Part shown: positions 1 through 64,000 of the stretch, piece after piece | How positions within the stretch are numbered: position 1 is the stretch's first letter | Layout: the number at the start of each line of letters is the position of its first letter | DNA from: Microbispora catharanthi | GTDB taxonomy: Bacteria; Actinomycetota; Actinomycetes; Streptosporangiales; Streptosporangiaceae | NCBI RefSeq assembly: GCF_006334915.2 | Contig: NZ_VDMA02000003.1 | Location: forward strand, 248,001-312,000 | DNA: 64,000 nt | Direction of reading: 5' to 3' | The notes under the pieces: model-generated | What the model saw: only the letters and a program-made list of their open reading frames with translations | The model's database searches: none | What the model was told of the DNA's origin: nothing | Program-made: the position numbers and the translations under genes

Positions 1-2341
<2,341 letters not shown>

Positions 2342-2419
2342 GTTTGGAAGGCTAGCGAATCCCGCTCGGGAGCTTGAGGGCGGTCTCACCAATTGGACTA
2401 GACCACTCGAACGCGCAGG

Positions 2420-2893
2420 TCAGACCGGTCGCGGGTCCGGGGTGCGGAGCGCCTCGGCCGGGGCTTCAGGGAGCGCCCTGAAACGGCGGGTGAGGTGCTG
2501 GGCGAGCCGCCCGTGCGCCACCACGATCGCGGCGAACGCGACGATCAGCATGGTGATCGGCGTCAACTGGCCGTCGTCGGCCAGGACGATGGTCTTCGCG
2601 TCGCCGAGCCCCGTCCTCGCGGCCATCAGCCCCGTGAGCGCGGCGGTCACCCAGCGACCGGCATGCATGATCGCCGGACGCGCGGTCGCGGTCACCGCGG
2701 CCGGCAGGGCCAGCACGACGAACGCGACGAGGATCGCGACCGTGCCCACCAGGGACAGGCCGGTCGATCCGCCGACGGCCAGCGCGACGCCCCGCATCAG
2801 GAGGCGCGCCAGCCCCCCGATGACCAGTCCGCTGAGCGCCGCCGCGCCCACCGGCGCCCAGATCGCACGGCCCAGCCGCCTGTTTTCGCCCAT
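2420..2893 (-). CDS. Small integral membrane protein of unknown function
   Basis: Encodes 157 residues beginning MGENRRLGRAIW. The ATG at 2893 is chosen because a good ribosome-binding site, GGGGAGAAG, lies just upstream; the frame itself runs on further 5' but that extension is Arg/Pro-rich and implausible. The protein has about four hydrophobic segments: residues about 12-32, 42-68, a weaker one near 75-95, and one near 115-135. No family was recognised. It lies between the ABC exporter genes and ppc on the same strand, 78 bp upstream of the ppc start, so it could be cotranscribed with ppc. No functional claim is made. Confidence 0.7.
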   Translation of the reverse strand: MGENRRLGRAIWAPVGAAALSGLVIGGLARLLMRGVALAVGGSTGLSLVGTVAILVAFVVLALPAAVTATARPAIMHAGRWVTAALTGLMAARTGLGDAKTIVLADDGQLTPITMLIVAFAAIVVAHGRLAQHLTRRFRALPEAPAEALRTPDPRPV

Positions 2894-3024
2894 CACTTCT
2901 CCCCTAGAACGGTCCAAAACGGTTATAGAGGCGGGCCGTATCCCCCGCCACCACCGCAAGAACTTCGCAACTCCTCTGTTACGCGAGAGCGCGGCCGTGT
3001 CTGGACTGCGGCGAAACACCACGG

Positions 3025-4590
3025 TCAGGTGGGGCGGGAGACGGCGGTGAGGAGTTCGGGGAGGCGGGCGAAGCCGACGCCGGCGGCGATCCGGCGGCCC
3101 GCCCAGGCAGCCGCCACGCCGTACGGCACGGCGAACACGGCCCACCAGGCCAGGCCGAACAGGACCGGCAGCACGACCGGCAGCGTGAGCACGCCGGTGA
3201 CGAGCATCGTGGCGAAGGAGGCCACGAACGCCTGTCCGCCCTGCCCCGGAGCGGCGCCGCTGAAGGCGTTCAGGCGGTCGGGGTAGGTGTACGGCGCGGT
3301 CACGCTGGTGAGCGCGCCGACGCCCATGGCGACGCCGAGCACGCCCCAGGCGACCGGTGCCGCGGCGAGGGCCCAGGCGGCGTCGCCCGCCACCAGGGCG
3401 GCGATCACCGACACCGCGGTCAGCAGCGGCACCCCGATGACCGCCATGGCCAGGTGCCGGCCGGCCAGGTCGGTACGCAGGTCACGCGGAGTGGAGAACA
3501 CCACCGCGTTCATCCACAGCGACCTGCCGTCGATGCCGAAGGAGTTGGCCGCCTGCAGCCCGATCACGACGGCCGCCAGGCAGGCGGGCCCGACCACGAA
3601 CTGCGGCCCGGTCACGCCGTCCGGCCCCCGCAGGGAGAACATGATGACCACGCTCACGAAGAGCGCGACGATCCAGTTCACCCGGCCCCGGGGCTCTCTC
3701 GCGGCGTACTTCAGCTCCTTGGTGACGACGGCGCCGAGCATGCCGTCCGGCAGGAACCGGCCGAACGGGACCCGTCCGGACCGCCGGACGGAGCCGCCGC
3801 CCTGGCTGGAGGCGTCGGGCCGCACCAGCGCGTGCCGCAGCGCGGCGATCCACAGCCACCCGAGCACGACGACCGCCATCGCGACGACGATCAGCTCGGC
3901 GACGCCGATGAGACCGCCGTCGGCGATCGCGTGCGCGGCCAGCCCCGGCGGCGTCCACCGCAGGACGTCCCCCGCCGACGCCAGGATCCGGGTGGGGTCG
4001 CCAGAAAGCCCCCGGTTGATCAGCAGGTTGGGCAGCTGGAAGAGCAGCACGCCGAAGACGGCGGCGACGGCGAGCAGGTCGCGTCCCCTGCGGGTGCGCA
4101 GCACACCGGACAGCGCGGTGGTCACCAGGCGGGAGGCCGTGAGGCAGAAGGCGAACTGGAGGACCACCGCGGGCACCCCGAGCAGCACCCCGCCCGGCCC
4201 GTGGGCGAGCGCGACCACGCCGCCGAACAGCGCGGCCAGCGAGGCGATCGGCCACGCCCCGGTCGCCGACGCGGCCAGCATGCCGGTCGCGAGCTGCCGG
4301 GTGGTCAGCGGGAACAGGGCCAGCCGGGCCGGGTCGAGCGTCTCGTCCAGGCCGAAGGCCATCAGCGGCACGACGATCCACCCGACGGCGAACATCGCGA
4401 ACGCCGCCGCCACGAGGTCGAGGGCGGCGTCGGACGGCGCGAACCGGATGAGGGACAGCAGCGCGAACCCCACGACGGCGGCGAGAAGGGCGGCGCCCAG
4501 CGAGAAGACGAAGCCGACCTGCTTGCCGACCTCACCGCGCAGGCCTCCCCGCACCAGGCTGAGCTTCAGCCGGACGAACAGCCAGGTCAT
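3025..4590 (-). CDS. ABC transporter permease (ABC-2 type exporter)
   Basis: Encodes 521 residues starting MTWLFVRLKLSLVRGG. The sequence is strongly hydrophobic, with roughly ten to twelve membrane segments in two blocks separated by a basic loop near residues 250-300. This is the layout of large ABC-2 permeases. Its ATG overlaps the stop of the ATPase gene by 4 nt (ATGA), so the two are translationally coupled and very likely form one transporter. The substrate cannot be read from sequence. The frame stays open far upstream through the ATPase and carboxylase genes, but that longer reading is an artefact of GC-rich codon use. Confidence 0.88.
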   Translation of the reverse strand: MTWLFVRLKLSLVRGGLRGEVGKQVGFVFSLGAALLAAVVGFALLSLIRFAPSDAALDLVAAAFAMFAVGWIVVPLMAFGLDETLDPARLALFPLTTRQLATGMLAASATGAWPIASLAALFGGVVALAHGPGGVLLGVPAVVLQFAFCLTASRLVTTALSGVLRTRRGRDLLAVAAVFGVLLFQLPNLLINRGLSGDPTRILASAGDVLRWTPPGLAAHAIADGGLIGVAELIVVAMAVVVLGWLWIAALRHALVRPDASSQGGGSVRRSGRVPFGRFLPDGMLGAVVTKELKYAAREPRGRVNWIVALFVSVVIMFSLRGPDGVTGPQFVVGPACLAAVVIGLQAANSFGIDGRSLWMNAVVFSTPRDLRTDLAGRHLAMAVIGVPLLTAVSVIAALVAGDAAWALAAAPVAWGVLGVAMGVGALTSVTAPYTYPDRLNAFSGAAPGQGGQAFVASFATMLVTGVLTLPVVLPVLFGLAWWAVFAVPYGVAAAWAGRRIAAGVGFARLPELLTAVSRPT

Positions 4591-5348
4591 GCCGGGGACC
4601 CGAGCCACGACAGGCCCTCCTCCCCGTTGCCGCGCACGCCGACGAGGTCGAGGAACGCCTCGTTGAGCGTGCGGCCCCGCCGTACGTCGTCGAGCGGGCC
4701 CTGCGCGACGACGAGGCCCCGGTTCATCACCGACACCCAGTCGCACAACCGCTCGACCAGGTCCATCACATGGCTGGAGAAGACGACGGTGGAACCCGAC
4801 GCGGTGTATCTGCGCAGGACCTCGATCAGCGTGTTGGCGGAGACGGGATCGACGCCCTCGAACGGCTCGTCGAGGAACAGCACGCCCGGGTTGTGCAGCA
4901 GCGCCGCCGCGAGGCCGATCTTCTTGCGCATGCCGGTGGAGTAGTCGACCACCAGCTTGTCCTGCGCCTCGACCAGGTCCATGACCTTGAGCAACTCGTC
5001 GGCGCGCCTGCCGACCTCGTCCAGGGGGATGCCGCGCAACTGGCCGCCGTACATCAGCAGTTCGCGGCCGGACAGCCGTTCGAACAGCCGCAGGCCCTCG
5101 GGCAGCACGCCGATGTGCGCCTTGACGCCGACGGGGTCGGTCCACACGTTGTGGCCGTCGATCTCGATCCGCCCGCCGTCCGGACGCAGCAGCCCGGTGA
5201 CCATGCTCAGCGTCGTCGTCTTGCCCGCGCCGTTGGGACCGACCAGGCCGGCGAAGCTGCCCCTCGGCACGACCAGGTCGACCCCGCCGACCGCCACCTG
5301 CTGCCCGAAGCGCTTGTACAACCCCTGCGTGCGTACGGCGTCCGCCAT
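4587..5348 (-). CDS. ABC transporter ATP-binding protein
   Basis: Encodes a 253-residue ABC ATPase that powers the permease encoded immediately downstream. All nucleotide-binding motifs are present in order: Walker A GPNGAGKTT near residues 38-46, the signature variant YSTGMRKKIGLA near 135-147, Walker B VLFLDEPFEGVDP near 155-167, and the H-loop SSHVM near 190. The signature begins STGM rather than LSGGQ, as is usual for ABC-2 exporters of antibiotics, polysaccharides or membrane components. The start is the ATG at 5348, close behind a TATATAAA stretch, so the 5' leader may be very short. The substrate is unknown. Confidence 0.95.
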   Translation of the reverse strand: MADAVRTQGLYKRFGQQVAVGGVDLVVPRGSFAGLVGPNGAGKTTTLSMVTGLLRPDGGRIEIDGHNVWTDPVGVKAHIGVLPEGLRLFERLSGRELLMYGGQLRGIPLDEVGRRADELLKVMDLVEAQDKLVVDYSTGMRKKIGLAAALLHNPGVLFLDEPFEGVDPVSANTLIEVLRRYTASGSTVVFSSHVMDLVERLCDWVSVMNRGLVVAQGPLDDVRRGRTLNEAFLDLVGVRGNGEEGLSWLGSPA

Positions 5349-5364
5349 GGAGCCCCCATTTATA

Positions 5365-5383
5365 TAAAGCCGTCGTAAAGCCG
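5365..5383 (-). promoter_or_regulatory. Direct repeat and AT-rich element upstream of the ABC operon
   Basis: The 8-mer TAAAGCCG (plus strand) occurs at 5365-5372 and again at 5376-5383, a period of 11 bp or about one helical turn. It abuts a TATATAAA stretch at 5361-5368 that could serve as the -10 region for the minus-strand ABC operon, whose ATG is at 5348. A regulator binding the two same-face repeats is plausible but unproven. Confidence 0.35.
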
Positions 5384-5568
5384 AACGAACGGCACACGGG
5401 CCGCGTTCCTGTGGAGAGTTCCCGCCCGGGCGATCGCGATCCCGGTGAGCGCGACCCGGCGCGACCGCGCGGCGCCGGTCTGGTTAACCTGTCGGCCATG
5501 GATTCGACGCGACCCGGAGCGGCGTTCGGGACCCGAGGGCCGCTGAGCATGCGAGGAACGGTGAGCGG

Positions 5569-7161
5569 GTGATGAGCGCCGAACGCGCCCCCGAGATCGA
5601 CATCCACACCACCGCCGGCAAGCTCGCCGACCTGGAGCGCCGCCGGAGCGAGGCGGCCCACGCCGGCTCCCAGCGGGCGGTGGAGAAACAGCACGCCAAG
5701 GGCAAGATGACGGCCCGCGAGCGGCTGGCCGCCTTCCTGGACGAGGGCTCCTTCGTGGAGTTCGACGAGCTGGCCAGACACCGGGCGACCGCCTTCGGCC
5801 TCGACCGCGAGCGTCCGTACGGCGACGGGGTGGTGACCGGGTACGGCACGGTGGACGGCCGGCCGGTCGCGGTGTTCGCGCAGGACTTCACCGTGTTCGG
5901 CGGCTCGCTGGGCGAGGTCTTCGGCGAGAAGATCGTCAAGGTGATGGACCACGCGCTGAAGACCGGCTGCCCGGTGGTCGGCATCAACGACTCGGGCGGC
6001 GCGCGCATCCAGGAGGGCGTGGTCTCCCTCGGCCTGTACGCCGAGATCTTCAAGCGCAACGTGCACGCCTCCGGCGTGGTCCCGCAGATCTCGCTGATCA
6101 TGGGCCCGTGCGCGGGCGGCGCCGTGTACTCCCCCGCGCTGACCGACTTCGTCCTGATGGTGCAGGAGAAGTCGCACATGTTCATCACCGGGCCGGACGT
6201 CATCAAGACCGTGACCGGCGAGGAGGTGACGTTCGAGGAGCTGGGCGGCGCGCACACGCACAACTCGCGCTCCGGCGTCGCCCACTACGAGGCGTCCGAC
6301 GAACAGGACTGCCTCGACTTCGCCAAGGCGCTGCTGTCCTATCTGCCGTCCAACAACATGGACGACGCGCCCGCCTTCGACGTCGAGGCGGACCTGGAGA
6401 CGACCGACGAGGACCGCGAGCTCGACACGCTGATCCCCGACTCGGCCAACCAGCCGTACGACATGCACACGGTCATCGAGCACGTCCTCGACGACGGAGA
6501 GTTCCTGGAGATCCACGCGGGCTTCGCGCCGAACATCGTCGTCGGCTTCGGCCGGGTCGAGGGGCGTTCCGTGGGCGTCGTCGCCAACCAGCCGATGAGC
6601 TTCGCCGGGACGCTCGACATCGCCGCCTCCGAGAAGGCCGCCCGGTTCGTGCGCACCTGCGACGCCTTCAACATCCCGGTGCTGACCTTCGTCGACGTGC
6701 CGGGCTTCCTTCCGGGCACCGACCAGGAGTGGAACGGCATCATCCGGCGCGGCGCCAAGCTGCTCTACGCCTACGCCGAGGCGACCGTGCCGCTGGTCAC
6801 CGTCATCACCCGCAAGGCGTACGGCGGGGCCTACGACGTCATGGGGTCCAAGCACCTCGGCGCGGACGTCAACCTGGCCTGGCCCACCGCCCAGATCGCC
6901 GTGATGGGAGCGCAGGGCGCGGTCAACATCCTCTATCGGCGCGAGCTGGCCGCCGCCGACGACCCGGACGCCGACCGGGCCCGCTTCATCAGCGAGTACG
7001 AGGACACGCTGGCCAACCCGTATCTCGCGGCCGAGCGCGGCTACGTGGACGCGGTCATCCGGCCCTCGGACACCCGGGTCCAGGTCGTCCGCGCGCTGCG
7101 CGCCCTCCGCAACAAGCGGGCCACGCTGCCCCCGAAGAAGCACGGGAACATTCCGCTGTGA
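5569..7161 (+). CDS. Acyl-CoA (propionyl/acetyl-CoA) carboxylase beta subunit
   Basis: Carboxyltransferase subunit of a biotin-dependent acyl-CoA carboxylase, which moves CO2 from carboxybiotin to acetyl- or propionyl-CoA to make malonyl- or methylmalonyl-CoA. The 530-residue length matches the AccD/PccB family. Two crotonase-like halves are visible with their oxyanion-hole motifs: [12 protein letters not shown] near residues 138-149 in the N half, and the Gly-Gly-Ala of [19 protein letters not shown] near 410-428 in the C half. The start is GTG 5569 or the adjacent ATG 5572. A GAGGA sequence precedes a 3-codon reading frame (5561-5572) whose stop overlaps ATG 5572. The stop overlaps the epsilon-subunit GTG by 4 nt. 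The alpha (biotin) subunit is not in the window. Confidence 0.96.
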
Positions 7162-7382
7162 CCAGTCGTGAGCCGTACCTCAGCATCGTCCGGGGGGACG
7201 CCACCCCCGAGGAGACCGCCGCCCTCGTCGCCGCGCTGGCGGCGCGGGCGGCGGCGCGCGCCACCCGGCCGGCGGCACCGGAAACGAGCCCGGCAAACTG
7301 GAGGAATCCGGCACATCGGCTGCGCCTGGGCCTCCCGCACGGCTCGGGAGCCTGGCGGGGGGCCTTCTTCCCCGGCGGGTGA
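7158..7382 (+). CDS. Acyl-CoA carboxylase epsilon subunit
   Basis: A 74-residue protein starting with a GTG that overlaps the beta-subunit stop by 4 nt (GTGA). It opens with [20 protein letters not shown], the conserved core of the small actinobacterial epsilon subunit, and ends with the typical W-x-x-P-x-x-R-L ... G-x-x-W-R tail. In characterised actinomycete carboxylases this subunit binds the beta hexamer and raises activity of the alpha-beta complex. Its coupling to the beta gene fits a fixed stoichiometry. Identification rests on length, position and the N-terminal motif. Confidence 0.88.
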
Positions 7383-7457
7383 CACGTCTTCCGACGCCAT
7401 CCGCGACGACTACGGACCGATTACATCGCCGGAACAGGGTGTCAACTGGCTCAAGAG

Positions 7458-7486
7458 TTGGGACTATCTAGAAAGCGGGGGAATAT
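7458..7486 (+). promoter_or_regulatory. Candidate promoter for the NYN-domain gene
   Basis: TTGGGA at 7458-7463 and GAATAT at 7481-7486 are separated by exactly 17 bp, in a locally AT-richer stretch about 40 bp upstream of the ATG at 7526. A strong AGGAGG ribosome-binding site lies between. The -10 match is only moderate. Confidence 0.4.
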
Positions 7487-7525
7487 AGTCAGCCGATCAA
7501 CCAGTGACGAGTCCAGGAGGACACC

Positions 7526-8464
7526 ATGGCCATCCCGGACTTCAGCGCACATGGCATTGCCGCAAAGTATGCCGTTCTCGTGGACGTCGGTTACCTTTAC
7601 GCGGCCGCCGGTGAAGTTCTCTTAGGCGCCAAGGAGCGTAAGGAGTACCGCGTCGCCGCGGACGAGCTGATCCAGGCGCTCCAGAAGCACGCGCTCGAGC
7701 GCATCCCGGGCGAGCTGCTGCGCGTCTACTGGTACGACGCCGCCCGCGACCGCGTGCCCACGGTGGACCAGCGTGTGATCGCCCAGCTGCCCTGGGTCAA
7801 GGTCAGGCTCGGCAACCTGAACGCCCGTGGCCAGCAGAAGGGGGTGGACGCGCAGATCCGCAGCGACCTCGAGGCCCTCGCCCGCCACCACGCCGTGAGC
7901 GACACCGTGCTGATCGCCGGGGACGAGGACATGGTGCCCGCCGTGGAGGCCGCGCAGGCGTATGGCGTGCGCATCCACCTGTGGGGGGTCGAGCCGCCGT
8001 TCGGGACCAACCAGGCCGAGCGGCTCGTCTGGGAGTCGGACACCGTCGAGATCATCAGCGCCGACTTCCTGCGTCCGTTCTTCACCCGCGCCCCGGTGCC
8101 CGTGCCCGTTGTGCCCACGCCGTCGCCCGCCCAGGTCTTCGCGGGGCGTACGGTCAAGCCGATGCCGCCGAAGACGCCCGTGGGCCAGGTCGCCAAGCTG
8201 GGCCCGGGGCGGCCCCGCGTGGAGGAGGTCGGCGAGCACGTGGCGCAGAAATGGATACTGACCCGGGGCCGCGACAACATCCGCGACCTGCTGCCGGGTC
8301 CGCTGCTGCCCACGGTGATCGACACCGAGCTGCTCATCGAGGCCGAGAAGGAGCTCGGCCACTCCCTGCGGCCCTATCCGGAGGCGCGCGTCTGGCTGCG
8401 CGACGGTTTCTGGGCCCGGGTCTACCGCGAGTTCGACCTCGGGGTCGGCATCTCCAGCAAGTGA
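7526..8464 (+). CDS. NYN (PIN-like) domain protein, putative RNA-acting nuclease
   Basis: Encodes 312 residues. The N-terminal 190 or so look like a NYN/LabA-type PIN-fold domain: AVLVDVGYLY (residues about 16-25) carries the first acidic residue, QQKGVDAQIRSDL (about 107-119) the second, and VLIAGDEDMVPAVEAA (about 131-146) the third cluster. These positions are the metal-binding acidic sites of this nuclease family. A Pro/Val-rich linker follows at about 192-225, then a C-terminal domain of unknown role. The ATG follows an AGGAGG site. Family members act on RNA; the target here is unknown. It appears to be monocistronic. Confidence 0.85.
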   Translation: MAIPDFSAHGIAAKYAVLVDVGYLYAAAGEVLLGAKERKEYRVAADELIQALQKHALERIPGELLRVYWYDAARDRVPTVDQRVIAQLPWVKVRLGNLNARGQQKGVDAQIRSDLEALARHHAVSDTVLIAGDEDMVPAVEAAQAYGVRIHLWGVEPPFGTNQAERLVWESDTVEIISADFLRPFFTRAPVPVPVVPTPSPAQVFAGRTVKPMPPKTPVGQVAKLGPGRPRVEEVGEHVAQKWILTRGRDNIRDLLPGPLLPTVIDTELLIEAEKELGHSLRPYPEARVWLRDGFWARVYREFDLGVGISSK

Positions 8465-8614
8465 CGTCGGCGTTCTGATCCAGCGTCGCAGCTCGCGCGG
8501 GAGCACTCCAGGCTCACTGCCCGGTCTCGCGCGGGGCCCCTCCGCGTTGTCGCGGCATCCCGACGGCCGCGTCCGATTTCCGCCAGTCCGCATCGGCGGC
8601 CAGCGCATAACGTC

Positions 8615-10144
8615 GTGTGCGTGACCACACGACAGCTCGACTTCGACGCGTGCTACCTCGCCGTCTCCGCGCGGGACTCCCGCTTCGACGGGCGTTTCTA
8701 CACGGCTGTCACCACCACCGGCATCTACTGCCGCCCGATCTGCCCAGCCCGCACCCCCGCCCGGGGCAACGTCCGCTTCTACCGCCACGCCGCCGCGGCC
8801 GAGGCCGCCGGGTTCCGGCCCTGCCGCCGCTGCCGTCCGGAGCTCAGCCCCGGCGACCCCGGCTGGGACGTCCGCGCCGACCTGGTCGGACGCGCGCTGC
8901 GGCTGATCGACGACGGGGTGGCCGACGAGTCCGGCGTCGCCGGGCTGGCCCGGCGCCTGCACGTGACCGAGCGGCACCTGCACCGCCTGTTCGCCGCCGA
9001 ACTCGGCACCGGGCCGCTCGCCGTCGCCCGCACCCGGCGGCTGCTGCTCGCCAAGCAACTGCTCACCGAGACCACCCTGCCGATCACCGACGTGGCGTTC
9101 GCCGCCGGGTTCGGCAGCGTACGCCAGTTCAACGCGGCGATGAAGGAGTCGTACGGCTTCGCGCCGGGAGAGCTGCGCAGGGCCAACGGGCCGGTGCACG
9201 AGAAGGGAGGTCCGGTCGCCCTCACGACCGGGCTGACCCTGCGGCTCGGCCACCGGGAGCCGTACGACGCGCAGTCGGTGCTGCGCTTCCTCGCCGCCCG
9301 GGCGATCCCCTCGGTGGAGGCGGTCTGCCGATCGGGGGACGACGTGACGGCCTACACGCGGGCCGTGCCGGGCGGCTCGATCACGCTGCGGCCCGCCGCC
9401 GGACATGTCCGGCTTACGGTGCGGACCACCGAGACGCACCTGCTGTCCCGGCTGGTGGCCCGCTGCCGCCGCCTGCTCGACCTCGACGCCGACCCCGGGG
9501 CGGTGCGGGAGATCCTCGGTTCGACGTCGCTCGCGCCGCTGGTCGCGGCCCGTCCCGGGCTGCGCGTGCCGGGAGCGTACGACGGGTTCGAACTGGCGGT
9601 CCGGGCGGTCGTCGGGCAGCAGATCTCGGTGGCCGGGGCCCGCACCCTGCTGGGCCGCATCGCCGCCCGGGCCGGCGTTCCCGCCGTCCCCGACCGTTCC
9701 GCCGACGAGAACGGGAACCCCGACGCGGCCGTGACCGGCCAGGTGCCGTTGCTGTTCCCCACGGCCGACCTGCTCGCCGCGGCCGACCTGGACGGCCTCG
9801 GGCTCACCACCCGCAGGGTCGCCACGATCAGGGCGCTGGCCGAGGCGGTGGCCTCCGGCGTGATCGACCTCGACGGCGCGGGCGACCCCGCCGACACCAC
9901 CGCCGGGCTGCTGGAGATTCCCGGGATCGGCCCGTGGACGGCCGGTTACATCGCGCTGCGCGCGCTGCGTGACCCGGACGCGTGGCCCGAGGGCGACCTC
10001 GTGCTGCGCAGGACGATGGAACGGCTCGGCGTCGCCGCGGGCGAGGCCGAGCGATGGCGGCCCTGGCGCGCGTACGCCGCGCTCCACCTGTGGAGCCACG
10101 CCTCCGACAATCCAGACACCACACCACGAGGACACGACAGATGA
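8615..10144 (+). CDS. Ada-N / AraC / AlkA fusion: alkylation sensor and 3-methyladenine glycosylase
   Basis: A 509-residue fusion for DNA alkylation damage. Residues about 9-80 form an Ada-type zinc domain with all four ligands, Cys39, Cys43, Cys70 and Cys73, in GIYCRPICPART and FRPCRRCRPE; the first Cys is the expected methyl acceptor for phosphotriester damage. Residues about 85-190 are an AraC-type HTH pair. The rest is an AlkA glycosylase with a helix-hairpin-helix, IPGIGPWTAGYIAL (about 430-443), and a catalytic Asp in PEGDLVLRR (about 454). It should both sense methylation and excise alkylated bases. The start is GTG 8615 or GTG 8621. Its stop overlaps ogt by 4 nt. Confidence 0.94.
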   Translation: MCVTTRQLDFDACYLAVSARDSRFDGRFYTAVTTTGIYCRPICPARTPARGNVRFYRHAAAAEAAGFRPCRRCRPELSPGDPGWDVRADLVGRALRLIDDGVADESGVAGLARRLHVTERHLHRLFAAELGTGPLAVARTRRLLLAKQLLTETTLPITDVAFAAGFGSVRQFNAAMKESYGFAPGELRRANGPVHEKGGPVALTTGLTLRLGHREPYDAQSVLRFLAARAIPSVEAVCRSGDDVTAYTRAVPGGSITLRPAAGHVRLTVRTTETHLLSRLVARCRRLLDLDADPGAVREILGSTSLAPLVAARPGLRVPGAYDGFELAVRAVVGQQISVAGARTLLGRIAARAGVPAVPDRSADENGNPDAAVTGQVPLLFPTADLLAAADLDGLGLTTRRVATIRALAEAVASGVIDLDGAGDPADTTAGLLEIPGIGPWTAGYIALRALRDPDAWPEGDLVLRRTMERLGVAAGEAERWRPWRAYAALHLWSHASDNPDTTPRGHDR

Positions 10145-10635
10145 TCACCACGCAGACCGTGCCCACCCCGGTGGGCCCCCTCGCTCTGCTCGCCCGCGAC
10201 GGCGTGCTCGTCGCGGCCGGTTTCACCGCCGACCCCCGCGAGATGTTCGCCCGGCTCTCGCCGTCCCTGCGGGCGTTTCCCCTGCGGGAGGACGATCTCG
10301 GCGACGCGGCCGAGGCCGTGCGGGAGTACCTCGACGGGAAGGTCGACGCGCTCGACCGGATCCCCGTCGAGCAGCCCGGCACCCCCACGCGGCAGCGCCT
10401 GTACGAGGCGCTGCGCGCCGTGCCCGCCGGGACCACCGTGTCCTACGCGCAGCTCGCGGAGAAGGCGGGGCTGCCCAGGACGGCCGCGCGGGCCGCGGGG
10501 TCGGCCTGCGCGCAGAACCTGATCGCGCCGTTCGTGCCGTGCCACCGCGTGGTGCCCTCGACCGGCGGTTACGGCAGTTACTACTACGGCACGCCGGTCA
10601 AGGAGTGGCTGGTCGCCCACGAGTCCCGCGCCTGA
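10141..10635 (+). CDS. ogt: Methylated-DNA--protein-cysteine methyltransferase
   Basis: A 164-residue suicide enzyme that transfers alkyl groups from O6-alkylguanine to its own cysteine. The active-site motif PCHRVV is present near residue 131, followed by the usual GGYGSYYYG loop, and the ATG overlaps the stop of the upstream AlkA fusion (ATGA). Together the two genes cover the two halves of the classical Ada protein plus AlkA, a common actinobacterial arrangement. The stop codon lies at the base of a hairpin that may end transcription. Confidence 0.95.
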   Translation: MITTQTVPTPVGPLALLARDGVLVAAGFTADPREMFARLSPSLRAFPLREDDLGDAAEAVREYLDGKVDALDRIPVEQPGTPTRQRLYEALRAVPAGTTVSYAQLAEKAGLPRTAARAAGSACAQNLIAPFVPCHRVVPSTGGYGSYYYGTPVKEWLVAHESRA

Positions 10636-10670
10636 CCCGCCTGCGGGGCCGAGGCCCGGAGGGCGGGTCA
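10633..10670 (+). terminator. Hairpin at the 3' end of ogt
   Basis: A perfect 9-bp stem, TGACCCGCC (10633-10641) with GGCGGGTCA (10662-10670), encloses a loop that can form a second small GGGC/GCCC stem. It overlaps the ogt stop codon. There is no U-tract, as is common in GC-rich actinomycetes. Confidence 0.6.
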
Positions 10671-10676
10671 TCCGGA

Positions 10677-10714
10677 CGTCCGCCCCACCCCCGGACGGCG
10701 GGGCGGGGCGGACG
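10677..10714. terminator. Hairpin between convergent genes
   Basis: A perfect 10-bp stem, CGTCCGCCCC (10677-10686) with GGGGCGGACG (10705-10714), sits 2 bp before the end of the minus-strand secreted-protein gene. Its position between two convergent genes fits a bidirectional terminator. Confidence 0.6.
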
Positions 10715-10716
10715 GG

Positions 10717-11679
10717 TCAGTCCTTGACGATGCTCTGGACCTCGCCGACGGGCACGTCCCTGGTCGCCGCGACCTGGATCGGGTCGTACGCGAACGGGAC
10801 GACCTCGCCGCCCTGGTTGCCGTTGCCGGCGACGTTCCAGACGCTCGTCACGGTGAGCGTGTAGACCTTCTTCGGCTGGTCGATCGAGGAGTGCAGGTAG
10901 ACGACGCCGCACTCCGGCTTGCCCTCTCCGTCCTTGTCGGCGCCCTTCACGTACGGCTTGCCGGTGGCGCCGCATCCCTTGTCGTACACCTCGGCGCGGT
11001 CGCCGCTGGTGCCGGACTTGATCTCGAGGTGGTCCGGCGTCGCCGTGACGGTGGCGGACATGACCCCGGGCAGCGTGGCGGTGACGGACCGGGGGGCGGC
11101 CTCGGCTCCGTCCAGCCACACCCAGGTCCCCAGGTTGACGTAGCTCTTGGCGTCCGGGCTCAGTTTGATCTTCGGCTCCGGCACGGTCAGCGCGGCGCGG
11201 GCGATCTGCATGAGCTGCTCAAGCGTGATGCCCCCGGCGGGGGTGGTTCCCTCGGGCACCCAGACGAGCGGCTCGAGTCCGGCGGCGCACGAGGGTCCGT
11301 CCGGGTTGCCGGCGTCGTAGGCGACGCCCCACCACTGACCCTTGTCGCCGATCTTGCTGCCGAACTTGCCGAGATCGACGTCGTAGTCCAGCCCCGCCTC
11401 CACCGCCTGCTTCTTCTGCTGCGCCTGGAGGTTGCGCATGTCGTCGGCCGAACTGTTCGGCTCATACCAGCAGGGGCGGGGCATCCGGTATCCGTCGCTC
11501 TTGCCGCCGAGCCCGTTGCCGGACAGGCCGATCTTGGAGTTGGTCAGCCTGACGCCGGCCGTGTTGCCCTCCTGGAACGCCTCGCCGTGCGCCCCGACGT
11601 CCGGGTCGGCGGCGGCGGGTGGCGCGCACACCGCGAGCAAGGCCCCCGCCAGCAGGGACGTCACAGCAATGGGCCTCAT
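10717..11679 (-). CDS. Secreted protein of unknown function, last gene of the Tad-linked run
   Basis: Encodes 320 residues. The ATG at 11679 overlaps the stop of the lipoprotein gene (ATGA) and follows GAAGGAG. The first 24 residues, MRPIAVTSLLAGALLAVCAP then PAAADP, form a clear signal peptide with an A-A-A-D cleavage region. The mature part is soluble, with paired Cys residues (about 77, 135, 246, 262) that could form disulfides outside the cell. No enzyme motif was recognised. Coupling to the lipoprotein and position downstream of the Tad operon suggest a role at the cell surface; that is inference. A longer in-frame reading upstream is an artefact. Confidence 0.75.
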   Translation of the reverse strand: MRPIAVTSLLAGALLAVCAPPAAADPDVGAHGEAFQEGNTAGVRLTNSKIGLSGNGLGGKSDGYRMPRPCWYEPNSSADDMRNLQAQQKKQAVEAGLDYDVDLGKFGSKIGDKGQWWGVAYDAGNPDGPSCAAGLEPLVWVPEGTTPAGGITLEQLMQIARAALTVPEPKIKLSPDAKSYVNLGTWVWLDGAEAAPRSVTATLPGVMSATVTATPDHLEIKSGTSGDRAEVYDKGCGATGKPYVKGADKDGEGKPECGVVYLHSSIDQPKKVYTLTVTSVWNVAGNGNQGGEVVPFAYDPIQVAATRDVPVGEVQSIVKD

Positions 11680-12338
11680 CGCAGGCACTCCTTCGCGCGC
11701 TCGTCCGGATAGTCCGCGTGGCGGTAGAGCCGGATCCGCCAGACGCCGTCGTCGCCATGCCCCATGCCGGCGGTCTGCAGGAAGACCGCCCGTGGGCGTT
11801 TGAGCCAGGCGGGCTGACGGGACAACGGGGTGCCCTCCTGGTCGGTCAGCCGCACGCCGGTCAGGTCGACGCAGCCGTCGGCCTCCGCCCCGCGTCCCAT
11901 GACGGAGGGCACCCGCAGGGCGTAGAGCCTGGCCACGCCCCGGGCCGACTGTCTGTCCTTGAGGAACCCCTGCACCCAGGTGACGGCGTCCATGTAGGCG
12001 GACGACTCGGCATCGATCCCCTTCACGTACGAGCGGTCCCCGCCGGAGGTGCCGACGGCCCGCCACTGCGCCGTGAAGTCGCCGGCGAACGCCTTGATCA
12101 CGGCCGACCGCTTCGGGTCGGGCTCGAGCGGCCACTCGATCTCGACCGTCAGTCCGGGCGCCGCCGTGACCGTCTCGGTGCCCGGCTGCGGGCCCGGCGT
12201 CCCCGAGGCCGTCGCCGCGACCGGTGCCACGCCGCCGCCCGGGGTGAAGCCGCGATCCGCGTCCGGCGCGGTACATGCCGACAGGAGCAGCGCGCAGGCC
12301 GAGGCGAGCGACGCCGTGGCGAGTCCTGGACGCATCAC
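11676..12338 (-). CDS. Lipoprotein of unknown function
   Basis: Encodes about 220 residues starting at GTG 12338 or ATG 12335; GGAGG is well placed for either. The N-terminus MMRPGLATASLASACALLLS then AC is a lipoprotein signal with the lipobox LLSAC, so the Cys near residue 22 is the likely lipidated residue. A short Thr/Pro/Gly-rich tether follows, then a domain of about 160 residues containing paired Cys (near 150 and 217). No family was recognised. It is separated from the LysM/BTAD gene by 124 bp, so it may have its own promoter, and it is coupled to the secreted-protein gene downstream. Confidence 0.75.
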   Translation of the reverse strand: MMRPGLATASLASACALLLSACTAPDADRGFTPGGGVAPVAATASGTPGPQPGTETVTAAPGLTVEIEWPLEPDPKRSAVIKAFAGDFTAQWRAVGTSGGDRSYVKGIDAESSAYMDAVTWVQGFLKDRQSARGVARLYALRVPSVMGRGAEADGCVDLTGVRLTDQEGTPLSRQPAWLKRPRAVFLQTAGMGHGDDGVWRIRLYRHADYPDERAKECLR

Positions 12339-12462
12339 CGGGTCCTCCGCAGTACGCGATCCCCCGCCGCTGTCACCCTGGAAACGGCCGTCGGGGACGA
12401 GCCAGCGCTATGCGTGGATCGGCATGAGTCGGAGGAGGACGTCCCTGGCATTGGGGCTCCGA

Positions 12463-15400
12463 TCAGGCGAGACGTGAGGTTCTGAGGTCCGCCGGGTTTC
12501 CGAGGTTCGGATTTCCGGGGTTCGGGTTTCTTAGGTCCGGGTTTCTGAGGTCCGGGGAGACGGTCCGGCGCCAGTCGGGCAGCAACTCGTCGATGAGCGC
12601 CTCCGTCTCCGGGGCCATGCCGCCGCCGTACGGATGGGAGGTGGCGCGGCGCAGCAGGCCGTCGACGACGGCCCGCAGCCGGACGGGCTCCCCGGTGGCG
12701 TGCGCCGCGCGGAGGAGGTCGCGCCACAGCCCCTCGTCGTCGGCCGCGAGCAGCAGCCCGGACCGGGCCGCCGCCACCGCGCCGTGCGGGTCGTGGCGGG
12801 CCAGCCGTATCTCGCACAGCGCGTGGGCGGCGTCCGCCACCCAGGCAGTCACGTCGTACTCCAGGGGGTCGGCCGCCAGCCAGGCGTACCGGTCGGGCGG
12901 CCTGCCGTTCAGCAGCGGGCCGCGCACCAGCGTGAGCGCGCGCTCCAGCAGGTCGGCCTCCATGTCACCGGGCTTGCCTTCAGCTGGAGCGGCGGCGTCG
13001 GCCCACTCGCCTGCCTGCCGCACGAGGTCCTGGAACAACCGCCAGTCCGTACGGATCTCCGGCCCGAGCCGCAGGCGCCCGGACCGGTCGAGGAACAGGT
13101 GAGGGCGTCCCTCGGAGTCGCGCCCGAGCCACTCGGCGACCCTGGCGATCGTGGCGTCGCGCACCGCGAGCTGCACGCCACGCGGCCACAGCACACCGGC
13201 CAGCACGGCCGGGTGCACTCCGTCCGGATGGGTGGCCAGGTAGACGACGAGTTCGTGGGCGAGGGCCGCCCGGCCCTCTTCGAGCGGGTTCACCGGGCTG
13301 ATCTCGATCTGGCCGAGGATGCGCACCTCGATGGAGGGCGGCTCCTCGCTCAGCCGCTCCACCACCGGCGTGAGCGGCTCGCCCTCCTGCTGCCGGGCCG
13401 TGCGGAAAAGGCTGATCACGGCGTCGTAGTGCCGGCGCGGCAGCAGGTGCGCCTCGATGTCCAGGCCCAGGGCGTCCACGCGGGCCCGGCCGTCGTCGGT
13501 GACCTCCCACGTCCAGGTGGCGTGCGGCACCTCGCCCGCGATCACGAAGCCGCTCGCCGTACGCGTGCCCTTGCCGAGCAGCGCCAGGCGGCGCGCCTCG
13601 TCCTCGTCGGGGCGGATGGCCGACAGGAGGTAGTGCGGGGCGTACGCGGGGTCGGCCACGCGGCTGTGGATGCGGCCGGTCAGCACGTCGCCGTCGTGGC
13701 GGGCACGCTCCTCGAACTCCGGCAGCACCTCGGCCAGGCTGCTCGCCGTCCTGATCCGCTCGGGCGCGAGCAGGGTCAGCTCCTCGCCGAAGCCGACGAG
13801 CGTGATGCGCATCTGGTCGGACCACCGGTTGGTGGCCAGCTCGACGGCGAGCGCCGACAGCGCGGCGACGGTGTGCGCCCCGGTGACCGCGATCACGCCG
13901 TGGGCGGCCTCCAGGTCGGCCAGGACCCGGCCGCCCTGTCCGGTGCCGAGCGAGACCAGCCCGGGGTAGGGCGCGGGCACCCCGGCCAGCACGTGCTCGT
14001 CGATGCGGCGTCCCTCGTGGGCCGGAAGGCGCCACACCTGTCCGTCGTCGCAGGACTCCCACGGCTCGGGCGCGTCCTGTTCGGCCGGGTGGATCCACAG
14101 GTCGAGACCCCGGTTGGACAGGTGGACGGCGTAGATCGTCGGAGGGCGCCGGCCGGCGTCGGCCAGCAGGCGGCCGAGCAGGCGCAGGCCGATGTCGAGC
14201 ATGCGGCTGCCGGGGGCGTCGGCGCCGAGGCGGATCGCGACCTCGGCCTCGGCGGCGTCTCCGCGCGGCCGGGCGATGCGCCATCCGAAGGCCCGGCGCC
14301 ACAGTTGTTCCCGCCGCCTGCGGCCGAGCAGGGCCAGCAGCCCGGCCGCCGCCAGCGACGAGGCCGCCAGGTAGTCGGCGAGGACCGGCCCGCCCTGCCG
14401 CTCGTCGACGGTCCGGTGGCCCGCTTCCGCGGGCGCGATCGCGGGCTGGACGGTGGTCGTGATGATCGGACGCGGGGTGGGCGTCGCGCGGGTGGTGGCG
14501 GGGGTGTCCTTCGCGTCGCCGGTCCGGCCCTTCGGCTCCGACAGGGTGTCCTGCGGCATCGCGGGCGGCGGCAGCACGATCCCCGGCTTGCCCGGCTCGG
14601 GTGTCGCCCTGCCCCGCTCGTGGCCGGCGTCTCCGGACCGCCCGGCTTCGCCCGGCCGAGCGCCGTCGCCGGATCCCTGGTCCGGGCGGGTGGTGTCCCC
14701 TTCACCTCCCGTTGTGCCTCCGGTGTGCGAACCGGCGGTGGGACGCGGGTCGGGCGTCGCGTGCCGGTCCTCCGTCGGGTTCCGGTCCGGAGTCGCGTGC
14801 CGGTCCTCCGTCGCGTGCCGGTCGGCGTGGACGTCGCCGCCGGTCGCCCCTCCCCCGGCGTACCGGGTGTCGCCGTCGAGTTCGGCGGGTGCGTGGCGGT
14901 GCTCCTTCAGGGTCTCCGGCCGGTCCTCGTCCACCGGCACGATGTGGACGTTCCTGGCGTCGTCCGGCATGTCGAGCACCCAGCCGGGACGGATGAGGTC
15001 GGCCATGTGCAGCCGGCTGCCGTCGGGCTGCTCCTTGTGCTGGTTGAGCCGGTAGATCTCCGGATAGCGGCGCCCGTCCCCCAGGCACTTCTCCGCGATC
15101 TCCCACAGGCTCTCGTGGTGGCGCCCGTGCGGAGGCTGGACCACGTAGACCTTCTTGACCTCCCTGGCGTGCAGGGCCGGTCGCTCCGCCTCGGCCTGGG
15201 GCACCGGCGCCGACAGCGCCGCGACCTGGGGCCGGATCGGGGTGGGGGCGCCCGCGCGGGCGATGGGCATCGCCACGGCGGTCGCGGTGAACAGCAGCAG
15301 CACGGCGGAGACCAGGCGGTTCGCGAGCGCCTGGGTGCCGCCCGACAGCGGCACCCGGGCCGGCATGCCGACCCGCCGCAGCGCCGCGTAGACCTCGACG

Positions 15401-15882
15401 ACCACGCACAGGAACAGCTGCAGCCAGGCCAGCCACACCAGGAGGATCAGGATCGCGATGATCGTCTCGGGGCCGACCTGGCTCGTGAACAGGTCAGCGT
15501 TCAGCAGGTCACCGCTGATCGGCGGACCGGCCAGCCGGAGCAACGCGTACGGCACGCCGCCCACCAGGCCCACCAGCGCGACCAGGGCCCCGAGGCCGGC
15601 GAGGACGTCCCCGGCCGTACGCCGGGCCCGCAGCCGTACGGGCCGGTCGTCGTGCCAGTGCTCGGGCGCCCGCTGCGGCCTCAGCACGGACGGCATGCCC
15701 TCGGGGCGCGGTCGCGGGCCCCGCCCGGGCGTGCCGGCTGCCGGTGCCTCGCGATCCGCGCGCGAAGCCGGGCCGGGGACGCCGCCTCCAGGGACCCCGC
15801 GCGCGGCCCCCCGCCCGGGCCCCCGCTGGGCCTCGCGGTCGAACTCCTCCCGCCGGCCGCCCGGCGGCCGTGTCCCTGTCAC
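12463..15882 (-). CDS. LysM and BTAD-domain membrane protein linked to the Tad pilus
   Basis: Encodes 1139 residues from a GTG at 15882 that overlaps the stop of the upstream pseudopilin gene (GTGA). The order is: a basic Arg/Pro/Gly-rich N-terminus (1-85); three membrane segments near 93-117, 142-169 and 190-211; a LysM-like module near 244-306; a long Thr/His/Asp/Pro-rich linker with DRHAT-type repeats near 330-490; a further membrane segment near 502-525; a large cytoplasmic part; and a C-terminal helical region near 945-1104 like the bacterial transcriptional activator domain of AfsR/SARP proteins. The tail holds repeated Asn-Pro units. Such LysM-BTAD proteins accompany actinobacterial Tad loci; their exact role is unclear. 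Confidence 0.85.
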   Translation of the reverse strand: MTGTRPPGGRREEFDREAQRGPGRGAARGVPGGGVPGPASRADREAPAAGTPGRGPRPRPEGMPSVLRPQRAPEHWHDDRPVRLRARRTAGDVLAGLGALVALVGLVGGVPYALLRLAGPPISGDLLNADLFTSQVGPETIIAILILLVWLAWLQLFLCVVVEVYAALRRVGMPARVPLSGGTQALANRLVSAVLLLFTATAVAMPIARAGAPTPIRPQVAALSAPVPQAEAERPALHAREVKKVYVVQPPHGRHHESLWEIAEKCLGDGRRYPEIYRLNQHKEQPDGSRLHMADLIRPGWVLDMPDDARNVHIVPVDEDRPETLKEHRHAPAELDGDTRYAGGGATGGDVHADRHATEDRHATPDRNPTEDRHATPDPRPTAGSHTGGTTGGEGDTTRPDQGSGDGARPGEAGRSGDAGHERGRATPEPGKPGIVLPPPAMPQDTLSEPKGRTGDAKDTPATTRATPTPRPIITTTVQPAIAPAEAGHRTVDERQGGPVLADYLAASSLAAAGLLALLGRRRREQLWRRAFGWRIARPRGDAAEAEVAIRLGADAPGSRMLDIGLRLLGRLLADAGRRPPTIYAVHLSNRGLDLWIHPAEQDAPEPWESCDDGQVWRLPAHEGRRIDEHVLAGVPAPYPGLVSLGTGQGGRVLADLEAAHGVIAVTGAHTVAALSALAVELATNRWSDQMRITLVGFGEELTLLAPERIRTASSLAEVLPEFEERARHDGDVLTGRIHSRVADPAYAPHYLLSAIRPDEDEARRLALLGKGTRTASGFVIAGEVPHATWTWEVTDDGRARVDALGLDIEAHLLPRRHYDAVISLFRTARQQEGEPLTPVVERLSEEPPSIEVRILGQIEISPVNPLEEGRAALAHELVVYLATHPDGVHPAVLAGVLWPRGVQLAVRDATIARVAEWLGRDSEGRPHLFLDRSGRLRLGPEIRTDWRLFQDLVRQAGEWADAAAPAEGKPGDMEADLLERALTLVRGPLLNGRPPDRYAWLAADPLEYDVTAWVADAAHALCEIRLARHDPHGAVAAARSGLLLAADDEGLWRDLLRAAHATGEPVRLRAVVDGLLRRATSHPYGGGMAPETEALIDELLPDWRRTVSPDLRNPDLRNPNPGNPNLGNPADLRTSRLA

Positions 15883-16433
15883 GCCTCCCCCGGATCAGGA
15901 GCGGCCGTGGCCTCGGCCTCCATGTCGGAGCCGGCGAAGCCCAGCGCGGCCAGGAAGAAGGCGTCCCAGTGCACCGACACCGCCACCGTGACGTCCGCCT
16001 GGCCGCCGCCCACGGTGCACTCGGTCATGCGTACGCCGTCGGCCCCCTGGTCCGCCGTGATCTTCTCGGCCTCGCCGCAGACCGCGCCCTCGTCGGCGAG
16101 CAGCCGCACCTGGCCGGTGGCCCGCAGTGTCTCGACGTCGATCTGGTCGGCGGCGGCGCGGGCGGCCTGCTCGGCGATGTCGGCGGCCTTGAGGCGGGCG
16201 TTCATGGCGGCCCCGCCGTCCACCAGCAGCCCGGCCAGCAGGAACACCACCCCCGAGAAGAGGACCACGAACACCGACATGGAGCCCCGCTCCCGCACCC
16301 GCCCGCCTCCGACGGGCGACGGCGCCCTCATGAGGGCGCACGGCACCGTTGACGTGACTCGGGCGGGACGCGGAGCGGTCCGGCGATCACGGACACGCGA
16401 ACCACACCCGCGAGGCGGACGCTGCGGGGTCAC
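15879..16433 (-). CDS. TadE/TadG-like pseudopilin
   Basis: Encodes 184 residues. The GTG at 16433 is chosen because it overlaps the previous stop (GTGA) and has GGAGG five bases upstream; a later ATG at 16331 would drop 34 residues. A basic leader ends at ...RERGSMSVFVVLFSGVVFLL, a prepilin-like segment followed by one membrane helix near residues 52-75. The C-terminal domain is small, with two Cys. Together with the next two upstream genes it forms a trio of TadE/F/G-type minor pseudopilins, which in other Tad systems are needed for pilus assembly. Confidence 0.8.
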   Translation of the reverse strand: MTPQRPPRGCGSRVRDRRTAPRPARVTSTVPCALMRAPSPVGGGRVRERGSMSVFVVLFSGVVFLLAGLLVDGGAAMNARLKAADIAEQAARAAADQIDVETLRATGQVRLLADEGAVCGEAEKITADQGADGVRMTECTVGGGQADVTVAVSVHWDAFFLAALGFAGSDMEAEATAAPDPGEA

Positions 16434-16819
16434 TTGACCCTCCGATACCGTTCGAGCGGCACGACCGAGGTGCCCGACATCTGCTTGGCGGCGCCGAACC
16501 CGAGGAAGTCGAGGTTCAGCTCGCAGGTCACGGTCATCCGGACGAAGCCGTCCATCTTCCAATCGCTGCCGGACATGTCCACCTGTGGCGAGCAGTCGCC
16601 GGAGAGCGATGCCTCCGCGGCCTCCTTCGCGGCCGACTCGGCCTCCGCCTCCGTGCGCTGCACGGAGGCGGCCCTGGCGGCGTCCCGTGCGGCCCCGTTG
16701 ACCTCTCCCTGGGCCTCCACGATCCGGCCCGCGCCGACGAGGAACAGCAGGAAGAGCAGGAACAGCGGGGCCAGCATGACCGTCTCGGCCGTCATCGAGC
16801 CGTGCTCCGACCGGGTCAT
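16430..16819 (-). CDS. TadE-like minor pseudopilin
   Basis: Encodes 129 residues starting MTRSEHGSMTAETVMLAPLF. The leader has the G-S-M-T-A-E pattern of TadE-type pseudopilins, with the Glu at +5 of the mature protein, then a single hydrophobic helix to about residue 32. Two Cys residues in the C-terminal half (near 76 and 99) may pair outside the cell. The ATG overlaps the preceding gene's stop (ATGA). Confidence 0.85.
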   Translation of the reverse strand: MTRSEHGSMTAETVMLAPLFLLFLLFLVGAGRIVEAQGEVNGAARDAARAASVQRTEAEAESAAKEAAEASLSGDCSPQVDMSGSDWKMDGFVRMTVTCELNLDFLGFGAAKQMSGTSVVPLERYRRVK

Positions 16820-17364
16820 TCGCAGCCGTCCGAGCCGTCGTCGGGGCGGAAGCACTCGATGGGCCCGCCGAAGCGTGACGTGATCGTGAAGGTCATCGCG
16901 GGCAGCAGCGGCACCACCTGGACGGCGCTGCCGGTCACCTCCACGCCGCGCTGGTCGCCCTGCTCCCACGCCTGCGCCTGGGCGTTCTTCAGCAACTGCG
17001 GTCCGATCGCCTGCACGATCTGCCGCGCCTTGCCCTCGGCCGCCTCCTGCCAGCCGTCGGAGCCGCCCGCACGGGCGATCCGCGCGCCCTCCCGCGCGGC
17101 GGCGTCGGCGACCTGGCGGCCGTGGAACCAGAGCGTGACCTGGACGATCAGCAGCACGACGGCGAGCACGATCGGCATGAGCATGGCGAGCTCGATCACC
17201 GTGGCACCCCGCTCGCCACGCCCGCCCCGCCCACGTCGCCGGATGCGCCGAGCCCGCCCGCGGCGCTCGATCAGCCCACCCCGCTCGCTGCGCTCGACCC
17301 GCCCACCTCGCTCTCGGCGCGCGGCGGTCGGGGCGCGGGGGCCGGTCACGCCCTGCACGGTCAC
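16816..17364 (-). CDS. TadE-like pseudopilin with long basic leader
   Basis: Encodes 182 residues from a GTG that overlaps the Flp pilin stop. The first 52 residues are very Arg-rich, then RGERGATVIELAMLMPIVLA gives a TadE-type G-A-T-V-I-E-L cleavage and helix region. The unusually long basic leader may be real or may mean a later start; the overlap with the upstream stop supports the given start. The outer domain is small, with two Cys near the C-terminus. Confidence 0.8.
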   Translation of the reverse strand: MTVQGVTGPRAPTAARRERGGRVERSERGGLIERRGRARRIRRRGRGGRGERGATVIELAMLMPIVLAVVLLIVQVTLWFHGRQVADAAAREGARIARAGGSDGWQEAAEGKARQIVQAIGPQLLKNAQAQAWEQGDQRGVEVTGSAVQVVPLLPAMTFTITSRFGGPIECFRPDDGSDGCE

Positions 17365-17606
17365 TCCCCGTTACCCCCGCCGCCGCCCGCGCCGCCGCCG
17401 GAGCCGCCGCCGCTGAAGCTGTTCTGGATGTCGGACTGCTTCTGCTCGACCAACTGCTTGATCAGCGTGGCCAGGCCGAGCGCGACTCCGGCGATGATGG
17501 CGGTGATGATCACCCATTCGACCGCGGAGGCTCCCCTGGACGGAGCGTTCCTGGCGCGGTCCAGCCGTACGTGGAGCACGGCGATCAGATAGTGGAACCA
17601 GAGCAT
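17361..17606 (-). CDS. flp: Flp-type pilin
   Basis: An 81-residue pilin, the likely major subunit of the Tad pilus. After a short basic N-terminus comes RGASAVEWVIITAIIAGVAL, with the Flp-type cleavage region before A-S-A-V-E-W and the conserved Glu. The tail after residue 60 is Gly/Ser-rich and ends in a run of Gly. The ATG overlaps the TadC stop (ATGA). No prepilin peptidase gene is in the window. Confidence 0.85.
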   Translation of the reverse strand: MLWFHYLIAVLHVRLDRARNAPSRGASAVEWVIITAIIAGVALGLATLIKQLVEQKQSDIQNSFSGGGSGGGAGGGGGNGE

Positions 17607-18652
17607 CAGGCCCCCAACATCTTCATGGCTGCGGGAAAAGAGAGGAAGATCACGAACCCCGCGCACAGCAGGAGCTGGGCGACGAGCATCGACTGGGACC
17701 GCTCACCCGCCTTGCCCTCGACCTCCGCGAGTTCGCGGCGGCGGAGGGTGGCGGCGCGGGCCGTGAGGGAGGCGCGGACCTTGGCGCCGTCGTCGGCCAC
17801 GAGCCCGAGCGCGGCCGACAGGTCTCGCAGCTCGTCCACGTTGATCTCGTCGCCGAGCCGGCCGAGGGCCTGCCAGGGGGTGATGCCGACGATCCGGGCG
17901 TTGGCCAGCGCCTCGCGGATGCGCTCCATCGCCCAGTTGGAGCCGGGGGCGGGACCCGCGCCGTTCGCGGCCCCGGTGGTGACAGCGGAGGCGGCGCCGT
18001 TCGCAGGGCCGTTCGCAGCGCCGTTCACAGGGCCGTTCGCAGCGCCGTTCAGCGCCCCGGGCGTGGTGACGGGACTGCCCACGGCGACCGCCATCATCAG
18101 CGCCTCGGGCACTCCCCTGCCGCCTGCGAGGTTCATCGACACGAGGTCGAGGAAGGCGCCCACGGCGTGCCGGAAGTCCCGGCGGCGTACGGCGGCGTCC
18201 CGCCGGATCTGCGCGTCGGGCAGCAGGAAGAAGATCACGCAGACGATGAGGGCCGACCAGAGCGGCACCTGCACCGAGACGCCCCATCCCATCAGCGAGA
18301 GCCAGCCGACGAGGAGCGGGAACGCCAGCAGGCCCGAAACCCCGAGCAGCAGCTTGGTCGCGAGGAACCCCTCGAACGACTTGCCGAGCAGCGCGAGGTC
18401 GGCCTTCGTCGACCGTGCCTCCCACCCGCGCGCCGCGTAGAACCGGGCGAGCCGCAGGCCGAGCATGCGGCGAAACTCGCTGACGTCCTCCTCGGGCGCG
18501 ATCAGCGGCGCCAGCGGCACGCCCTTGCCGTCGCGGGCCTGGTCCAGCGCGGCGAGCCGGGCGGTCAGGCCGGGCCGGGGCGGGAACAGCGCCCGCACCA
18601 GCAGGAAGAGCCCGAGGCCGAGCACGGCTCCGCAGAGCACCGTCGCGATCAC
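17606..18652 (-). CDS. tadC: TadC-like type II secretion F-domain membrane protein
   Basis: Encodes 348 residues. A GTG overlapping the TadB stop follows GGAGGTGA, an excellent ribosome-binding site. It has an N-terminal membrane helix (about 3-20), two helices near 105-145, and a C-terminal helix near 320-340. The type II secretion F domain is interrupted near residues 198-230 by repeats of the N-G-A-A-N-G-P type, which lie where the cytoplasmic F domain should be continuous. TadC forms the inner-membrane platform for the pilus with TadB. Confidence 0.88.
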   Translation of the reverse strand: MIATVLCGAVLGLGLFLLVRALFPPRPGLTARLAALDQARDGKGVPLAPLIAPEEDVSEFRRMLGLRLARFYAARGWEARSTKADLALLGKSFEGFLATKLLLGVSGLLAFPLLVGWLSLMGWGVSVQVPLWSALIVCVIFFLLPDAQIRRDAAVRRRDFRHAVGAFLDLVSMNLAGGRGVPEALMMAVAVGSPVTTPGALNGAANGPVNGAANGPANGAASAVTTGAANGAGPAPGSNWAMERIREALANARIVGITPWQALGRLGDEINVDELRDLSAALGLVADDGAKVRASLTARAATLRRRELAEVEGKAGERSQSMLVAQLLLCAGFVIFLSFPAAMKMLGA

Positions 18653-19581
18653 CTGATCACCTCCGCCGGCGGCTGCGCCTGCGCGGCCACCGCGGACCGC
18701 GGGCGGTGGTAGGGGGCGAGGATCCTGGCCGGCTTGTCGAAGCGGGCGAGCCGCCGCATCCAGGCGAACCCCGCGCCGAACAGGCCCGCCACCACGACGA
18801 GCACGGCCTGGCCGAGCACGGAGTTGTACTCCTCGACGTAAGAGCGGTTGAAGACGACCAGCGCGGCGGCGAAGGCGAGGGCGGTGCCGACCACGATCTG
18901 CACGCTCTTGCGCGTGGACCTGCGCTCGGCCTCCACGCGCCGGCGCATGTCCAGCTCCTCACGCGCCGAGACCGCCAGGGCCGACAGCACGTCGCGCAGG
19001 CCCGGCCCGCGCAGCCGCGAGTTGAGGATCAGCGCCGCCACGACGAGGTCGGCCGAGGTGTCGTCCAGCTCGTCGGCGAACATCCGCAGCGCGTCGGCGA
19101 GCGGCATCCGCGTGTGCAGCCGGTCGACCAGGGCCCGCAGGTGCGGTTGCAGCATGGGGGCCGCGGCCCGGATCGAGGAGGGGATGGCCTGTTCGAGCCC
19201 GGCCGCCCCCGCGATCGTGTCGCGCAGCGACTCCGTCCACGCCGCCAGGCCCTCAAGGCGCCGCATGGCGGCCCGCTCCTCCGCCGCGCCGCCGGTGAAG
19301 CCCCGCCAGGCCAGGACCAGCAGCACGGCTCCCGCCGCGATGACCGGCCAGCCGGTCACCACCAGCACCACGACGCCCGTCACGGCCGCGATCGCCGACC
19401 TCGTGGACAGGGTGCGCAGCAGGCGCATCCGCTCGGCCCGGCCGTCCGGCGTCGCCGGGCGGGGGCGCAGGCCGTAGACGGCCAGGGCGAACAGGAAGAG
19501 CCCGCCGCCCGCCGCGGCCCCGGCCAGCAGCACCAGGGGGTCGAGGACACCGGGAGGCAGCGCCGGCAGCAGGCCGCTCAT
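18649..19581 (-). CDS. tadB: TadB-like type II secretion F-domain membrane protein
   Basis: Encodes 310 residues. The ATG at 19581 is preferred over the GTG six bases upstream because it overlaps the TadA stop (ATGA) and follows GGGGAG by seven bases. Membrane helices lie near residues 15-35, 65-90, 228-248 and 258-280, and the F domain lies between (RLEGLAAWTESLRDTIAGAA and following). It should form the inner-membrane platform with TadC and receive energy from the TadA ATPase. Confidence 0.9.
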   Translation of the reverse strand: MSGLLPALPPGVLDPLVLLAGAAAGGGLFLFALAVYGLRPRPATPDGRAERMRLLRTLSTRSAIAAVTGVVVLVVTGWPVIAAGAVLLVLAWRGFTGGAAEERAAMRRLEGLAAWTESLRDTIAGAAGLEQAIPSSIRAAAPMLQPHLRALVDRLHTRMPLADALRMFADELDDTSADLVVAALILNSRLRGPGLRDVLSALAVSAREELDMRRRVEAERRSTRKSVQIVVGTALAFAAALVVFNRSYVEEYNSVLGQAVLVVVAGLFGAGFAWMRRLARFDKPARILAPYHRPRSAVAAQAQPPAEVIR

Positions 19582-20897
19582 CGCCACGCTCCCCGCGCCG
19601 GGTCGTATCCGTGGGCGGCCAGCTCGTCGGCGCAGGAGATCGGGGCGTGCGGCACCAGGTAGTCGCCGGCCATGGCGAACACCTCCGAGGACAGCACCCG
19701 CCCGTCGCAGCCCGTGACCTCCCGCACGCTGGACACGTAGCGTCGCAGGGTGCCTCCCCGGTGGTAGTCGTTGCGCTTCTCGATGAACACCACGAAGTCG
19801 ATGGCCCCGGCGATGAGCATGTGGGTGGCCTCGATCGGCAGCCGTTCCACGGCCTGCAGCGCGTAGGTCGCGATGCGGTTGAACACCTCCATGCTGGAGT
19901 TGGCGTGGATCGTCGACAGCGACCCGTCGTTGCCCTGGGTCATCGCGTTGAGCATCGTGACGATCTCGTCGCCCAGCACCTCGCCGACGATCACGCGCGA
20001 GGGGTTCATGCGCAGCGACCGCCGCACCAGCTCGGCCATCGTGATCTCGCCCTGCCCCTCGGCGTTGGGCAGGCGGTGCTCGAAGGCCACCGCGTTCGGG
20101 TGCAGCTCGGGGAACTGGTCCAGTCCCAGCTCCAGCGCCCGCTCCACCGTGATCAACCGCTCGTGCGGCGGGATCTCGTTGGCCAGCGCCCGCAGCAGCG
20201 TCGTCTTCCCCGCGTTCGTCGATCCCGCGATCATGATGTTCTTGCGCGCGGCCACGGCGGCGGTGAGGAATCGGCCCAGCTCGGGGGTGAGCGTGCCGTT
20301 CCCGACGAGATCGCTGAGGAACACCTTGCCGAGGCGGGCGCGGCGGATCGACAGCGCCGGCCGCACGGTGACGTCCATGACGGCCGACAGCCGGGAGCCG
20401 TCCGGCAGGCGCAGGTCGAGCTGCGGGTTGGCGGTGTCGAACGGCCGCGACGACAGGCCGGAGTACGCCGCCAGGATCTGGATCAGCTCGATGAGCTCCT
20501 CGTCGGTCTCCGCGACGGGATCGTGCATGAGTTCCTGGCCGTCGGCGTAGCCGACGAAGACCCGGTCGCAGCCGTTGATGTCGATGTTCTCGACCTCGGG
20601 GTCGTCGAGCAGCGGCTGGAGGCGGCCGACGCCGAACAGCGCGGCGTGGATGCCCGCCGCCAGCGCCTCCTCCTCCTCGGCCGTGGGCGGGGTGCGCCCG
20701 ACGCCGATCTCGCTGCGCGCGTGCTCCTCCAGCACCTGCGCGATCAGCGCCCGGGCGAACTGCCGCTCGTCCTCCCCCGACATCGGCGGCACGCCGCTCG
20801 CCTGGTCGAGCCGCCGCTGGTGCGCCAGCCGGTCGCCGACCTCCTGCCGGAACCGCTTCACCAGGCCGTGGTCGATAGGCCGCCGCTGGGAGTTCAC
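19578..20897 (-). CDS. tadA: TadA/CpaF pilus assembly ATPase
   Basis: Encodes 439 residues from a GTG that overlaps the TadZ-like stop (GTGA); a longer in-frame reading upstream is rejected. It is a hexameric secretion ATPase of the CpaF class: Walker A GSTNAGKTT near residue 228, an Asp-box region, the Walker B-like SRVIVGEVLGDEIVTML near 300, and the His box STIHANS near 326. It powers assembly of the Flp pilin through the TadB/TadC platform. Confidence 0.95.
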   Translation of the reverse strand: MNSQRRPIDHGLVKRFRQEVGDRLAHQRRLDQASGVPPMSGEDERQFARALIAQVLEEHARSEIGVGRTPPTAEEEEALAAGIHAALFGVGRLQPLLDDPEVENIDINGCDRVFVGYADGQELMHDPVAETDEELIELIQILAAYSGLSSRPFDTANPQLDLRLPDGSRLSAVMDVTVRPALSIRRARLGKVFLSDLVGNGTLTPELGRFLTAAVAARKNIMIAGSTNAGKTTLLRALANEIPPHERLITVERALELGLDQFPELHPNAVAFEHRLPNAEGQGEITMAELVRRSLRMNPSRVIVGEVLGDEIVTMLNAMTQGNDGSLSTIHANSSMEVFNRIATYALQAVERLPIEATHMLIAGAIDFVVFIEKRNDYHRGGTLRRYVSSVREVTGCDGRVLSSEVFAMAGDYLVPHAPISCADELAAHGYDPARGAWR

Positions 20898-21685
20898 GAC
20901 CGCACCTCCGGCTCCCTCTTCGCCCGTCTGACGGCGGGCGGTGCCGCCGTCTCGCCGCCCGCGGCCAGCTGCGTGGCCAGGCGCGTGGCCAGTTCCCTGG
21001 CCGTACGGATCAGGAGGCTGCGGTCGAGCCGTCCGCCCCACTGGCCGCGCAGCAGTTCGGCGCCCTTCGGGTCGTAGGCGAGACCGCCGACGAAGGCGAC
21101 GTCCCAGCCGGAGACGATGCGCCGGATCTCCTCCAGGGACGACCGGTACGACCGGGGGTCGGCGATCACCACGATCCCGACCTTGCGCCCGATCAGCGAC
21201 AGCCGTTCGCGCAGGTGGGCGACGTGGTCGAGGCTGGCCCTGGTGAACAGCACCACCTGGTCGGCCTCGGCCACCAGGTCGCCGATCTGGGGATGCAGCC
21301 CGAGCCTGCCGCAGTCGGCGAGCACGTCGGCCTGCGGCAGGGCGGCGAACGCCCGGCCGAGTGGCCCCCACAGCCAGGTGAGGCCGGCCGCCTGCTCGCC
21401 GTTGGTCAGGCCGGCCAGCACGTCGAGGCCGCCGACAAGTCGCTGCGTGTGCTCGTAGATCAGCTCCGCGTGGAGCCCGCGCCGCGCGACCGCGCCGAGG
21501 CTGAGCAGGCCGCGCCCGGGGTTCAGCACGCTCCCGTCGTCGCCCGGCAGCCGGTAGGCGAGGTCGCCGCCGGAGGGATCGCACTCGGCCAGCAGCACGG
21601 GACGGGGCCACACGGCGCCGAGGGCGGTCGCCGCGGTGGTCACGCCGGGCGCCCCCTTGTCGGCGGCGAGCACGATCAGCGCCAC
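20894..21685 (-). CDS. TadZ/CpaE-like MinD-family protein
   Basis: Encodes 263 residues. The N-terminus has a deviant Walker A, AADKGAPGVTTAAT: the signature Lys is present at about residue 10, but the usual second Lys (GKT) is Val. The P-loop is followed by ECDPSGGDL, as in MinD/CpaE proteins. Such proteins place the Tad machinery at its cellular site; with an altered P-loop, ATP hydrolysis may be weak. It lies 1 nt after the CpaB-like gene and overlaps TadA. Confidence 0.82.
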   Translation of the reverse strand: MALIVLAADKGAPGVTTAATALGAVWPRPVLLAECDPSGGDLAYRLPGDDGSVLNPGRGLLSLGAVARRGLHAELIYEHTQRLVGGLDVLAGLTNGEQAAGLTWLWGPLGRAFAALPQADVLADCGRLGLHPQIGDLVAEADQVVLFTRASLDHVAHLRERLSLIGRKVGIVVIADPRSYRSSLEEIRRIVSGWDVAFVGGLAYDPKGAELLRGQWGGRLDRSLLIRTARELATRLATQLAAGGETAAPPAVRRAKREPEVRS

Positions 21686-21686
21686 G

Positions 21687-22370
21687 TCACTTGACCCCCG
21701 GGAGCGTGACGAGGGCGATCTCCCCGCTGGAGGCGTACTGGGCGATGGTGGGCGCGATCGACGTGTCGACGACGATCGTGACCAGCCCGCCCCCGGACCG
21801 CCCGGAGGACGCGCTCTCGACGCGGGCGGCGGTCGCCAGCACCTTCTGCTGGGCGCTGCCCGACCCCCGGCCCGCCGACGGCACGTAGATCACCTGGACG
21901 ATGTCGCTCCATTTGAGGTCGGTGGGCATCTGGCCGGCCTTGAGCGACAGGCCCACCTTGGCCTTGCCCGGCCCGACCTGGTCGGTCGTCGTGGCGGTCA
22001 TGCGCTGGGTGAGCAGCGTGCCCGGCAGCAGCGTCACCGCGGCGTACGTCGTGGCCACCTGGTCCTTGAACCGCCAGGGGACGTAGTCGACGCCGGTGTC
22101 GGCGATCTGCACCTCCTGCATCGCGGACTGCGGAATCAGCTGCCCGGCCCCCACCTGCTGGGTGATCTGCACGGCCGAGACGCGGTCGCCGCTGCGCATG
22201 ACCAGCAGCGTGGTGGCCAGCGCGCCGCCCAGGATGAGGAGGACGGCGAGCGCGGCGAGCGCGGGCTTGCGCTCCCTCGGCGGAACGGGCAGCCTGCGTG
22301 CGGCCGGCCCGGACAGGCCCGGCCGTGTAGGTGCCCGGCCGTCCTGCGACGTCTTCTCGCTGATCCTCAT
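21687..22370 (-). CDS. cpaB: CpaB/RcpC-like SAF-domain pilus protein
   Basis: Encodes 227 residues from ATG 22370; an ATG at 22403 would add 11 residues. After a Pro/Arg-rich N-terminus there is one membrane helix near residues 38-60. A SAF domain follows: VSAVQITQQVGAGQLIPQSA and ATTYAAVTLLPGTLLTQRM are typical of CpaB/RcpC proteins, which are associated with the pilus periplasmic or cell-wall apparatus. It is the first gene of the Tad operon, and a good promoter lies about 140 bp upstream. Confidence 0.85.
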   Translation of the reverse strand: MRISEKTSQDGRAPTRPGLSGPAARRLPVPPRERKPALAALAVLLILGGALATTLLVMRSGDRVSAVQITQQVGAGQLIPQSAMQEVQIADTGVDYVPWRFKDQVATTYAAVTLLPGTLLTQRMTATTTDQVGPGKAKVGLSLKAGQMPTDLKWSDIVQVIYVPSAGRGSGSAQQKVLATAARVESASSGRSGGGLVTIVVDTSIAPTIAQYASSGEIALVTLPGVK

Positions 22371-22508
22371 GGGTGGGGGACTCCCAGGGATGAGAGCGCC
22401 CATCTGTTTTCGGGCCGCTCGAATCTGTTTACGGTCTTGCCGTTTGTTGCGAATTCACTCCATTATGGCCAGCTCGCGCCGCCATAAGTGCCGTGAAGCG
22501 GCGACCCA

Positions 22509-22537
22509 TGCTTATCCGTTAGGAATACGCCTGTCAA
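22509..22537 (-). promoter_or_regulatory. Candidate promoter of the Tad pilus operon
   Basis: On the minus strand, a consensus -35 TTGACA (22537-22532) is followed after exactly 17 bp by TAAGCA (22514-22509). The first gene of the Tad operon starts about 140 bp downstream, at 22370. The -10 is imperfect but starts TA and has A at the fourth position. Confidence 0.5.
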
Positions 22538-22571
22538 CGGGAGTGGATCTATCGCCATATCGACACAAGGC

Positions 22572-22600
22572 TTTACTGACACGAAATTTCGTGATAGTAC
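22572..22600 (+). promoter_or_regulatory. Candidate promoter with an embedded palindromic operator
   Basis: TTTACT at 22572-22577 and TAGTAC at 22595-22600 are 17 bp apart. The perfect palindrome CACGAAATTTCGTG (22580-22593) fills the spacer, the usual place for a repressor site. The promoter would read toward the EssC-like gene at 22878 through a leader of about 270 bases; the palindrome itself is beyond doubt, the promoter is inference. Confidence 0.4.
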
Positions 22601-22877
22601 GTTTGCACTTCTTTCCCGGTTGTCACACCATTCACACTGTTCGTGCCACGGCGGACGGCAGGCATAGGCGGGAGGCATGTCACGACGGCGTCGCACGAAG
22701 CGCGCGATGACAGGCACCTTTACCCATTCCGGGAAACGCCCAGATGAGCGCGGGAGTCGCGGCTAGCGTGTCCCCGCGGGCCGCGCGGCCCGCACACCCG
22801 GAGATCTTCACGGGGACGCCCCGGGATGAAACGCTTTCCGCGAGGCCGCCGCACAACCGCCTTCTGGGAGTTCGCGC

Positions 22878-25800
22878 ATGCGGATAACGCTCACCGTGGT
22901 CGGCGAGGACGGCCGCCGCGACGTGCTGGTCGAGGGCGACGAGAGCACCACGGTCGCCGCCCTCGCCGCCGCGCTCGACGGCGGCGCCGCCGCCCGCCCG
23001 GCCAACGTCGTACGGCTCCCGCACGCCCGCGCGCCGTACGACCTGGACCGGGGGGACCGGCAGGCCCGGCCGTCCGGTGAGGTGAAGCTGTGGGTCGACG
23101 GCCGGCCCGTCGACCCGGACGCGCCGGTGTTCGGCCTGCTCAGGGATGGCGACCTGGTGGCCGTGGACGGCCACGCCGCAGGGGCGACGGTGACCGAGGA
23201 GCCCGGCGGGCCGGCGGAGCTGCGCGTCGTGGGCGGCCCCGGCGCGGGGGCCGTGCACCGCATCGGGCTCGGCGCGCACACGATCGGCGCCGACCCCGCG
23301 TGCGCGATCTCCGTACCCGACCCCAGGATGCCGCCGATCGCGCTGATGGTGCGGCTGGCCCCCGGCACGGCCACCGTGGAGCCGGCGACCCCCGGGGGCG
23401 AGCCGGTGGCCCGGCTTGCGGGCGAGCCGCTCACGGAGGCGGCGACGTGGCCGGCCGGGGCCATGCTCACCTGCGGCGGCTCGGTGTTCGCTCTGGGGCC
23501 GGTCCTGCCGCCGGACGCCCACCTCGACGCGCTGCCGGACGGCGGGCTCGCCTACAACCGCCCGCCCCGCCTCCAACGGCCGGAGCGGCAGCGGCGGTTC
23601 ACCGTCCCCGCGGAGCCGAAGCGGGGCGAGGGGATGCGGCTGCAGTTGCTGGCCGCGCTGCTGCCCGCCGTGCTCGGCGTGGTCATGGCCGCCGTCACCC
23701 ACACGTGGTACTACCTGCTGATCGCGTTCATGACGCCGCTGATCATGATCGGCCAGTGGGTGAGCGACCGCAGGCACGGCAGGAAGAAGCACCGCCGGGC
23801 GGTAAAGGCGTACCGCGAGCGGATGGCCGCCTTCGAGGAGGAGGTGGCCCGCGCGGTGCGGCAGGACGAGGAGGCCAGGCGCGGCGGCGCGCCCGACCCG
23901 GCCGAGGTGCTGCTCACCGCGACCGGCCCGCGCCGCCGGCTGTGGGAGCGCCGCGTGCACGACCGCGACGCGCTGCGGCTGCGTGTGGGGCTGGCCGACC
24001 TGCCCGCCGATCTGGAGTTCGAGCCCGAGAGCGGCACGCCCCAGGACGCGCCCCGCCGGGAGCCGCCCCCCTGCCACGACGTCCCGGTCGCGCTGGTCAT
24101 GCGGCGTCTCGGCGTGGCCGGGCTCACCGGTCCCAGAGACGTCGCCCTCGGCTGCGCCCGCTGGCTCGTCGGCCAGGCCGCCGCCCTGCACAGCCCGCGC
24201 GACCTGGCCGTCGTCGTGCTGTCGGCCAACGCCGACGGCGCCGGGCAGTGGGGCTGGGTGCGCTGGCTGCCGCACTGCGCGCCCGACGCCGCCGCCCGCG
24301 GCGGCGCCCTGTCGTCCGACTGCGCCGCGCTCGTCGGCGCCGACCCCGAGGCCGCCGCCCGCCGGGTCGCCGAACTCGCCGCCCTGGTGACCGAGCGGCT
24401 CGACGCCGAGAACGGCTCGGGGCCCTATCCCGGGGTGCCGCGCGGCACCCGCCTGTCCGGCGGCCCGGCCGGCTGGGACGACCTGGGGCGCGCGAGCGGC
24501 AACCGGCCCGCCGAGCCGGCCTTCGCGACCTACGACGAGCGGCCGTTCGACGTGCTCGTCGTGCTCGACGGCGCGCAGGTGCTGCGCGGCCTGCCCGGCA
24601 TGCCGCAGGTGCTGCGGCAGGGCCCGCGCGCCGGGGTCTACACGATCGCGATCGACGACGACGAGCGGCTGCTGCCCGAGGAGTGCGCGACGGTCGTGTC
24701 CTGCGACCGCGAGGGCGGGGTGCGCCTCCACGGCGGCGGGCTCGACCCGATCACCGGCATCCGCGCCGACCAGGTCTCGCCGTCCTGGGCCGAACGCCTG
24801 GCCCGCGCGCTGGCCCCGCTGCGCGACGTGAGCCGCGACGACCCCTCGGCCGCCCTGCCCGACGCGGTCCGCCTGCTCGACCTGCTGGAGGTGTCCCTCG
24901 ACCCCGCCGCGCTGGCCGAGCGGCAGGGCCGTACGACCCGGGCCCTGATCGGCGTGGGACCGGAAGGCCCGTTCGAGGTCGACCTGAGCAGGGACGGCCC
25001 GCACGCCCTGGTCGCGGGCACGACCGGCGCGGGCAAGTCGGAGCTGCTCCAGACGTTGATCTGCTCGCTCGCGGTGGCCAACCGGCCCGACGAGATGACG
25101 TTCGTGCTCATCGACTACAAGGGCGGCGCGGCTTTCAAGGAGTGCGTACGGCTCCCGCACACGGTCGGCATGGTGAGCGACCTCGACGGCCACCTGACCC
25201 AGCGGGCCCTGGCGTCGCTGGCCGCCGAGATCCGGCGCAGGGAACGCCTGCTGCTGGACGCGGGGGCCAAGGACATCGAGGACTACCAGCGGGCGCGCGG
25301 CGCCACCTGGGTGCTCGGCGCGGGCGGCGTCCGGCGGGCGCGCGGCGGCGGAATCTTCGCCGCGCCGGTGCCGGAGACCGCCGGGAGCAAGGACCTGCCG
25401 CCGCTGCCCCGGCTCGTGCTGATCATCGACGAGTTCGCCGCCCTGGTCGCGGAGCTGCCCGACTTCGTCGAGGGGCTGGTCGACATCGCGCGCAGGGGCC
25501 GCTCGCTCGGCATCCACCTGATCCTCGCCACCCAGCGGCCCGGCGGTGTGGTGACCGCCGACATCCAGGCCAACACCTCGCTCAGGATCGCGCTGCGCGT
25601 GACCGACGCCAACGAGTCGGCCGACGTCATCGACGTGCCGGACGCCGCCCACATCTCGCGGACGACGCCCGGCCGCTGCTATGTGCGGGCCGGCTCCGGA
25701 GCGCCCGTGGCGGTGCAGACCGCCAGGATCGGCGGCCGCACACCACATCCGCGGAGTGCGGGGGCGGCCGACGCGGGGGAGGACGTGCGCGTCCTCGATC

Positions 25801-27638
25801 TGCCCTGGCAGGCGCTCGGCCACCCGCTGCCCGCCCCGCCCGCCCAGGCGGCGAGCGGCACCGACCTGGCCCTGCTCGTGGACGCGCTGCGGGAGGCCGG
25901 GAGCGACATGCCCCGGCAGCCGAGCCCGTGGCTGCCGCCGCTGCCCGACCAGGTCGTCCTCGACGTCGGGGCCGCGGACTCCTCCGGCGGCCTGCTCGCG
26001 GGCGCCGCGCCGTACCGGCCGGGGGCCGAGGAGGTGCCGCCGCTGCCGTTCGGCGTGACGGACCTGCCCTGGAAGCAGGGCCGGCGCCCGCTCACGCTCG
26101 ACCCGCGGCACGGCGGCCACCTGCTGATCGCGGGCGGCGCGCGCAGCGGCCGGTCCAGCGCGCTGCGGACGATCGCGGGCTCGATCGCGGCCGGCGCCTC
26201 CCCCGAGGACGTGCACGTCCACGCCGTCGACTGCGGGTCGGGCGCGCTGCTGCCGCTGGTCGCGCTGCCGCACTGCGGGGCGGTCGTCACCCGCGACCAG
26301 CTCGACCGGGTGGAGCGCCTGCTGACCCGCCTGCGCGCGGAGGTCGGGCGCCGTCAGCACCTGCTGGCCGAGGCCGGGTACGCCTCGCTGGCCGAGGCGC
26401 GCGCCGCCGCCCGGTCGCGGGCCGCCCGCGACCGCACGGGCGTGGGCGCGCTGCCCTGGCTGGTCCTGCTCGTGGACCGCTGGGAGGGGTACGTCGCCGC
26501 GTTCGAGAACTACGACTACGGGCGGCTGGTCGACGCCATGCTGCAACTGCTGAGGGAGGGGCCGGCCGTGGGGCTGCGGGCCGTGGTCACCTCCGACCGG
26601 TCGGGCCTGCTCGGGCAGATCTCCACCGTCTTCGAGGACCGGCTCGTGCTGCGGCTCGCCGACCCCGCCGACTACGGGCTCGCCGGGCTGCCGATGCGCG
26701 ACCTGCCGAGCGCCATGCCCCCAGGCAGGGCCCTGGCCGTCGGCGAGCACGGCCTGGTGGAGAGCCAGATCGCGCTGCTGTGCGACGACCCCTCCGGCCC
26801 CGCGCAGGTGGCCGTCCTGCAGGAGCTCGCCCGTACGGCGGCGGCACGATTCGGCGGCTCGGACACCCTCGGGAAGTGGGCCTGGCCGTCGGAGCCGCCG
26901 CTGCGGGTGGACGCGCTGCCGATGCGGATCACGGCGAGCCAGGCGCTCGACCTGGCGCCGTCGCACCAGCCGCCGTCGGCCCTGTGGGCGCTGCTCGGCG
27001 CGGGCGGCGACGCCCTCACCCCGATGGGCGTGGACCTGCAGGGCCAGGGACCGGCCGCCGTCGTCGCGGGGCCGCCGCGCTCGGGACGGTCGTCCGCGCT
27101 GGTCACGGCGGCGCGCTCGCTGCTCGACCGGGGCACGCCCGTGCTCGTCGTGACCCCGCGACGCAGCCCGCTGCGCGACCTCGCCGGGGCGCCGGGGGTG
27201 CTCGCCGTGCTGGACGGCAACGCCAGAAGCGTGACCGGGGGCGGCGCGGACGACTTCGGCGGCCTGCCGGGCGCCCTCGACCCGCTCGCTCTGGTCGCCG
27301 GGCACGAGCGCTACGTGGTGGCCGTGGACGACGCGGAGCTCATCTCCCCCGACTCCGCGCTCGGCCTGGCCCTGGACGAGATCCTGCGCACCGGGCGGGA
27401 CGGCGAGCACGGCCTGCTCATCGCGGGGGCCACGGGCGACCTGGCGACGGCCTACCGAGGGTTCGCCGCCGAGGCGCGCAAGGGCAGGACCGGCCTGCTG
27501 CTCAACGTGCAGAGCCCCGCCGACGGGGACCTGTTCGCCGTACGGCTGCCGCGCGGCGCCGTCGGTGGGCCTCCCGGGCGGGGCCTGCTGGTCGTCTCGG
27601 GCGCCGCGACCCCGATCCAGGCCGCGGTGCCGGACTGA
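22878..27638 (+). CDS. FHA-domain FtsK/SpoIIIE ATPase, EssC-like type VII secretion motor
   Basis: Encodes 1586 residues. N-terminal 1-90 looks ubiquitin-like; about 115-215 is FHA-like (GLGAHTIGADPACAISVPD); a double membrane segment lies near 254-300. ATPase domain 1 is intact: Walker A GTTGAGKS near 713, then FVLIDYKGGAAF, and Walker B LVLIIDEF near 845. Domain 2 has a degenerate P-loop GGARSGRSS near 1083, and domain 3 has GPPRSGRSS near 1396; both lack the catalytic Lys. This is the order of Firmicutes-type EssC rather than mycobacterial EccC, which lacks FHA. It should drive export of WXG100-type substrates. A WXG100 gene faces it downstream. Start ATG follows GGGAG. Confidence 0.92.
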   Translation: MRITLTVVGEDGRRDVLVEGDESTTVAALAAALDGGAAARPANVVRLPHARAPYDLDRGDRQARPSGEVKLWVDGRPVDPDAPVFGLLRDGDLVAVDGHAAGATVTEEPGGPAELRVVGGPGAGAVHRIGLGAHTIGADPACAISVPDPRMPPIALMVRLAPGTATVEPATPGGEPVARLAGEPLTEAATWPAGAMLTCGGSVFALGPVLPPDAHLDALPDGGLAYNRPPRLQRPERQRRFTVPAEPKRGEGMRLQLLAALLPAVLGVVMAAVTHTWYYLLIAFMTPLIMIGQWVSDRRHGRKKHRRAVKAYRERMAAFEEEVARAVRQDEEARRGGAPDPAEVLLTATGPRRRLWERRVHDRDALRLRVGLADLPADLEFEPESGTPQDAPRREPPPCHDVPVALVMRRLGVAGLTGPRDVALGCARWLVGQAAALHSPRDLAVVVLSANADGAGQWGWVRWLPHCAPDAAARGGALSSDCAALVGADPEAAARRVAELAALVTERLDAENGSGPYPGVPRGTRLSGGPAGWDDLGRASGNRPAEPAFATYDERPFDVLVVLDGAQVLRGLPGMPQVLRQGPRAGVYTIAIDDDERLLPEECATVVSCDREGGVRLHGGGLDPITGIRADQVSPSWAERLARALAPLRDVSRDDPSAALPDAVRLLDLLEVSLDPAALAERQGRTTRALIGVGPEGPFEVDLSRDGPHALVAGTTGAGKSELLQTLICSLAVANRPDEMTFVLIDYKGGAAFKECVRLPHTVGMVSDLDGHLTQRALASLAAEIRRRERLLLDAGAKDIEDYQRARGATWVLGAGGVRRARGGGIFAAPVPETAGSKDLPPLPRLVLIIDEFAALVAELPDFVEGLVDIARRGRSLGIHLILATQRPGGVVTADIQANTSLRIALRVTDANESADVIDVPDAAHISRTTPGRCYVRAGSGAPVAVQTARIGGRTPHPRSAGAADAGEDVRVLDLPWQALGHPLPAPPAQAASGTDLALLVDALREAGSDMPRQPSPWLPPLPDQVVLDVGAADSSGGLLAGAAPYRPGAEEVPPLPFGVTDLPWKQGRRPLTLDPRHGGHLLIAGGARSGRSSALRTIAGSIAAGASPEDVHVHAVDCGSGALLPLVALPHCGAVVTRDQLDRVERLLTRLRAEVGRRQHLLAEAGYASLAEARAAARSRAARDRTGVGALPWLVLLVDRWEGYVAAFENYDYGRLVDAMLQLLREGPAVGLRAVVTSDRSGLLGQISTVFEDRLVLRLADPADYGLAGLPMRDLPSAMPPGRALAVGEHGLVESQIALLCDDPSGPAQVAVLQELARTAAARFGGSDTLGKWAWPSEPPLRVDALPMRITASQALDLAPSHQPPSALWALLGAGGDALTPMGVDLQGQGPAAVVAGPPRSGRSSALVTAARSLLDRGTPVLVVTPRRSPLRDLAGAPGVLAVLDGNARSVTGGGADDFGGLPGALDPLALVAGHERYVVAVDDAELISPDSALGLALDEILRTGRDGEHGLLIAGATGDLATAYRGFAAEARKGRTGLLLNVQSPADGDLFAVRLPRGAVGGPPGRGLLVVSGAATPIQAAVPD

Positions 27639-27676
27639 GCCCCGGGGACTCGACCGAGCCGCCGGTGACATGAGAA

Positions 27677-27717
27677 GGCCGCCGGACCGCCATGGCACTC
27701 ATGGCGGTCCGGCGGCC
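27677..27717. terminator. Perfect 17-bp hairpin between convergent genes
   Basis: Arms 27677-27693 and 27701-27717 are perfect reverse complements with a 7-base loop GGCACTC. It lies between the ends of the EssC-like gene (27638) and the WXG100 gene (27737), which converge on it, so it should act as a bidirectional terminator. Confidence 0.85.
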
Positions 27718-27736
27718 GGCGGTCTGCGGGTGCCGG

Positions 27737-28009
27737 TCAGCGGGTGGCGGACTCGATGTTGCCGCGGTAGGTCGTGATGACCCGGGAGGCCTCGTTGAGC
27801 TCTTCCGCCATGCGCTGGAACGCCGCCCGGTAGCTCTGCCAGGCGTCGTGGAAGCGCTGCGCGCCGGGGCCGGTCCAGGCGGTGCCGACCTTGGCCGCCT
27901 CACGGTCGAGGTTGGCCATCGTGGCGCGAACCTGGTCCGCCTGCTGGCTGAACTGCGCGGCCATGCTCTGCATCTCCGCGGGGTCGCCGCCGAGCAAGCT
28001 GTTACCCAT
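27737..28009 (-). CDS. WXG100 family protein
   Basis: A 90-residue helical-hairpin protein of the ESAT-6/CFP-10 superfamily. The W-x-G turn is at residues 45-47 (AWTGPGAQ), nearly central, and both flanking segments are amphipathic helices rich in Ala, Gln and Glu. The ATG follows AAGGAG by eight bases. These proteins are exported by T7SS ATPases as helical dimers. It is the closest WXG gene to the EssC-like ATPase, so it may be that motor's substrate; no partner WXG gene is adjacent, so it may be a homodimer. Confidence 0.92.
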   Translation of the reverse strand: MGNSLLGGDPAEMQSMAAQFSQQADQVRATMANLDREAAKVGTAWTGPGAQRFHDAWQSYRAAFQRMAEELNEASRVITTYRGNIESATR

Positions 28010-28143
28010 TCAGTCACTCCTTCATCGACAAAGGGGCCGCCCTCACCGTAAATCGTTTGTCAATCTTGTGAACCCCTTATGCCGAGCGGCTATATCGAAG
28101 CCCGGGAGAATCTGGCTTTTCCGCCACTCCATTCCCCTTTTTC

Positions 28144-29700
28144 CTAACGCCCGGAAAGCCCACCGAACCATCGCTGTACGGCGGCCCGAAGCACTTCGAT
28201 CTCCGTGGGATCCGGTTCGGGTGATGCGGATGCCCAGGCCACGTAGCAGTCCGGGCGAAGGAGCAGTGCGGTGGGTGCCGGGACCTGGGGGCGCGCGGTG
28301 ACGATGTCGACGTAGTCGTGCCGCAGGTCGAGCGTCCGCGCCAGCGACGCCCGTTCGGTCAGGTCGAGCAGTAGCGGGCGTGCGGTTCTGGTCAGCTCGG
28401 CCAGCCGGACCGGCCCGGTCGGGGTGTGCAGTTCCATGTCCGGCGCGAACCGGCCGATCAGCGGATGCGCGTCGGGTTCGCCCATGTCGTAGCGGACGTC
28501 GGCGCCCGCGATGAGTTCGGCGAGGCGCTGCACGGTGCTCTTGTCGCGGAGCAGCTCGGTGAACAGTTCGCGCAGTCCGGTGACGTCGCCGCCGGGAGCT
28601 ATCAGGGCCGACTGTGCCCGCGCGTTCAGGATCATGCGGTGGGCGGCAAGTCGCCGCTCGGCCTCGTAGCTGTCGAGCAGTCCGGGCGGGGCGCTGCCGC
28701 GGATCACTGCGGCAAGTTTCCAGCCGAGGTTGACCGCGTCCTGCAGGCCGAGGTTGAGCCCGGGTCCTCCCCCGGTGGCGGCGTACACGTGCGCGGCATC
28801 ACCGATCAGGAATACCCGGCCGTCGGCGAACCGGTCGGCGACCCGGGTGTTACCGCCCGTCAGCCGACGCAGCACGTGCGGCCCCGGGCCGTCGGGCGCG
28901 CCCAGTGGCACGTCGACGCCGAGCACGCGGCGGATGCTCGCCCGCAGCGCTTCAAGGTCCATCGGGGCGTCGGTCGTGGGCAGGTCCCACTCTGTGGTGC
29001 TGACCAGCGGCGGGTGACCGGGCATCGGTGCGTAGGAGAACCCGCCGTGCTCCGTGCGGTGGGGCAGGAACGGCAGAACAGCGCCGTAGCCGGGCACGTG
29101 CAGCGCGCCGGTCGCGGGATCGACCCAGTCCGCCGGAAGGTTCACGTGCGCCGAGCAGACGGTCATCCGGTCATAGGTGACGCCAGGAAACCCGATGCCG
29201 GAGAGCTTGCGGGTGGCGCTGTGTGCTCCATCCGCGCCGACGAGGTATCGGGCCCGCAACCGGTATGCCCCGCCGGGGCTCGCGACATCGACGGTGACCG
29301 CGTCGTCGTCCTGGGACACGCCGACGACCTCGTGTTCCCGCCGGATCTCCACGCCCAGTTCGACGGCGCGCTCCTGCAGGACCTGCACGATGCGTCGCTG
29401 CGGCACCGGCAGGGCGTAGACGGGGCTGTCCTCCAGCAGGCTCAGGTCCAGGCCCAGCGCACCGAACATGAAGTATGCGGAGTTCGGCTGCGGCGGTGCG
29501 GGGCTGTCGCTGAGACGTTCGTGCAGCCCCCGGCGGTCGAGCATTCTCACGACCTGGCCGAGCAATCCGTTCGCTTTCGGTTCCTCGCTCATCTCCGGCA
29601 GCCGCTCCAGCACCACCGCCCGAACCCCTGCCAGGCTCAGCTCGCAGGCCAGCATCAGCCCGTTCGGGCCGCCGCCGGCGATGACGACATCTGTGATCAC
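28144..29700 (-). CDS. FAD-dependent aromatic monooxygenase (Rox/PgaE-like)
   Basis: Encodes 518 residues. GTG 29700 is chosen because AAGGGAG stands five bases upstream; a GTG at 29718 would add six residues. Class A flavoprotein hydroxylase motifs are complete: dinucleotide-binding GGGPNGLMLA near residues 9-18, the DG motif YLVGADGAHSATRK near 158-171, and the GD motif VFLIGDAAHVYAATGGGPG near 286-304. The last 100 or so residues resemble the thioredoxin-like C-terminal domain of these enzymes. Close family members hydroxylate polyketides or inactivate rifamycins; the substrate here is unknown. A divergent TetR gene and a tandem palindrome suggest substrate-induced expression. Confidence 0.9.
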   Translation of the reverse strand: MITDVVIAGGGPNGLMLACELSLAGVRAVVLERLPEMSEEPKANGLLGQVVRMLDRRGLHERLSDSPAPPQPNSAYFMFGALGLDLSLLEDSPVYALPVPQRRIVQVLQERAVELGVEIRREHEVVGVSQDDDAVTVDVASPGGAYRLRARYLVGADGAHSATRKLSGIGFPGVTYDRMTVCSAHVNLPADWVDPATGALHVPGYGAVLPFLPHRTEHGGFSYAPMPGHPPLVSTTEWDLPTTDAPMDLEALRASIRRVLGVDVPLGAPDGPGPHVLRRLTGGNTRVADRFADGRVFLIGDAAHVYAATGGGPGLNLGLQDAVNLGWKLAAVIRGSAPPGLLDSYEAERRLAAHRMILNARAQSALIAPGGDVTGLRELFTELLRDKSTVQRLAELIAGADVRYDMGEPDAHPLIGRFAPDMELHTPTGPVRLAELTRTARPLLLDLTERASLARTLDLRHDYVDIVTARPQVPAPTALLLRPDCYVAWASASPEPDPTEIEVLRAAVQRWFGGLSGR

Positions 29701-29806
29701 GTCTTCTCCCTTGCTCACGCGGACGAGAGCAGGGCGGATGGAGCGCCGAAGCGCGCCTGGGCCGCTGGGACATCCTCCCTGCCGACAGGCACACTACGGA
29801 CAAAAC

Positions 29807-29836
29807 TTGCGTGCACGCAAATTTGCGTCCACGCAT
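29807..29836. promoter_or_regulatory. Tandem palindromic operator for the TetR regulator
   Basis: TTGCGTGCACGCAA (29807-29820) is a perfect 14-bp palindrome. A second near-copy, TTGCGTCCACGCAT (29823-29836), follows with a 2-bp gap, giving a 16-bp centre-to-centre spacing. The pair lies in the divergent intergenic region, 22 bp before tetR and about 107 bp before the monooxygenase start, so it can control both. Confidence 0.75.
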
Positions 29837-29857
29837 CGATTCTGGAACGCTGGGACG

Positions 29858-30514
29858 GTGGAGACGAGACCGACCGGGTTGCGCGAGCAGAAGAAGCAGG
29901 CCACGCGAGAGGCATTGCGCGCGGCGGCACTGCGGCTGGCTCTCGAGCGCGGGCCGGACAACGTGCGCGTGGACGACATCGCCGAGGCAGCCGGCGTCTC
30001 CCCCAGGACCTACAACAACTACTTCTCCAGCCGGGAACAGGCGATCGTGGCCGCCGTCACCGGCGAACGGGAAGCGCGGGTCGCGGCGGCCGTGGCCGGG
30101 CGGCCCGCCGACGTCGGCCTCGCCGAGGCGGTCATCGAGGCGATCGTGGACCAGTACACCGACCCCGGCCAACCCGGTTGCGACGCGCTACTGCTGATCA
30201 CCACCCGCCCCGCGCTGCGCGACGAGTTCGTCGACGCCGCCGCCGCGATCGAACATCCCCTCAGCGACGCGATCGCCCAACGCCTCGGCCACACCGGCCG
30301 GCACACCACCGCCCGCGTGCTCGCGGCGAGCGTGGCCGCCGCAGTTCGCCTCGCTCTCCGAGAATGGCTGCAAACGACCGCCGCATCCTCCACGACCAGC
30401 GGGCTCGTCCTGCCGTCCGGCTCCCTGCCTGACCTGCTGCGCACCACGCTCGCACCGCTCACGCCCGCACTCGACGCCGCCGAGAGACAAGCAGGCCGCC
30501 GCCCGCCGCAGTGA
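29858..30514 (+). CDS. TetR family transcriptional regulator
   Basis: Encodes 218 residues from GTG 29858, the first start past the operator. Residues about 8-55 form the TetR HTH: REQKKQATREALRAAALRLA, then VDDIAEAAGVSPRTYNNYFS. The C-terminal region is helical ligand-binding sequence with little identity to known types. It is divergent from the FAD monooxygenase and probably represses it and itself through the tandem palindrome at 29807-29836. The ligand is likely the monooxygenase substrate; this is inference. Confidence 0.9.
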   Translation: METRPTGLREQKKQATREALRAAALRLALERGPDNVRVDDIAEAAGVSPRTYNNYFSSREQAIVAAVTGEREARVAAAVAGRPADVGLAEAVIEAIVDQYTDPGQPGCDALLLITTRPALRDEFVDAAAAIEHPLSDAIAQRLGHTGRHTTARVLAASVAAAVRLALREWLQTTAASSTTSGLVLPSGSLPDLLRTTLAPLTPALDAAERQAGRRPPQ

Positions 30515-30544
30515 ACCGTGCGACAGACCGGCCTCCAGCGGCGC

Positions 30545-30563
30545 TGTAACCTTGTGAGTTACA
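30545..30563 (+). promoter_or_regulatory. Rrf2 operator, copy 1
   Basis: A 19-bp inverted repeat, TGTAAC-N7-GTTACA, ends 20 bp before the Rrf2 start codon. The same arms and spacing recur twice upstream of the SDR gene, so this looks like an autoregulatory site. Confidence 0.7.
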
Positions 30564-30583
30564 CAGAGGAGACGGACGAGCGG

Positions 30584-31021
30584 ATGAGTGCGAACAGCAG
30601 GCTGACGGTCGCGGTGCACGTGCTGACGTGGATGGTGCTCGACCGCCGGGAGGGGCACGAAGTGGCCACCTCCGAACGCATCGCGGGCAGCGTCAACACG
30701 AACCCGGTCGTGATCCGGCGATGCCTGGGCGACCTGCGGAAGGCGGGCCTGGTGGAGGCCAGACGGGGCACCGGAGCGGGCTGGGTCGTCACCCGCGACC
30801 CCGAGTCGATCACGTTGCTGGACGTGTACGAGGCCCTGGACGAGGGCGGCCTCTTCGGCATGCACAACGCGCGGCCGAACCAGTCGTGCCCGGTCGGCTT
30901 CGGAATCCAGCCGACGCTGCGGCAGGTGTACGACGGCCTGGAAGACGCCATGAGGAAGCAACTGGCGGGCACCACCATCGCCGACGTGCTGCGGGACGTG
31001 CTGGCGCGGCAGAGGGAGTAG
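30584..31021 (+). CDS. Rrf2 family transcriptional regulator
   Basis: Encodes 145 residues from ATG 30584 (MSANSRLTVAVHVLTWMVLD), the usual Rrf2 N-terminus; a frame extension upstream would run through the operator. The winged helix includes SVNTNPVVIRRCLGDLRKAG near residues 45-64 and a wing with GTGAGWVV. Only one Cys is present (PNQSCPVGFGI, near residue 108), so a [2Fe-2S] cluster of the IscR/NsrR type, which needs three, is unlikely; it resembles the cluster-free YwnA-type members. It probably represses itself and the facing SDR gene. Confidence 0.9.
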   Translation: MSANSRLTVAVHVLTWMVLDRREGHEVATSERIAGSVNTNPVVIRRCLGDLRKAGLVEARRGTGAGWVVTRDPESITLLDVYEALDEGGLFGMHNARPNQSCPVGFGIQPTLRQVYDGLEDAMRKQLAGTTIADVLRDVLARQRE

Positions 31022-31116
31022 GCGGCGGGCGACGAGCCCGGCGCCCTTCCCCACCACCGGGGGGTGAGGGCGGGTGGAGGAGCCCGGCCGGCTCGCGCCA
31101 GGAGCGGGAGACCGGC

Positions 31117-31866
31117 TCAGACCTGGTTCATGCCGCCGTCGGCGTAGAGCTCGGCGCCGTTGGTGAAGCTGCTCTGGTCCGAGGCCAGGAAGAGCACCGC
31201 GCTCGCGATCTCCTCCGGCCGCCCCATGCGGCCCAGCGGCACCTGGCTCGCCAGGACGCCCTTGAGCTCTTCGGCCCGCTCCTCGTCCGGAGCCAGACCG
31301 GTGATTCCAGGGGTGTCGATCGGCCCGGGAACGATGACGTTGACCCGGATGCCACGCCCCTTGAGCTCGTTGGCCCACGTCCGGGCGAAGGACCGGATGG
31401 CGGCCTTGGTCGCGCTGTACACGCCGAACGCCTCGGCTCCGGTCGTCGCGGCCGTGGAACCCGGCAAGATCACCGAAGCGCCTTCGTTGAGAAGCGGCAG
31501 CGCCTTCTGGACGGCGAAGAACAGACCGCGGACGTTGACGGCGAAGGTCCGATCGAAATGCTCCTCTGTGACCTCCTCCAGCCGGGCGAACTCGCCGCCC
31601 CCCGCGTTGGCGAACAGCACGTCGATCCGGTGGCCGTGCCGGGCGACGGCCGCGTAGAGCCGGTCGAGGTCGGCGAGGTCGGCCACGTCCCCCTGGATCC
31701 CGACGACGTTCGAGCCGATCTCCTCGACGGCGCTGTCGAGTTCCGGCTTACGGCGGCCGGTGATGTACACCTGTGCGCCCTCGGCCGCGAAGCGCTTGGC
31801 GGTGGCGAGGCCGATGCCCGTGGTGCCGCCGGTGACGATCGCGACCTTGCCCGAGAGCTGACCCAT
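31117..31866 (-). CDS. Short-chain dehydrogenase/reductase (SDR)
   Basis: A 249-residue classical SDR with NAD(P)-binding TGGTTGIG near residues 12-19, the NAG motif (LFANAGG near 83-89), the catalytic Ser in LPGSTAATTGA near 136, and the YSATK motif near 150-154. The N-terminal Arg/Lys pattern (TGRRKPE near 36) suggests NADPH use. The ATG at 31866 follows GGAGG. It converges with the Rrf2 gene; its promoter region holds two copies of the Rrf2-type operator. The substrate is unknown. Confidence 0.92.
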   Translation of the reverse strand: MGQLSGKVAIVTGGTTGIGLATAKRFAAEGAQVYITGRRKPELDSAVEEIGSNVVGIQGDVADLADLDRLYAAVARHGHRIDVLFANAGGGEFARLEEVTEEHFDRTFAVNVRGLFFAVQKALPLLNEGASVILPGSTAATTGAEAFGVYSATKAAIRSFARTWANELKGRGIRVNVIVPGPIDTPGITGLAPDEERAEELKGVLASQVPLGRMGRPEEIASAVLFLASDQSSFTNGAELYADGGMNQV

Positions 31867-31892
31867 GTCGATCCTCCATCGATTCCGAGCGA

Positions 31893-31938
31893 TGTAACTA
31901 TTAATGTTACAACAGCGGCTGTAACCGTACAAGTTTCA
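31893..31938 (-). promoter_or_regulatory. Two Rrf2 operators upstream of the SDR gene
   Basis: TGTAAC-N7-GTTACA spans 31893-31911, and TGTAAC-N7-GTTTCA (one mismatch) spans 31920-31938, centres 27 bp apart. They share the exact arms and spacing of the site in front of the Rrf2 gene. They lie 27-72 bp upstream of the SDR ATG and about 100 bp before EccB on the other strand, so EccB might also be affected. Confidence 0.75.
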
Positions 31939-32038
31939 ACGACCTACGTCAAAGCGGGACCGCCGGGACACTGTGGAGATCACAAAGACGCCGCCGGATC
32001 AATATGCTGACTCCCATGCCCTCGGACAGGGAGGTGAC

Positions 32039-33451
32039 GTGCAGACCCGGAAGGACCTCTACCAGGCATACCGGCTGATGCAGCAGCGTCTCGGCCAGGC
32101 CCTGCTGCAGGGTGAGCCGGACGTCGCGGAGACGCCGATGCGGCGGCACACCCTGGCCACGTTCTGCGGGGTCCTGCTGTCGGTGCTCCTGCTCGCCGTC
32201 TTCGGCATCTGGGGTGTGATCAAGCCGGGCGGCGCCACCAAGCTCACCCAACCCGGCCAGCTCCTCGTCGAGCAGGACACCGGCGCGACCTACGTCTACA
32301 GCCAGCAGGAGCGCGTGCTGCTTCCCGTGGCGAACTACGTCTCCGCCCGGCTGCTGCTCGACACCGCCGACGTGACGGTGCGCGACGTCTCCGCCGCCTC
32401 GCTGGCCGCGCTGCCGCGCGGGCCGCTCGTCGGCATCCCCGGCGCGCCCGACTCGCTGCCGGCCAAGGACAAGCTGGTGCACGGACCGTGGTCGGTGTGC
32501 GTGGTGGACGGCCCCGACGCCACCGGGGCGCCGCGGCCGTACGTCACCTTGGTGGGCGGCGTGGACGTCGGCGGCAGGCCCCTCGGCGGCGGCGCCATGG
32601 TCGTGGACGACGGCCGGCAGAAGTGGGTCATCTGGGGCGACCGGCGGATGCGGGCGAGCTCCAGCGTGGTGAGCGCCCTGAACGCCCAGCCCAGGAAGGT
32701 GCCCGCGACCTGGCTCAACGCCATCCCCGAAGGCGTCGACTTCAGCGGCCCGAAGGTGCAGCACCTCGGCAGGAAGGTCCGGGGGCCCGAAGGCACGGTC
32801 ACGGCGGCGATCGGACAGGTCTTCACCGTGCCCGGCATCGGGGGCGCCCCCGCCCGCTGGTACGTCCTGCTGTCCGACGGCCTCGCGCCGATCACCCTTA
32901 CCCAGGCCACGCTCCTGCTGGCCGATCCGGCCATCAAGGCGGCGTACGGCAGGCGCCCCCCGCGGGCCGTCCCGATCGACGCGGCCACGGCCAACGCCTC
33001 ACTGTCCAAGCAGAGCGTGGTGGGCGGCGGGATGCCCGAGACGATGCCCACGGTGACCTCTCCCGCCTCCACCACGCCGCTGTGCGCGGTCTACTCCGGC
33101 ACCCGCGGCGGCTCGACACGGGCGACCCTGACCGTCGGCTCCTCGATCGCGATCCCCACGCCCAGGACCCCGGGCGGCCAGGAGACCTTCGACCAGGTGC
33201 TGCTCCCGCCGGGTATGGCGGCGGTCGCCGGCCTGCTGCCGGGCGAGGGGCAGCTGGGGTCGATCACGAACTACTTCCTGGTGACGGACCAGGGCCGCAG
33301 GTTCGCCGTCGCCTCGGCCGATCTGCTGCCGAAGCTCGGCTACGACGCCTCCGACGCCACGCCGGTGCCCGCACACCTGCTGCATCTCATCCCGGAGGGC
33401 CCGGCGCTCGACCCGGCCGCCGCCCGCGTTCCCGTGCCGCTCGGCAAGTAG
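32039..33451 (+). CDS. eccB: Type VII secretion core protein EccB
   Basis: Encodes 470 residues. GTG 32039 gives VQTRKDLYQAYRLMQQRLGQ, the standard EccB opening, with GGGAGG just upstream. One membrane helix lies near residues 43-65 (TFCGVLLSVLLLAVFGIWG), after a short cytoplasmic part containing the typical ETPMRRHTL. The rest is the large extracellular domain with repeats; two Cys (near 148 and 345) may pair. In mycobacteria EccB forms part of the inner-membrane pore with EccC, EccD and EccE. Here it is encoded apart from EccC/EccD, at the opposite end of the island. Confidence 0.93.
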   Translation: MQTRKDLYQAYRLMQQRLGQALLQGEPDVAETPMRRHTLATFCGVLLSVLLLAVFGIWGVIKPGGATKLTQPGQLLVEQDTGATYVYSQQERVLLPVANYVSARLLLDTADVTVRDVSAASLAALPRGPLVGIPGAPDSLPAKDKLVHGPWSVCVVDGPDATGAPRPYVTLVGGVDVGGRPLGGGAMVVDDGRQKWVIWGDRRMRASSSVVSALNAQPRKVPATWLNAIPEGVDFSGPKVQHLGRKVRGPEGTVTAAIGQVFTVPGIGGAPARWYVLLSDGLAPITLTQATLLLADPAIKAAYGRRPPRAVPIDAATANASLSKQSVVGGGMPETMPTVTSPASTTPLCAVYSGTRGGSTRATLTVGSSIAIPTPRTPGGQETFDQVLLPPGMAAVAGLLPGEGQLGSITNYFLVTDQGRRFAVASADLLPKLGYDASDATPVPAHLLHLIPEGPALDPAAARVPVPLGK

Positions 33452-33452
33452 G

Positions 33453-33983
33453 TCAGCCGTTGAGACGGCGGAAGTCGTCCAGATTCTGCTGGTAGAAGGC
33501 GATGTCCTCGGCCAGCCGGTCGCGCAGGAAGCAATCGGGCTCCGCCTCGCGGGCGGCCAGCCCCGCCTCGGTCCAGAACGCCTCGGCGGGCACCTCGTCC
33601 TCGCCGGGCGGGATGAACTTGAGCGCCTCCCCGAGCGCGTCCCTGGCCGCCTCCCAGCCGCTCACCACCCGCTGGAAGAGCCTCTCGTCCCCCGGCTCCT
33701 CGGTGTATTCGAGGTCGTCGGCGAGCGCGCGGCGCGCGTAGCCCGCACCGGCGAGCCGCCACTGACCGGGGTCGATCAGCTCGGACAGGCCGACGCCGAA
33801 CCGCTCCCCCTCGTCCCTGGCCTCCGCCTCGCTCGCGTACGGCACGAGCAGCTCGACCCCGCCGGACCGTACCGTCCACGCCTCGGGCCCCTCGACCGGC
33901 GGCTCCTCGCGTGCGGCCTCGTCCACGGTGAGCGCGAGATACAGCCGGGCCTCCGCGAGCGTCCGCGCGTACGGGATCGACAC
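33453..33983 (-). CDS. Small acidic protein, paralogue of the next gene; putative immunity protein or chaperone
   Basis: Encodes 176 residues from GTG 33983, chosen because it has GGAG six bases upstream and aligns exactly with the paralogue's start; ATG 33995 would add four residues. The sequence is acidic and soluble with no membrane segment. It shares with the upstream paralogue an ARLYLAL-like start, a DPG-W motif (ELIDPGQWRLAG), and the strongest block LKFIPPGEDEVPAEAFWTE. It is the last gene of the giant-protein operon, 22 bp from the paralogue, and ends 1 bp from EccB. Small acidic genes after a giant exported protein are often immunity proteins; no experimental basis is claimed. Confidence 0.7.
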   Translation of the reverse strand: MSIPYARTLAEARLYLALTVDEAAREEPPVEGPEAWTVRSGGVELLVPYASEAEARDEGERFGVGLSELIDPGQWRLAGAGYARRALADDLEYTEEPGDERLFQRVVSGWEAARDALGEALKFIPPGEDEVPAEAFWTEAGLAAREAEPDCFLRDRLAEDIAFYQQNLDDFRRLNG

Positions 33984-34005
33984 TGCCTGCTCCATTCCCC
34001 CTACT

Positions 34006-34515
34006 CTAGGCTCCGGCCAGCTCCCGGTAGGTGTCCCTCACGACGAGCAGCCGGTCGAGGCGGAACCGCCCCGGCTCGGCGGCGCGCACGGCGCGTCCCC
34101 GCTCCGACCAGAACGCGTCCTCGGGCACCTCGTCCTGCCCGGGCGGGACGAATTTGATCACTTCCTCGACCGCGGCCCGCGCGATGGACAGCGCCTGCCT
34201 CTCCCCGCCGTCCGGAACGTTGCCCGCCGTCAGGTCGGCCACCCACAGCCACTCGCCGGGGTCCAGCAACTCGGACGGCTCCGCGCCGCCGAACGTCGGG
34301 AAGCCCGTGGGCGTCACCTCCCGTTCCGGGAGTCCGAACAGGTGCTCCCGCTCGGCGCCGCACCCCGCGCACCGCCCCTCGTAACAGGTGACCAGCTCCC
34401 CCTCGACGCTCGCGAGGCCGCTGTCCCAGTCGGTGTCCGCCGAGCCGCAGGCGCAGGGGTTCAGGTCGAGATAGAGGTGCGCCTCGTCCCTGCTCCTGGC
34501 GATCGAGTAGGGCAT
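34006..34515 (-). CDS. Small acidic protein with Cys motifs; putative immunity protein or chaperone
   Basis: Encodes 169 residues starting MPYSIARSRDEAHLYLDLNP. The ATG shares one base with the stop of the giant gene (TGATG), so translation is coupled. It has two Cys pairs, NPCACGS near residue 21 and CYEGRCAGCG near 44-53, suggesting a zinc site absent from the downstream paralogue. The shared blocks are ELLDPGEWLWVAD and IKFVPPGQDEVPEDAFWSE. The role as immunity protein or secretion chaperone for the giant is inference from position and size. Confidence 0.72.
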   Translation of the reverse strand: MPYSIARSRDEAHLYLDLNPCACGSADTDWDSGLASVEGELVTCYEGRCAGCGAEREHLFGLPEREVTPTGFPTFGGAEPSELLDPGEWLWVADLTAGNVPDGGERQALSIARAAVEEVIKFVPPGQDEVPEDAFWSERGRAVRAAEPGRFRLDRLLVVRDTYRELAGA

Positions 34516-37500
34516 CACCCGTTCCTTACCTTTCGCTGCCCTGTGTCCTCCGGTGCGGGGACGGTTTCGTCCTCGTCGTCGGGCGGCTCCCAGCCGGAGG
34601 TGTTGCTGAGCCTGCGCATCCGCTCCCACAGGTCGGGGACCGGCGCCTGAGGCGGCACGGTGACCCACGGCGGCGGGGGCGCCGCCTGACCCCGCGCGCC
34701 GAGGTCGCGGGCGACCGCCTCGATCTCGTGCCGCAGCCGCGCTCGCTCCTCGTCCGAGGTCGTCGCCCTCCATCGGCGCGACAGGTAGGCGTGCTCGTTG
34801 TAGCGGGCGGAGGCACAGGCGTCGTAGCCGGGATCGAGGGCGTTCAGGAACCGGCGCACCGTCCCCTGCTCCGCCGCCGACCGCTTCTGCAGGGTGTCGC
34901 TGATCTCGTGCAGCAGCACCCGGGCCACCACGTCGGGGGCCAGCCTCGGCGCCAGCCGGATCACGTGCGGGCCGGTGCCCGCGTCGACCTCCGTACGCCC
35001 CGGGCGTCCGCCGCCGGGGTCCTCGGGCAGCACGACGAAGCGCTGCGTGCCGAACCGGGCGGTCTCGACGGTGACGACCGTGCCGTCCGGCGTCGCGGTC
35101 ACGGCGTGGACGCCCCGGCCGAAGTCCGCCGGGCGCAGGTCTGCGACGGCCGCGGGGATCTCGTCGTTCGACAGGTCGGGCAGGTGCGGGGCCCGGCCGT
35201 CGGCCACGAACGCGGTCCTGGGGATGGGCTCGGCCGTCACGCTGCCGGGCGGGGCGGTGATGAGGGCGGTGCCGCCCCAGGTGGCGTCCGCGGCCGTCTC
35301 GGGCACCGGCCAGCCCGGGTCGGCCGGCGCCGGCCGGGCGACGCCGAGGGCGTCGAGCCGTTCGCCGATGCGGTCGGCGAACCCGTCGGACCGCCCGCCG
35401 TACAGGTCACGCAGATCGAGGCCGTGCCCCTCGGCCAGCGCCACCAGGTCGGGCGGCACCGTGCCGAGGGCCTCGGCGAAGGGATCGCCGGACAGCTCGC
35501 CCGCGGGCGTGGCGCGGTAACGCTCGACGCTGCCGTCGGGCCGCGTGAGATGGAGGTGGACGTCGGCGCCGAGGTCGCGGGCGAGCAGCCTCGCCTCCGC
35601 CACGAGAGCCGTCGAACCGGGCGCCTGATTCATTCGGCCGATGTCGGCGACGATGCCCACCGGCAGCGTCCCCGTCCGTCCTCTGAGCGCCTCGGCCATC
35701 GCTCTGCTGGGGGCGGCCGGGTCGTACGACGGCTGCCTCGCGGCCAGCGCGCGCACGGTGTCGTGGGAGAAGAAGACGGCGGGCGCGGCCACCCTCTGCC
35801 GGTGGAAGTTCCACAGCGGCCGGGCGACGCCCGCGTCGCGGCGTGCCAGCATCTCCTCCAGCGCGTGCTGGAACATGATCAGGTGGGCCGTGCCGGTCGC
35901 GCCGTGCGGAATGTCCGCGGTCCGCAGCACCGTCTCCGCGCCGTCGCGCGCCACCTGGCGCACCTCGAACCGGAGGCCGAAGTCGACCCGGAACCTCACC
36001 TTGGCCCCGGTGCCCTTCACGAAGACGCTGGTCTCGTCGCGGTTGCCGCCGCTGCCCGAGCTCGACTGCGCGGTCTGGTCGCCGGCGCCGAAATCGGCGC
36101 CGGCGCCCACCGCGTGCCCGGCGCTGTACGTGCGGCCGAGCGGCGCCATCTGCCCCCGGTCGGTGGCCGTGCCGGCCGTGTTCTGCTCGCGGTCCACCTG
36201 CCCCAGTTCGGTGTCGTTGAGGCCCAGGGCCACCGGGTCGGGTTCGGAGAGGTCGGCGTGTATCCGCACGTCCACCACCTGGCCAGGTCTGCCCGGCATG
36301 GGCAGCCGGATGAGCCGGTGCCCGTCGGGGCCGGTCATCCGCTCCAGCCGGGTCGTGAGCCCGTTCCCGGTGAGCGCCTTGGCCAGCTCGGCGTAGTGCT
36401 CCATGGCGGCGGCCCCGCCGAGCAGGTCCTCCCGGGAGAGCCGGCCGAACACGGCGCGCAGCAGGTCGTCGGCCTTGAGCCGCTCGGTCACGAAGACCTC
36501 CGGCGGCACGACCCTCCGCACGTCGGGCCGGGCGGGCGGCCGCGCGGCGACCGTGCCCTCCTTCGCGACCATGCCGTCCGGCAGCACCCGGGTCATGGTG
36601 CCGCGCAGCGTGACGTGGCTGGTCCGGGGGACGCCGGTGGTCCTGGCGACGGCGCCGCGCAGGCGGCCCGACGACCGCTCGACCTCGATCCTTATGGTCA
36701 CCGGATGCTCGACGAGCTGCCCGCCGCGGAACGCCGCCGAACGCTGGATGCGGGTCCGCTGGGTGCCGGTGGAGGCCGTGCCGGTGTGCGAGCGGTCGGT
36801 GGCGACCGCTCGGCCGCCGCTGCCGACGTCCTGCCCGGCTCCGGCGTTCGCGCTGCCGCCGAACGTCTTGCCCGACGACTCGGCGCGGTCCTCCTGCGTG
36901 TATGTGTAGTCCTGGAGGATCTGGCCGAAGTTGTGGACGTTTCCGCCGTACGTCGCCTGGTCGCCGTGGAGCTCCGCCGTGATCCTGACCGTCACGTCCT
37001 CGGTGAGGTGCGGGCCGATCTTGAGCGAGTACGTCTTGACGAAGCCGGCCGACCCGGTCATGTCGTCGAGCTTGCCCCACCAGCGTTTGCCGGCGAAATC
37101 GCCGAACAGGCTGCGCAGCAGGACCGGGTCGCGCTTCAGCGCGCCGGGCGCCACCGTGCCGATCTGGCCGAGCACCTCGTCGAGCAGCCGGGTCCGCTTG
37201 CCGCCCGGGGTCGTGAGCCGGACCGACTTCACGGTGCTCTCGCCGAGGGAGTCCTCGTACAGGTCGGGGACGTCCACGCGGGTGGCCAGGTCCGGCAGCC
37301 TGTCGTGCATCTGCTTGAGCCGGTTCCCCGCGGCGGCCAGGCTCATCGGGAAGTCCTTGGCGAGCCGTTCGGTGAGCACGGCGCGAGGGTGCTTCTGCTC
37401 CAGGTCGGACCGGGGGTGGCCGTCCCTTCGCGCCAGCGCCCGGTCGGCCAGGTATCTGCGGACCAGCGGCACGGCCGTACGCGGGTCGAGCTGGAGGTTG

Positions 37501-40500
37501 CCGTCCAGCAGTCGCGTCACCGCGTCGGCCACCTGGTCGAGGGGCAGCTTGAGCTCGCTCCTGCCGTAGAGGTCGAGCGCGTCGCGCTCGGGGAGGGAGT
37601 AGACGACCGTCCTGTCCCGCAGCGGCTCGGCGTCGGCCCGCCGGTTGCCCGCCTCGTCCCCGGAAACCGTGATGTCCGCCTTCATCGCGAACACGTAGTG
37701 CTTGCCGGTGTCGATGGCCAGCCGTTCCCTGCCCCAGATCGCCGTGTCGGAGATCGAGGACGATCTGCTCCCCGCCCCGGACGCGCCGGCCTCCTCCTTG
37801 CCGCCGAGCGGGCCGGGCAGGGCCTCGTTCGCGCCGGTCGAGGCGTCCACCGACCGTCCGCCACGCGTCTCCATCCGCGTGGTGTGGGCGCCCATCGTGA
37901 AGTTGATGTCGCCGATCACCAGGTCGGCCGCGGTCACGAACGTCGACTCGCCCGGCTGGGCCGTGACCCACGCCGACGCCCGGTGCGTACGCAGGCCGCG
38001 CGGGCGGACGGCCAAGGCCGTGCTGTACGTCGTGGCGGGTCTGGCGGGGTCGGCGAGCAGCCATTCCGGGTGGGAGATGAGGTTGCGCATGTTGAACGCC
38101 TCGGCGAGGTGGTGGAACGACACCGAGCCCGGCCGCATCGCCCTCGGCAGCACCGATCGAAGGGCGTCGAGCACGCCGCTCCCGTCCACGTGCAGCAGGG
38201 TGGCCAGGCTCAGCGCCTCCGAGGACGTCGGATGGCTGGGCGAGGGCTCGGTCCGCTGCTCCGGCAGCAGGTCGGAGGGCAGCAGCACCCGCATCCACAC
38301 GTCGTCGCTCTGGGCCAGCGGCGTGACCTTTCCGTCGTCCTCGATCAGGTCCACGGTGAGCTTGTGGGGGACCTCGAAGACCGCCGCCGGAGCGGTGCCC
38401 TCTGCCAGCGTGACCAGGTTGCCCGTGTCGTTGAGGGTCGTGGAGAACGTGCGCCCCCTGCTCCAGTGGGCGCCGAACCCACCGCCGGTCGAGCCGGCCT
38501 CGCCCGGATTCGTCTCCAAGCCGAGACCGGGGCCGACGTCCCGGGCCCGGCCGCGCGACCGGCCGGCCGAGCGGCCGGAGGTCTCCGACGAGATGTCGAG
38601 GTCGGTCACGACGTCGGCGGCGCTGGTGCCCTGGAACTCCTCCTGGCCCGACTGCTCCAACCGGATGCGCACAGTGAGGTGCCGGCTGGCCCGGCCGATG
38701 CCCTGGCTCACCAGGTCGAGGAAGATCCCGTCCTGCATGGCCTGGTCATACGCGGTCTGCAGACGGGCCGGGGAGAACTGCTCGGCCAGCTCGATCATGT
38801 TGGCGATCTGGCTCGCCCGGGTCAGCGGATCACGCGACAGCCGGCCGTTCTCGTCCGGCAGCAGGCCGCGCGCACGCAACGCCGCCTCGACCTTCGCGCG
38901 CACCTCGTCGAGGTTCCTGGCGCTCCCCGGCCGCTCGCTCGCCTGGACGAGCGCGGGCCCGGCTCCGGTGCCGTGCGACCAGCCGGGCAGCCTGGGCAGG
39001 CGGCCCTTCGGCGTGCCGGGCTTCGGGTCGTCCCTGAGCCTGCCGTCCTTCCGTACGGCCGACCGGTCGACGGGAAGGCCGTAGCGGTACGCCTGCGGCT
39101 CCGGCATGCGGAACAGGCCCGTGCTCCGGCCGCGTATGGGGGCATGCGGGGCGTCGTCGGTGTTCATCTGCACGGTCACCGTGTGCTCGAGCTCCAGCGC
39201 GTACGCCTGGGTGTGGCCCGCCCAGCGCTGCACACTCGGCCGGATGGCGGTCCCGCCCGCGCTCATCGACCGCGACCGCGACCAGGAGCGGCCGAGCCCG
39301 CCCGTGAGGCGCGGTGTGGCGGTCTTGTATCCGTCGAGACCGACGGCGCCGAGCATGTGCCGGTCGCCGACGGGAAGCTGGACTCCCGCGGTGCCCTTGA
39401 TCTCGAAGGACCGGCCGGCCGAGCGCGAGCCCGACGCGCCCGAGAACCCCACGCGCAGCCGTTCCAGGCGGTGCTTGGTGCTCGGCGTGCCGACCGGCCG
39501 CGCCGTGTCCATCACGACCCGGGTCTTGATCCGCACATAGCCGACCACCCGCCCGTTGACGGTGATCGGGCGGCGCAGCCCCTCGGGATCGTTGATCGCC
39601 TCGCCGAGCCGGGCCGGCAGCTCCTCCGTCATGATCGTGAGGATCTGGTCGCGGGTCATACTGCCGATCTCGGAGTGGCCGGTCCGCTCCGCGGTGCGCT
39701 CGGCGAGGTCCTGCAGCCCGGTCAGCCCGGTGACCGCGTGCTCGGGGAACGGCGTGCGCTGCCGCTCCTTCCGCGAGAGCCGGGTGACCTCGGCCGGCCC
39801 CCGCTGCGCGTGCGTGTGCGGCAGATACACCTGCAGGCTCCGGGCGTCGCCGGCCGTGCCGCTGTCCACGCGCGCCCGCTCGGTGCCGGTCGCGGTGCGC
39901 AGCTCCACCTCCGCCGAGGCGAGCCCGTCGAGCACCAGCGCCTCGCCCGCGTTGTCCTGCACCGCGCCGGCCAGCGCGAAATCCGACGCGTTGCCGCTGA
40001 ACGACTCGCTCCTGCCGAAAGCGGTGCCCCCCTTGAACAGGCCGAACTTCATCAGCATCCCGAGCCAGTGGGTGTCCTGCCACGGCTTGGTCAGGGCGTT
40101 CAGGTCGAGATTCGGCGCCAGGCGCACCGCGCGGTTGGCGGTGGCGGAGGCCGAGCGGCCGCCCTGCGGCAACTGGCCGAGCATCGACTGGGAATGCCGC
40201 ACCGGATGGCCGAAGACCTCGACCAGGTCCGTGACCTTCAGCCGCAGCCGCAGCTCGGCCCGCGTGCCGCGGCCCACGCGCAGCACCACGCCGTCCTGCG
40301 AGACCAGCCACCTGAAGTTCGACCGCAACACGTGCGACAGCTCGTCGGGCGCGTAGCGCTGGTCGACGCCGGCGCGTTCGAGCATCTCGTTGACGACCTG
40401 CGTGAGCCGTTCCAGGTGGGGCAGCCGGCCCGCCGGCGTCGCCTCCGTCATGGCCTCGGACGACGGCAGGGCGTCCGCGAACGCCTCCTTGTACGCGGTG

Positions 40501-43500
40501 TGGGCGGCCTCCGCCTCCCGGGCCAACCCGGCGATCTCCGCGGGCAGCGTGCCTTTCCGGCCCGTGGGGAGGGCGTTCAGGGCGTTCTCCAGCGTCTCGT
40601 ACGCCGTGCGCGCCTCGACCGCCCGCCGCACCGCCCGCGCGTACGCCTCCTTGCTCCGGCGGGCGCGCTCGGCGCTCGCCCGGTGGACGTCGCGGTCCGC
40701 CAGCGCCTTGCGGCGGCGTTCCTCGGCGCCGCGGTCCTCTTCCTGCGACGCCTTCTCGGCGGCCTCCTCGGCCTTCTTCGCGTCGGCCTTGGCCGCCCTG
40801 GTGCTGTCGATCTTCTCCTTGACCGCTCTGAGCAGTTCGTCGGCGGCGTTCGCCAGCGTCTCCCGCTGGGTGCGGGCCAGCCCGAGCAGGTCCGCCACCG
40901 GATCGGGCGCGGTGGGGCTCTGCGCGGTGGGGCTCTGCGTGGTGGAGGTCTGCGCGGTGGAGGTCTGTGTCGTCGGGTCGGGCGCCGGCTGGGATGCGGT
41001 GGGTGGCCGGGGCGCCGACCAGGGGGGCGCCGGGGCGACGTGCCCGAGCCTCTCGATCTCACGCCCCAGTCGCTCGATCTCGTGCGCGATGGCGGGGCGC
41101 TCCTGCGCCGGGGCCGCCCGCCACTGCCGGTCCAGGAGCGCGTGCTCGCGATAGCGGGCCGTCACACAGGCCGTGGCGTCCGGCTCGGCCGTACGGCTCA
41201 GGAAGGAGCGGATCACGCCCTGCCGGGGGCCGGACATCCGCTGGAAGACGTCGCTGATCTCGTGCAGCCACACTCGGGGCAGGATGTCGTTCGCCAGGCG
41301 CGGCGACAGCCGTACGACGTGGGGGTCTGCGGCCGTGCCCGACCGGACCCTGGTCCTGGCGAGACGGCCGCCGGGCACCCGACCGATCTCGAACCGGAAG
41401 TGCTGCGCGCCGAGCCGGCCCGTGTCCACGACGACCGTCCGCTCGCCGGCTGTGCTCAGTCCTGTCGTGTCCGGGCCCACGTCGGACGCGTGGAGCGACA
41501 GGAAGCCCTGCTCCGCCTCCTGCGACGACAGGTCGGCCAGGTGCGGCGGCCTGCCGTCGGCGACGAACAGGCTCCGCGCGATGGGCCGGGCGGTCACCCG
41601 GCCGCGCCCCCGGGTCGTACGCGGTCCCGGCCGCGTGCCGGACGGCCCCTTCCCCGGCCCCGGCGGGTTGGCTGTTCGAGCGGAGTTCGTCGCCGGAGCA
41701 GGCCCTGGGTTGGAGGAGGCCGCGCTGTTCGAGGAGACCGCGGCGGACTGGCCTCCGCTCGCCGTGTTGGCTGTCCCGTTCGCGCCGGAGGTGGACGGGA
41801 TCCCGGCGAGACTCTCGGCGCGCCTGACGATGTCCGCGGCGGTGTCGGAGGAGCGGCCGACGCGAAGGGCGTGGTCGGGTCCGTGCGGCGGGACCGCCGC
41901 CTCCTCCACCAGTCCGGCCCCCGCGTCGCTCAGCCGGTCGGGCCGCCAGCCGCGCGGGTTGTCCTCCAGCACCTCGCCCGCCACCTCGACGGCGGCGGCG
42001 CGGCTGTCCGGCGTCGCGTCGGCGAGCCGGGCGAGCGCGTCGAGGGCCCCCTCGACCGGGAGCCCCTGGCTCTCCTCGGCGATCCTCGCCCCCAGCAGCG
42101 CGGCCGCCTCCGCGCGGAGCCGAGGTGTGTCCACGCCCTCGGCGGCACGCGTCGTCAGCCGATCCGCGAGGCCCTTCATGTCCTCGCCCGACAGCTGCAC
42201 CGGCCTTCCGTCAGGACCGGTCAGCCTGGCGCCCCGGCCGTCACGCAGGAAGAGCACGTCGGGCGCGATCGTGAACAGCACATCGGAGACCGCCGTGCGA
42301 GCCGAAGCGTGCGCCGCGGCGGCGCTGCCGGAGGTGGTGCCGCCGGTCGTCCCCGAGGACGCCACCGGTGCCGGGGCGGCCGGTGACGCCGCGGCGGATG
42401 ACGTGGTGCCGCCGGAGGGAGAAGCGGACGACGGCGCGACGGACGACGGCGTCCCCGTGGACGCGGCCGGCGTGGACGTCGCAGCGGAGGTGACGGGCGT
42501 GTTCGCGGAGCCGGCAGCAGTGGGATTGGCCGCCGCCGCGCTGCTCGCGCCGGCCGTGTTCGCCGCGCCGGCCGTGTTGCTTGAGCCGGCCGCGCCGGGG
42601 TTGGCACCGCCCGTGCCCGTCGCCGGGGCGGGATTGGCGGTGGCCGGCTGGCCCGACGCGCTCTGCGCTGCCGCCGGCGCCTGACCGGGATTCGCGGCGG
42701 ACGGGCCCGCCGCGCTCGCGTTGCCCGTGTTGCCCGCGTTCGACGCACTGCCGGACGCACTGCCGGAACCGGCCGCGCCGGGGTTGGCACCGCCCGCGTT
42801 GGCGGTACTGGCTGTGCCGGGGTTCGTCGTGCTCGCACCGGACTGTGCGGGGGACGGCCCGGTGGTGGCGGGCTGGCCGGAGCCGCCGGGTGCGGCGGGC
42901 GGGCCGCCGGAGGGCTGCCCCACGACGGACGCGGTGCTCGTGCCGCCCGAGCCCGTGGACCCGCCGTTGCCTGCGGTCTGACCGCCGCCGGCCGTATTCG
43001 TGTTCGCGGAACCCGGATCGCCGCCAGAAGGCTGTCCGGCGGCGGGATCCGGAGACGTACCGGAAAGGGCGCGGATCAGGTCGGTACGCAGGCTGGTGTC
43101 GTACGCCGAGGCCAGGGCCGTACGCGGGCTGATGCCCGCCTCGATCACGTCCGGGTTGAACGGGCTGATCGTGTTCGTACGGGCGGCGCCCGACGCGGCG
43201 GCCCCGAGCAGCGACTCACCGTCGGGCATTTCCCACTGGCCGTACACGAGCCCGTTGGCGAGGACGCTCCCGGCCGGGGAGGCGATCACGTTGGTCAGGC
43301 CGGTCGTCAGCGCCCGGCCGGGAAAACGCTTGAACGCGTTGCCGAAGCCGGGGGCGTCGGTGTTCAGCCTTCTGAGCAGGGGCGTCCTGTTGACCAGGTT
43401 GCTGACGGGACGCGCGGCCCGCATGCCGACGGCCGCGCCGCCCGCCGCGCCCAGGGCGGTGGCGCCCGTCATCTTCAAGTCCCAGCCGTCGCGGGTGCCT

Positions 43501-44291
43501 GCCTTCCGCTGTTCCGACTGGGCGAAGGCGTCGCCGGCGACCTCCTCGCCGATCTCCTCGAAGAGCTCCCTCCCCAGGGGGTTGGCGAGGATGCGACCGA
43601 GCAGGCCGGCCCGGAGCGAGGCCAACGCGGTCCCTCTGGCCAGCGCCTGGGCCGCGGCGGGACGGCCTGCGGCGAGGGCGAGCTGTTCGAAGATCTTCTC
43701 CATCTCGGCGCGGGCGCGGGCGGCGATCGGCCCGACGAACCGGGTGGAGGCCCCGGCGGAGTAGAAGGCCGCGAGAAGCGCGATGAACGTCGCGATCAGC
43801 GCGATCCAGAACACCGCGTTGTCCGACAACTTGGAATATTGGGTCGAGCGGGCGTAGTTGTCGGCCTGCGCGGCGTAGGCGAAGTGGTTGTTCGCCACCC
43901 CGAGCAGGCCCGACTGCTCCGAGTAGTGCTCGCCGAGCCGCGCCAGGAACGCCTGCATCGACGGGCCCTGCATCCCGCTGAGCACGGCGACGGCGGCGGC
44001 TCCCACCGGATCGATGGACTGGACGACGCTCACGGTCGCGGAGCGGTGGGCGCGGGCGAGCTGCCACAGCAGGCTCTCGCTCGCATCCGGCCATGTCTGG
44101 CCCGCCGTGAGCAGGGCGATGAGGTCGTCGGCCCAGGCGGGCAACGACTCGCCCCAGGCGGGGGTGACGTCGGTGACCGAGCCGCCGCCGTCGGCGAACT
44201 CGGGCAGCCCGTCGCCGTTCGAGGTGACGTCGCCGTTCGTCGTGGCCGGCTTGGCGCCGGAGCCCGTACCGGTCGTGGAGGAGTGCGTCAT
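34515..44291 (-). CDS. Giant 3258-residue WXG100-like T7SS-associated protein, putative polymorphic toxin or pore
   Basis: The largest gene here. Order: residues about 30-200, a WXG100-like helical region (GQTWPDASESLLWQLARAH); a membrane helix at 157-179; about 411-660, Gly/Ser/Ala/Asn/Pro low complexity; module A about 898-1095 with HEISD at 1010-1014; about 1131-1244, a Lys/Glu/Ala coiled coil; six beta-hairpin modules near 1335-1489, 1583-1730, 1869-2007, 2091-2237, 2417-2570 and 2670-2805; module B about 3020-3215 with HEISD at 3128-3132; a short acidic tail. No known toxin catalytic motif was recognised. It follows a YbaB-like and a WXG100-like gene (gap 2 nt) and overlaps a putative immunity gene. 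Export by the nearby T7SS is inferred. Confidence 0.88.
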   Translation of the reverse strand: MTHSSTTGTGSGAKPATTNGDVTSNGDGLPEFADGGGSVTDVTPAWGESLPAWADDLIALLTAGQTWPDASESLLWQLARAHRSATVSVVQSIDPVGAAAVAVLSGMQGPSMQAFLARLGEHYSEQSGLLGVANNHFAYAAQADNYARSTQYSKLSDNAVFWIALIATFIALLAAFYSAGASTRFVGPIAARARAEMEKIFEQLALAAGRPAAAQALARGTALASLRAGLLGRILANPLGRELFEEIGEEVAGDAFAQSEQRKAGTRDGWDLKMTGATALGAAGGAAVGMRAARPVSNLVNRTPLLRRLNTDAPGFGNAFKRFPGRALTTGLTNVIASPAGSVLANGLVYGQWEMPDGESLLGAAASGAARTNTISPFNPDVIEAGISPRTALASAYDTSLRTDLIRALSGTSPDPAAGQPSGGDPGSANTNTAGGGQTAGNGGSTGSGGTSTASVVGQPSGGPPAAPGGSGQPATTGPSPAQSGASTTNPGTASTANAGGANPGAAGSGSASGSASNAGNTGNASAAGPSAANPGQAPAAAQSASGQPATANPAPATGTGGANPGAAGSSNTAGAANTAGASSAAAANPTAAGSANTPVTSAATSTPAASTGTPSSVAPSSASPSGGTTSSAAASPAAPAPVASSGTTGGTTSGSAAAAHASARTAVSDVLFTIAPDVLFLRDGRGARLTGPDGRPVQLSGEDMKGLADRLTTRAAEGVDTPRLRAEAAALLGARIAEESQGLPVEGALDALARLADATPDSRAAAVEVAGEVLEDNPRGWRPDRLSDAGAGLVEEAAVPPHGPDHALRVGRSSDTAADIVRRAESLAGIPSTSGANGTANTASGGQSAAVSSNSAASSNPGPAPATNSARTANPPGPGKGPSGTRPGPRTTRGRGRVTARPIARSLFVADGRPPHLADLSSQEAEQGFLSLHASDVGPDTTGLSTAGERTVVVDTGRLGAQHFRFEIGRVPGGRLARTRVRSGTAADPHVVRLSPRLANDILPRVWLHEISDVFQRMSGPRQGVIRSFLSRTAEPDATACVTARYREHALLDRQWRAAPAQERPAIAHEIERLGREIERLGHVAPAPPWSAPRPPTASQPAPDPTTQTSTAQTSTTQSPTAQSPTAPDPVADLLGLARTQRETLANAADELLRAVKEKIDSTRAAKADAKKAEEAAEKASQEEDRGAEERRRKALADRDVHRASAERARRSKEAYARAVRRAVEARTAYETLENALNALPTGRKGTLPAEIAGLAREAEAAHTAYKEAFADALPSSEAMTEATPAGRLPHLERLTQVVNEMLERAGVDQRYAPDELSHVLRSNFRWLVSQDGVVLRVGRGTRAELRLRLKVTDLVEVFGHPVRHSQSMLGQLPQGGRSASATANRAVRLAPNLDLNALTKPWQDTHWLGMLMKFGLFKGGTAFGRSESFSGNASDFALAGAVQDNAGEALVLDGLASAEVELRTATGTERARVDSGTAGDARSLQVYLPHTHAQRGPAEVTRLSRKERQRTPFPEHAVTGLTGLQDLAERTAERTGHSEIGSMTRDQILTIMTEELPARLGEAINDPEGLRRPITVNGRVVGYVRIKTRVVMDTARPVGTPSTKHRLERLRVGFSGASGSRSAGRSFEIKGTAGVQLPVGDRHMLGAVGLDGYKTATPRLTGGLGRSWSRSRSMSAGGTAIRPSVQRWAGHTQAYALELEHTVTVQMNTDDAPHAPIRGRSTGLFRMPEPQAYRYGLPVDRSAVRKDGRLRDDPKPGTPKGRLPRLPGWSHGTGAGPALVQASERPGSARNLDEVRAKVEAALRARGLLPDENGRLSRDPLTRASQIANMIELAEQFSPARLQTAYDQAMQDGIFLDLVSQGIGRASRHLTVRIRLEQSGQEEFQGTSAADVVTDLDISSETSGRSAGRSRGRARDVGPGLGLETNPGEAGSTGGGFGAHWSRGRTFSTTLNDTGNLVTLAEGTAPAAVFEVPHKLTVDLIEDDGKVTPLAQSDDVWMRVLLPSDLLPEQRTEPSPSHPTSSEALSLATLLHVDGSGVLDALRSVLPRAMRPGSVSFHHLAEAFNMRNLISHPEWLLADPARPATTYSTALAVRPRGLRTHRASAWVTAQPGESTFVTAADLVIGDINFTMGAHTTRMETRGGRSVDASTGANEALPGPLGGKEEAGASGAGSRSSSISDTAIWGRERLAIDTGKHYVFAMKADITVSGDEAGNRRADAEPLRDRTVVYSLPERDALDLYGRSELKLPLDQVADAVTRLLDGNLQLDPRTAVPLVRRYLADRALARRDGHPRSDLEQKHPRAVLTERLAKDFPMSLAAAGNRLKQMHDRLPDLATRVDVPDLYEDSLGESTVKSVRLTTPGGKRTRLLDEVLGQIGTVAPGALKRDPVLLRSLFGDFAGKRWWGKLDDMTGSAGFVKTYSLKIGPHLTEDVTVRITAELHGDQATYGGNVHNFGQILQDYTYTQEDRAESSGKTFGGSANAGAGQDVGSGGRAVATDRSHTGTASTGTQRTRIQRSAAFRGGQLVEHPVTIRIEVERSSGRLRGAVARTTGVPRTSHVTLRGTMTRVLPDGMVAKEGTVAARPPARPDVRRVVPPEVFVTERLKADDLLRAVFGRLSREDLLGGAAAMEHYAELAKALTGNGLTTRLERMTGPDGHRLIRLPMPGRPGQVVDVRIHADLSEPDPVALGLNDTELGQVDREQNTAGTATDRGQMAPLGRTYSAGHAVGAGADFGAGDQTAQSSSGSGGNRDETSVFVKGTGAKVRFRVDFGLRFEVRQVARDGAETVLRTADIPHGATGTAHLIMFQHALEEMLARRDAGVARPLWNFHRQRVAAPAVFFSHDTVRALAARQPSYDPAAPSRAMAEALRGRTGTLPVGIVADIGRMNQAPGSTALVAEARLLARDLGADVHLHLTRPDGSVERYRATPAGELSGDPFAEALGTVPPDLVALAEGHGLDLRDLYGGRSDGFADRIGERLDALGVARPAPADPGWPVPETAADATWGGTALITAPPGSVTAEPIPRTAFVADGRAPHLPDLSNDEIPAAVADLRPADFGRGVHAVTATPDGTVVTVETARFGTQRFVVLPEDPGGGRPGRTEVDAGTGPHVIRLAPRLAPDVVARVLLHEISDTLQKRSAAEQGTVRRFLNALDPGYDACASARYNEHAYLSRRWRATTSDEERARLRHEIEAVARDLGARGQAAPPPPWVTVPPQAPVPDLWERMRRLSNTSGWEPPDDEDETVPAPEDTGQRKVRNG

Positions 44292-44293
44292 GG

Positions 44294-44644
44294 TCAGATC
44301 CGCTTCAGGATCTCGCGCACCTCTCTGGCCCGTTCGGCGTCCATTCCCCGGGCGTTCTCGGCGCTGCGCCGTACGGTGGGGCCGAGCTCGACCACCTTCG
44401 CGGCGAGTTCCTCACCCTGCTTCATCACCGTCTCGGGTCCGTCGCCCTGCATGTAGGCGGAGCGGAAGGCGGTCCCGGCCGTGTCGTGCCCCCACGGCTC
44501 GGCGGCGTTGAGCCGCCGGATCTCCCGCAGGCTGGCGGCGTAGCCGCTCTCCGCGTCGGACGACGCGGCATGCCACTGCGACAGGCCCTTCGCGAGCTGC
44601 TGCGGACGGATGTCGACGTAGTTCACCTCGAACAGCTCACTCAT
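44294..44644 (-). CDS. WXG100-like small protein, likely partner of the giant
   Basis: Encodes 116 residues, mostly helical. A W-G turn occurs at PWGHDTAG (residues about 50-57), which resembles W-x-G but lacks the spacer residue. The ATG overlaps the stop of the YbaB-like gene (ATGA), and its own stop is 2 nt from the giant's ATG. In ESX systems, a small WXG protein often pairs with a larger partner carrying a WXG-like region; this gene is the natural partner for the giant's N-terminus. That pairing is inference. Confidence 0.8.
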   Translation of the reverse strand: MSELFEVNYVDIRPQQLAKGLSQWHAASSDAESGYAASLREIRRLNAAEPWGHDTAGTAFRSAYMQGDGPETVMKQGEELAAKVVELGPTVRRSAENARGMDAERAREVREILKRI

Positions 44645-45063
44645 GGGCCCTCCGGTGTCCGCTTCGGCATCTGCATCGACATCTGTTCGAGCACGGCGTC
44701 GAGGTCGCCGTCGATGTGCGCCCTCATCTGCTCGGCGGGGATGAGCGGCGCGAAGATCTCGACAACCCGGTCCTGGGCCTTGGCCACGGCGGCGTGGATG
44801 GTCCGCGTGATGGCGTCGGCCAGGCCGCGCGCGTCCTGCCGCCGGTAGATGCGCGGGTCGAGGTCGAGCCTGATCAGGTCGCCGTTCGCGCCGACGGTGG
44901 CCGCCACGAGCCCGTCACGCGACTTCTCCGTCACCTGCACGGCGCGCGCCTTCTCGTGCAGCGCGGGCGCCTCCTCCTGCAGGCGCATGAACGTGGCCCG
45001 CAGTTCCTCGACGTACGCCCGCATTCCGGCGGCGTCCGGCGTCTGTGCCCCGGTCGTGTTCAT
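44641..45063 (-). CDS. YbaB/EbfC-like protein of the T7SS locus
   Basis: Encodes 140 residues from ATG 45063 (GTG 45066 is directly adjacent). The middle part, GLVAATVGANGDLIRLDLDP followed by an L-x-x-A-I helix, matches the YbaB/EbfC fold, which in other bacteria binds DNA as a dimer. Related proteins recur in ESX loci, where EspL is a YbaB-like chaperone-type factor. As first gene of the giant-protein operon it may help fold or stabilise the substrates, or bind nucleic acid. A possible -10 GATAAT lies at 45121-45116 upstream. Confidence 0.78.
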   Translation of the reverse strand: MNTTGAQTPDAAGMRAYVEELRATFMRLQEEAPALHEKARAVQVTEKSRDGLVAATVGANGDLIRLDLDPRIYRRQDARGLADAITRTIHAAVAKAQDRVVEIFAPLIPAEQMRAHIDGDLDAVLEQMSMQMPKRTPEGP

Positions 45064-45142
45064 CACCCCGATCGACCGCGTTCACCTCGATGATGATCTA
45101 TGTCCAATATGCGGGATTATCACACCTCGCTTTGACATTCGG

Positions 45143-45985
45143 CTAGTGATGGTTCAGCCGGGGCGGTCGCACCGGTGTGGCATAACGCGCAGGTGTGATG
45201 CCGACGTGCCGGGTGAAGTGCCGGTTCAGGTGTGCCTGGTCGTGGAAGCCCACGCTCGTCGCCACGTCGGCCGGCCGTTGACCGTTCAGCAGGAGCCTGC
45301 GCGCCAGTTCTATGCGCTTGCCCGTGAGATAGGTGTGCGGCGGCAGGCCGTACGTCTGTGTGAAGCAGCGGATCAAGTGCGTGGGGTGGGAGTGGAGGAC
45401 GGCGGCGGCCTCCCGCAGCGACAGACCCGCCCGGACACGGGCGTCCAGCAGTTCGCGTAGTTCGACGGCCAGCCGGTGCGCCTCGCGACCGGGTGCCCGG
45501 TGCTGGAACGCCTCAAGGTGGAAGCGCAGTCTCTCCGCGACGAAGAACAGGCGTGATTCGGCCTCGAGCACTTCTCCCGGATGACCGACAGCGGCATGCA
45601 GTCGGTGGATCCGGTGACGCAGCAGTGGGTCGGCGAGGATAGGAGCGTCCACCGCCTTACCGGTGAGGCGTTCCGGCAGCACGGTGGTGTCCAGGTAGAG
45701 CACGCGCTTGCGGAAGCCGGCGGCGGTGACGGTCCTGCCGTCATGCCGGACACCGGGCGGCAGGAGCAGAACGGCGGAGAGGTCGGCGGCGGCGTGCCGG
45801 CGACGGTCCAGTCCGAAGTCGACCGCGCCGTCATCGAGGATCATCAGGTCCCACGTGTCGTGGGTGTGGGCCGGGTAGGCGTGATCGGTGAAGTGCGCGT
45901 GGAAGACCTCGGCGATGCCCGGCACCGGTGGCCGCCAGGCACTGATCGTCGGCGGGCGGTGAGCGATCACGCTAGAAACGTACAA
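45143..45985 (-). CDS. AraC family transcriptional regulator
   Basis: Encodes 280 residues. The N-terminal half is a cupin-like arm (FTDHAYPAHTHDTWDLMILD near residues 32-51). The C-terminal half carries two HTH units: LSLREAAAVLHSHPTHLIRC near 195-214 and PADVATSVGFHDQAHLNRHF near 243-262, then the usual GITPARY near 269. It is divergent from the cupin gene with 87 bp between starts, so it may control that gene. Its position inside the T7SS island, between two minus-strand operons, has no clear functional reason. Confidence 0.93.
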   Translation of the reverse strand: MYVSSVIAHRPPTISAWRPPVPGIAEVFHAHFTDHAYPAHTHDTWDLMILDDGAVDFGLDRRRHAAADLSAVLLLPPGVRHDGRTVTAAGFRKRVLYLDTTVLPERLTGKAVDAPILADPLLRHRIHRLHAAVGHPGEVLEAESRLFFVAERLRFHLEAFQHRAPGREAHRLAVELRELLDARVRAGLSLREAAAVLHSHPTHLIRCFTQTYGLPPHTYLTGKRIELARRLLLNGQRPADVATSVGFHDQAHLNRHFTRHVGITPARYATPVRPPRLNHH

Positions 45986-46072
45986 GACGGGCAGCCGGGG
46001 AGCAGGCCACGCTCATCACATCCGCCATCGCCCTATCCGGGCGGTGCGCATCCGAGCGAGAGGTGCCACACG

Positions 46073-46444
46073 ATGTCCGTTTCCCTCAATCCCGTCAACA
46101 TCGCCGACAAGCTCTCCCAGATCGACGAGTTGTGGACGCAGAAGAAGATCGCCGGGCTCAACGACTACGAGATCAAGCTCGCCAAGCTGAAGGGAGAGTT
46201 CGTCTGGCACACCCACCCGGAGACCGACGAGCTGTTCGTGGTCATCAGCGGCCGGCTCACCATCCAGCTCCGGGAAGGGGACGTCGTCCTCGAACCCGGC
46301 GAACTCTACGTGGTGCCCCGTGGTGTCGAGCACTGCCCGGTGGCCGAGGAGGAAACGGCCATCATGCTGGTGGAGCCGGTCGGCACGCTCAACACGGGTG
46401 ACACGGGAGGCCCGATGACCAAAGCCGCCGAACTCCTCGAGTAG
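46073..46444 (+). CDS. Cupin-domain protein
   Basis: Encodes 123 residues from ATG 46073, with AGAGG nine bases upstream. A single cupin fold is clear: motif 1 FVWHTHPETDELFVVISG (residues about 44-61), giving two His and one Glu, and motif 2 ELYVVPRGVEHCPVAEE (about 77-93) with the third His. These residues can bind a metal. It could be a small dioxygenase, isomerase or sensor. The divergent AraC gene suggests joint regulation. Confidence 0.9.
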   Translation: MSVSLNPVNIADKLSQIDELWTQKKIAGLNDYEIKLAKLKGEFVWHTHPETDELFVVISGRLTIQLREGDVVLEPGELYVVPRGVEHCPVAEEETAIMLVEPVGTLNTGDTGGPMTKAAELLE

Positions 46445-46522
46445 TGAGAGCTCCACTGGTCCCCATGCGGGGGCATGACGAGCCGGCCGCGGCGTGCCCT
46501 ACGGATGTCGAACGGCGGCGAA

Positions 46523-46861
46523 TCAGGCGCTGGAGAACCTCTTCGCGAAGTCCCGGGCCCATCGCGCGGCCTCCGCCCCCTGGTCGCCGGTGACGGGCGA
46601 CCCGGGCATCCGGCTCAGACGCTCCACCTGCTCGGCGTAGCGCAGGTACTCCCGGTGAGCGTGTTCCCGGCAGGCGAGGCAGGTGACGCTTTCCGGGCGG
46701 GTCGCGGTCATCGCGTAGGGCACCCGGAGCCCGCAACCGGTGGTGACGACATCCGGCGCGTCGGGCGCGCGCCCTGACGACGACGCGATCAGATTGCGGT
46801 AGGCGGCACCGGCCCGCATCACCTTCTGCTCGACATGGATGTGCGGATCGGTCTCGCCCAT
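46523..46861 (-). CDS. Small Cys-containing protein, possible zinc ribbon
   Basis: Encodes 112 residues. Cys residues near 43 (TTGCGLRVPY) and 62/65 (VTCLACREHAH) give a C-x18-C-x2-C pattern with nearby His, as in small actinobacterial zinc-ribbon proteins. The rest is helical and basic/acidic mixed. No family was named. It is 35 bp after the SseB-like gene on the same strand, so it is probably the last gene of the operon that starts at 50060. Confidence 0.65.
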   Translation of the reverse strand: MGETDPHIHVEQKVMRAGAAYRNLIASSSGRAPDAPDVVTTGCGLRVPYAMTATRPESVTCLACREHAHREYLRYAEQVERLSRMPGSPVTGDQGAEAARWARDFAKRFSSA

Positions 46862-46896
46862 CTGCGTCCGCTCCTTCGATGCGAGTCGTCCCGGAA

Positions 46897-48168
46897 TCAG
46901 ACTAGATCGTCGATTCCCAGGTCGAGAGGCTCGGCGTGCTCATGTGGCCCGCTCACCTCGGCGCGGGCCACCCAGCGCCGGTGGACGCCCCGCTCGATCC
47001 GCTCCATGCCGAGCGCCCGCGCGACCGGCAGCCGCCCGCCGGTGTATTCGAGCAGCAGCTCGCCTTCGCGCTCGTCCCGTACGAGACAGGGGGCGCCGTG
47101 CCACTCGCACATCCGCGTGACGTGGAGGACGGCCTCGCACTCCTCGGCGGGCACCGACCGGGCGAAGCGGCCCGGAGCCCGCTCCTCGAACCCGTCGGCC
47201 GGTCCGTCGCCGAGCAGCCGGATCAGCAGCCCGTCGTGTCCCGGATCCGGATTAGCCGGATACTCGGCTCCTCGCCAGCGCACCCGGTAGGAGCTCGCCG
47301 GGGCCTGCGCCGGGTGCTCGCCGGGCAGCCAGCGGCCGAGGTCGCCGTCGTAGACCGCGCGTACGACCTCGGTCCCGGTCGCGGTCAGTTCGACGATCTC
47401 GGAGCCGTGCGGCAGCCGTACGGCGTCCACCTTGTACTCGCGGACCAGGGAGTCGACGTTCGGCGCGAGGCCCATGCCGACGAACGGCGGCTCCTCGATG
47501 ACCCAGCCCGCCACCGCCGCCATGCCCGCCTCGTCGGTCCCGCCGTACGGCGTGCGGTAGAGGTTCAGCCCGACCGTGCGCCACCGGAGCAGGAACAGCG
47601 AGCCCTCACCACTGATCAGACCGTCGTCGGCGCCCCGGCCGAGTGCGTCGGCGAGCACGGCCGGCGTCGCCACGTGCGCGACGTCGAGGGCGTGGTGGCA
47701 GTAGCCGGAGACGCGCGACTCCCCCTCGCCGAGATGGGTCCGCAGGTCGTGCGGCGTGAGCGGCTTCTGCACGACCGGCAGGGCGGGCTCGGGCTCCGCC
47801 CTGCGGTCCTGGGCGAGGGTGGGGACCGCGAGCCTGGCGACGGTCCCCGGTTCGAGCAGGAACCGCACCGGCAGGCCGGGGTTGACGGCGAGGCCCCACC
47901 GGGGATCGGGCCAGCCGGCGGCCAGCTCGACCAGCGAGGTGACCCTGACCCGCGACAGTCCCGTGGCCGCCCGCATCGCCTCGACCGACGTGTAGGCGGG
48001 CAGCCACACCCGGTCGGGCGCGGTGATCGTCGGCCAGGCGGCGTCGCCGTCCGGCGGCGCGGGCAGCGCCAGCTCGGTGTCCCTGAGCATGCCCAGGCAG
48101 ACCCCGAGGTCACCCGCCTCGTACGCCGCCCCGAGCCGCCGTTCGAACACGCTCGCGGTCCACTCCAT
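46897..48168 (-). CDS. SseB-like domain protein
   Basis: Encodes 423 residues from ATG 48168, which overlaps the stop of the preceding gene (ATGA); a longer in-frame reading is rejected. The N-terminal 115 or so residues, including LGMLRDTELALPAPPDGDAA, AYTSVEAMRAATG and GLAVNPGLPVRFLLEPG, resemble the SseB N-terminal domain that occurs in actinobacterial secretion-associated proteins. The rest is not recognised. No signal peptide or membrane segment is evident. Its operon context with WXG-like genes suggests a cytoplasmic accessory role in T7SS. Confidence 0.72.
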   Translation of the reverse strand: MEWTASVFERRLGAAYEAGDLGVCLGMLRDTELALPAPPDGDAAWPTITAPDRVWLPAYTSVEAMRAATGLSRVRVTSLVELAAGWPDPRWGLAVNPGLPVRFLLEPGTVARLAVPTLAQDRRAEPEPALPVVQKPLTPHDLRTHLGEGESRVSGYCHHALDVAHVATPAVLADALGRGADDGLISGEGSLFLLRWRTVGLNLYRTPYGGTDEAGMAAVAGWVIEEPPFVGMGLAPNVDSLVREYKVDAVRLPHGSEIVELTATGTEVVRAVYDGDLGRWLPGEHPAQAPASSYRVRWRGAEYPANPDPGHDGLLIRLLGDGPADGFEERAPGRFARSVPAEECEAVLHVTRMCEWHGAPCLVRDEREGELLLEYTGGRLPVARALGMERIERGVHRRWVARAEVSGPHEHAEPLDLGIDDLV

Positions 48169-48938
48169 CAGAGGGACATCGGAGGCATGAAGGACGGCGT
48201 CTTCGGCATGTCGTTCACATCGGGAAGGGGATCGGTGAGACCGCCGGTGGTCCCGTCGAAGGCGACCTTGGCCTTGGTGAAGTCGGGCGCCTGCATCGTG
48301 ACGGCCTGCATGCCGGGGAGCTTCTGCTGCGTGCCGGCGAAGAGGTAGGTGACTCCCGTGAAGATGGCGGCGACCTTCCAGCTCACCTTCCCCAGGGCCG
48401 CGAACACTCTCTGCGCGACCCTCGACAGGGAGGCCATCGCCCCTGTCACAACGGGCTGGATCGCGGCCATCGCGAGCGGGTTGGCCCTGGAAGCGGCGCT
48501 GGCGCTCGCCAGCGTCATCGCCGCCCCGCCGATCGACAGCGAGATGTAACTCGCGACCGTATAGAGCTGAGCCGCGGAGTCGAGGCTGTCGCCGACGCCC
48601 TTCATGCCCCTGTCCAGCCCGTCGAGCTGGCTGTCCAGCTCGGTGAACTTCTGCTTGACCGCGGTCAGCATCCGCCCCTTCAGATGGTCGTTCGACTCGA
48701 GCGCGGTGAGCTGTCCGTGCAGATCCTTGCGCAGCTGCCCGATGTCGGCGGGCGGCTGGCCGTCCTCGCCGCCCTCGTTGCGCCACTCGCGCGCGCCCCG
48801 CGACATGGAGTCGGGATCGGCGATCATCGTGGCGAGCAGCCCCGCCAGCGTCAGCGCGCTCGGCTCAAGCATCGCGGCCGAGGCCGCCAGGCCGGCGCCG
48901 GTGATGAAATTGCTCCGGGCGCTCCAGATGTCCACCAT
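48168..48938 (-). CDS. T7SS-associated membrane-interacting protein with WXG-like helices
   Basis: Encodes 256 residues. Long amphipathic helices occupy residues about 60-130. Three hydrophobic Gly/Ala-rich stretches follow: SYISLSIGGAAMTLASASAA near 130-150, a second near 155-170, and VSWKVAAIFTGVTYLFAG near 186-203. The N-terminus also contains two short hydrophobic stretches. The C-terminus is Pro/Met-rich. No signal peptide. It lies 3 nt after the Gly-rich substrate gene and overlaps the SseB-like gene, so it belongs to that operon. It may be exported or sit at the membrane; the family is not named. Confidence 0.65.
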   Translation of the reverse strand: MVDIWSARSNFITGAGLAASAAMLEPSALTLAGLLATMIADPDSMSRGAREWRNEGGEDGQPPADIGQLRKDLHGQLTALESNDHLKGRMLTAVKQKFTELDSQLDGLDRGMKGVGDSLDSAAQLYTVASYISLSIGGAAMTLASASAASRANPLAMAAIQPVVTGAMASLSRVAQRVFAALGKVSWKVAAIFTGVTYLFAGTQQKLPGMQAVTMQAPDFTKAKVAFDGTTGGLTDPLPDVNDMPKTPSFMPPMSL

Positions 48939-48941
48939 GGC

Positions 48942-50060
48942 CTAGATCTCCTCGTGCATCCCGAGGACGGGGGGCGCCACGTCCTCGTCGCCGAACCAGG
49001 TGCTCTCGTCCTCCGGCACCGCCGGGCCCCGCGCGCGTTCCTTGCCGTCGTCGTTGCTCCCCGCACCCGCGCCCGCCATCGGGGCGTACGGCATGCCGGC
49101 CATCCCGCCGGTCCCCACGCCGCCGCGGCCGGCGGTCCCGTAGCCGGCGGCCCCGCCCGTGCCGGAGGCGCCGGAGCCGTACCCGCCGGTGCCGGTGCCG
49201 CCGGTGCCGGGCCAGTTCCCCGTGGTGTGGTCGCCCGGGCCGTATCCGGTCGTACCGAGGTTGGGGACCGTCGGGACGGACGCGGGGTTCGGGTTGTAGG
49301 CCGAGAGAGCGGTGCCGCCGGGACCGGTCGGGTTCTGGGTGCCGAGTCCGTTCTGGCCGAGCCCGTCGAGGCCGGTCCGGCCGAGCCCGGCGCCGTTCGG
49401 GTCGAGACCACCGCCGCCGCCCACGCCGGTGCCGTTCGGGTCGAGGCCGTTGCCGGGCAGGCCGCCGTCGCTCCCGCCAGGACCGGGCAGCGTGCCCGTG
49501 TCCGGCAGGTCCGGGTGCTTCAGGCTGTCGTCGAGGTCGGTGCCCAGCTTGTCCTTCGGGAGCTTCCAGTCGTTCCCGAGGTCGGAACCGGCGCCGACCT
49601 TCGGCACCCCGCCGCCGAGTCCCAGCTTCTTGGGGTCGAACCCGGGGCCCTTCGGTCCGCCCGGCACGTCGACCTTCCCGTGGCCGCCGGAGCTCTGCTT
49701 CTCGGCTTCCTTGGCGTTCTCGACGGCCTGGTCGAGTGCTGACTTCCAGGACTCCAGGACCTCTTTGCCCTTCGCCACCGCGTCGGCCGTCTGGTTCCGC
49801 AGCTGGCTGTGCACGCCGTTCAGGCCGCCGCCGATCACACCGAAGGTCAGCATCGGAAGGTGGATGTTCTTGATCCGGCCACTCGTGTCCGCCAGGACCT
49901 GCCCCCGGCCGGCCACGTCGTTGCCGAACTTCGTGACCTCGTTGTAGTCCATCTTGAACTCGGGGTCGGTCAGGCGCGGGTCCACGGCTCCGCCGCCCGC
50001 TCCCATCGAGGTCGCGAGGCCGGCGAAAGGATTCGTCGCGCCCCCACTCGTATCGGTCAC
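48942..50060 (-). CDS. Gly-rich WXG100-like putative T7SS substrate
   Basis: Encodes 372 residues from GTG 50060, preceded by GGAGG at ideal spacing; an upstream ATG would add 13. Residues about 40-125 form a helical hairpin-like region (ESWKSALDQAVENAKEAEKQ near 106-125) like PPE/EspB-type proteins. The rest is Gly/Pro/Asn-rich with repeats such as GLDPNGTG. The end carries MPYAPMAGAGAG, then an acidic STWFGDEDVAPPVLG tail, a pattern shared by many actinobacterial T7SS-linked proteins. It leads a four-gene minus-strand operon and diverges from the EsxB/EsxA-like operon. Confidence 0.78.
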   Translation of the reverse strand: MTDTSGGATNPFAGLATSMGAGGGAVDPRLTDPEFKMDYNEVTKFGNDVAGRGQVLADTSGRIKNIHLPMLTFGVIGGGLNGVHSQLRNQTADAVAKGKEVLESWKSALDQAVENAKEAEKQSSGGHGKVDVPGGPKGPGFDPKKLGLGGGVPKVGAGSDLGNDWKLPKDKLGTDLDDSLKHPDLPDTGTLPGPGGSDGGLPGNGLDPNGTGVGGGGGLDPNGAGLGRTGLDGLGQNGLGTQNPTGPGGTALSAYNPNPASVPTVPNLGTTGYGPGDHTTGNWPGTGGTGTGGYGSGASGTGGAAGYGTAGRGGVGTGGMAGMPYAPMAGAGAGSNDDGKERARGPAVPEDESTWFGDEDVAPPVLGMHEEI

Positions 50061-50251
50061 AGCACCCTCCAGCCGATTCCCGGCAGATTGCGTTTTCAAC
50101 TACTTACGGCCGAGTCACCACAAAGCTCGCAAATCGTACAAATCCCCTAACCGGCCGTCTGACAAAACCGCAAGAGACGTGACAAAATCTTAATCTCGGA
50201 CAGCCCCGGCATGCCCCCCGCTGATCCATTACTGTGACTTTTGGGTCATCA

Positions 50252-50270
50252 CCCGACCCTCCTGGTCGGG
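50252..50270 (+). promoter_or_regulatory. Hairpin in the leader of the Esx operon
   Basis: A 7-bp perfect stem CCCGACC/GGTCGGG with a 5-base loop CTCCT ends 20 bp before the GGAGGTGA ribosome-binding site of the first WXG100 gene. It might protect the transcript 5' end or modulate translation of these abundant small proteins; no regulator is implied. Confidence 0.45.
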
Positions 50271-50299
50271 GGAATTCGACAGGATCAGTGGAGGTGACC

Positions 50300-50650
50300 A
50301 TGTCGCACTCTGGCGCAAGCCAGGCCCAAGTGAGCCGGCACGACCTGGACGAGGCGATCACCTGGATCGGCGACGCGGCCGAGAACATCCGCGGCATCCA
50401 GCGCTACCTGGACGGCGCCGGCGAGAACCTCAAGGTCCACTGGCAGGGTGAGTCGCACCACGCGTTCAACAAGGTGCACCTGCTGTGGCACGAGCGCATG
50501 GACGTCATCCTGGGCAGCCTGCAGACCCTCGCGGAGAGCATCAGGGCGAACAACAAGAACTACGCCGAGTTCAACGCGCAGGCGACCGCCGAGATCAACA
50601 AGATCGAGGCGCTCATCAACCAGGCCCCGCCCGCCTCGTACAGCCGCTGA
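50300..50650 (+). CDS. WXG100 family protein (EsxB-like)
   Basis: Encodes 116 residues. ATG 50300 follows GGAGGTGA, the best ribosome-binding site in the region. Two amphipathic helices flank a central W-Q-G at residues 48-50 (VHWQGES); a second W-I-G lies at 22-24. It forms a pair with the next gene, 39 bp downstream, in the usual esxB-esxA arrangement, so an exported heterodimer is likely. The C-terminus is AINQAPPASYSR-like, with a Tyr close to the end. Confidence 0.92.
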   Translation: MSHSGASQAQVSRHDLDEAITWIGDAAENIRGIQRYLDGAGENLKVHWQGESHHAFNKVHLLWHERMDVILGSLQTLAESIRANNKNYAEFNAQATAEINKIEALINQAPPASYSR

Positions 50651-50689
50651 GACCGAGACGACCACCAGGAACGGACGGAGAGCGCGACG

Positions 50690-50989
50690 GTGGACTTCGA
50701 CATCACAAAGGTCAACTTCAGCGGTCTCGACACCGGCGAGACCGAGTTCCAGAACGCCTTCAACAGGCTGGTCACGGAGCTGGAGAACCTCGAGAACAAG
50801 CTCAACACCAAGACCGCGATCTGGCAGGGCAGCGCCAAGGACGCCTACGACCAGACCAGGCGGATCTGGCAGCAGGAGGCCAAGGGCCTGTCGGACATCG
50901 TGTCCCTGCTGGCCAAGAACATCAACATCACCAACATGAACATGCAGGACGTGGAGCGGATCAACGCCGCCATGTTCGACGGCAAGTAG
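50690..50989 (+). CDS. WXG100 family protein (EsxA-like)
   Basis: Encodes 99 residues from GTG 50690. The W-Q-G turn is at residues 45-47 (AIWQGSAKDAY), and the heptad pattern of both helices is clear (LVTELENLENKL before the turn). Length and order match the second member of an Esx pair. It should dimerise with the product of the gene 39 bp upstream. Confidence 0.92.
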   Translation: MDFDITKVNFSGLDTGETEFQNAFNRLVTELENLENKLNTKTAIWQGSAKDAYDQTRRIWQQEAKGLSDIVSLLAKNINITNMNMQDVERINAAMFDGK

Positions 50990-51071
50990 AGCGGACGTCC
51001 GACGGTACGGCCGGCGGCACCGGCGATTTCTCCGCCGGCGCCGTCCTCGGCCGTGAACGGGAGGGTGACGC

Positions 51072-51428
51072 ATGTCCGGAGGCGTAGAGGTCAGCCGTAC
51101 GGCCCTCAGGAACGCCCGCAAGGACTTCGAGGAGGCGCTCGAGCTGCTGGCGCCAGGCGGGTCCAAGCGCGAGGTGACGCCGGTCGCCTTCGCCGAGGGC
51201 GGCGCGGTGAAGAAGCTGATCTCGCAGCGTGACGCGGTCGGCGGGTTCTGGCCCGCGGCCATCGGTTTCCACACGAGTCTGACCAGTGCCGAGGGCGCGG
51301 TCACCGCCGTCTACGCGGAGATCGCCGCAACCCTGGGCATCGCCGCCGAGCGTCTGGAGCTGGCGATCAGGAACCTCGACGCCGGCGAGCAGGCGGGCGT
51401 GCAGCAGGCCGGCACGGCGGAGGTCTAG
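51072..51428 (+). CDS. Small helical protein of the Esx operon
   Basis: Encodes 118 residues, largely helical, with no Cys. The sequence has a W-P rather than W-x-G turn (GGFWPAAIGFH, near residues 58-68) followed by a long helix, so it may be a diverged WXG100-like protein. It lies between the Esx pair and the Gly-rich substrate gene on the same strand and is probably cotranscribed. No firm function. Confidence 0.7.
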   Translation: MSGGVEVSRTALRNARKDFEEALELLAPGGSKREVTPVAFAEGGAVKKLISQRDAVGGFWPAAIGFHTSLTSAEGAVTAVYAEIAATLGIAAERLELAIRNLDAGEQAGVQQAGTAEV

Positions 51429-51459
51429 CCGTTTTACGGGGAGCGGTTAAGGAGGCGTC

Positions 51460-52899
51460 TTGGCCGAGAGGAAGATGCCGATCAGGGCGGCGTTCGACGC
51501 GTCCGACCCGGGCGTCGTCATGTTGGACACCCTGCGCACCGCGCTCGGGAAGACCGACCCCGAGCTGATCAGAGCGGCGTCGGGTGAGTTCAAGGGTGTG
51601 CACGAGAAGCTGAAGTCCGTGGTCGACACCCTCGACAGGCATCTGGACGCGCTCGACAAGCACTGGACCACGGGCGACGACGCCAAGCAGGTGAAAGAGC
51701 AGCTCCGCCGGCTCAGGACCTCCACGGTCGCGGCGATGAACGCGATCGTGGAGACCTCCCTCCCCGGCGGCCGTGCCGGACCGCCCTCGACACCGGGCGG
51801 CGTGGTCCCCGCGCTGGACGTGTACGCCAGCTCACTCAACCAGTTCCGGGGCGAGAACGTCCCGAAGCCCACCAAGAGCGACGTCGACTGGTACGACGCC
51901 GCCCTGGAGGCCGGGGCGGTCGGCGCCGCGGGCGGCGCGATCGCCGGGTCTCCCTTCGCGGGCATCGGGGCGGTCCCCGGCGCGGTCATCGGCGGCGTGG
52001 GCGGGTTCATCGTCGGCGGCATCGGCGGCGCGATCGGCTCGGTCTTCGGCGACGGTCCCTTCCTCAATCTCTTCGGGGAGTCGAAGGAGGAGAAGGACAT
52101 GAAGGCGGCCGAGGAGCATCTCAAGAAGCTCACCCAGGCGACGCAGGCCGCCAACGACCTGTTCCCCGCCTCGCTCGACACCGACGTGCCGAAGTTCGAC
52201 GTGACGCCACCCAAGTTCGACCCGATCACCGGCCCCGGGGGGAGCGTCCCGGGCGGGAACGTCCCCACCGATGTGGGCGGCCTTGGGAATCTCGGGTCGC
52301 TCGGCGACCTCGGGACCGGCCCTTCGGGCAACGTGCCCGGCTTCGACGCCGGCGGGTACGGCGGCTACCCGCCGTACGGGCTCGGTGACGGACCCGGGTC
52401 GGGGCTGGGCGGCGACGGGCCGAACGGGAACGGACTCGACGGCGGCGGATCGGACGGGACGGGCCTGAACGGGCTCGACGGCTCGGGACTCAACGGGGCG
52501 GGCCTGAACGGGACGGGCCTCGGCGGCAACGGCGGCGGGCCGAACGGCGCGGGTCAGGGCACCAGCCTGGCCGCCCACACCCCGCGGCTCGACGGACCCG
52601 GCGGCTTCGGCGGCGGTGGGCCGGGCACGGACCACGGCACCGGCTTCGGCGCCAACGGGTACGGCGGGTACGGAGCCGGAGCGGGCGGCGGCAGCGGGTC
52701 CGGGGCCGGCGGCGTCACCGGCGTGAACGCGGCGGGTCTGCGGCCCTCCGCCGGAGGCTCGATGCTGCCGGTCGCGCCGCACGGCGCGGGCAAGGGCGAG
52801 GAACGCGAGGAGCGCGAGCGGACCACCTGGTTGCTGGAGGACGAGGACTTCTTCATGAGCGACCAGCCGACCACCTCCCCCCGCATCGACAGGACATGA
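51460..52899 (+). CDS. Gly-rich T7SS substrate-like protein with glycine-zipper segment
   Basis: Encodes 479 residues. TTG 51460 follows AAGGAGG by four bases; ATG 51475 is an alternative. Residues about 40-100 hold helices with a W-T-T-G turn (KHWTTGDDAKQ near 66-76). Residues about 145-195 are a striking glycine zipper, Gly every three to four residues among Ala, Val and Ile, which could insert into membranes. Residues about 260-430 are Gly/Asn/Asp repeats. The end, LPVAPHGAGKGEEREERERT then TWLLEDEDFF, has the acidic tail seen in other T7SS-linked proteins. Likely exported; role unknown. Confidence 0.78.
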   Translation: MAERKMPIRAAFDASDPGVVMLDTLRTALGKTDPELIRAASGEFKGVHEKLKSVVDTLDRHLDALDKHWTTGDDAKQVKEQLRRLRTSTVAAMNAIVETSLPGGRAGPPSTPGGVVPALDVYASSLNQFRGENVPKPTKSDVDWYDAALEAGAVGAAGGAIAGSPFAGIGAVPGAVIGGVGGFIVGGIGGAIGSVFGDGPFLNLFGESKEEKDMKAAEEHLKKLTQATQAANDLFPASLDTDVPKFDVTPPKFDPITGPGGSVPGGNVPTDVGGLGNLGSLGDLGTGPSGNVPGFDAGGYGGYPPYGLGDGPGSGLGGDGPNGNGLDGGGSDGTGLNGLDGSGLNGAGLNGTGLGGNGGGPNGAGQGTSLAAHTPRLDGPGGFGGGGPGTDHGTGFGANGYGGYGAGAGGGSGSGAGGVTGVNAAGLRPSAGGSMLPVAPHGAGKGEEREERERTTWLLEDEDFFMSDQPTTSPRIDRT

Positions 52900-52915
52900 T
52901 CGAGAAAGGTGTGAC

Positions 52916-53341
52916 GTGACCCATGACGGGGGCGGCGGATCACCGCCGCCGAAGCTGCGGCTGCCCGAGGGCTGGCCGGGTCTCGACGGGAGCCCTGACG
53001 GCGCGGCGGGCGGGCCGTACATCGAGCACACCCGGGTCCTGCAGGTCCTCAAGGGGCTGCGGGAAGAGCTCGGGAGTCTGCGCGGTCGCGCTCCGGCGAG
53101 CATGAGCGCCACCTGGAGCGGCCCGGGCACCGCAGGTGAGGTCCAGGGCCTGACCAACGTCGGCCCGGCCGAGGCCGGCCCGTGGAACACGGCCAGATAC
53201 TTCGGGCTGAACGCCGAACAGGCCCACGAAGTGCTCAGCGGCAAGTATCAGCTGCTGATCGACCGGGTCGAGGCGCTGGTCACCGCCGTCGAGCGGGCGG
53301 TCGCCAACTACGAAAAAGGCCACAAGAGCAGCAGCGCGTGA
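52916..53341 (+). CDS. WXG100-like helical protein
   Basis: Encodes 141 residues from GTG 52916. After a Gly/Pro-rich 35-residue start, two long helices flank a W-S-G turn (SATWSGPGTAG, near residues 63-73), followed by ARYFGLNAEQAHEVLSGKYQ near 90-110. Length and turn fit the WXG100 superfamily. It lies 27 bp upstream of the 447-residue WXG gene, a likely partner. Confidence 0.78.
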   Translation: MTHDGGGGSPPPKLRLPEGWPGLDGSPDGAAGGPYIEHTRVLQVLKGLREELGSLRGRAPASMSATWSGPGTAGEVQGLTNVGPAEAGPWNTARYFGLNAEQAHEVLSGKYQLLIDRVEALVTAVERAVANYEKGHKSSSA

Positions 53342-53367
53342 GCCAGAGGGCAGGGAGATAGACCGCG

Positions 53368-54711
53368 ATGGGATCCGACTCCGGCTGGGAGCTGATCAAG
53401 ATCTACGAGACCCTGTACGGTCTCGACCCGGGCAACCTGACCCGGGAGCAGATCAAGCAGAAGCTCGACGCCGCAAAGCCGGACGACGTGAGCAGGGCCG
53501 GCCAGGCGTTCCTCGACGCCGCCGACCTGGTGGGCGGGACGATCGGCGGCAACGGCCCGTCCGAGGCCGGCATCCAGGCCGCGCTGAGCAGGACGGCCAA
53601 GGAGCTCGCCCAGGTGTGGCGCGGCCCGGCCGCGGTCGAGGTGCAGTCGGCGCTGCGCGCGCTGTACGCCACGGCGGGCGCGCTGGGTGACGCCATGGCG
53701 TCCAGCGGGGCCGCCATGTCCTGGTACGCGAGCGTGGTGAAGGAGGCGCAGGCCAACTTCCCCGCCGCCACGGACAAGAGCGGCGAGGGCGCCGGGGGCG
53801 GCACCACGGGGAGCCCGCCCGTCGATGGGGACGAGGCCGCGCGTAACCACTTCCGCAAGCTCAACGAGGACATCCAGCAGGCGAACAACGCCTTCGCCGA
53901 CGGGCTGGCCTTCGAACTGCCCGCCATCGAGCCGATGACCATCGACCTCACCCAGTCGCCGCGCATCCACCCGGGCGGCACGAACGCGCCCACGAACCAT
54001 CCCGGCGGAGTGTGGCACGGCGGCGACACCGGTTCGGGGTCCACCACGGGCGGCTCGGGTTCGACCGGCGGCCACTCGGGGTCCGGCGGCTCGGACGGGT
54101 CCGGCGGGTCGACCGGCTCCAACGGTTCGGACGGGTCGAACGGCTCCACCGGTTCGGATGGATCGCACGGTTCGGACGGCTCAGGCGGCTCGAACGGGTC
54201 CGGCGGAACCGGCGACCCCGGCACGGCGCCGCAGTCCACGGATCCCGGCGGCTCCTCGGGCAGCGGGAACGGCTCCGGCGACGGGCAGGGCACGGCTCCG
54301 CCCGTGATCGGCGCCGACGACCGGACCAGCCTGGCCAACACACACCCCATGACCACCGCCCCCGGCGGCACGAGCCCGTCCGTGCTCACCGGCACTCCCC
54401 CCGACGTGCGTACGCCCATCGGGACGGTCGGGCCCGGCACCACACTGCCGCCCGGCGGGGTGATCGGCACGTACGGCGGGCAGCGCGGCGGTTTCGGGAC
54501 CGGATTCGGCGTCGGCGGCGCCCAGGCGGGCGAGTCCGTCCTCGGCGGCCTGCGGCCCGGCCAGGCCGGCGCGGGCTCCTCCTTCATGCCCTACGCCCCG
54601 GGAGGCGCGGCCGGGTCGGAGGGCCGGGAGGAGCGCGAGCGGGAGATCTACGACCCCGAGCCGGACGTCTGGCGGGTGACGAGCACCATCAGCCCCGACC
54701 GCATCGGCTGA
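53368..54711 (+). CDS. WXG100-like protein with long Ser/Gly repeat region
   Basis: Encodes 447 residues. Residues about 35-130 form a WXG100-like hairpin with W-R-G (QVWRGPAAVEV, near 88-90). Residues about 225-290 are Ser/Gly/Asp/Asn repeats encoded by imperfect tandem DNA repeats at about 54040-54220. Residues 340-440 are Gly/Pro-rich, with MPYAPGGAAGSEGREEREREI then an acidic PDVW tail, like the other large Gly-rich proteins here. Probably an exported surface-exposed protein; the repeat length may vary between strains. Confidence 0.8.
   Translation: MGSDSGWELIKIYETLYGLDPGNLTREQIKQKLDAAKPDDVSRAGQAFLDAADLVGGTIGGNGPSEAGIQAALSRTAKELAQVWRGPAAVEVQSALRALYATAGALGDAMASSGAAMSWYASVVKEAQANFPAATDKSGEGAGGGTTGSPPVDGDEAARNHFRKLNEDIQQANNAFADGLAFELPAIEPMTIDLTQSPRIHPGGTNAPTNHPGGVWHGGDTGSGSTTGGSGSTGGHSGSGGSDGSGGSTGSNGSDGSNGSTGSDGSHGSDGSGGSNGSGGTGDPGTAPQSTDPGGSSGSGNGSGDGQGTAPPVIGADDRTSLANTHPMTTAPGGTSPSVLTGTPPDVRTPIGTVGPGTTLPPGGVIGTYGGQRGGFGTGFGVGGAQAGESVLGGLRPGQAGAGSSFMPYAPGGAAGSEGREEREREIYDPEPDVWRVTSTISPDRIG
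54040..54220 (+). repeat. Imperfect tandem repeats coding for a Ser/Gly-rich linker
   Basis: Repeats built on GGSDGS and related hexamers, for example tcggacgggtcc and tcgaacgggtcc variants, lie inside the 447-residue gene and preserve its frame. Such repeats are prone to slippage. They are not CRISPR units: no conserved repeat length and no unique spacers. Confidence 0.7.
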
Positions 54712-54727
54712 GGCCCGCCCGCGGCGG

Positions 54728-54757
54728 CCTCCCCGTTGGGTAAGCCCGGCGGGGAGG
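54728..54757. terminator. Hairpin between convergent genes
   Basis: An 8-bp stem, CCTCCCCG (54728-54735) with CGGGGAGG (54750-54757), has an inner GGG/CCC pairing and sits between the ends of two convergent genes at 54711 and 54758. A bidirectional terminator is likely. Confidence 0.65.
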
Positions 54758-55198
54758 TCAGAGACCGAGCCTGGCGCTGATGCGATCGAGCTCGCCGAGC
54801 ACGTCCTCCGCCGTCCGGTCGAAGGCCGACTCCGCCTCCCTGACCTGGGCGAGCACGGCCTCCGGGTCGTCCAGGAACCTCGTCTGGTCGCCCTCCTCCC
54901 CGAGTGCCTCGGCCATGGCCCGGTTCATCTGCCGGTACAGGTCGTCGGACGCGGCGCGCATCGTCTCCTTGATCCGTTCGGCCAGCTCGCCCGAGCTCAG
55001 CCGCATCGCCTTGGGATGAAGCTCCAACTCGCTCAGCCCCCGGCTGGAGAACTCCACGCTGACCAGGCCGTCCTCGTCCCTGGCCCGGCCCACGAGCGAG
55101 GAGAGGGCTTTCTGGAGCTGTTCGACGGCCGCGATCCTGGCGTCCGCCCGCTCCCTGAATCGCTCGATGTCGAAGTCGTCGAATCCGCCGCCGGCCAT
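54758..55198 (-). CDS. YbaB/EbfC-like protein
   Basis: Encodes 146 residues from ATG 55198, with AAGGGG five bases upstream. A short N-terminal helix is followed by DEDGLVSVEFSSRGLSELEL, a YbaB-type beta segment, then a helical part. It is the only minus-strand gene between two plus-strand runs, and faces the 55384 gene across a 185-bp divergent region. Its role may be chaperone-like or nucleic-acid binding. Confidence 0.72.
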   Translation of the reverse strand: MAGGGFDDFDIERFRERADARIAAVEQLQKALSSLVGRARDEDGLVSVEFSSRGLSELELHPKAMRLSSGELAERIKETMRAASDDLYRQMNRAMAEALGEEGDQTRFLDDPEAVLAQVREAESAFDRTAEDVLGELDRISARLGL

Positions 55199-55383
55199 TT
55201 GAGCCCCTTTTCCCCGCGATTTCCGGAACACCGGCAAGTTAACGCATTCAAGGCAGGCGTACGGGGTCTACAGGCTCACCCGTTACATGTCAGTGAACAT
55301 CCGCCTAATTTCCGCTTTCTACCTGCGGAAACGTCACCCCGGCGCGTGGCAGGGGCGCGGAGCCCGGTGATAGGGAAGATCAC

Positions 55384-56106
55384 GTGTCATACGGTGAACC
55401 CTCGCCAAGCCGGTCACCGGCGGTCTCCGCGACGGCGTCGCCCACCGGCTCGGTGAGCGCGACGCCGAGCCCGTCGGCCTCCCCGGTGCCGTCGGCCTCG
55501 ACCGCCCCGCCGACGTCCGATCCCACCTCCGCGGCACCATCAGCGGGGTCATCCAGCGGAGTGCCCACGGCGACGGCGACACCGACACCGACGTCCCCCG
55601 CTTCCCCGGCTCCGTCCGTGCCCTCGATGGTCAGCCCGTGCCCGCACACCCCGCCCTGCCCGCCGCCCGGCCCCTGCCTGCCGGACTCGCTGCGCGTACG
55701 GCAGACGGGCGCGCCTCGGACCCCGAAGCCGACGACGGCCACGCCCCCCGCCGGCCAGAGCGGTGGCCCGAACGGCGGCTCGTCCGGCCTGCCCGGCTAC
55801 GAGGTGGCCACGGGCTTCATCAGGAAGTTCGCCGGCGCGGTGGGCGGCTCCGCCGACGGCGTCCGGCGGCTGAGGGACGCCACGCCCCGCTTCCAGGGCT
55901 GGAACCTCGCTCCGCTCGCCGGGGTCCCCATCGTCGGGCTCACCTACGTCCACCGGTTCAACTCCGTCTCCGAAACCTGGTCGAACGCCGCCGGCGTCCT
56001 CGGCGACGCCCTGCACAGGGACGGCGAGACCCTGGTCAGGGCCGCGGACAACTACGTCGCGGCGGAGAAGGCCGGCAAGGCGGCCATTCAGAAGACGCGC
56101 GTCTGA
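55384..56106 (+). CDS. WXG100-like C-terminal domain behind a Ser/Pro/Thr-rich region
   Basis: Encodes 240 residues from GTG 55384. Residues 1-85 are almost wholly Ser/Pro/Thr/Ala, then a Cys/Pro cluster (SPCPHTPPCPPPGPC, near 87-101), then Gly-rich spacer, and a helical C-terminal half of about 110 residues (near 130-240) that ends with AADNYVAAEKAGKAA, a pattern common at the end of ESX-type helices. The order is the reverse of the usual WXG-first layout. No signal peptide. Export by T7SS is inferred. Confidence 0.7.
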   Translation: MSYGEPSPSRSPAVSATASPTGSVSATPSPSASPVPSASTAPPTSDPTSAAPSAGSSSGVPTATATPTPTSPASPAPSVPSMVSPCPHTPPCPPPGPCLPDSLRVRQTGAPRTPKPTTATPPAGQSGGPNGGSSGLPGYEVATGFIRKFAGAVGGSADGVRRLRDATPRFQGWNLAPLAGVPIVGLTYVHRFNSVSETWSNAAGVLGDALHRDGETLVRAADNYVAAEKAGKAAIQKTRV

Positions 56107-56116
56107 GAGGATCCGC

Positions 56117-56998
56117 ATGTCGACCCCGCCCAGCGAGCCGGGCAAGCTGTTCGTTCCCGGCCGGCCCACCTCGGGCCCCAAGGAGCTCTACATCACGGAC
56201 TCGAGCGGCAACGTCCAGCGAGCCGTTTCCGTGGCACCGGCCGAGACGGCCGACACGGCCGCCGCCTCGGCCGCGACCCGTACCGATCCCGGCTTCTTCA
56301 AGAACCTGGTCAAGGGGTTGAACCCGCTGCGGCAGCAGACGCGCACCGCGGCGGCCATGTCCGGGCTGGGAGTCGCGGCCCTCGCCCTGGACGTGGCGGC
56401 CACGCTCAACCTCGGCAACCCCTTCCTCTTCTACGACCGGCGGGAGCTCTGGAAGGAGATGGGAGGCCGGCTGGAGAGCGGCAGGTCCGACATCTGGTTC
56501 TCCTACTTCCAGGACGTCAGCCCCAACTGGAAGGGGCACGCGGCGGACCTGCTCGGGCGGCGGGTCCGCTTCAACACCACGGTCCTGTACGAGAAGCTCC
56601 ACGGGGTCACCGGCGAGATGAGCAGCGCGATGCACAGCCAGTTCAAGGAGGTCCTGGAGTACGACCTGTCGGTGTTCGGCCTCTACGCGGCCACGGCGCC
56701 GATCCTCCGTACGCTGGCGGCGATGAGCGCGCACCCGGCCGGGCGGGTCGCGCTGATATCGCAGGTGGGCGTGTTCGCCAGCGCGCTGGGCAACCTCGTC
56801 AAGCAGTTCGCCGACATCTACATGGCCTCAGAGGGCGACCTCAACAAGGCGGAGCAGAAGCTCAACGACCTGCAGGCCGCCTTCTTCGAGGGGGGCGACC
56901 CGGCGCGGGGTCGCCGCGACCTCACGCTCACCCCCGCCGTGGCGGACCGCGCACACGTCCTCGACTACTGGCAGCCGGCGAGCAAGGACCCCGAATGA
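56117..56998 (+). CDS. WXG100-like protein with central hydrophobic segments
   Basis: Encodes 293 residues. A W-K-G turn occurs at SPNWKGHAAD (residues about 139-146) between long helices; hydrophobic segments lie near 80-97 (SGLGVAALALDVAATLNLG) and near 190-235. The start ATG follows GAGAGG. Its stop overlaps the next gene (ATGA), so it is coupled to the two YbaB-like genes. It may be an exported partner of the 55384 product; function unknown. Confidence 0.72.
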   Translation: MSTPPSEPGKLFVPGRPTSGPKELYITDSSGNVQRAVSVAPAETADTAAASAATRTDPGFFKNLVKGLNPLRQQTRTAAAMSGLGVAALALDVAATLNLGNPFLFYDRRELWKEMGGRLESGRSDIWFSYFQDVSPNWKGHAADLLGRRVRFNTTVLYEKLHGVTGEMSSAMHSQFKEVLEYDLSVFGLYAATAPILRTLAAMSAHPAGRVALISQVGVFASALGNLVKQFADIYMASEGDLNKAEQKLNDLQAAFFEGGDPARGRRDLTLTPAVADRAHVLDYWQPASKDPE

Positions 56999-57372
56999 AG
57001 AACACGGCCGCGTTCCACGAGGGCAGGGAAGGCGACGTCGCCGGCCTGGTGCGGGAGGTCCAGGGCCGTGTCGGCGCGCTCGCCGACCTGCTCCACGGGC
57101 TGAACGAGGAGGTGGTCGAGGGGACCGACGCCACGGGCGCCGTGGTGGCCCGGGTGTCCGGAGCGGGCCTCCTGCTCGGGCTGACCATCGACCCGCGGGC
57201 GATGCGCGACCTCGACCACGTCGCGATGTCCGCCGCGATCCAGGGCGCGATCGGCGCCGCACGGAGCGAGACGGGCGAGCGGCTGGCGAGGGCCATGGAG
57301 GAGTTCGCCGAATCGCCCGCGCCCGGCGACCCGCTCGCCCCGTACGTCCAGGCCCTGCTGCGGGAGGAGTGA
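56995..57372 (+). CDS. YbaB-like small protein
   Basis: Encodes 125 residues with an ATG overlapping the previous stop (ATGA). GAVVARVSGAGLLLGLTIDP followed by a helix with AMSAAIQGAIGAARSE fits the YbaB/EbfC layout of a beta-sheet followed by a C-terminal helix. It overlaps the next YbaB-like gene by 4 nt, so the two are made together and may form a heterodimer. Confidence 0.72.
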   Translation: MKNTAAFHEGREGDVAGLVREVQGRVGALADLLHGLNEEVVEGTDATGAVVARVSGAGLLLGLTIDPRAMRDLDHVAMSAAIQGAIGAARSETGERLARAMEEFAESPAPGDPLAPYVQALLREE

Positions 57373-57761
57373 CCGTGGACGAGATGCGCGAGCTCCGGGC
57401 GCGCATGGAGCGGCTGACGGCCGCGGCCGCCTGGATGGACGAGCTCGCGACCGAGTGGAGCACGCGGGAGTACACCGGCGGGGCCGACGAGGGCCGGATC
57501 ACGGCGACCGTCGACGCCGTCGGCACGCTTCGCGCCGTCGGCATCCACCCGCTCAGCATGCGCAGGCTCGACAGCCGCGCGCTCGCCGAGGCCGTCCTGA
57601 AGGCCGTACGGCGGGCCGAGGCGGCCGCGGAGGCGGCGAAGGAGGAGATGCTGCGCGGCGGGCTGGAGGCCGCGGGGGTGCCGCATGTGGCCGCCCTCCT
57701 CGGCGACGCCCGCCGCACGTTCGACGAGCGGGCGTCGCCCGAAGGCGCCGATCAGCTCTGA
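57369..57761 (+). CDS. YbaB-like small protein
   Basis: Encodes 130 residues from GTG 57369 (GTGA overlap). RITATVDAVGTLRAVGIHPL then RALAEAVLKAVRRAEAAAEA repeats the same beta-then-helix plan as the preceding protein. As a tandem pair behind a WXG-like gene they resemble the YbaB-WXG couple at 44641-44644. The role as partner or chaperone for the WXG-like proteins is inference. Confidence 0.7.
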   Translation: MTVDEMRELRARMERLTAAAAWMDELATEWSTREYTGGADEGRITATVDAVGTLRAVGIHPLSMRRLDSRALAEAVLKAVRRAEAAAEAAKEEMLRGGLEAAGVPHVAALLGDARRTFDERASPEGADQL

Positions 57762-57838
57762 CCGGGAACCCCGCCCCTCCTCGGCGACCCCTCACGCGTG
57801 GACCCACTTCGAGGGCCTCCTGATGCTCAATTTTCTGA

Positions 57839-57858
57839 ATAGTCATATTCTTGACTAT
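57839..57858 (+). promoter_or_regulatory. Candidate PadR operator
   Basis: A 20-bp inverted repeat, ATAGTCA-N6-TGACTAT, lies 24 bp before the PadR start codon in an AT-rich pocket of otherwise GC-rich DNA. Autorepression by the adjacent PadR regulator is likely. Confidence 0.65.
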
Positions 57859-57881
57859 GAAAGAGCGGAGGGAGCGGTTCC

Positions 57882-58523
57882 ATGGCCTTACGGCACGCCG
57901 TCCTCGCGGCGCTGCTCGACGGGGAGCTCAGCGGCTACCAGCTGGCCAAGGCGTTCGACGTCGGTGTGGCGAACTTCTGGCACGCCCTTCCCCAGCAGCT
58001 GTACGCCGAGCTGGCCAGGCTGGAGAGGGAGGGGCTGGTCGCGGGGCGGCAGGTGGTCCAGGAGACCCGGCCCACCAAGCGCCTCTTCCACGTCACGGAC
58101 GCCGGGCTCACCGAGCTGGAGCGGTTCGCGGCGGCCGCGTCGAAGCCGTCGTTCATCCGCGACGACCTGCTCGTCAAGGTGCAGGCGGCCGACCACGTCG
58201 ACGCCGGGCCGCTGATCCGGCAGGTCGAGGAGAGGGCCGCCATGGCCGAGGCCAAGATCGATCTGTTCCGGCGGATCCTGCGGAAGATGCGCGGCGACCT
58301 GGGCGAGGAGGAGTTCCTCCGCACGGGCGGGCGCGTGGGGCCATACCTGACCTGCCTGCGCGGTCTGGCCTTCGAGGAGGGCAACCGCGACTGGTGCCTG
58401 CGGACCGCGGCGATCCTGCGGGAAAGGAGCGCGGCCGGGCCGGGCGCAGGAACCGCGGCCGTGACACGAGAGGGGACCACGCGGGCCCCCCGAAGCCCGG
58501 AGGTGGCCCATGCCGAGCGGTGA
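57882..58523 (+). CDS. PadR family transcriptional regulator
   Basis: Encodes 213 residues, starting MALRHAVLAALLDGELSGYQ, the PadR winged-helix opening. The recognition region is FWHALPQQLYAELARLEREG (near residues 31-50), and the wing follows (RPTKRLFHVTDAG near 62-74). The C-terminal part is the helical PadR dimerisation region, extended by a Gly/Ala/Thr-rich tail of about 35 residues. It overlaps the GDSL hydrolase gene by 14 bp, so the two are coupled. It probably represses this pair through the inverted repeat at 57839-57858. Confidence 0.92.
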   Translation: MALRHAVLAALLDGELSGYQLAKAFDVGVANFWHALPQQLYAELARLEREGLVAGRQVVQETRPTKRLFHVTDAGLTELERFAAAASKPSFIRDDLLVKVQAADHVDAGPLIRQVEERAAMAEAKIDLFRRILRKMRGDLGEEEFLRTGGRVGPYLTCLRGLAFEEGNRDWCLRTAAILRERSAAGPGAGTAAVTREGTTRAPRSPEVAHAER

Positions 58524-59289
58524 GCGCCTGCGTTACGTCGCCCTCGGCGACAGCCAGACCGAAGGGCTCGGCGACGGCGACCCCGCCCACCCGCGAGGCT
58601 GGGCCGACCGGCTCGCCGAGCGGCTCACGACCGTGGACCCGGAGGTCACGTACGCCAACCTGGCGGTGCGCGGGCGGCTCGCCGGGGAGGTGCGAGACGA
58701 GCAGCTCGCGCCGGCCCTGGCCCTGCGCCCCCATCTGGTCACGGTCGTCGCCGGCGTCAACGACCTGATCAGGCCCCGCTTCGACGCCGCCGAGGTGGCC
58801 GGGCACCTGGAGGCGATGTTCGCGGGTCTCACGGCCGCAGGGGCCCGCGTCGCGACCCTCACGTTCCCGGACGTCGGGAAGATCGCGCCGATCGCCCGGC
58901 CGCTCCGGTCGCGGGTGTTCGAACTCAACGACCGCATCCGGGCGGCGGCGGCACGGCATGGGGTCGTGGTCGCCGAGACGGCGCCCCACGCCGTCTGCAC
59001 CGACCCCCGGCTGTGGAGCGCCGACCGGCTGCATGCGAGTCCGCTCGGCCACGAGCGCATCGCCGCGGCCGTGGCCCACGCGCTCGGCCTGCCCGGCAGC
59101 GACGACGGCTGGACGCTGCCCCTGCATCCCCCGGTGGATCCGGCCGGGTGGCGGATTCTGGGCGCCGAGTTGCGCTGGGCGGGCACGTTCCTCGGCCCGT
59201 GGCTGGTGCGGCGCCTCCTCGGCAGGTCGTCCGGCGACGGTCGTACCGCCAAGCGCCCCGCGCTGCTGCCCGTGCGGCCGGCCGCGTGA
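58510..59289 (+). CDS. SGNH/GDSL family hydrolase
   Basis: Encodes 259 residues. All SGNH blocks are visible: I, ALGDSQTEG with the catalytic Ser near residue 15; II, NLAVRG near 50; III, VVAGVNDL near 80 (Asn); and V, SADRLHASPLGH near 171-182 with the catalytic Asp and His. The Ser lies in GDSQ, a usual variant. No signal peptide, so it probably acts in the cytoplasm on esters of lipids or small molecules. The start overlaps the PadR gene by 14 bp. Confidence 0.92.
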   Translation: MPSGERLRYVALGDSQTEGLGDGDPAHPRGWADRLAERLTTVDPEVTYANLAVRGRLAGEVRDEQLAPALALRPHLVTVVAGVNDLIRPRFDAAEVAGHLEAMFAGLTAAGARVATLTFPDVGKIAPIARPLRSRVFELNDRIRAAAARHGVVVAETAPHAVCTDPRLWSADRLHASPLGHERIAAAVAHALGLPGSDDGWTLPLHPPVDPAGWRILGAELRWAGTFLGPWLVRRLLGRSSGDGRTAKRPALLPVRPAA

Positions 59290-59352
59290 CCTCCGGCGGG
59301 AGGCCACCGGCGACCAGCGCGTTCGGGAGATGCCGTCATGCGATCCGAGGGG

Positions 59353-60831
59353 TCAGCCGGACAGGCCGCGCACCCAGGCGTACAGGTCGAGCACGCCCAG
59401 CGTGAGCGGGATCAGCGCGACGATCAGCAGCGCGTCGAGGATGTCGGCCGCCCGCCCCCAGAACGGCGAGGGCCTGCCCGTGGGCAGCCAGAGACCGAGA
59501 CCGAGCACGAGCAGGGCCGTCCACAGCACCCCGATCGTCACGGCCACCTCGACGACGGCGTCGGCGCCCGTGCCCAGCGCGAACGCCAGGGCGGCGGCCC
59601 CGGCCACGGCGGCGAGGACCATCCACAGCCGCTGGGCGACCCCCGCGAAGACCCTCGCCCGCATGGCCAGCGCCAGCGCCAGCGTCGCCGCCGTCACGCG
59701 GGCGACCCAGCCGCCGTGCTGGACGAGCAGCAGCTCCCCCGCGACACCGGCGAGCGCGATCGCGATGACCATGCCGGTGGCGTACCGGTGGGCCTGCGCG
59801 GTCCGCTGGAGCACCAGCGGGCCGTCGATCCGCTGGTTGTCGCCGCGCAGCTCCTCGGCGCTGGTGGGCAGCGGCGGCAGCGGCACCCTGGCCATCCGGA
59901 ACGACAGCGTGGGGATGAGCGGGCTCAGCGCCAGCAGTGCCGTCGCGACCACGGCCGCCGCCCCGGCGCCCGATCCCCCGAACACCATCACGCACCCGGC
60001 TCCGACGGCCCCGGCGACGGACGCGACCGCGACGCCGAGGAAGCCCGCCACGCCGTCGGCGATCAGCACGCCGCCCACGGTCGCCACCAGCGCGGTGTAC
60101 GCGAGCCCGGCCAGCAGGTTGGGCGCCCCGAGGACCAGCACGGCGCCCGACGCGCCGGGCGTGAACAGCCCGGCGAGGAAGCCGTGCGGCAGGGCCGCGT
60201 AGCCGACGAGGGCGCCGGCGGTGGGCCGGCCGACGGCCCTGGACACCACGGCCCCCGCGGCGAGGAGCAGCACCGCGACGGCTCCGGCCACTCCGGCGGT
60301 GAGCCGCGGCGGGGCCGCCGCCAGCGCGAGGACGACGGCGCCGAGCGCGAGCAGCCCGGCGGCCACGCCCATGCCGAGCAGCCTCGTGTGCCGCGGCTCC
60401 CACCTGCCGCCGCCTTCCTTGGTCCCGGTGGCGACGACGTCGGCCACGTCGTCGTACACCGCGGGCGGCAGCACCGCGTCGCGCGGGCGCAGGTAGAGGA
60501 CCTCTCCGTCCAGGACGCCCAGCGCGCCCAGGCTCTGGCCGAGGTCGAGCGGCGGGCCGCCGAGGCGCTGGAGCACCCAGCCGGGGGCCGCGGCCGCGTC
60601 GCCTCCCGCCTCGCCGACCGCCCGGAGCAGTCCGGGCATGACGTGCGGCAACGGGATGTCCGACGGCAGCGCGAGGTCCGCCTTCCTGCGCGGGGCGACC
60701 ACGGTGACGTGGCACAGGGGCGGCAGCGGCACGGTCGCCTGTGGCAACGCGCCCTGCTGAACCGGGCCATGTTGAACCATGCCCTGCTGGACGACACCCT
60801 GCTGGATGTGAAGGGGGGCCGGCGATGACAC
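59353..60831 (-). CDS. eccD: Type VII secretion membrane protein EccD
   Basis: Encodes 492 residues. GTG 60831 is chosen because GAGAGGA lies eight bases upstream; an in-frame ATG at 60882 would add 17. Residues about 15-45 hold repeats of the V-Q-Q-G type. A ubiquitin-like domain spans about 45-115 (CHVTVVAPRRKADLALPSD). The remaining sequence carries about 11 membrane segments, as in EccD. In ESX systems EccD dimers form the membrane core around EccC and EccB. Its gene diverges from EccC with about 70 bp between starts. Confidence 0.9.
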   Translation of the reverse strand: MSSPAPLHIQQGVVQQGMVQHGPVQQGALPQATVPLPPLCHVTVVAPRRKADLALPSDIPLPHVMPGLLRAVGEAGGDAAAAPGWVLQRLGGPPLDLGQSLGALGVLDGEVLYLRPRDAVLPPAVYDDVADVVATGTKEGGGRWEPRHTRLLGMGVAAGLLALGAVVLALAAAPPRLTAGVAGAVAVLLLAAGAVVSRAVGRPTAGALVGYAALPHGFLAGLFTPGASGAVLVLGAPNLLAGLAYTALVATVGGVLIADGVAGFLGVAVASVAGAVGAGCVMVFGGSGAGAAAVVATALLALSPLIPTLSFRMARVPLPPLPTSAEELRGDNQRIDGPLVLQRTAQAHRYATGMVIAIALAGVAGELLLVQHGGWVARVTAATLALALAMRARVFAGVAQRLWMVLAAVAGAAALAFALGTGADAVVEVAVTIGVLWTALLVLGLGLWLPTGRPSPFWGRAADILDALLIVALIPLTLGVLDLYAWVRGLSG

Positions 60832-60904
60832 AGCGGGAATCCTCTCCCGAAGATCTCTCTGACAGCCCGAAAATATCGGCAAACCTGGTAGAAAAGTCAG
60901 TCAG

Positions 60905-63900
60905 ATGAGCATTGTCGTGGTCTCGCGTCCCGAACGCCGCCCGGGCCCCAAACCACCCCGTGGCGAGATCCTCCTGGAATCCCCACCGGAGATTCCCGAG
61001 GTCCAGCCGCAGGGTCTGATGTCCATGCTCACGTACGTGCCGATGCTGGCCGGCGGCGCCGCGATGGCGCTGATGTTCACGGCGGGCGGCACCGGCAACC
61101 CCCTCATGTACGTGGCCAGCGGGCTGTTCGCCGTCTCCATGGTCGGCATGAGCGTCGGCCAGCTCGGACGCAACGCCGGCGAGCGCAGGAACCGGCTCAA
61201 CGGGCTGCGCCGCGACTACTTCCGCTACCTGGGCCAGATCCGCAGGAAGGTCCGCAGGGCCGCCGTGCAGCAGCGGGAGGCGCTGGAGTGGAGCGGGCCG
61301 CCGCCCGACTCGCTGTGGTGGATCGCGATGGGGCCGCGCCTGTGGGAGCGCAGGCCGCGCGACGACGACTTCGCGACCGTACGGCTCGGCACCGGCGTGC
61401 AGAAGCTGGCCATCCAGCTCGTCCCGCCGGACACCAAGCCGGTGGAGGACCTCGACGCCCTGTCGGCCGGGGCGCTGCGCCGGTTCGTCCGGGCGCACGC
61501 CACGGTGTCGGAGCTGCCCGTCGCGGTCGCCCTGCACTCCTTCGCCCGCATCCACCTCACCGGCGACCCCACCGCGATGCGCGAGCTGGTTCGGGCCGTG
61601 ATCGCGCAGCTCGTCGTCTTCCACTCCCCCGACGACATGCGGATCATGATCTGCGCGAGCAAGGAGTGGATGCCCCACTGGGAGTGGGTGAAGTGGCTGC
61701 CGCACGCCCTGCACCCCGAGCAGGCCGACGCCGCGGGCCAGGTCAGGCTCATGGCGGAGAACCTCGCCCACCTCGACGCGCTGGTCGGGGAGGAGCTCAG
61801 GGAGCGGGCCAGGTTCCGGCCCGGCGCCTCCGCCGAGGCCCTGCCGTACCACGTGGTGATCGTGGACGGCGGGCACGTGCCGCACGACAGCCAGCTCGGC
61901 TCCGACGCCATCCAGGGCGTGACCGTGATCGACCTGTCCGGCGTGACCGGGCCGGCCCCCGAGGCGATCACGCTGCGGCTGGACGTCCAGCCCGACGGCT
62001 TCCACATGGTCAAGATCGACCACGCGGGACGGCGGTCGAGCAACCGGCTCGGCGACCCCGACAGCCTCGGCTATGCCCAGGCGGAGGGGCTGGCCCGGCA
62101 GCTCGCGCCGCTGCGCGCCTCCGCCGGCGCCCAGGGCGAGGCGCAGGACGTGCTCGGCGTCAACACCTCGCTCACCGACCTGCTCGGCGTGGGCGACCCC
62201 GTCCATCTCGATCCCGCGGTGATCTGGCAGCCCCGCGCCGGACGCAACCGGCTGCGGGTGCCGATCGGCCTGGGCGCGGACGGACGGGTGGTCGAGCTCG
62301 ACATCAAGGAGTCGGCGCAGGGCGGCATGGGGCCGCACGGCCTGGTCATCGGGGCGACCGGCTCCGGCAAGAGCGAGCTGCTGCGCACGCTGGTGCTCGG
62401 TCTGGCCATCACGCACTCCTCCGAGATCCTGAACTTCGTGCTGGTCGACTTCAAGGGCGGCGCGACGTTCCTCGGCCTGGAGTCCCTCTCCCACGTGTCG
62501 GCGGTCATCACCAACCTGGAGGACGAGCTGCCGCTCGTCGACCGCATGCACGACGCGCTGCACGGCGAGATGGTGCGCCGCCAGGAGCTGCTGCGCGCCG
62601 CGGGCAACTACGCCTCGCTGCGCGACTACGAGCGGGCCAGGGAGCAGGGCGCGGATCTCAAGCCGATGCCGACCCTGTTCGTCGTGATCGACGAGTTCAG
62701 CGAGCTGCTCACCGCCAAGCCCGAGTTCATCGACCTGTTCGTGATGATCGGACGGCTCGGCCGCTCGCTCGGCGTGCACCTCCTGCTGGCCTCCCAGCGC
62801 CTGGAGGAGGGCCGGCTGCGGGGTCTCGACACCCACCTGTCGTACCGGATCGGCCTGCGCACGTTCTCGGCCATGGAGAGCCGGGTCGTGCTCGGCGTCG
62901 CCGACGCCTACGAGCTGCCGCCCGCGCCGGGCAACGGCTACCTGAAGTACGACACCACGGGGATGACCCGGTTCAAGGCGGCCTACGTGTCCGGCCCCCA
63001 CCACGCCGACCCCGCGCGGTCCGCGCCCGGCGAGGCCGGGCGCCCGGTGCGCGACGTGGTGGAGTACGGCACCGCCTTCGCGCCCGTGGAGGTGACCGAG
63101 ACGCCCAGGGAGCTGGCGCCCGCGGAGGAGCCCGGCGGCTCGCGGCACAGCCTGCTCGACGTCGTGGTCGGCCGGCTCACCGGCCACGGCCCGCCGGCGC
63201 ACCGGATCTGGCTGCCCCCGCTGGCCGAGCCGCCGACGCTGGCCCACCTGCTGCCGCCGCTGTCCGTCACCCCCGAACTCGGCCTCACCACCGCGAGCTG
63301 GGGCGGCCGGGGGATGCTCCACGCGATCGTCGGCATCGTCGACCGGCCGTTCGAGCAGCGCCGCGACCCCTTCTGGCTGGACCTGTCGGGAGGCGCGGGC
63401 CACGTCGGCGTCGCGGGCGGCACGCAGAGCGGCAAGAGCACGGTGCTGCGGACGCTGATCACGAGCATGGCCCTGATGCACACGCCGCGCGAGGTGCAGT
63501 TCTACTGCCTGGACTTCGGCGGCGGCTCCCTGGCCTCGCTGGAGGCGCTGCCGCACGTGGGCGGCGTCGCGAGCCGCCTCGACGCCGACCGCGTCCGCCG
63601 TACGGTCGCCGAGATCTCCACGATCCTCGAGCGGCGTGAGGCGGACTTCGCCGAGCACGGCATCGAGTCCGTCGCGGCCTACCGGCGGATGCGGGCCGAG
63701 TCCGGCCGCGACGGCGACGGCTGGGGCGACGTGTTCCTGGTGGTGGACGGCTGGCTGACGCTCAGGCAGGAGTTCGAGTCGCTCGAACCCGTCGTCACCG
63801 ACATCGCCGCCCGTGGCCTCGGATACGGCATCCACGTGGTGGCGGCCACCAACAAGTGGTCGGAGTTCCGGGCGAGCATCCGCGACCTGTTCGGCACCAG

Positions 63901-64000
63901 GGTCGAGCTCAAGCTCGGCGACGCCTACGAGTCCGAGGTGAACAGGAAGGCGTCGCTGGCGGTCCCCGAGGGCATGCCGGGACGCGGCCTCACCAAGGAG
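60905..64000 (+). CDS. eccC: Type VII secretion ATPase EccC, C-terminus cut by window edge
   Basis: The open frame runs from ATG 60905 to the window end: 1032 residues are visible. The start SIVVVSRPERRPGPKPPRGE is typical of EccC, followed by a double membrane segment near residues 40-80. The first ATPase domain has Walker A GATGSGKS near 483, FVLVDFKGGATF and Walker B FVVIDEF near 595. The second has an intact GGTQSGKS near 838. No FHA domain is present, unlike the EssC-like protein at 22878. EccC recognises and pulls WXG substrates through the ESX pore. A third ATPase domain probably lies beyond the window. Confidence 0.95.
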   Translation, partial: MSIVVVSRPERRPGPKPPRGEILLESPPEIPEVQPQGLMSMLTYVPMLAGGAAMALMFTAGGTGNPLMYVASGLFAVSMVGMSVGQLGRNAGERRNRLNGLRRDYFRYLGQIRRKVRRAAVQQREALEWSGPPPDSLWWIAMGPRLWERRPRDDDFATVRLGTGVQKLAIQLVPPDTKPVEDLDALSAGALRRFVRAHATVSELPVAVALHSFARIHLTGDPTAMRELVRAVIAQLVVFHSPDDMRIMICASKEWMPHWEWVKWLPHALHPEQADAAGQVRLMAENLAHLDALVGEELRERARFRPGASAEALPYHVVIVDGGHVPHDSQLGSDAIQGVTVIDLSGVTGPAPEAITLRLDVQPDGFHMVKIDHAGRRSSNRLGDPDSLGYAQAEGLARQLAPLRASAGAQGEAQDVLGVNTSLTDLLGVGDPVHLDPAVIWQPRAGRNRLRVPIGLGADGRVVELDIKESAQGGMGPHGLVIGATGSGKSELLRTLVLGLAITHSSEILNFVLVDFKGGATFLGLESLSHVSAVITNLEDELPLVDRMHDALHGEMVRRQELLRAAGNYASLRDYERAREQGADLKPMPTLFVVIDEFSELLTAKPEFIDLFVMIGRLGRSLGVHLLLASQRLEEGRLRGLDTHLSYRIGLRTFSAMESRVVLGVADAYELPPAPGNGYLKYDTTGMTRFKAAYVSGPHHADPARSAPGEAGRPVRDVVEYGTAFAPVEVTETPRELAPAEEPGGSRHSLLDVVVGRLTGHGPPAHRIWLPPLAEPPTLAHLLPPLSVTPELGLTTASWGGRGMLHAIVGIVDRPFEQRRDPFWLDLSGGAGHVGVAGGTQSGKSTVLRTLITSMALMHTPREVQFYCLDFGGGSLASLEALPHVGGVASRLDADRVRRTVAEISTILERREADFAEHGIESVAAYRRMRAESGRDGDGWGDVFLVVDGWLTLRQEFESLEPVVTDIAARGLGYGIHVVAATNKWSEFRASIRDLFGTRVELKLGDAYESEVNRKASLAVPEGMPGRGLTKE

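Follow-up and report, generated by a model that had tools for sequence, protein, structure and literature searches.

What does a five-gene cassette inside a type VII secretion system (T7SS) island of the soil actinobacterium Microbispora make, and is the giant protein at its centre a toxin guarded by two immunity proteins? The earlier note on this DNA had favoured a polymorphic-toxin layout of chaperone, partner, effector and double immunity. We analysed the window, by which we mean the whole 64-kb stretch of DNA around the cassette, together with related loci from the same family, order and class.

Results

A compact cassette inside a T7SS island

The cassette consists of five minus-strand genes, transcribed in the order YbaB-like, WXG-like, giant, small1 and small2 (Table 1). 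The successive junctions are a 4-nt overlap, a 2-nt gap, a 1-nt overlap and a 10-nt gap. Thus, the claims of five co-oriented genes spaced within 1-22 nt and of a 3258-residue giant lying between EccB and the EsxB/A genes were borne out by the coordinates. The two small products are acidic (pI 4.45 and 4.26) and hit each other in searches, confirming them as the paralogous pair that had been proposed. EccB lies directly downstream of the cassette on the opposite strand, and the neighbourhood also contains a YbaB gene pair and two ATPases of the EccC type. The YbaB-like, WXG-like, giant and small2 genes, which are the four on the gene-caller list, have a GC3 of 0.91-0.94. small1 is absent from that list because, when called mechanically, it has a 255-aa frame that runs into the giant gene; as a gene, it is backed by homology. 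The host genome measures 9.25 Mb, and its nearest relatives are Microbispora.

Table 1 Features of the cassette and its surroundings in the window, with the ends of related Micromonosporaceae giants.
Feature	Positions	Strand	Basis
EccB, T7SS core (context)	31973..33451	+	PF05108 E 9.4e-88
small2, 180 aa, small1 paralogue without small1's cysteines	33453..33995	-	small1/small2 cross-hits
small1, 169 aa, C-x(1,2)-C ... CxxC zinc-ribbon-like N-terminus	34006..34515	-	4 Cys; weak Zn-ribbon matches
giant, 3258 aa, 340 kDa	34515..44291	-	open reading frame
WXG100-like partner, 116 aa, conserved PWG	44294..44644	-	homologues adjoin giant
YbaB/EbfC-family protein, 140 aa	44641..45063	-	Pfam PF02575 E 5.6e-14
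two WXG100 genes, EsxB/EsxA-like (context)	50234..50989	+	PF06013
EccD (context)	59353..60882	-	PF19053 E 9.6e-91
giant 62-186: WXG100_2 domain	43734..44108	-	PF25547 E 4.9e-9
giant 155-183: hydrophobic, TM-like stretch	43743..43829	-	hydropathy scan
giant 400-660 (about): Ala/Ser/Gly/Thr/Pro low-complexity linker	42312..43094	-	composition
giant 900-1101: zincin-like module 1, HEISD at 1010	40989..41594	-	HMM, motif table, hhalign, AF2
giant 1125-1290: antiparallel coiled-coil hairpin	40422..40919	-	AF2 helices
giant 1290-1540: hairpin module 1	39672..40424	-	alternation analysis, hhalign, AF2
giant 1540-1720: hairpin module 2	39132..39674	-	alternation analysis, hhalign, AF2
giant 1800-2040: hairpin module 3	38172..38894	-	alternation analysis, hhalign, AF2
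giant 2045-2300: hairpin module 4	37392..38159	-	hhalign, AF2
giant 2340-2590: hairpin module 5	36522..37274	-	alternation analysis, hhalign, AF2
giant 2595-2830: hairpin module 6	35802..36509	-	alternation analysis, hhalign, AF2
giant 2885-3000: conserved alpha/beta segment, after hairpins	35292..35639	-	
giant 3019-3222: zincin-like module 2, HEISD at 3128; HEXXH in most other rows	34626..35237	-	
giant 3225-3250: conserved C-terminal tail	34542..34619	-	LxNxTGWxPP
L141 giant end: RHS + CdiA_C			
L142, L146, L149 giant ends: GT4-conflict			
L139, L147 giant ends: Peptidase_C2 (calpain)			
L137 giant end: ART + PI3/4-kinase			

The cassette recurs across genera

Searching 200 genomes of the family with the C-terminal HEISD module, we found matches in 38. 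From 36 matching genomes, 38 stretches were fetched, which represent 37 loci (L062 and L063 form one); the window itself and one genome with a short match (G011) stay outside this count. small1 lies beside the giant in all 37 loci, in L058 only as a 76-aa remnant, and small2 is present in 29 of them. The YbaB gene was found in 31 of the 38 stretches, several of the rest being cut off by the stretch edge. The small genes of L051 and L062 are divergent and stand upstream of YbaB. Relatives of the giant mostly measure 2.9-3.9 kaa, and one reaches 4.5 kaa. Since the cassette recurs across genera, it is not a chance arrangement. From a TGA flagged in G178 we draw no inference; the giant frame there reads 3219 aa.

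Scanning GTDB contigs with small1, we retrieved 98 relatives. The best 80 of these 98 were retained and come from Streptosporangiaceae, Thermomonosporaceae, Kribbella, Micromonosporaceae, one Streptomyces and one Pseudonocardiales record. Within the order, 73 of 297 genomes gave small1 matches, some of them weak (E 1e-46 to 1e-4; for example G135, G039, G199, G307 and G175). One genome (G189) has a strong small1 match and no match to the HEISD module, and the 10 kb flanking the small1 of L099 on each side contain no giant. The idea that small1 accompanies every WXG100_2 giant was ruled out, as the other WXG100_2 frames of G330 have no small1 on their contigs.

The giant co-occurs with EccB

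EccB (PF05108) is present in all 37 genomes that carry a giant, defined as a giant frame of 2455 aa or more, versus 68 of the 163 others (105 of the 200 sampled family genomes overall). G011, the one other genome that matched the module, lacks EccB and has a 557-aa frame at E 4e-4, which is not a giant. Among the 10 sampled genomes of the window's genus, the seven with a giant all have EccB and the three without a giant all lack it. No P value is attached to this co-occurrence because the genomes are related. A link from distance alone was dropped: EccB lies within 30 kb of the giant in only 18 of the 37 loci, and therefore the T7SS link rests on co-occurrence. Giant homologues devoid of T7SS or small-gene neighbours had been named as grounds for giving up the toxin reading; what we find is EccB in every giant-bearing genome of the sample and small1, once as the remnant, at every fetched locus.

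The giant itself carries a WXG100_2 domain (36.8 bits against a cut-off of 27; 6.7e-11 in a search of its own genome), a feature absent from the earlier note. Because of this domain and the EccB co-occurrence, export of the giant through the T7SS is likely, judging from the sequences, which strengthens a route that had been thought plausible.

We also checked the two small proteins encoded ahead of the giant; all identity medians given here are to the window, from other genera, with matches covering under half of the query dropped. The YbaB-like protein matches PF02575 at 52.5 bits, falls below the cut-off of TIGR00103, the NCBIfam YbaB equivalog (29.7 versus 49.45), and has a median identity of 67% (n = 25). 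It is a candidate EspL-like T7SS chaperone. The 116-aa WXG-like protein has a median identity of 35% (n = 25). Its assignment as WXG100-like stood in part: its gene keeps the position beside the giant, but the protein has no Pfam or NCBIfam match and its motif is PWG instead of WxG.

Six homologous hairpin modules form a block shared between giants

Aligning 40 giant frames, one of them from the opposite strand (L061_12168), we observed conservation along the whole length, weakest in the linkers, with no hypervariable end. Median identities are 48% for the N-terminus (n = 27), 36% for the coil (n = 14), 34% for the hairpins (n = 31) and 38% for residues 2890-3000 (n = 30). The coiled-coil helices span 247-299 and 305-355 of the AlphaFold2 model, corresponding to giant residues 1131-1183 and 1189-1239. 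In the tail, the majority consensus of the relatives contains CxCPxxxPCxCG, which is missing from the window's giant. The window's giant matched no known toxin domain of Pfam or NCBIfam at its C-terminal end, and the two Nonomuraea giants scanned had none there either. The effector architecture is unfamiliar, as had been described. A known enzymatic function unrelated to export or toxicity, which would have spoken against that description, was not found in Pfam, NCBIfam and PDB searches.

The six hairpin modules that had been read from the letters proved to be homologous by hhalign and are modelled as β-hairpins by AlphaFold2. Of the 15 module pairs, 11 scored 86.9-96.1% (pair 2-4 over just 19 columns), and the other four 67.5, 65.3, 38.3 and 13.7%, while all 30 pairs of a hairpin module with another segment stayed at or below 2.7%. 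The predicted hairpins are long and amphipathic: the alternation analysis pairs strands in five of the six modules (in module 4 only the return strand passes), and AlphaFold2 gives very long hairpins in all six, with confident arms and several tips that are not. The tips are weakly hydrophobic.

Is the block confined to this cassette? In Micromonosporaceae, the giants beside small1-like genes have known effector-type ends in seven of the eight tested (Table 1), L144 having none. In L139, small1 is on the opposite strand and two frames off. Hairpin modules 1-6 occur in the same order in L153+L154 (8061 aa, the L141 giant) and in L156 (6650 aa, the L146 giant), which end in RHS/CdiA_C and GT4-conflict, respectively. 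The block was not found at E 1e-3 in L152, L155 and L157+L158, so two of the five giants read at small1 loci carry it; L159 was found not to be the L147 locus. A class-wide scan detected the block in at least 7 of 394 genomes, a lower bound because three candidates were scored per genome: four of the window's family, G446, G671 and a marginal G372 (E 5e-4). G446 has frames of 19630 and 12384 aa with several diverged sets of hairpin modules. Near the window, the ends of the giants are much alike; on the same trunk, L153+L154 and L156 bear other effector ends. Because it recurs in other giant toxin-like proteins, the block may be a delivery device rather than a toxin.

The zincin-like modules are duplicated and variable

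The HEISD motifs at residues 1010 and 3128 belong to two homologous modules (hhalign 100%), and the duplication that had been noticed is thus real. The modules give profile and fold matches, with weak scores, to IrrE/PprI and DUF6782, and contain an invariant Glu 37 residues past the HEXXH Glu. The C-terminal copy reads HEXXH in 35 of 44 readable rows, and the window's giant has no HEXXH, both of its copies being HEISD (HEXXD). Since the third metal position is Asp in both, the Microbispora copies may bind metal differently or be non-catalytic. Median identities are 36 and 38% (n = 29 each).

The C-terminal module is present in 32 of the 37 loci. It is missing from L051, L060, L061, L064 and L068, and was not found in four Kribbella-like frames, while the Nonomuraea giants run a few hundred residues past it and keep the tail motif. 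A C-terminus constant everywhere is ruled out by these three observations.

small1 is better conserved than the zincin-like modules

The four Cys of small1 are invariant in 28 of 28 sequences, and its best outside matches are weak Zn ribbons. Its median identity is 69% (n = 30), compared with 64% for EccB (n = 5) and 46% for small2 (n = 26, some of them small1 cross-hits). If small1 were specific to the toxin domain, it should covary with it. The results came out against this: small1 is far more conserved than the zincin-like modules (69% versus 36 and 38%), and its homologues adjoin giants with calpain, RHS-CdiA_C, GT4-conflict or ART/PI3-kinase, with zincin-like traces in some. It is also kept in cases such as Microbispora, whose HEISD modules have the form HEXXD. 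A role as specific immunity protein is doubtful because conservation so far above that of the toxin would not be expected of such a protein. The polymorphic-toxin layout therefore holds for the single operon, the candidate YbaB chaperone and the T7SS-type N-terminus of the giant, but not for the double immunity.

The strongest alternative is a classical T7SS polymorphic toxin whose zincin modules are protease toxins, each neutralised by small1 or small2. We consider it possible, though rather unlikely. The small genes do stand directly downstream of the giant and have an acidic pI, and in Microbispora, as in most Nonomuraea loci, there are two modules and two paralogues. Moreover, small2 is missing in six of the seven loci without the N-proximal module versus 2 of the 30 with it, one of these two being at a contig edge and the other having a degraded small1 as well. 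In a 62-row set (L072 and L146 removed by hand, rows under 400 residues dropped), small2 is missing in 5 of 6 rows without the module versus 6 of 56 with it. On the tree of this set, however, the module changes twice and small2 five times, and the co-loss falls in one clade and is therefore one event. Besides 50 rows with both and 5 with neither, six have the module and no small2 in the stretch, and one has small2 and no module; of these six module-only rows, every one except L128 comes from a minus-strand giant cut by the stretch. Sinosporangium has five modules versus two small genes. In Microbispora both modules are HEXXD, so there may be no protease to neutralise.

Equality of small-gene and HEISD numbers is suggestive in places and fits many loci, but fails in Kribbella, Actinoallomurus, Sinosporangium and divergent Nonomuraea; with the co-loss confined to one clade, this rule was not retained. 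A first scan for a zincin module beside small1 in nine genomes found none in six of them. The notion that small1 lives without zincins was nevertheless dropped, as a looser scan gave a zincin-like domain in L155 (5e-11) and weak traces or HEXXH strings elsewhere. Seven of nine Micromonosporaceae genomes have 2-7 small1-like genes, mostly in arrays, and these arrays also look like immunity. The giant of L157+L158 (11043 aa), with four zincin modules, ART and PI3/4-kinase matches and four small1-like genes behind it, likewise suits the immunity reading. Taken together, we give a chaperone or adaptor role of small1 and small2 about an even chance and immunity a substantial but smaller one, the former being somewhat likelier.

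Discussion

A giant with a proposed delivery trunk of its own

To our knowledge, the route of T7SS toxins from the producer surface into a neighbour cell is unsettled. The six-hairpin block, which recurs in giants whose ends differ, offers a concrete candidate for this toxin-delivery step. Our preferred explanation, which we judge about evenly balanced between right and wrong, is that the cassette serves to produce and export a single giant T7SS effector, with the hairpin block as delivery trunk. The YbaB-like chaperone and the WXG-like partner would bind the WXG100_2 domain and deliver the giant to EccB/C/D. Once outside, the single chain would bring its six long β-hairpins together in one shared β-structure, which may be a barrel of 12 strands, and this trunk would carry the C-terminal part into or across the target envelope. 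The C-terminal zincin-like module, where present, would act as an enzymatic or docking payload, and the same trunk would carry other effector domains in distant relatives. small1 and small2 would be conserved partners in the cytosol, holding the giant in a soluble, inactive or export-competent state, and are more likely chaperones or adaptors than strict immunity proteins. A bolder form of this explanation is possible, though rather unlikely: the six hairpin modules may close into a single-chain pseudo-hexameric β-barrel, a one-molecule translocation pore by which T7SS giants pass varied C-terminal effector domains through a target envelope, and small1 and small2 may form a new family that guards the giant in the cytosol or adapts it for export.

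Two further explanations differ in what the zincins and hairpins do. The zincins could be processing peptidases, cleaving the giant while it is exported or afterwards, with the hairpin block itself membrane-active; the C-terminal copy keeps HEXXH in most rows, and releasing metallopeptidases are described in polymorphic toxins (PMC3482391). We regard this as improbable, as both copies are HEXXD in the window's genus and the C-terminal copy sits at the very end, with little left to release. Still more improbable is a surface adhesin or wall protein of the producer itself, with the hairpins as a rigid stalk, the zincins processing or anchoring it and no target cell: T7SS can export structural proteins, and the whole-length conservation without a hypervariable end and the weakly hydrophobic tips would suit it, but the block precedes RHS-CdiA_C and GT4-conflict in other giants, an effector-type setting.

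Comparison with known systems

Actinobacterial toxin-like giants with metallopeptidase modules and a YbaB-type T7SS chaperone are already known (PMC3482391, PMC6319747). Titles and abstract starts outside the subscription literature gave no prior description of the cassette, the six-hairpin block, its sharing or the small1/small2 family. For this family, the choice lies between immunity proteins and chaperones of a new kind that serve giant T7SS substrates.

T7SS polymorphic toxins with WXG/LXG N-termini (Zhang et al. 2012, PMC3482391), as far as that description was available to us, resemble the cassette in the WXG-type N-terminus, the small partner gene, the nearby T7SS genes and the small acidic genes downstream, and two relatives sharing the hairpin block end in RHS/CdiA_C and GT4-conflict as T7SS polymorphic toxins do. 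The cassette differs from them by a block of ~1500 residues with six hairpins in place of the usual RHS or filamentous repeats, by C-termini without a known toxin domain in the members scanned, and by downstream genes whose conservation exceeds that of the supposed toxin module. The same source describes an actinobacterial giant with two lethal-factor-like metallopeptidases, two caspases and three ARTs in one protein. Giant size and several metallopeptidase-like modules per chain (e.g. L157+L158) are common to such multi-toxin giants and ours, whereas the six-hairpin block and the YbaB/small1/small2 cassette do not appear in the available portion of their description.

EspL, the proposed YbaB-type ESX-1 chaperone of mycobacteria, acts with T7SS substrates, according to the part of PMC6319747 at hand. 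The YbaB-like protein resembles it as a small YbaB-type protein in a T7SS context, a likeness by family and not by direct sequence comparison; unlike EspL, its gene heads an operon with a giant substrate. The zincin-like modules recall IrrE/PprI and DUF6782 zincins, to which they match weakly, in the HEXXH helix of most relatives and the invariant Glu 37 residues on, and depart from them in the HEISD of the window's copies. For the trunk, the comparators are β-barrel pores (gasdermin, MACPF/CDC) and one-chain outer-membrane barrels (autotransporters), the common feature being long amphipathic β-hairpins, here predicted. If the barrel reading is true, T7SS toxins would possess a delivery device of their own, with a role like that of RHS shells or filamentous stalks.

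A T7SS island possibly gained or lost as a unit

Three genomes of the window's own genus (G065, G119, and G168) carry neither the giant nor EccB, as though the island came or went in one piece. We also noticed a solitary gene for small1 (the acidic protein that has 169 aa in the window) in Streptosporangium sp. KLBMP 9127 (fetched stretch L099, 9992-10510), where no giant was present within 10 kb.

Besides the cassette, the island and its surroundings hold several other genes. Among these, the 479-aa gene adjoining EsxB/A is a possible further substrate.

Features of the window and giant frames of another actinobacterial genome
Feature	Position	Remark
TadE-like and T2SSF genes	window 16816-19587	Tad-pilus-like cluster adjoining the T7SS island
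FtsK/SpoIIIE (EccC-type) ATPase, first of two in the island	window 22878-27638	1586 aa as a mechanical ORF
Conserved C-terminal tail of the giant (residues 3225-3250)	window 34542-34619	LxNxTGWxPPEE
Mechanical ORF with SseB N-terminal domain match	window 46897-48786	E 5.4e-7; a short distance upstream of the cassette
479-aa gene adjoining EsxB/A	window 51460-52899	weak N-terminal WXG100 match, E 1.1e-4, under the family cut-off
Two adjacent additional YbaB-family genes	window 56995-57761	same T7SS island as the cassette
FtsK/SpoIIIE (EccC-type) ATPase, second in the island	window 60905-64000	continues past the window end
Giant-frame stretches of genome G446	L168-L171 (contig C17); L172-L174 (contig C23)

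The giant's tail and giant frames in other actinobacteria

The consensus tail of the relatives reads LxNxTGWxPPEE followed by CxCPxxxPCxCG, and the cysteines of the latter are missing from the window giant. Two open frames of one actinobacterial genome (G446), 19630 aa and 12384 aa long, carry several sets of the β-hairpin modules in diverged form. Another open frame, of 11043 aa, was seen in Actinocatenispora (L157-L158 on G323:C75, the same genome as stretch L137). It comprises four zincin-like modules together with ART and PI3/4-kinase matches, and is followed by four small1-like genes.
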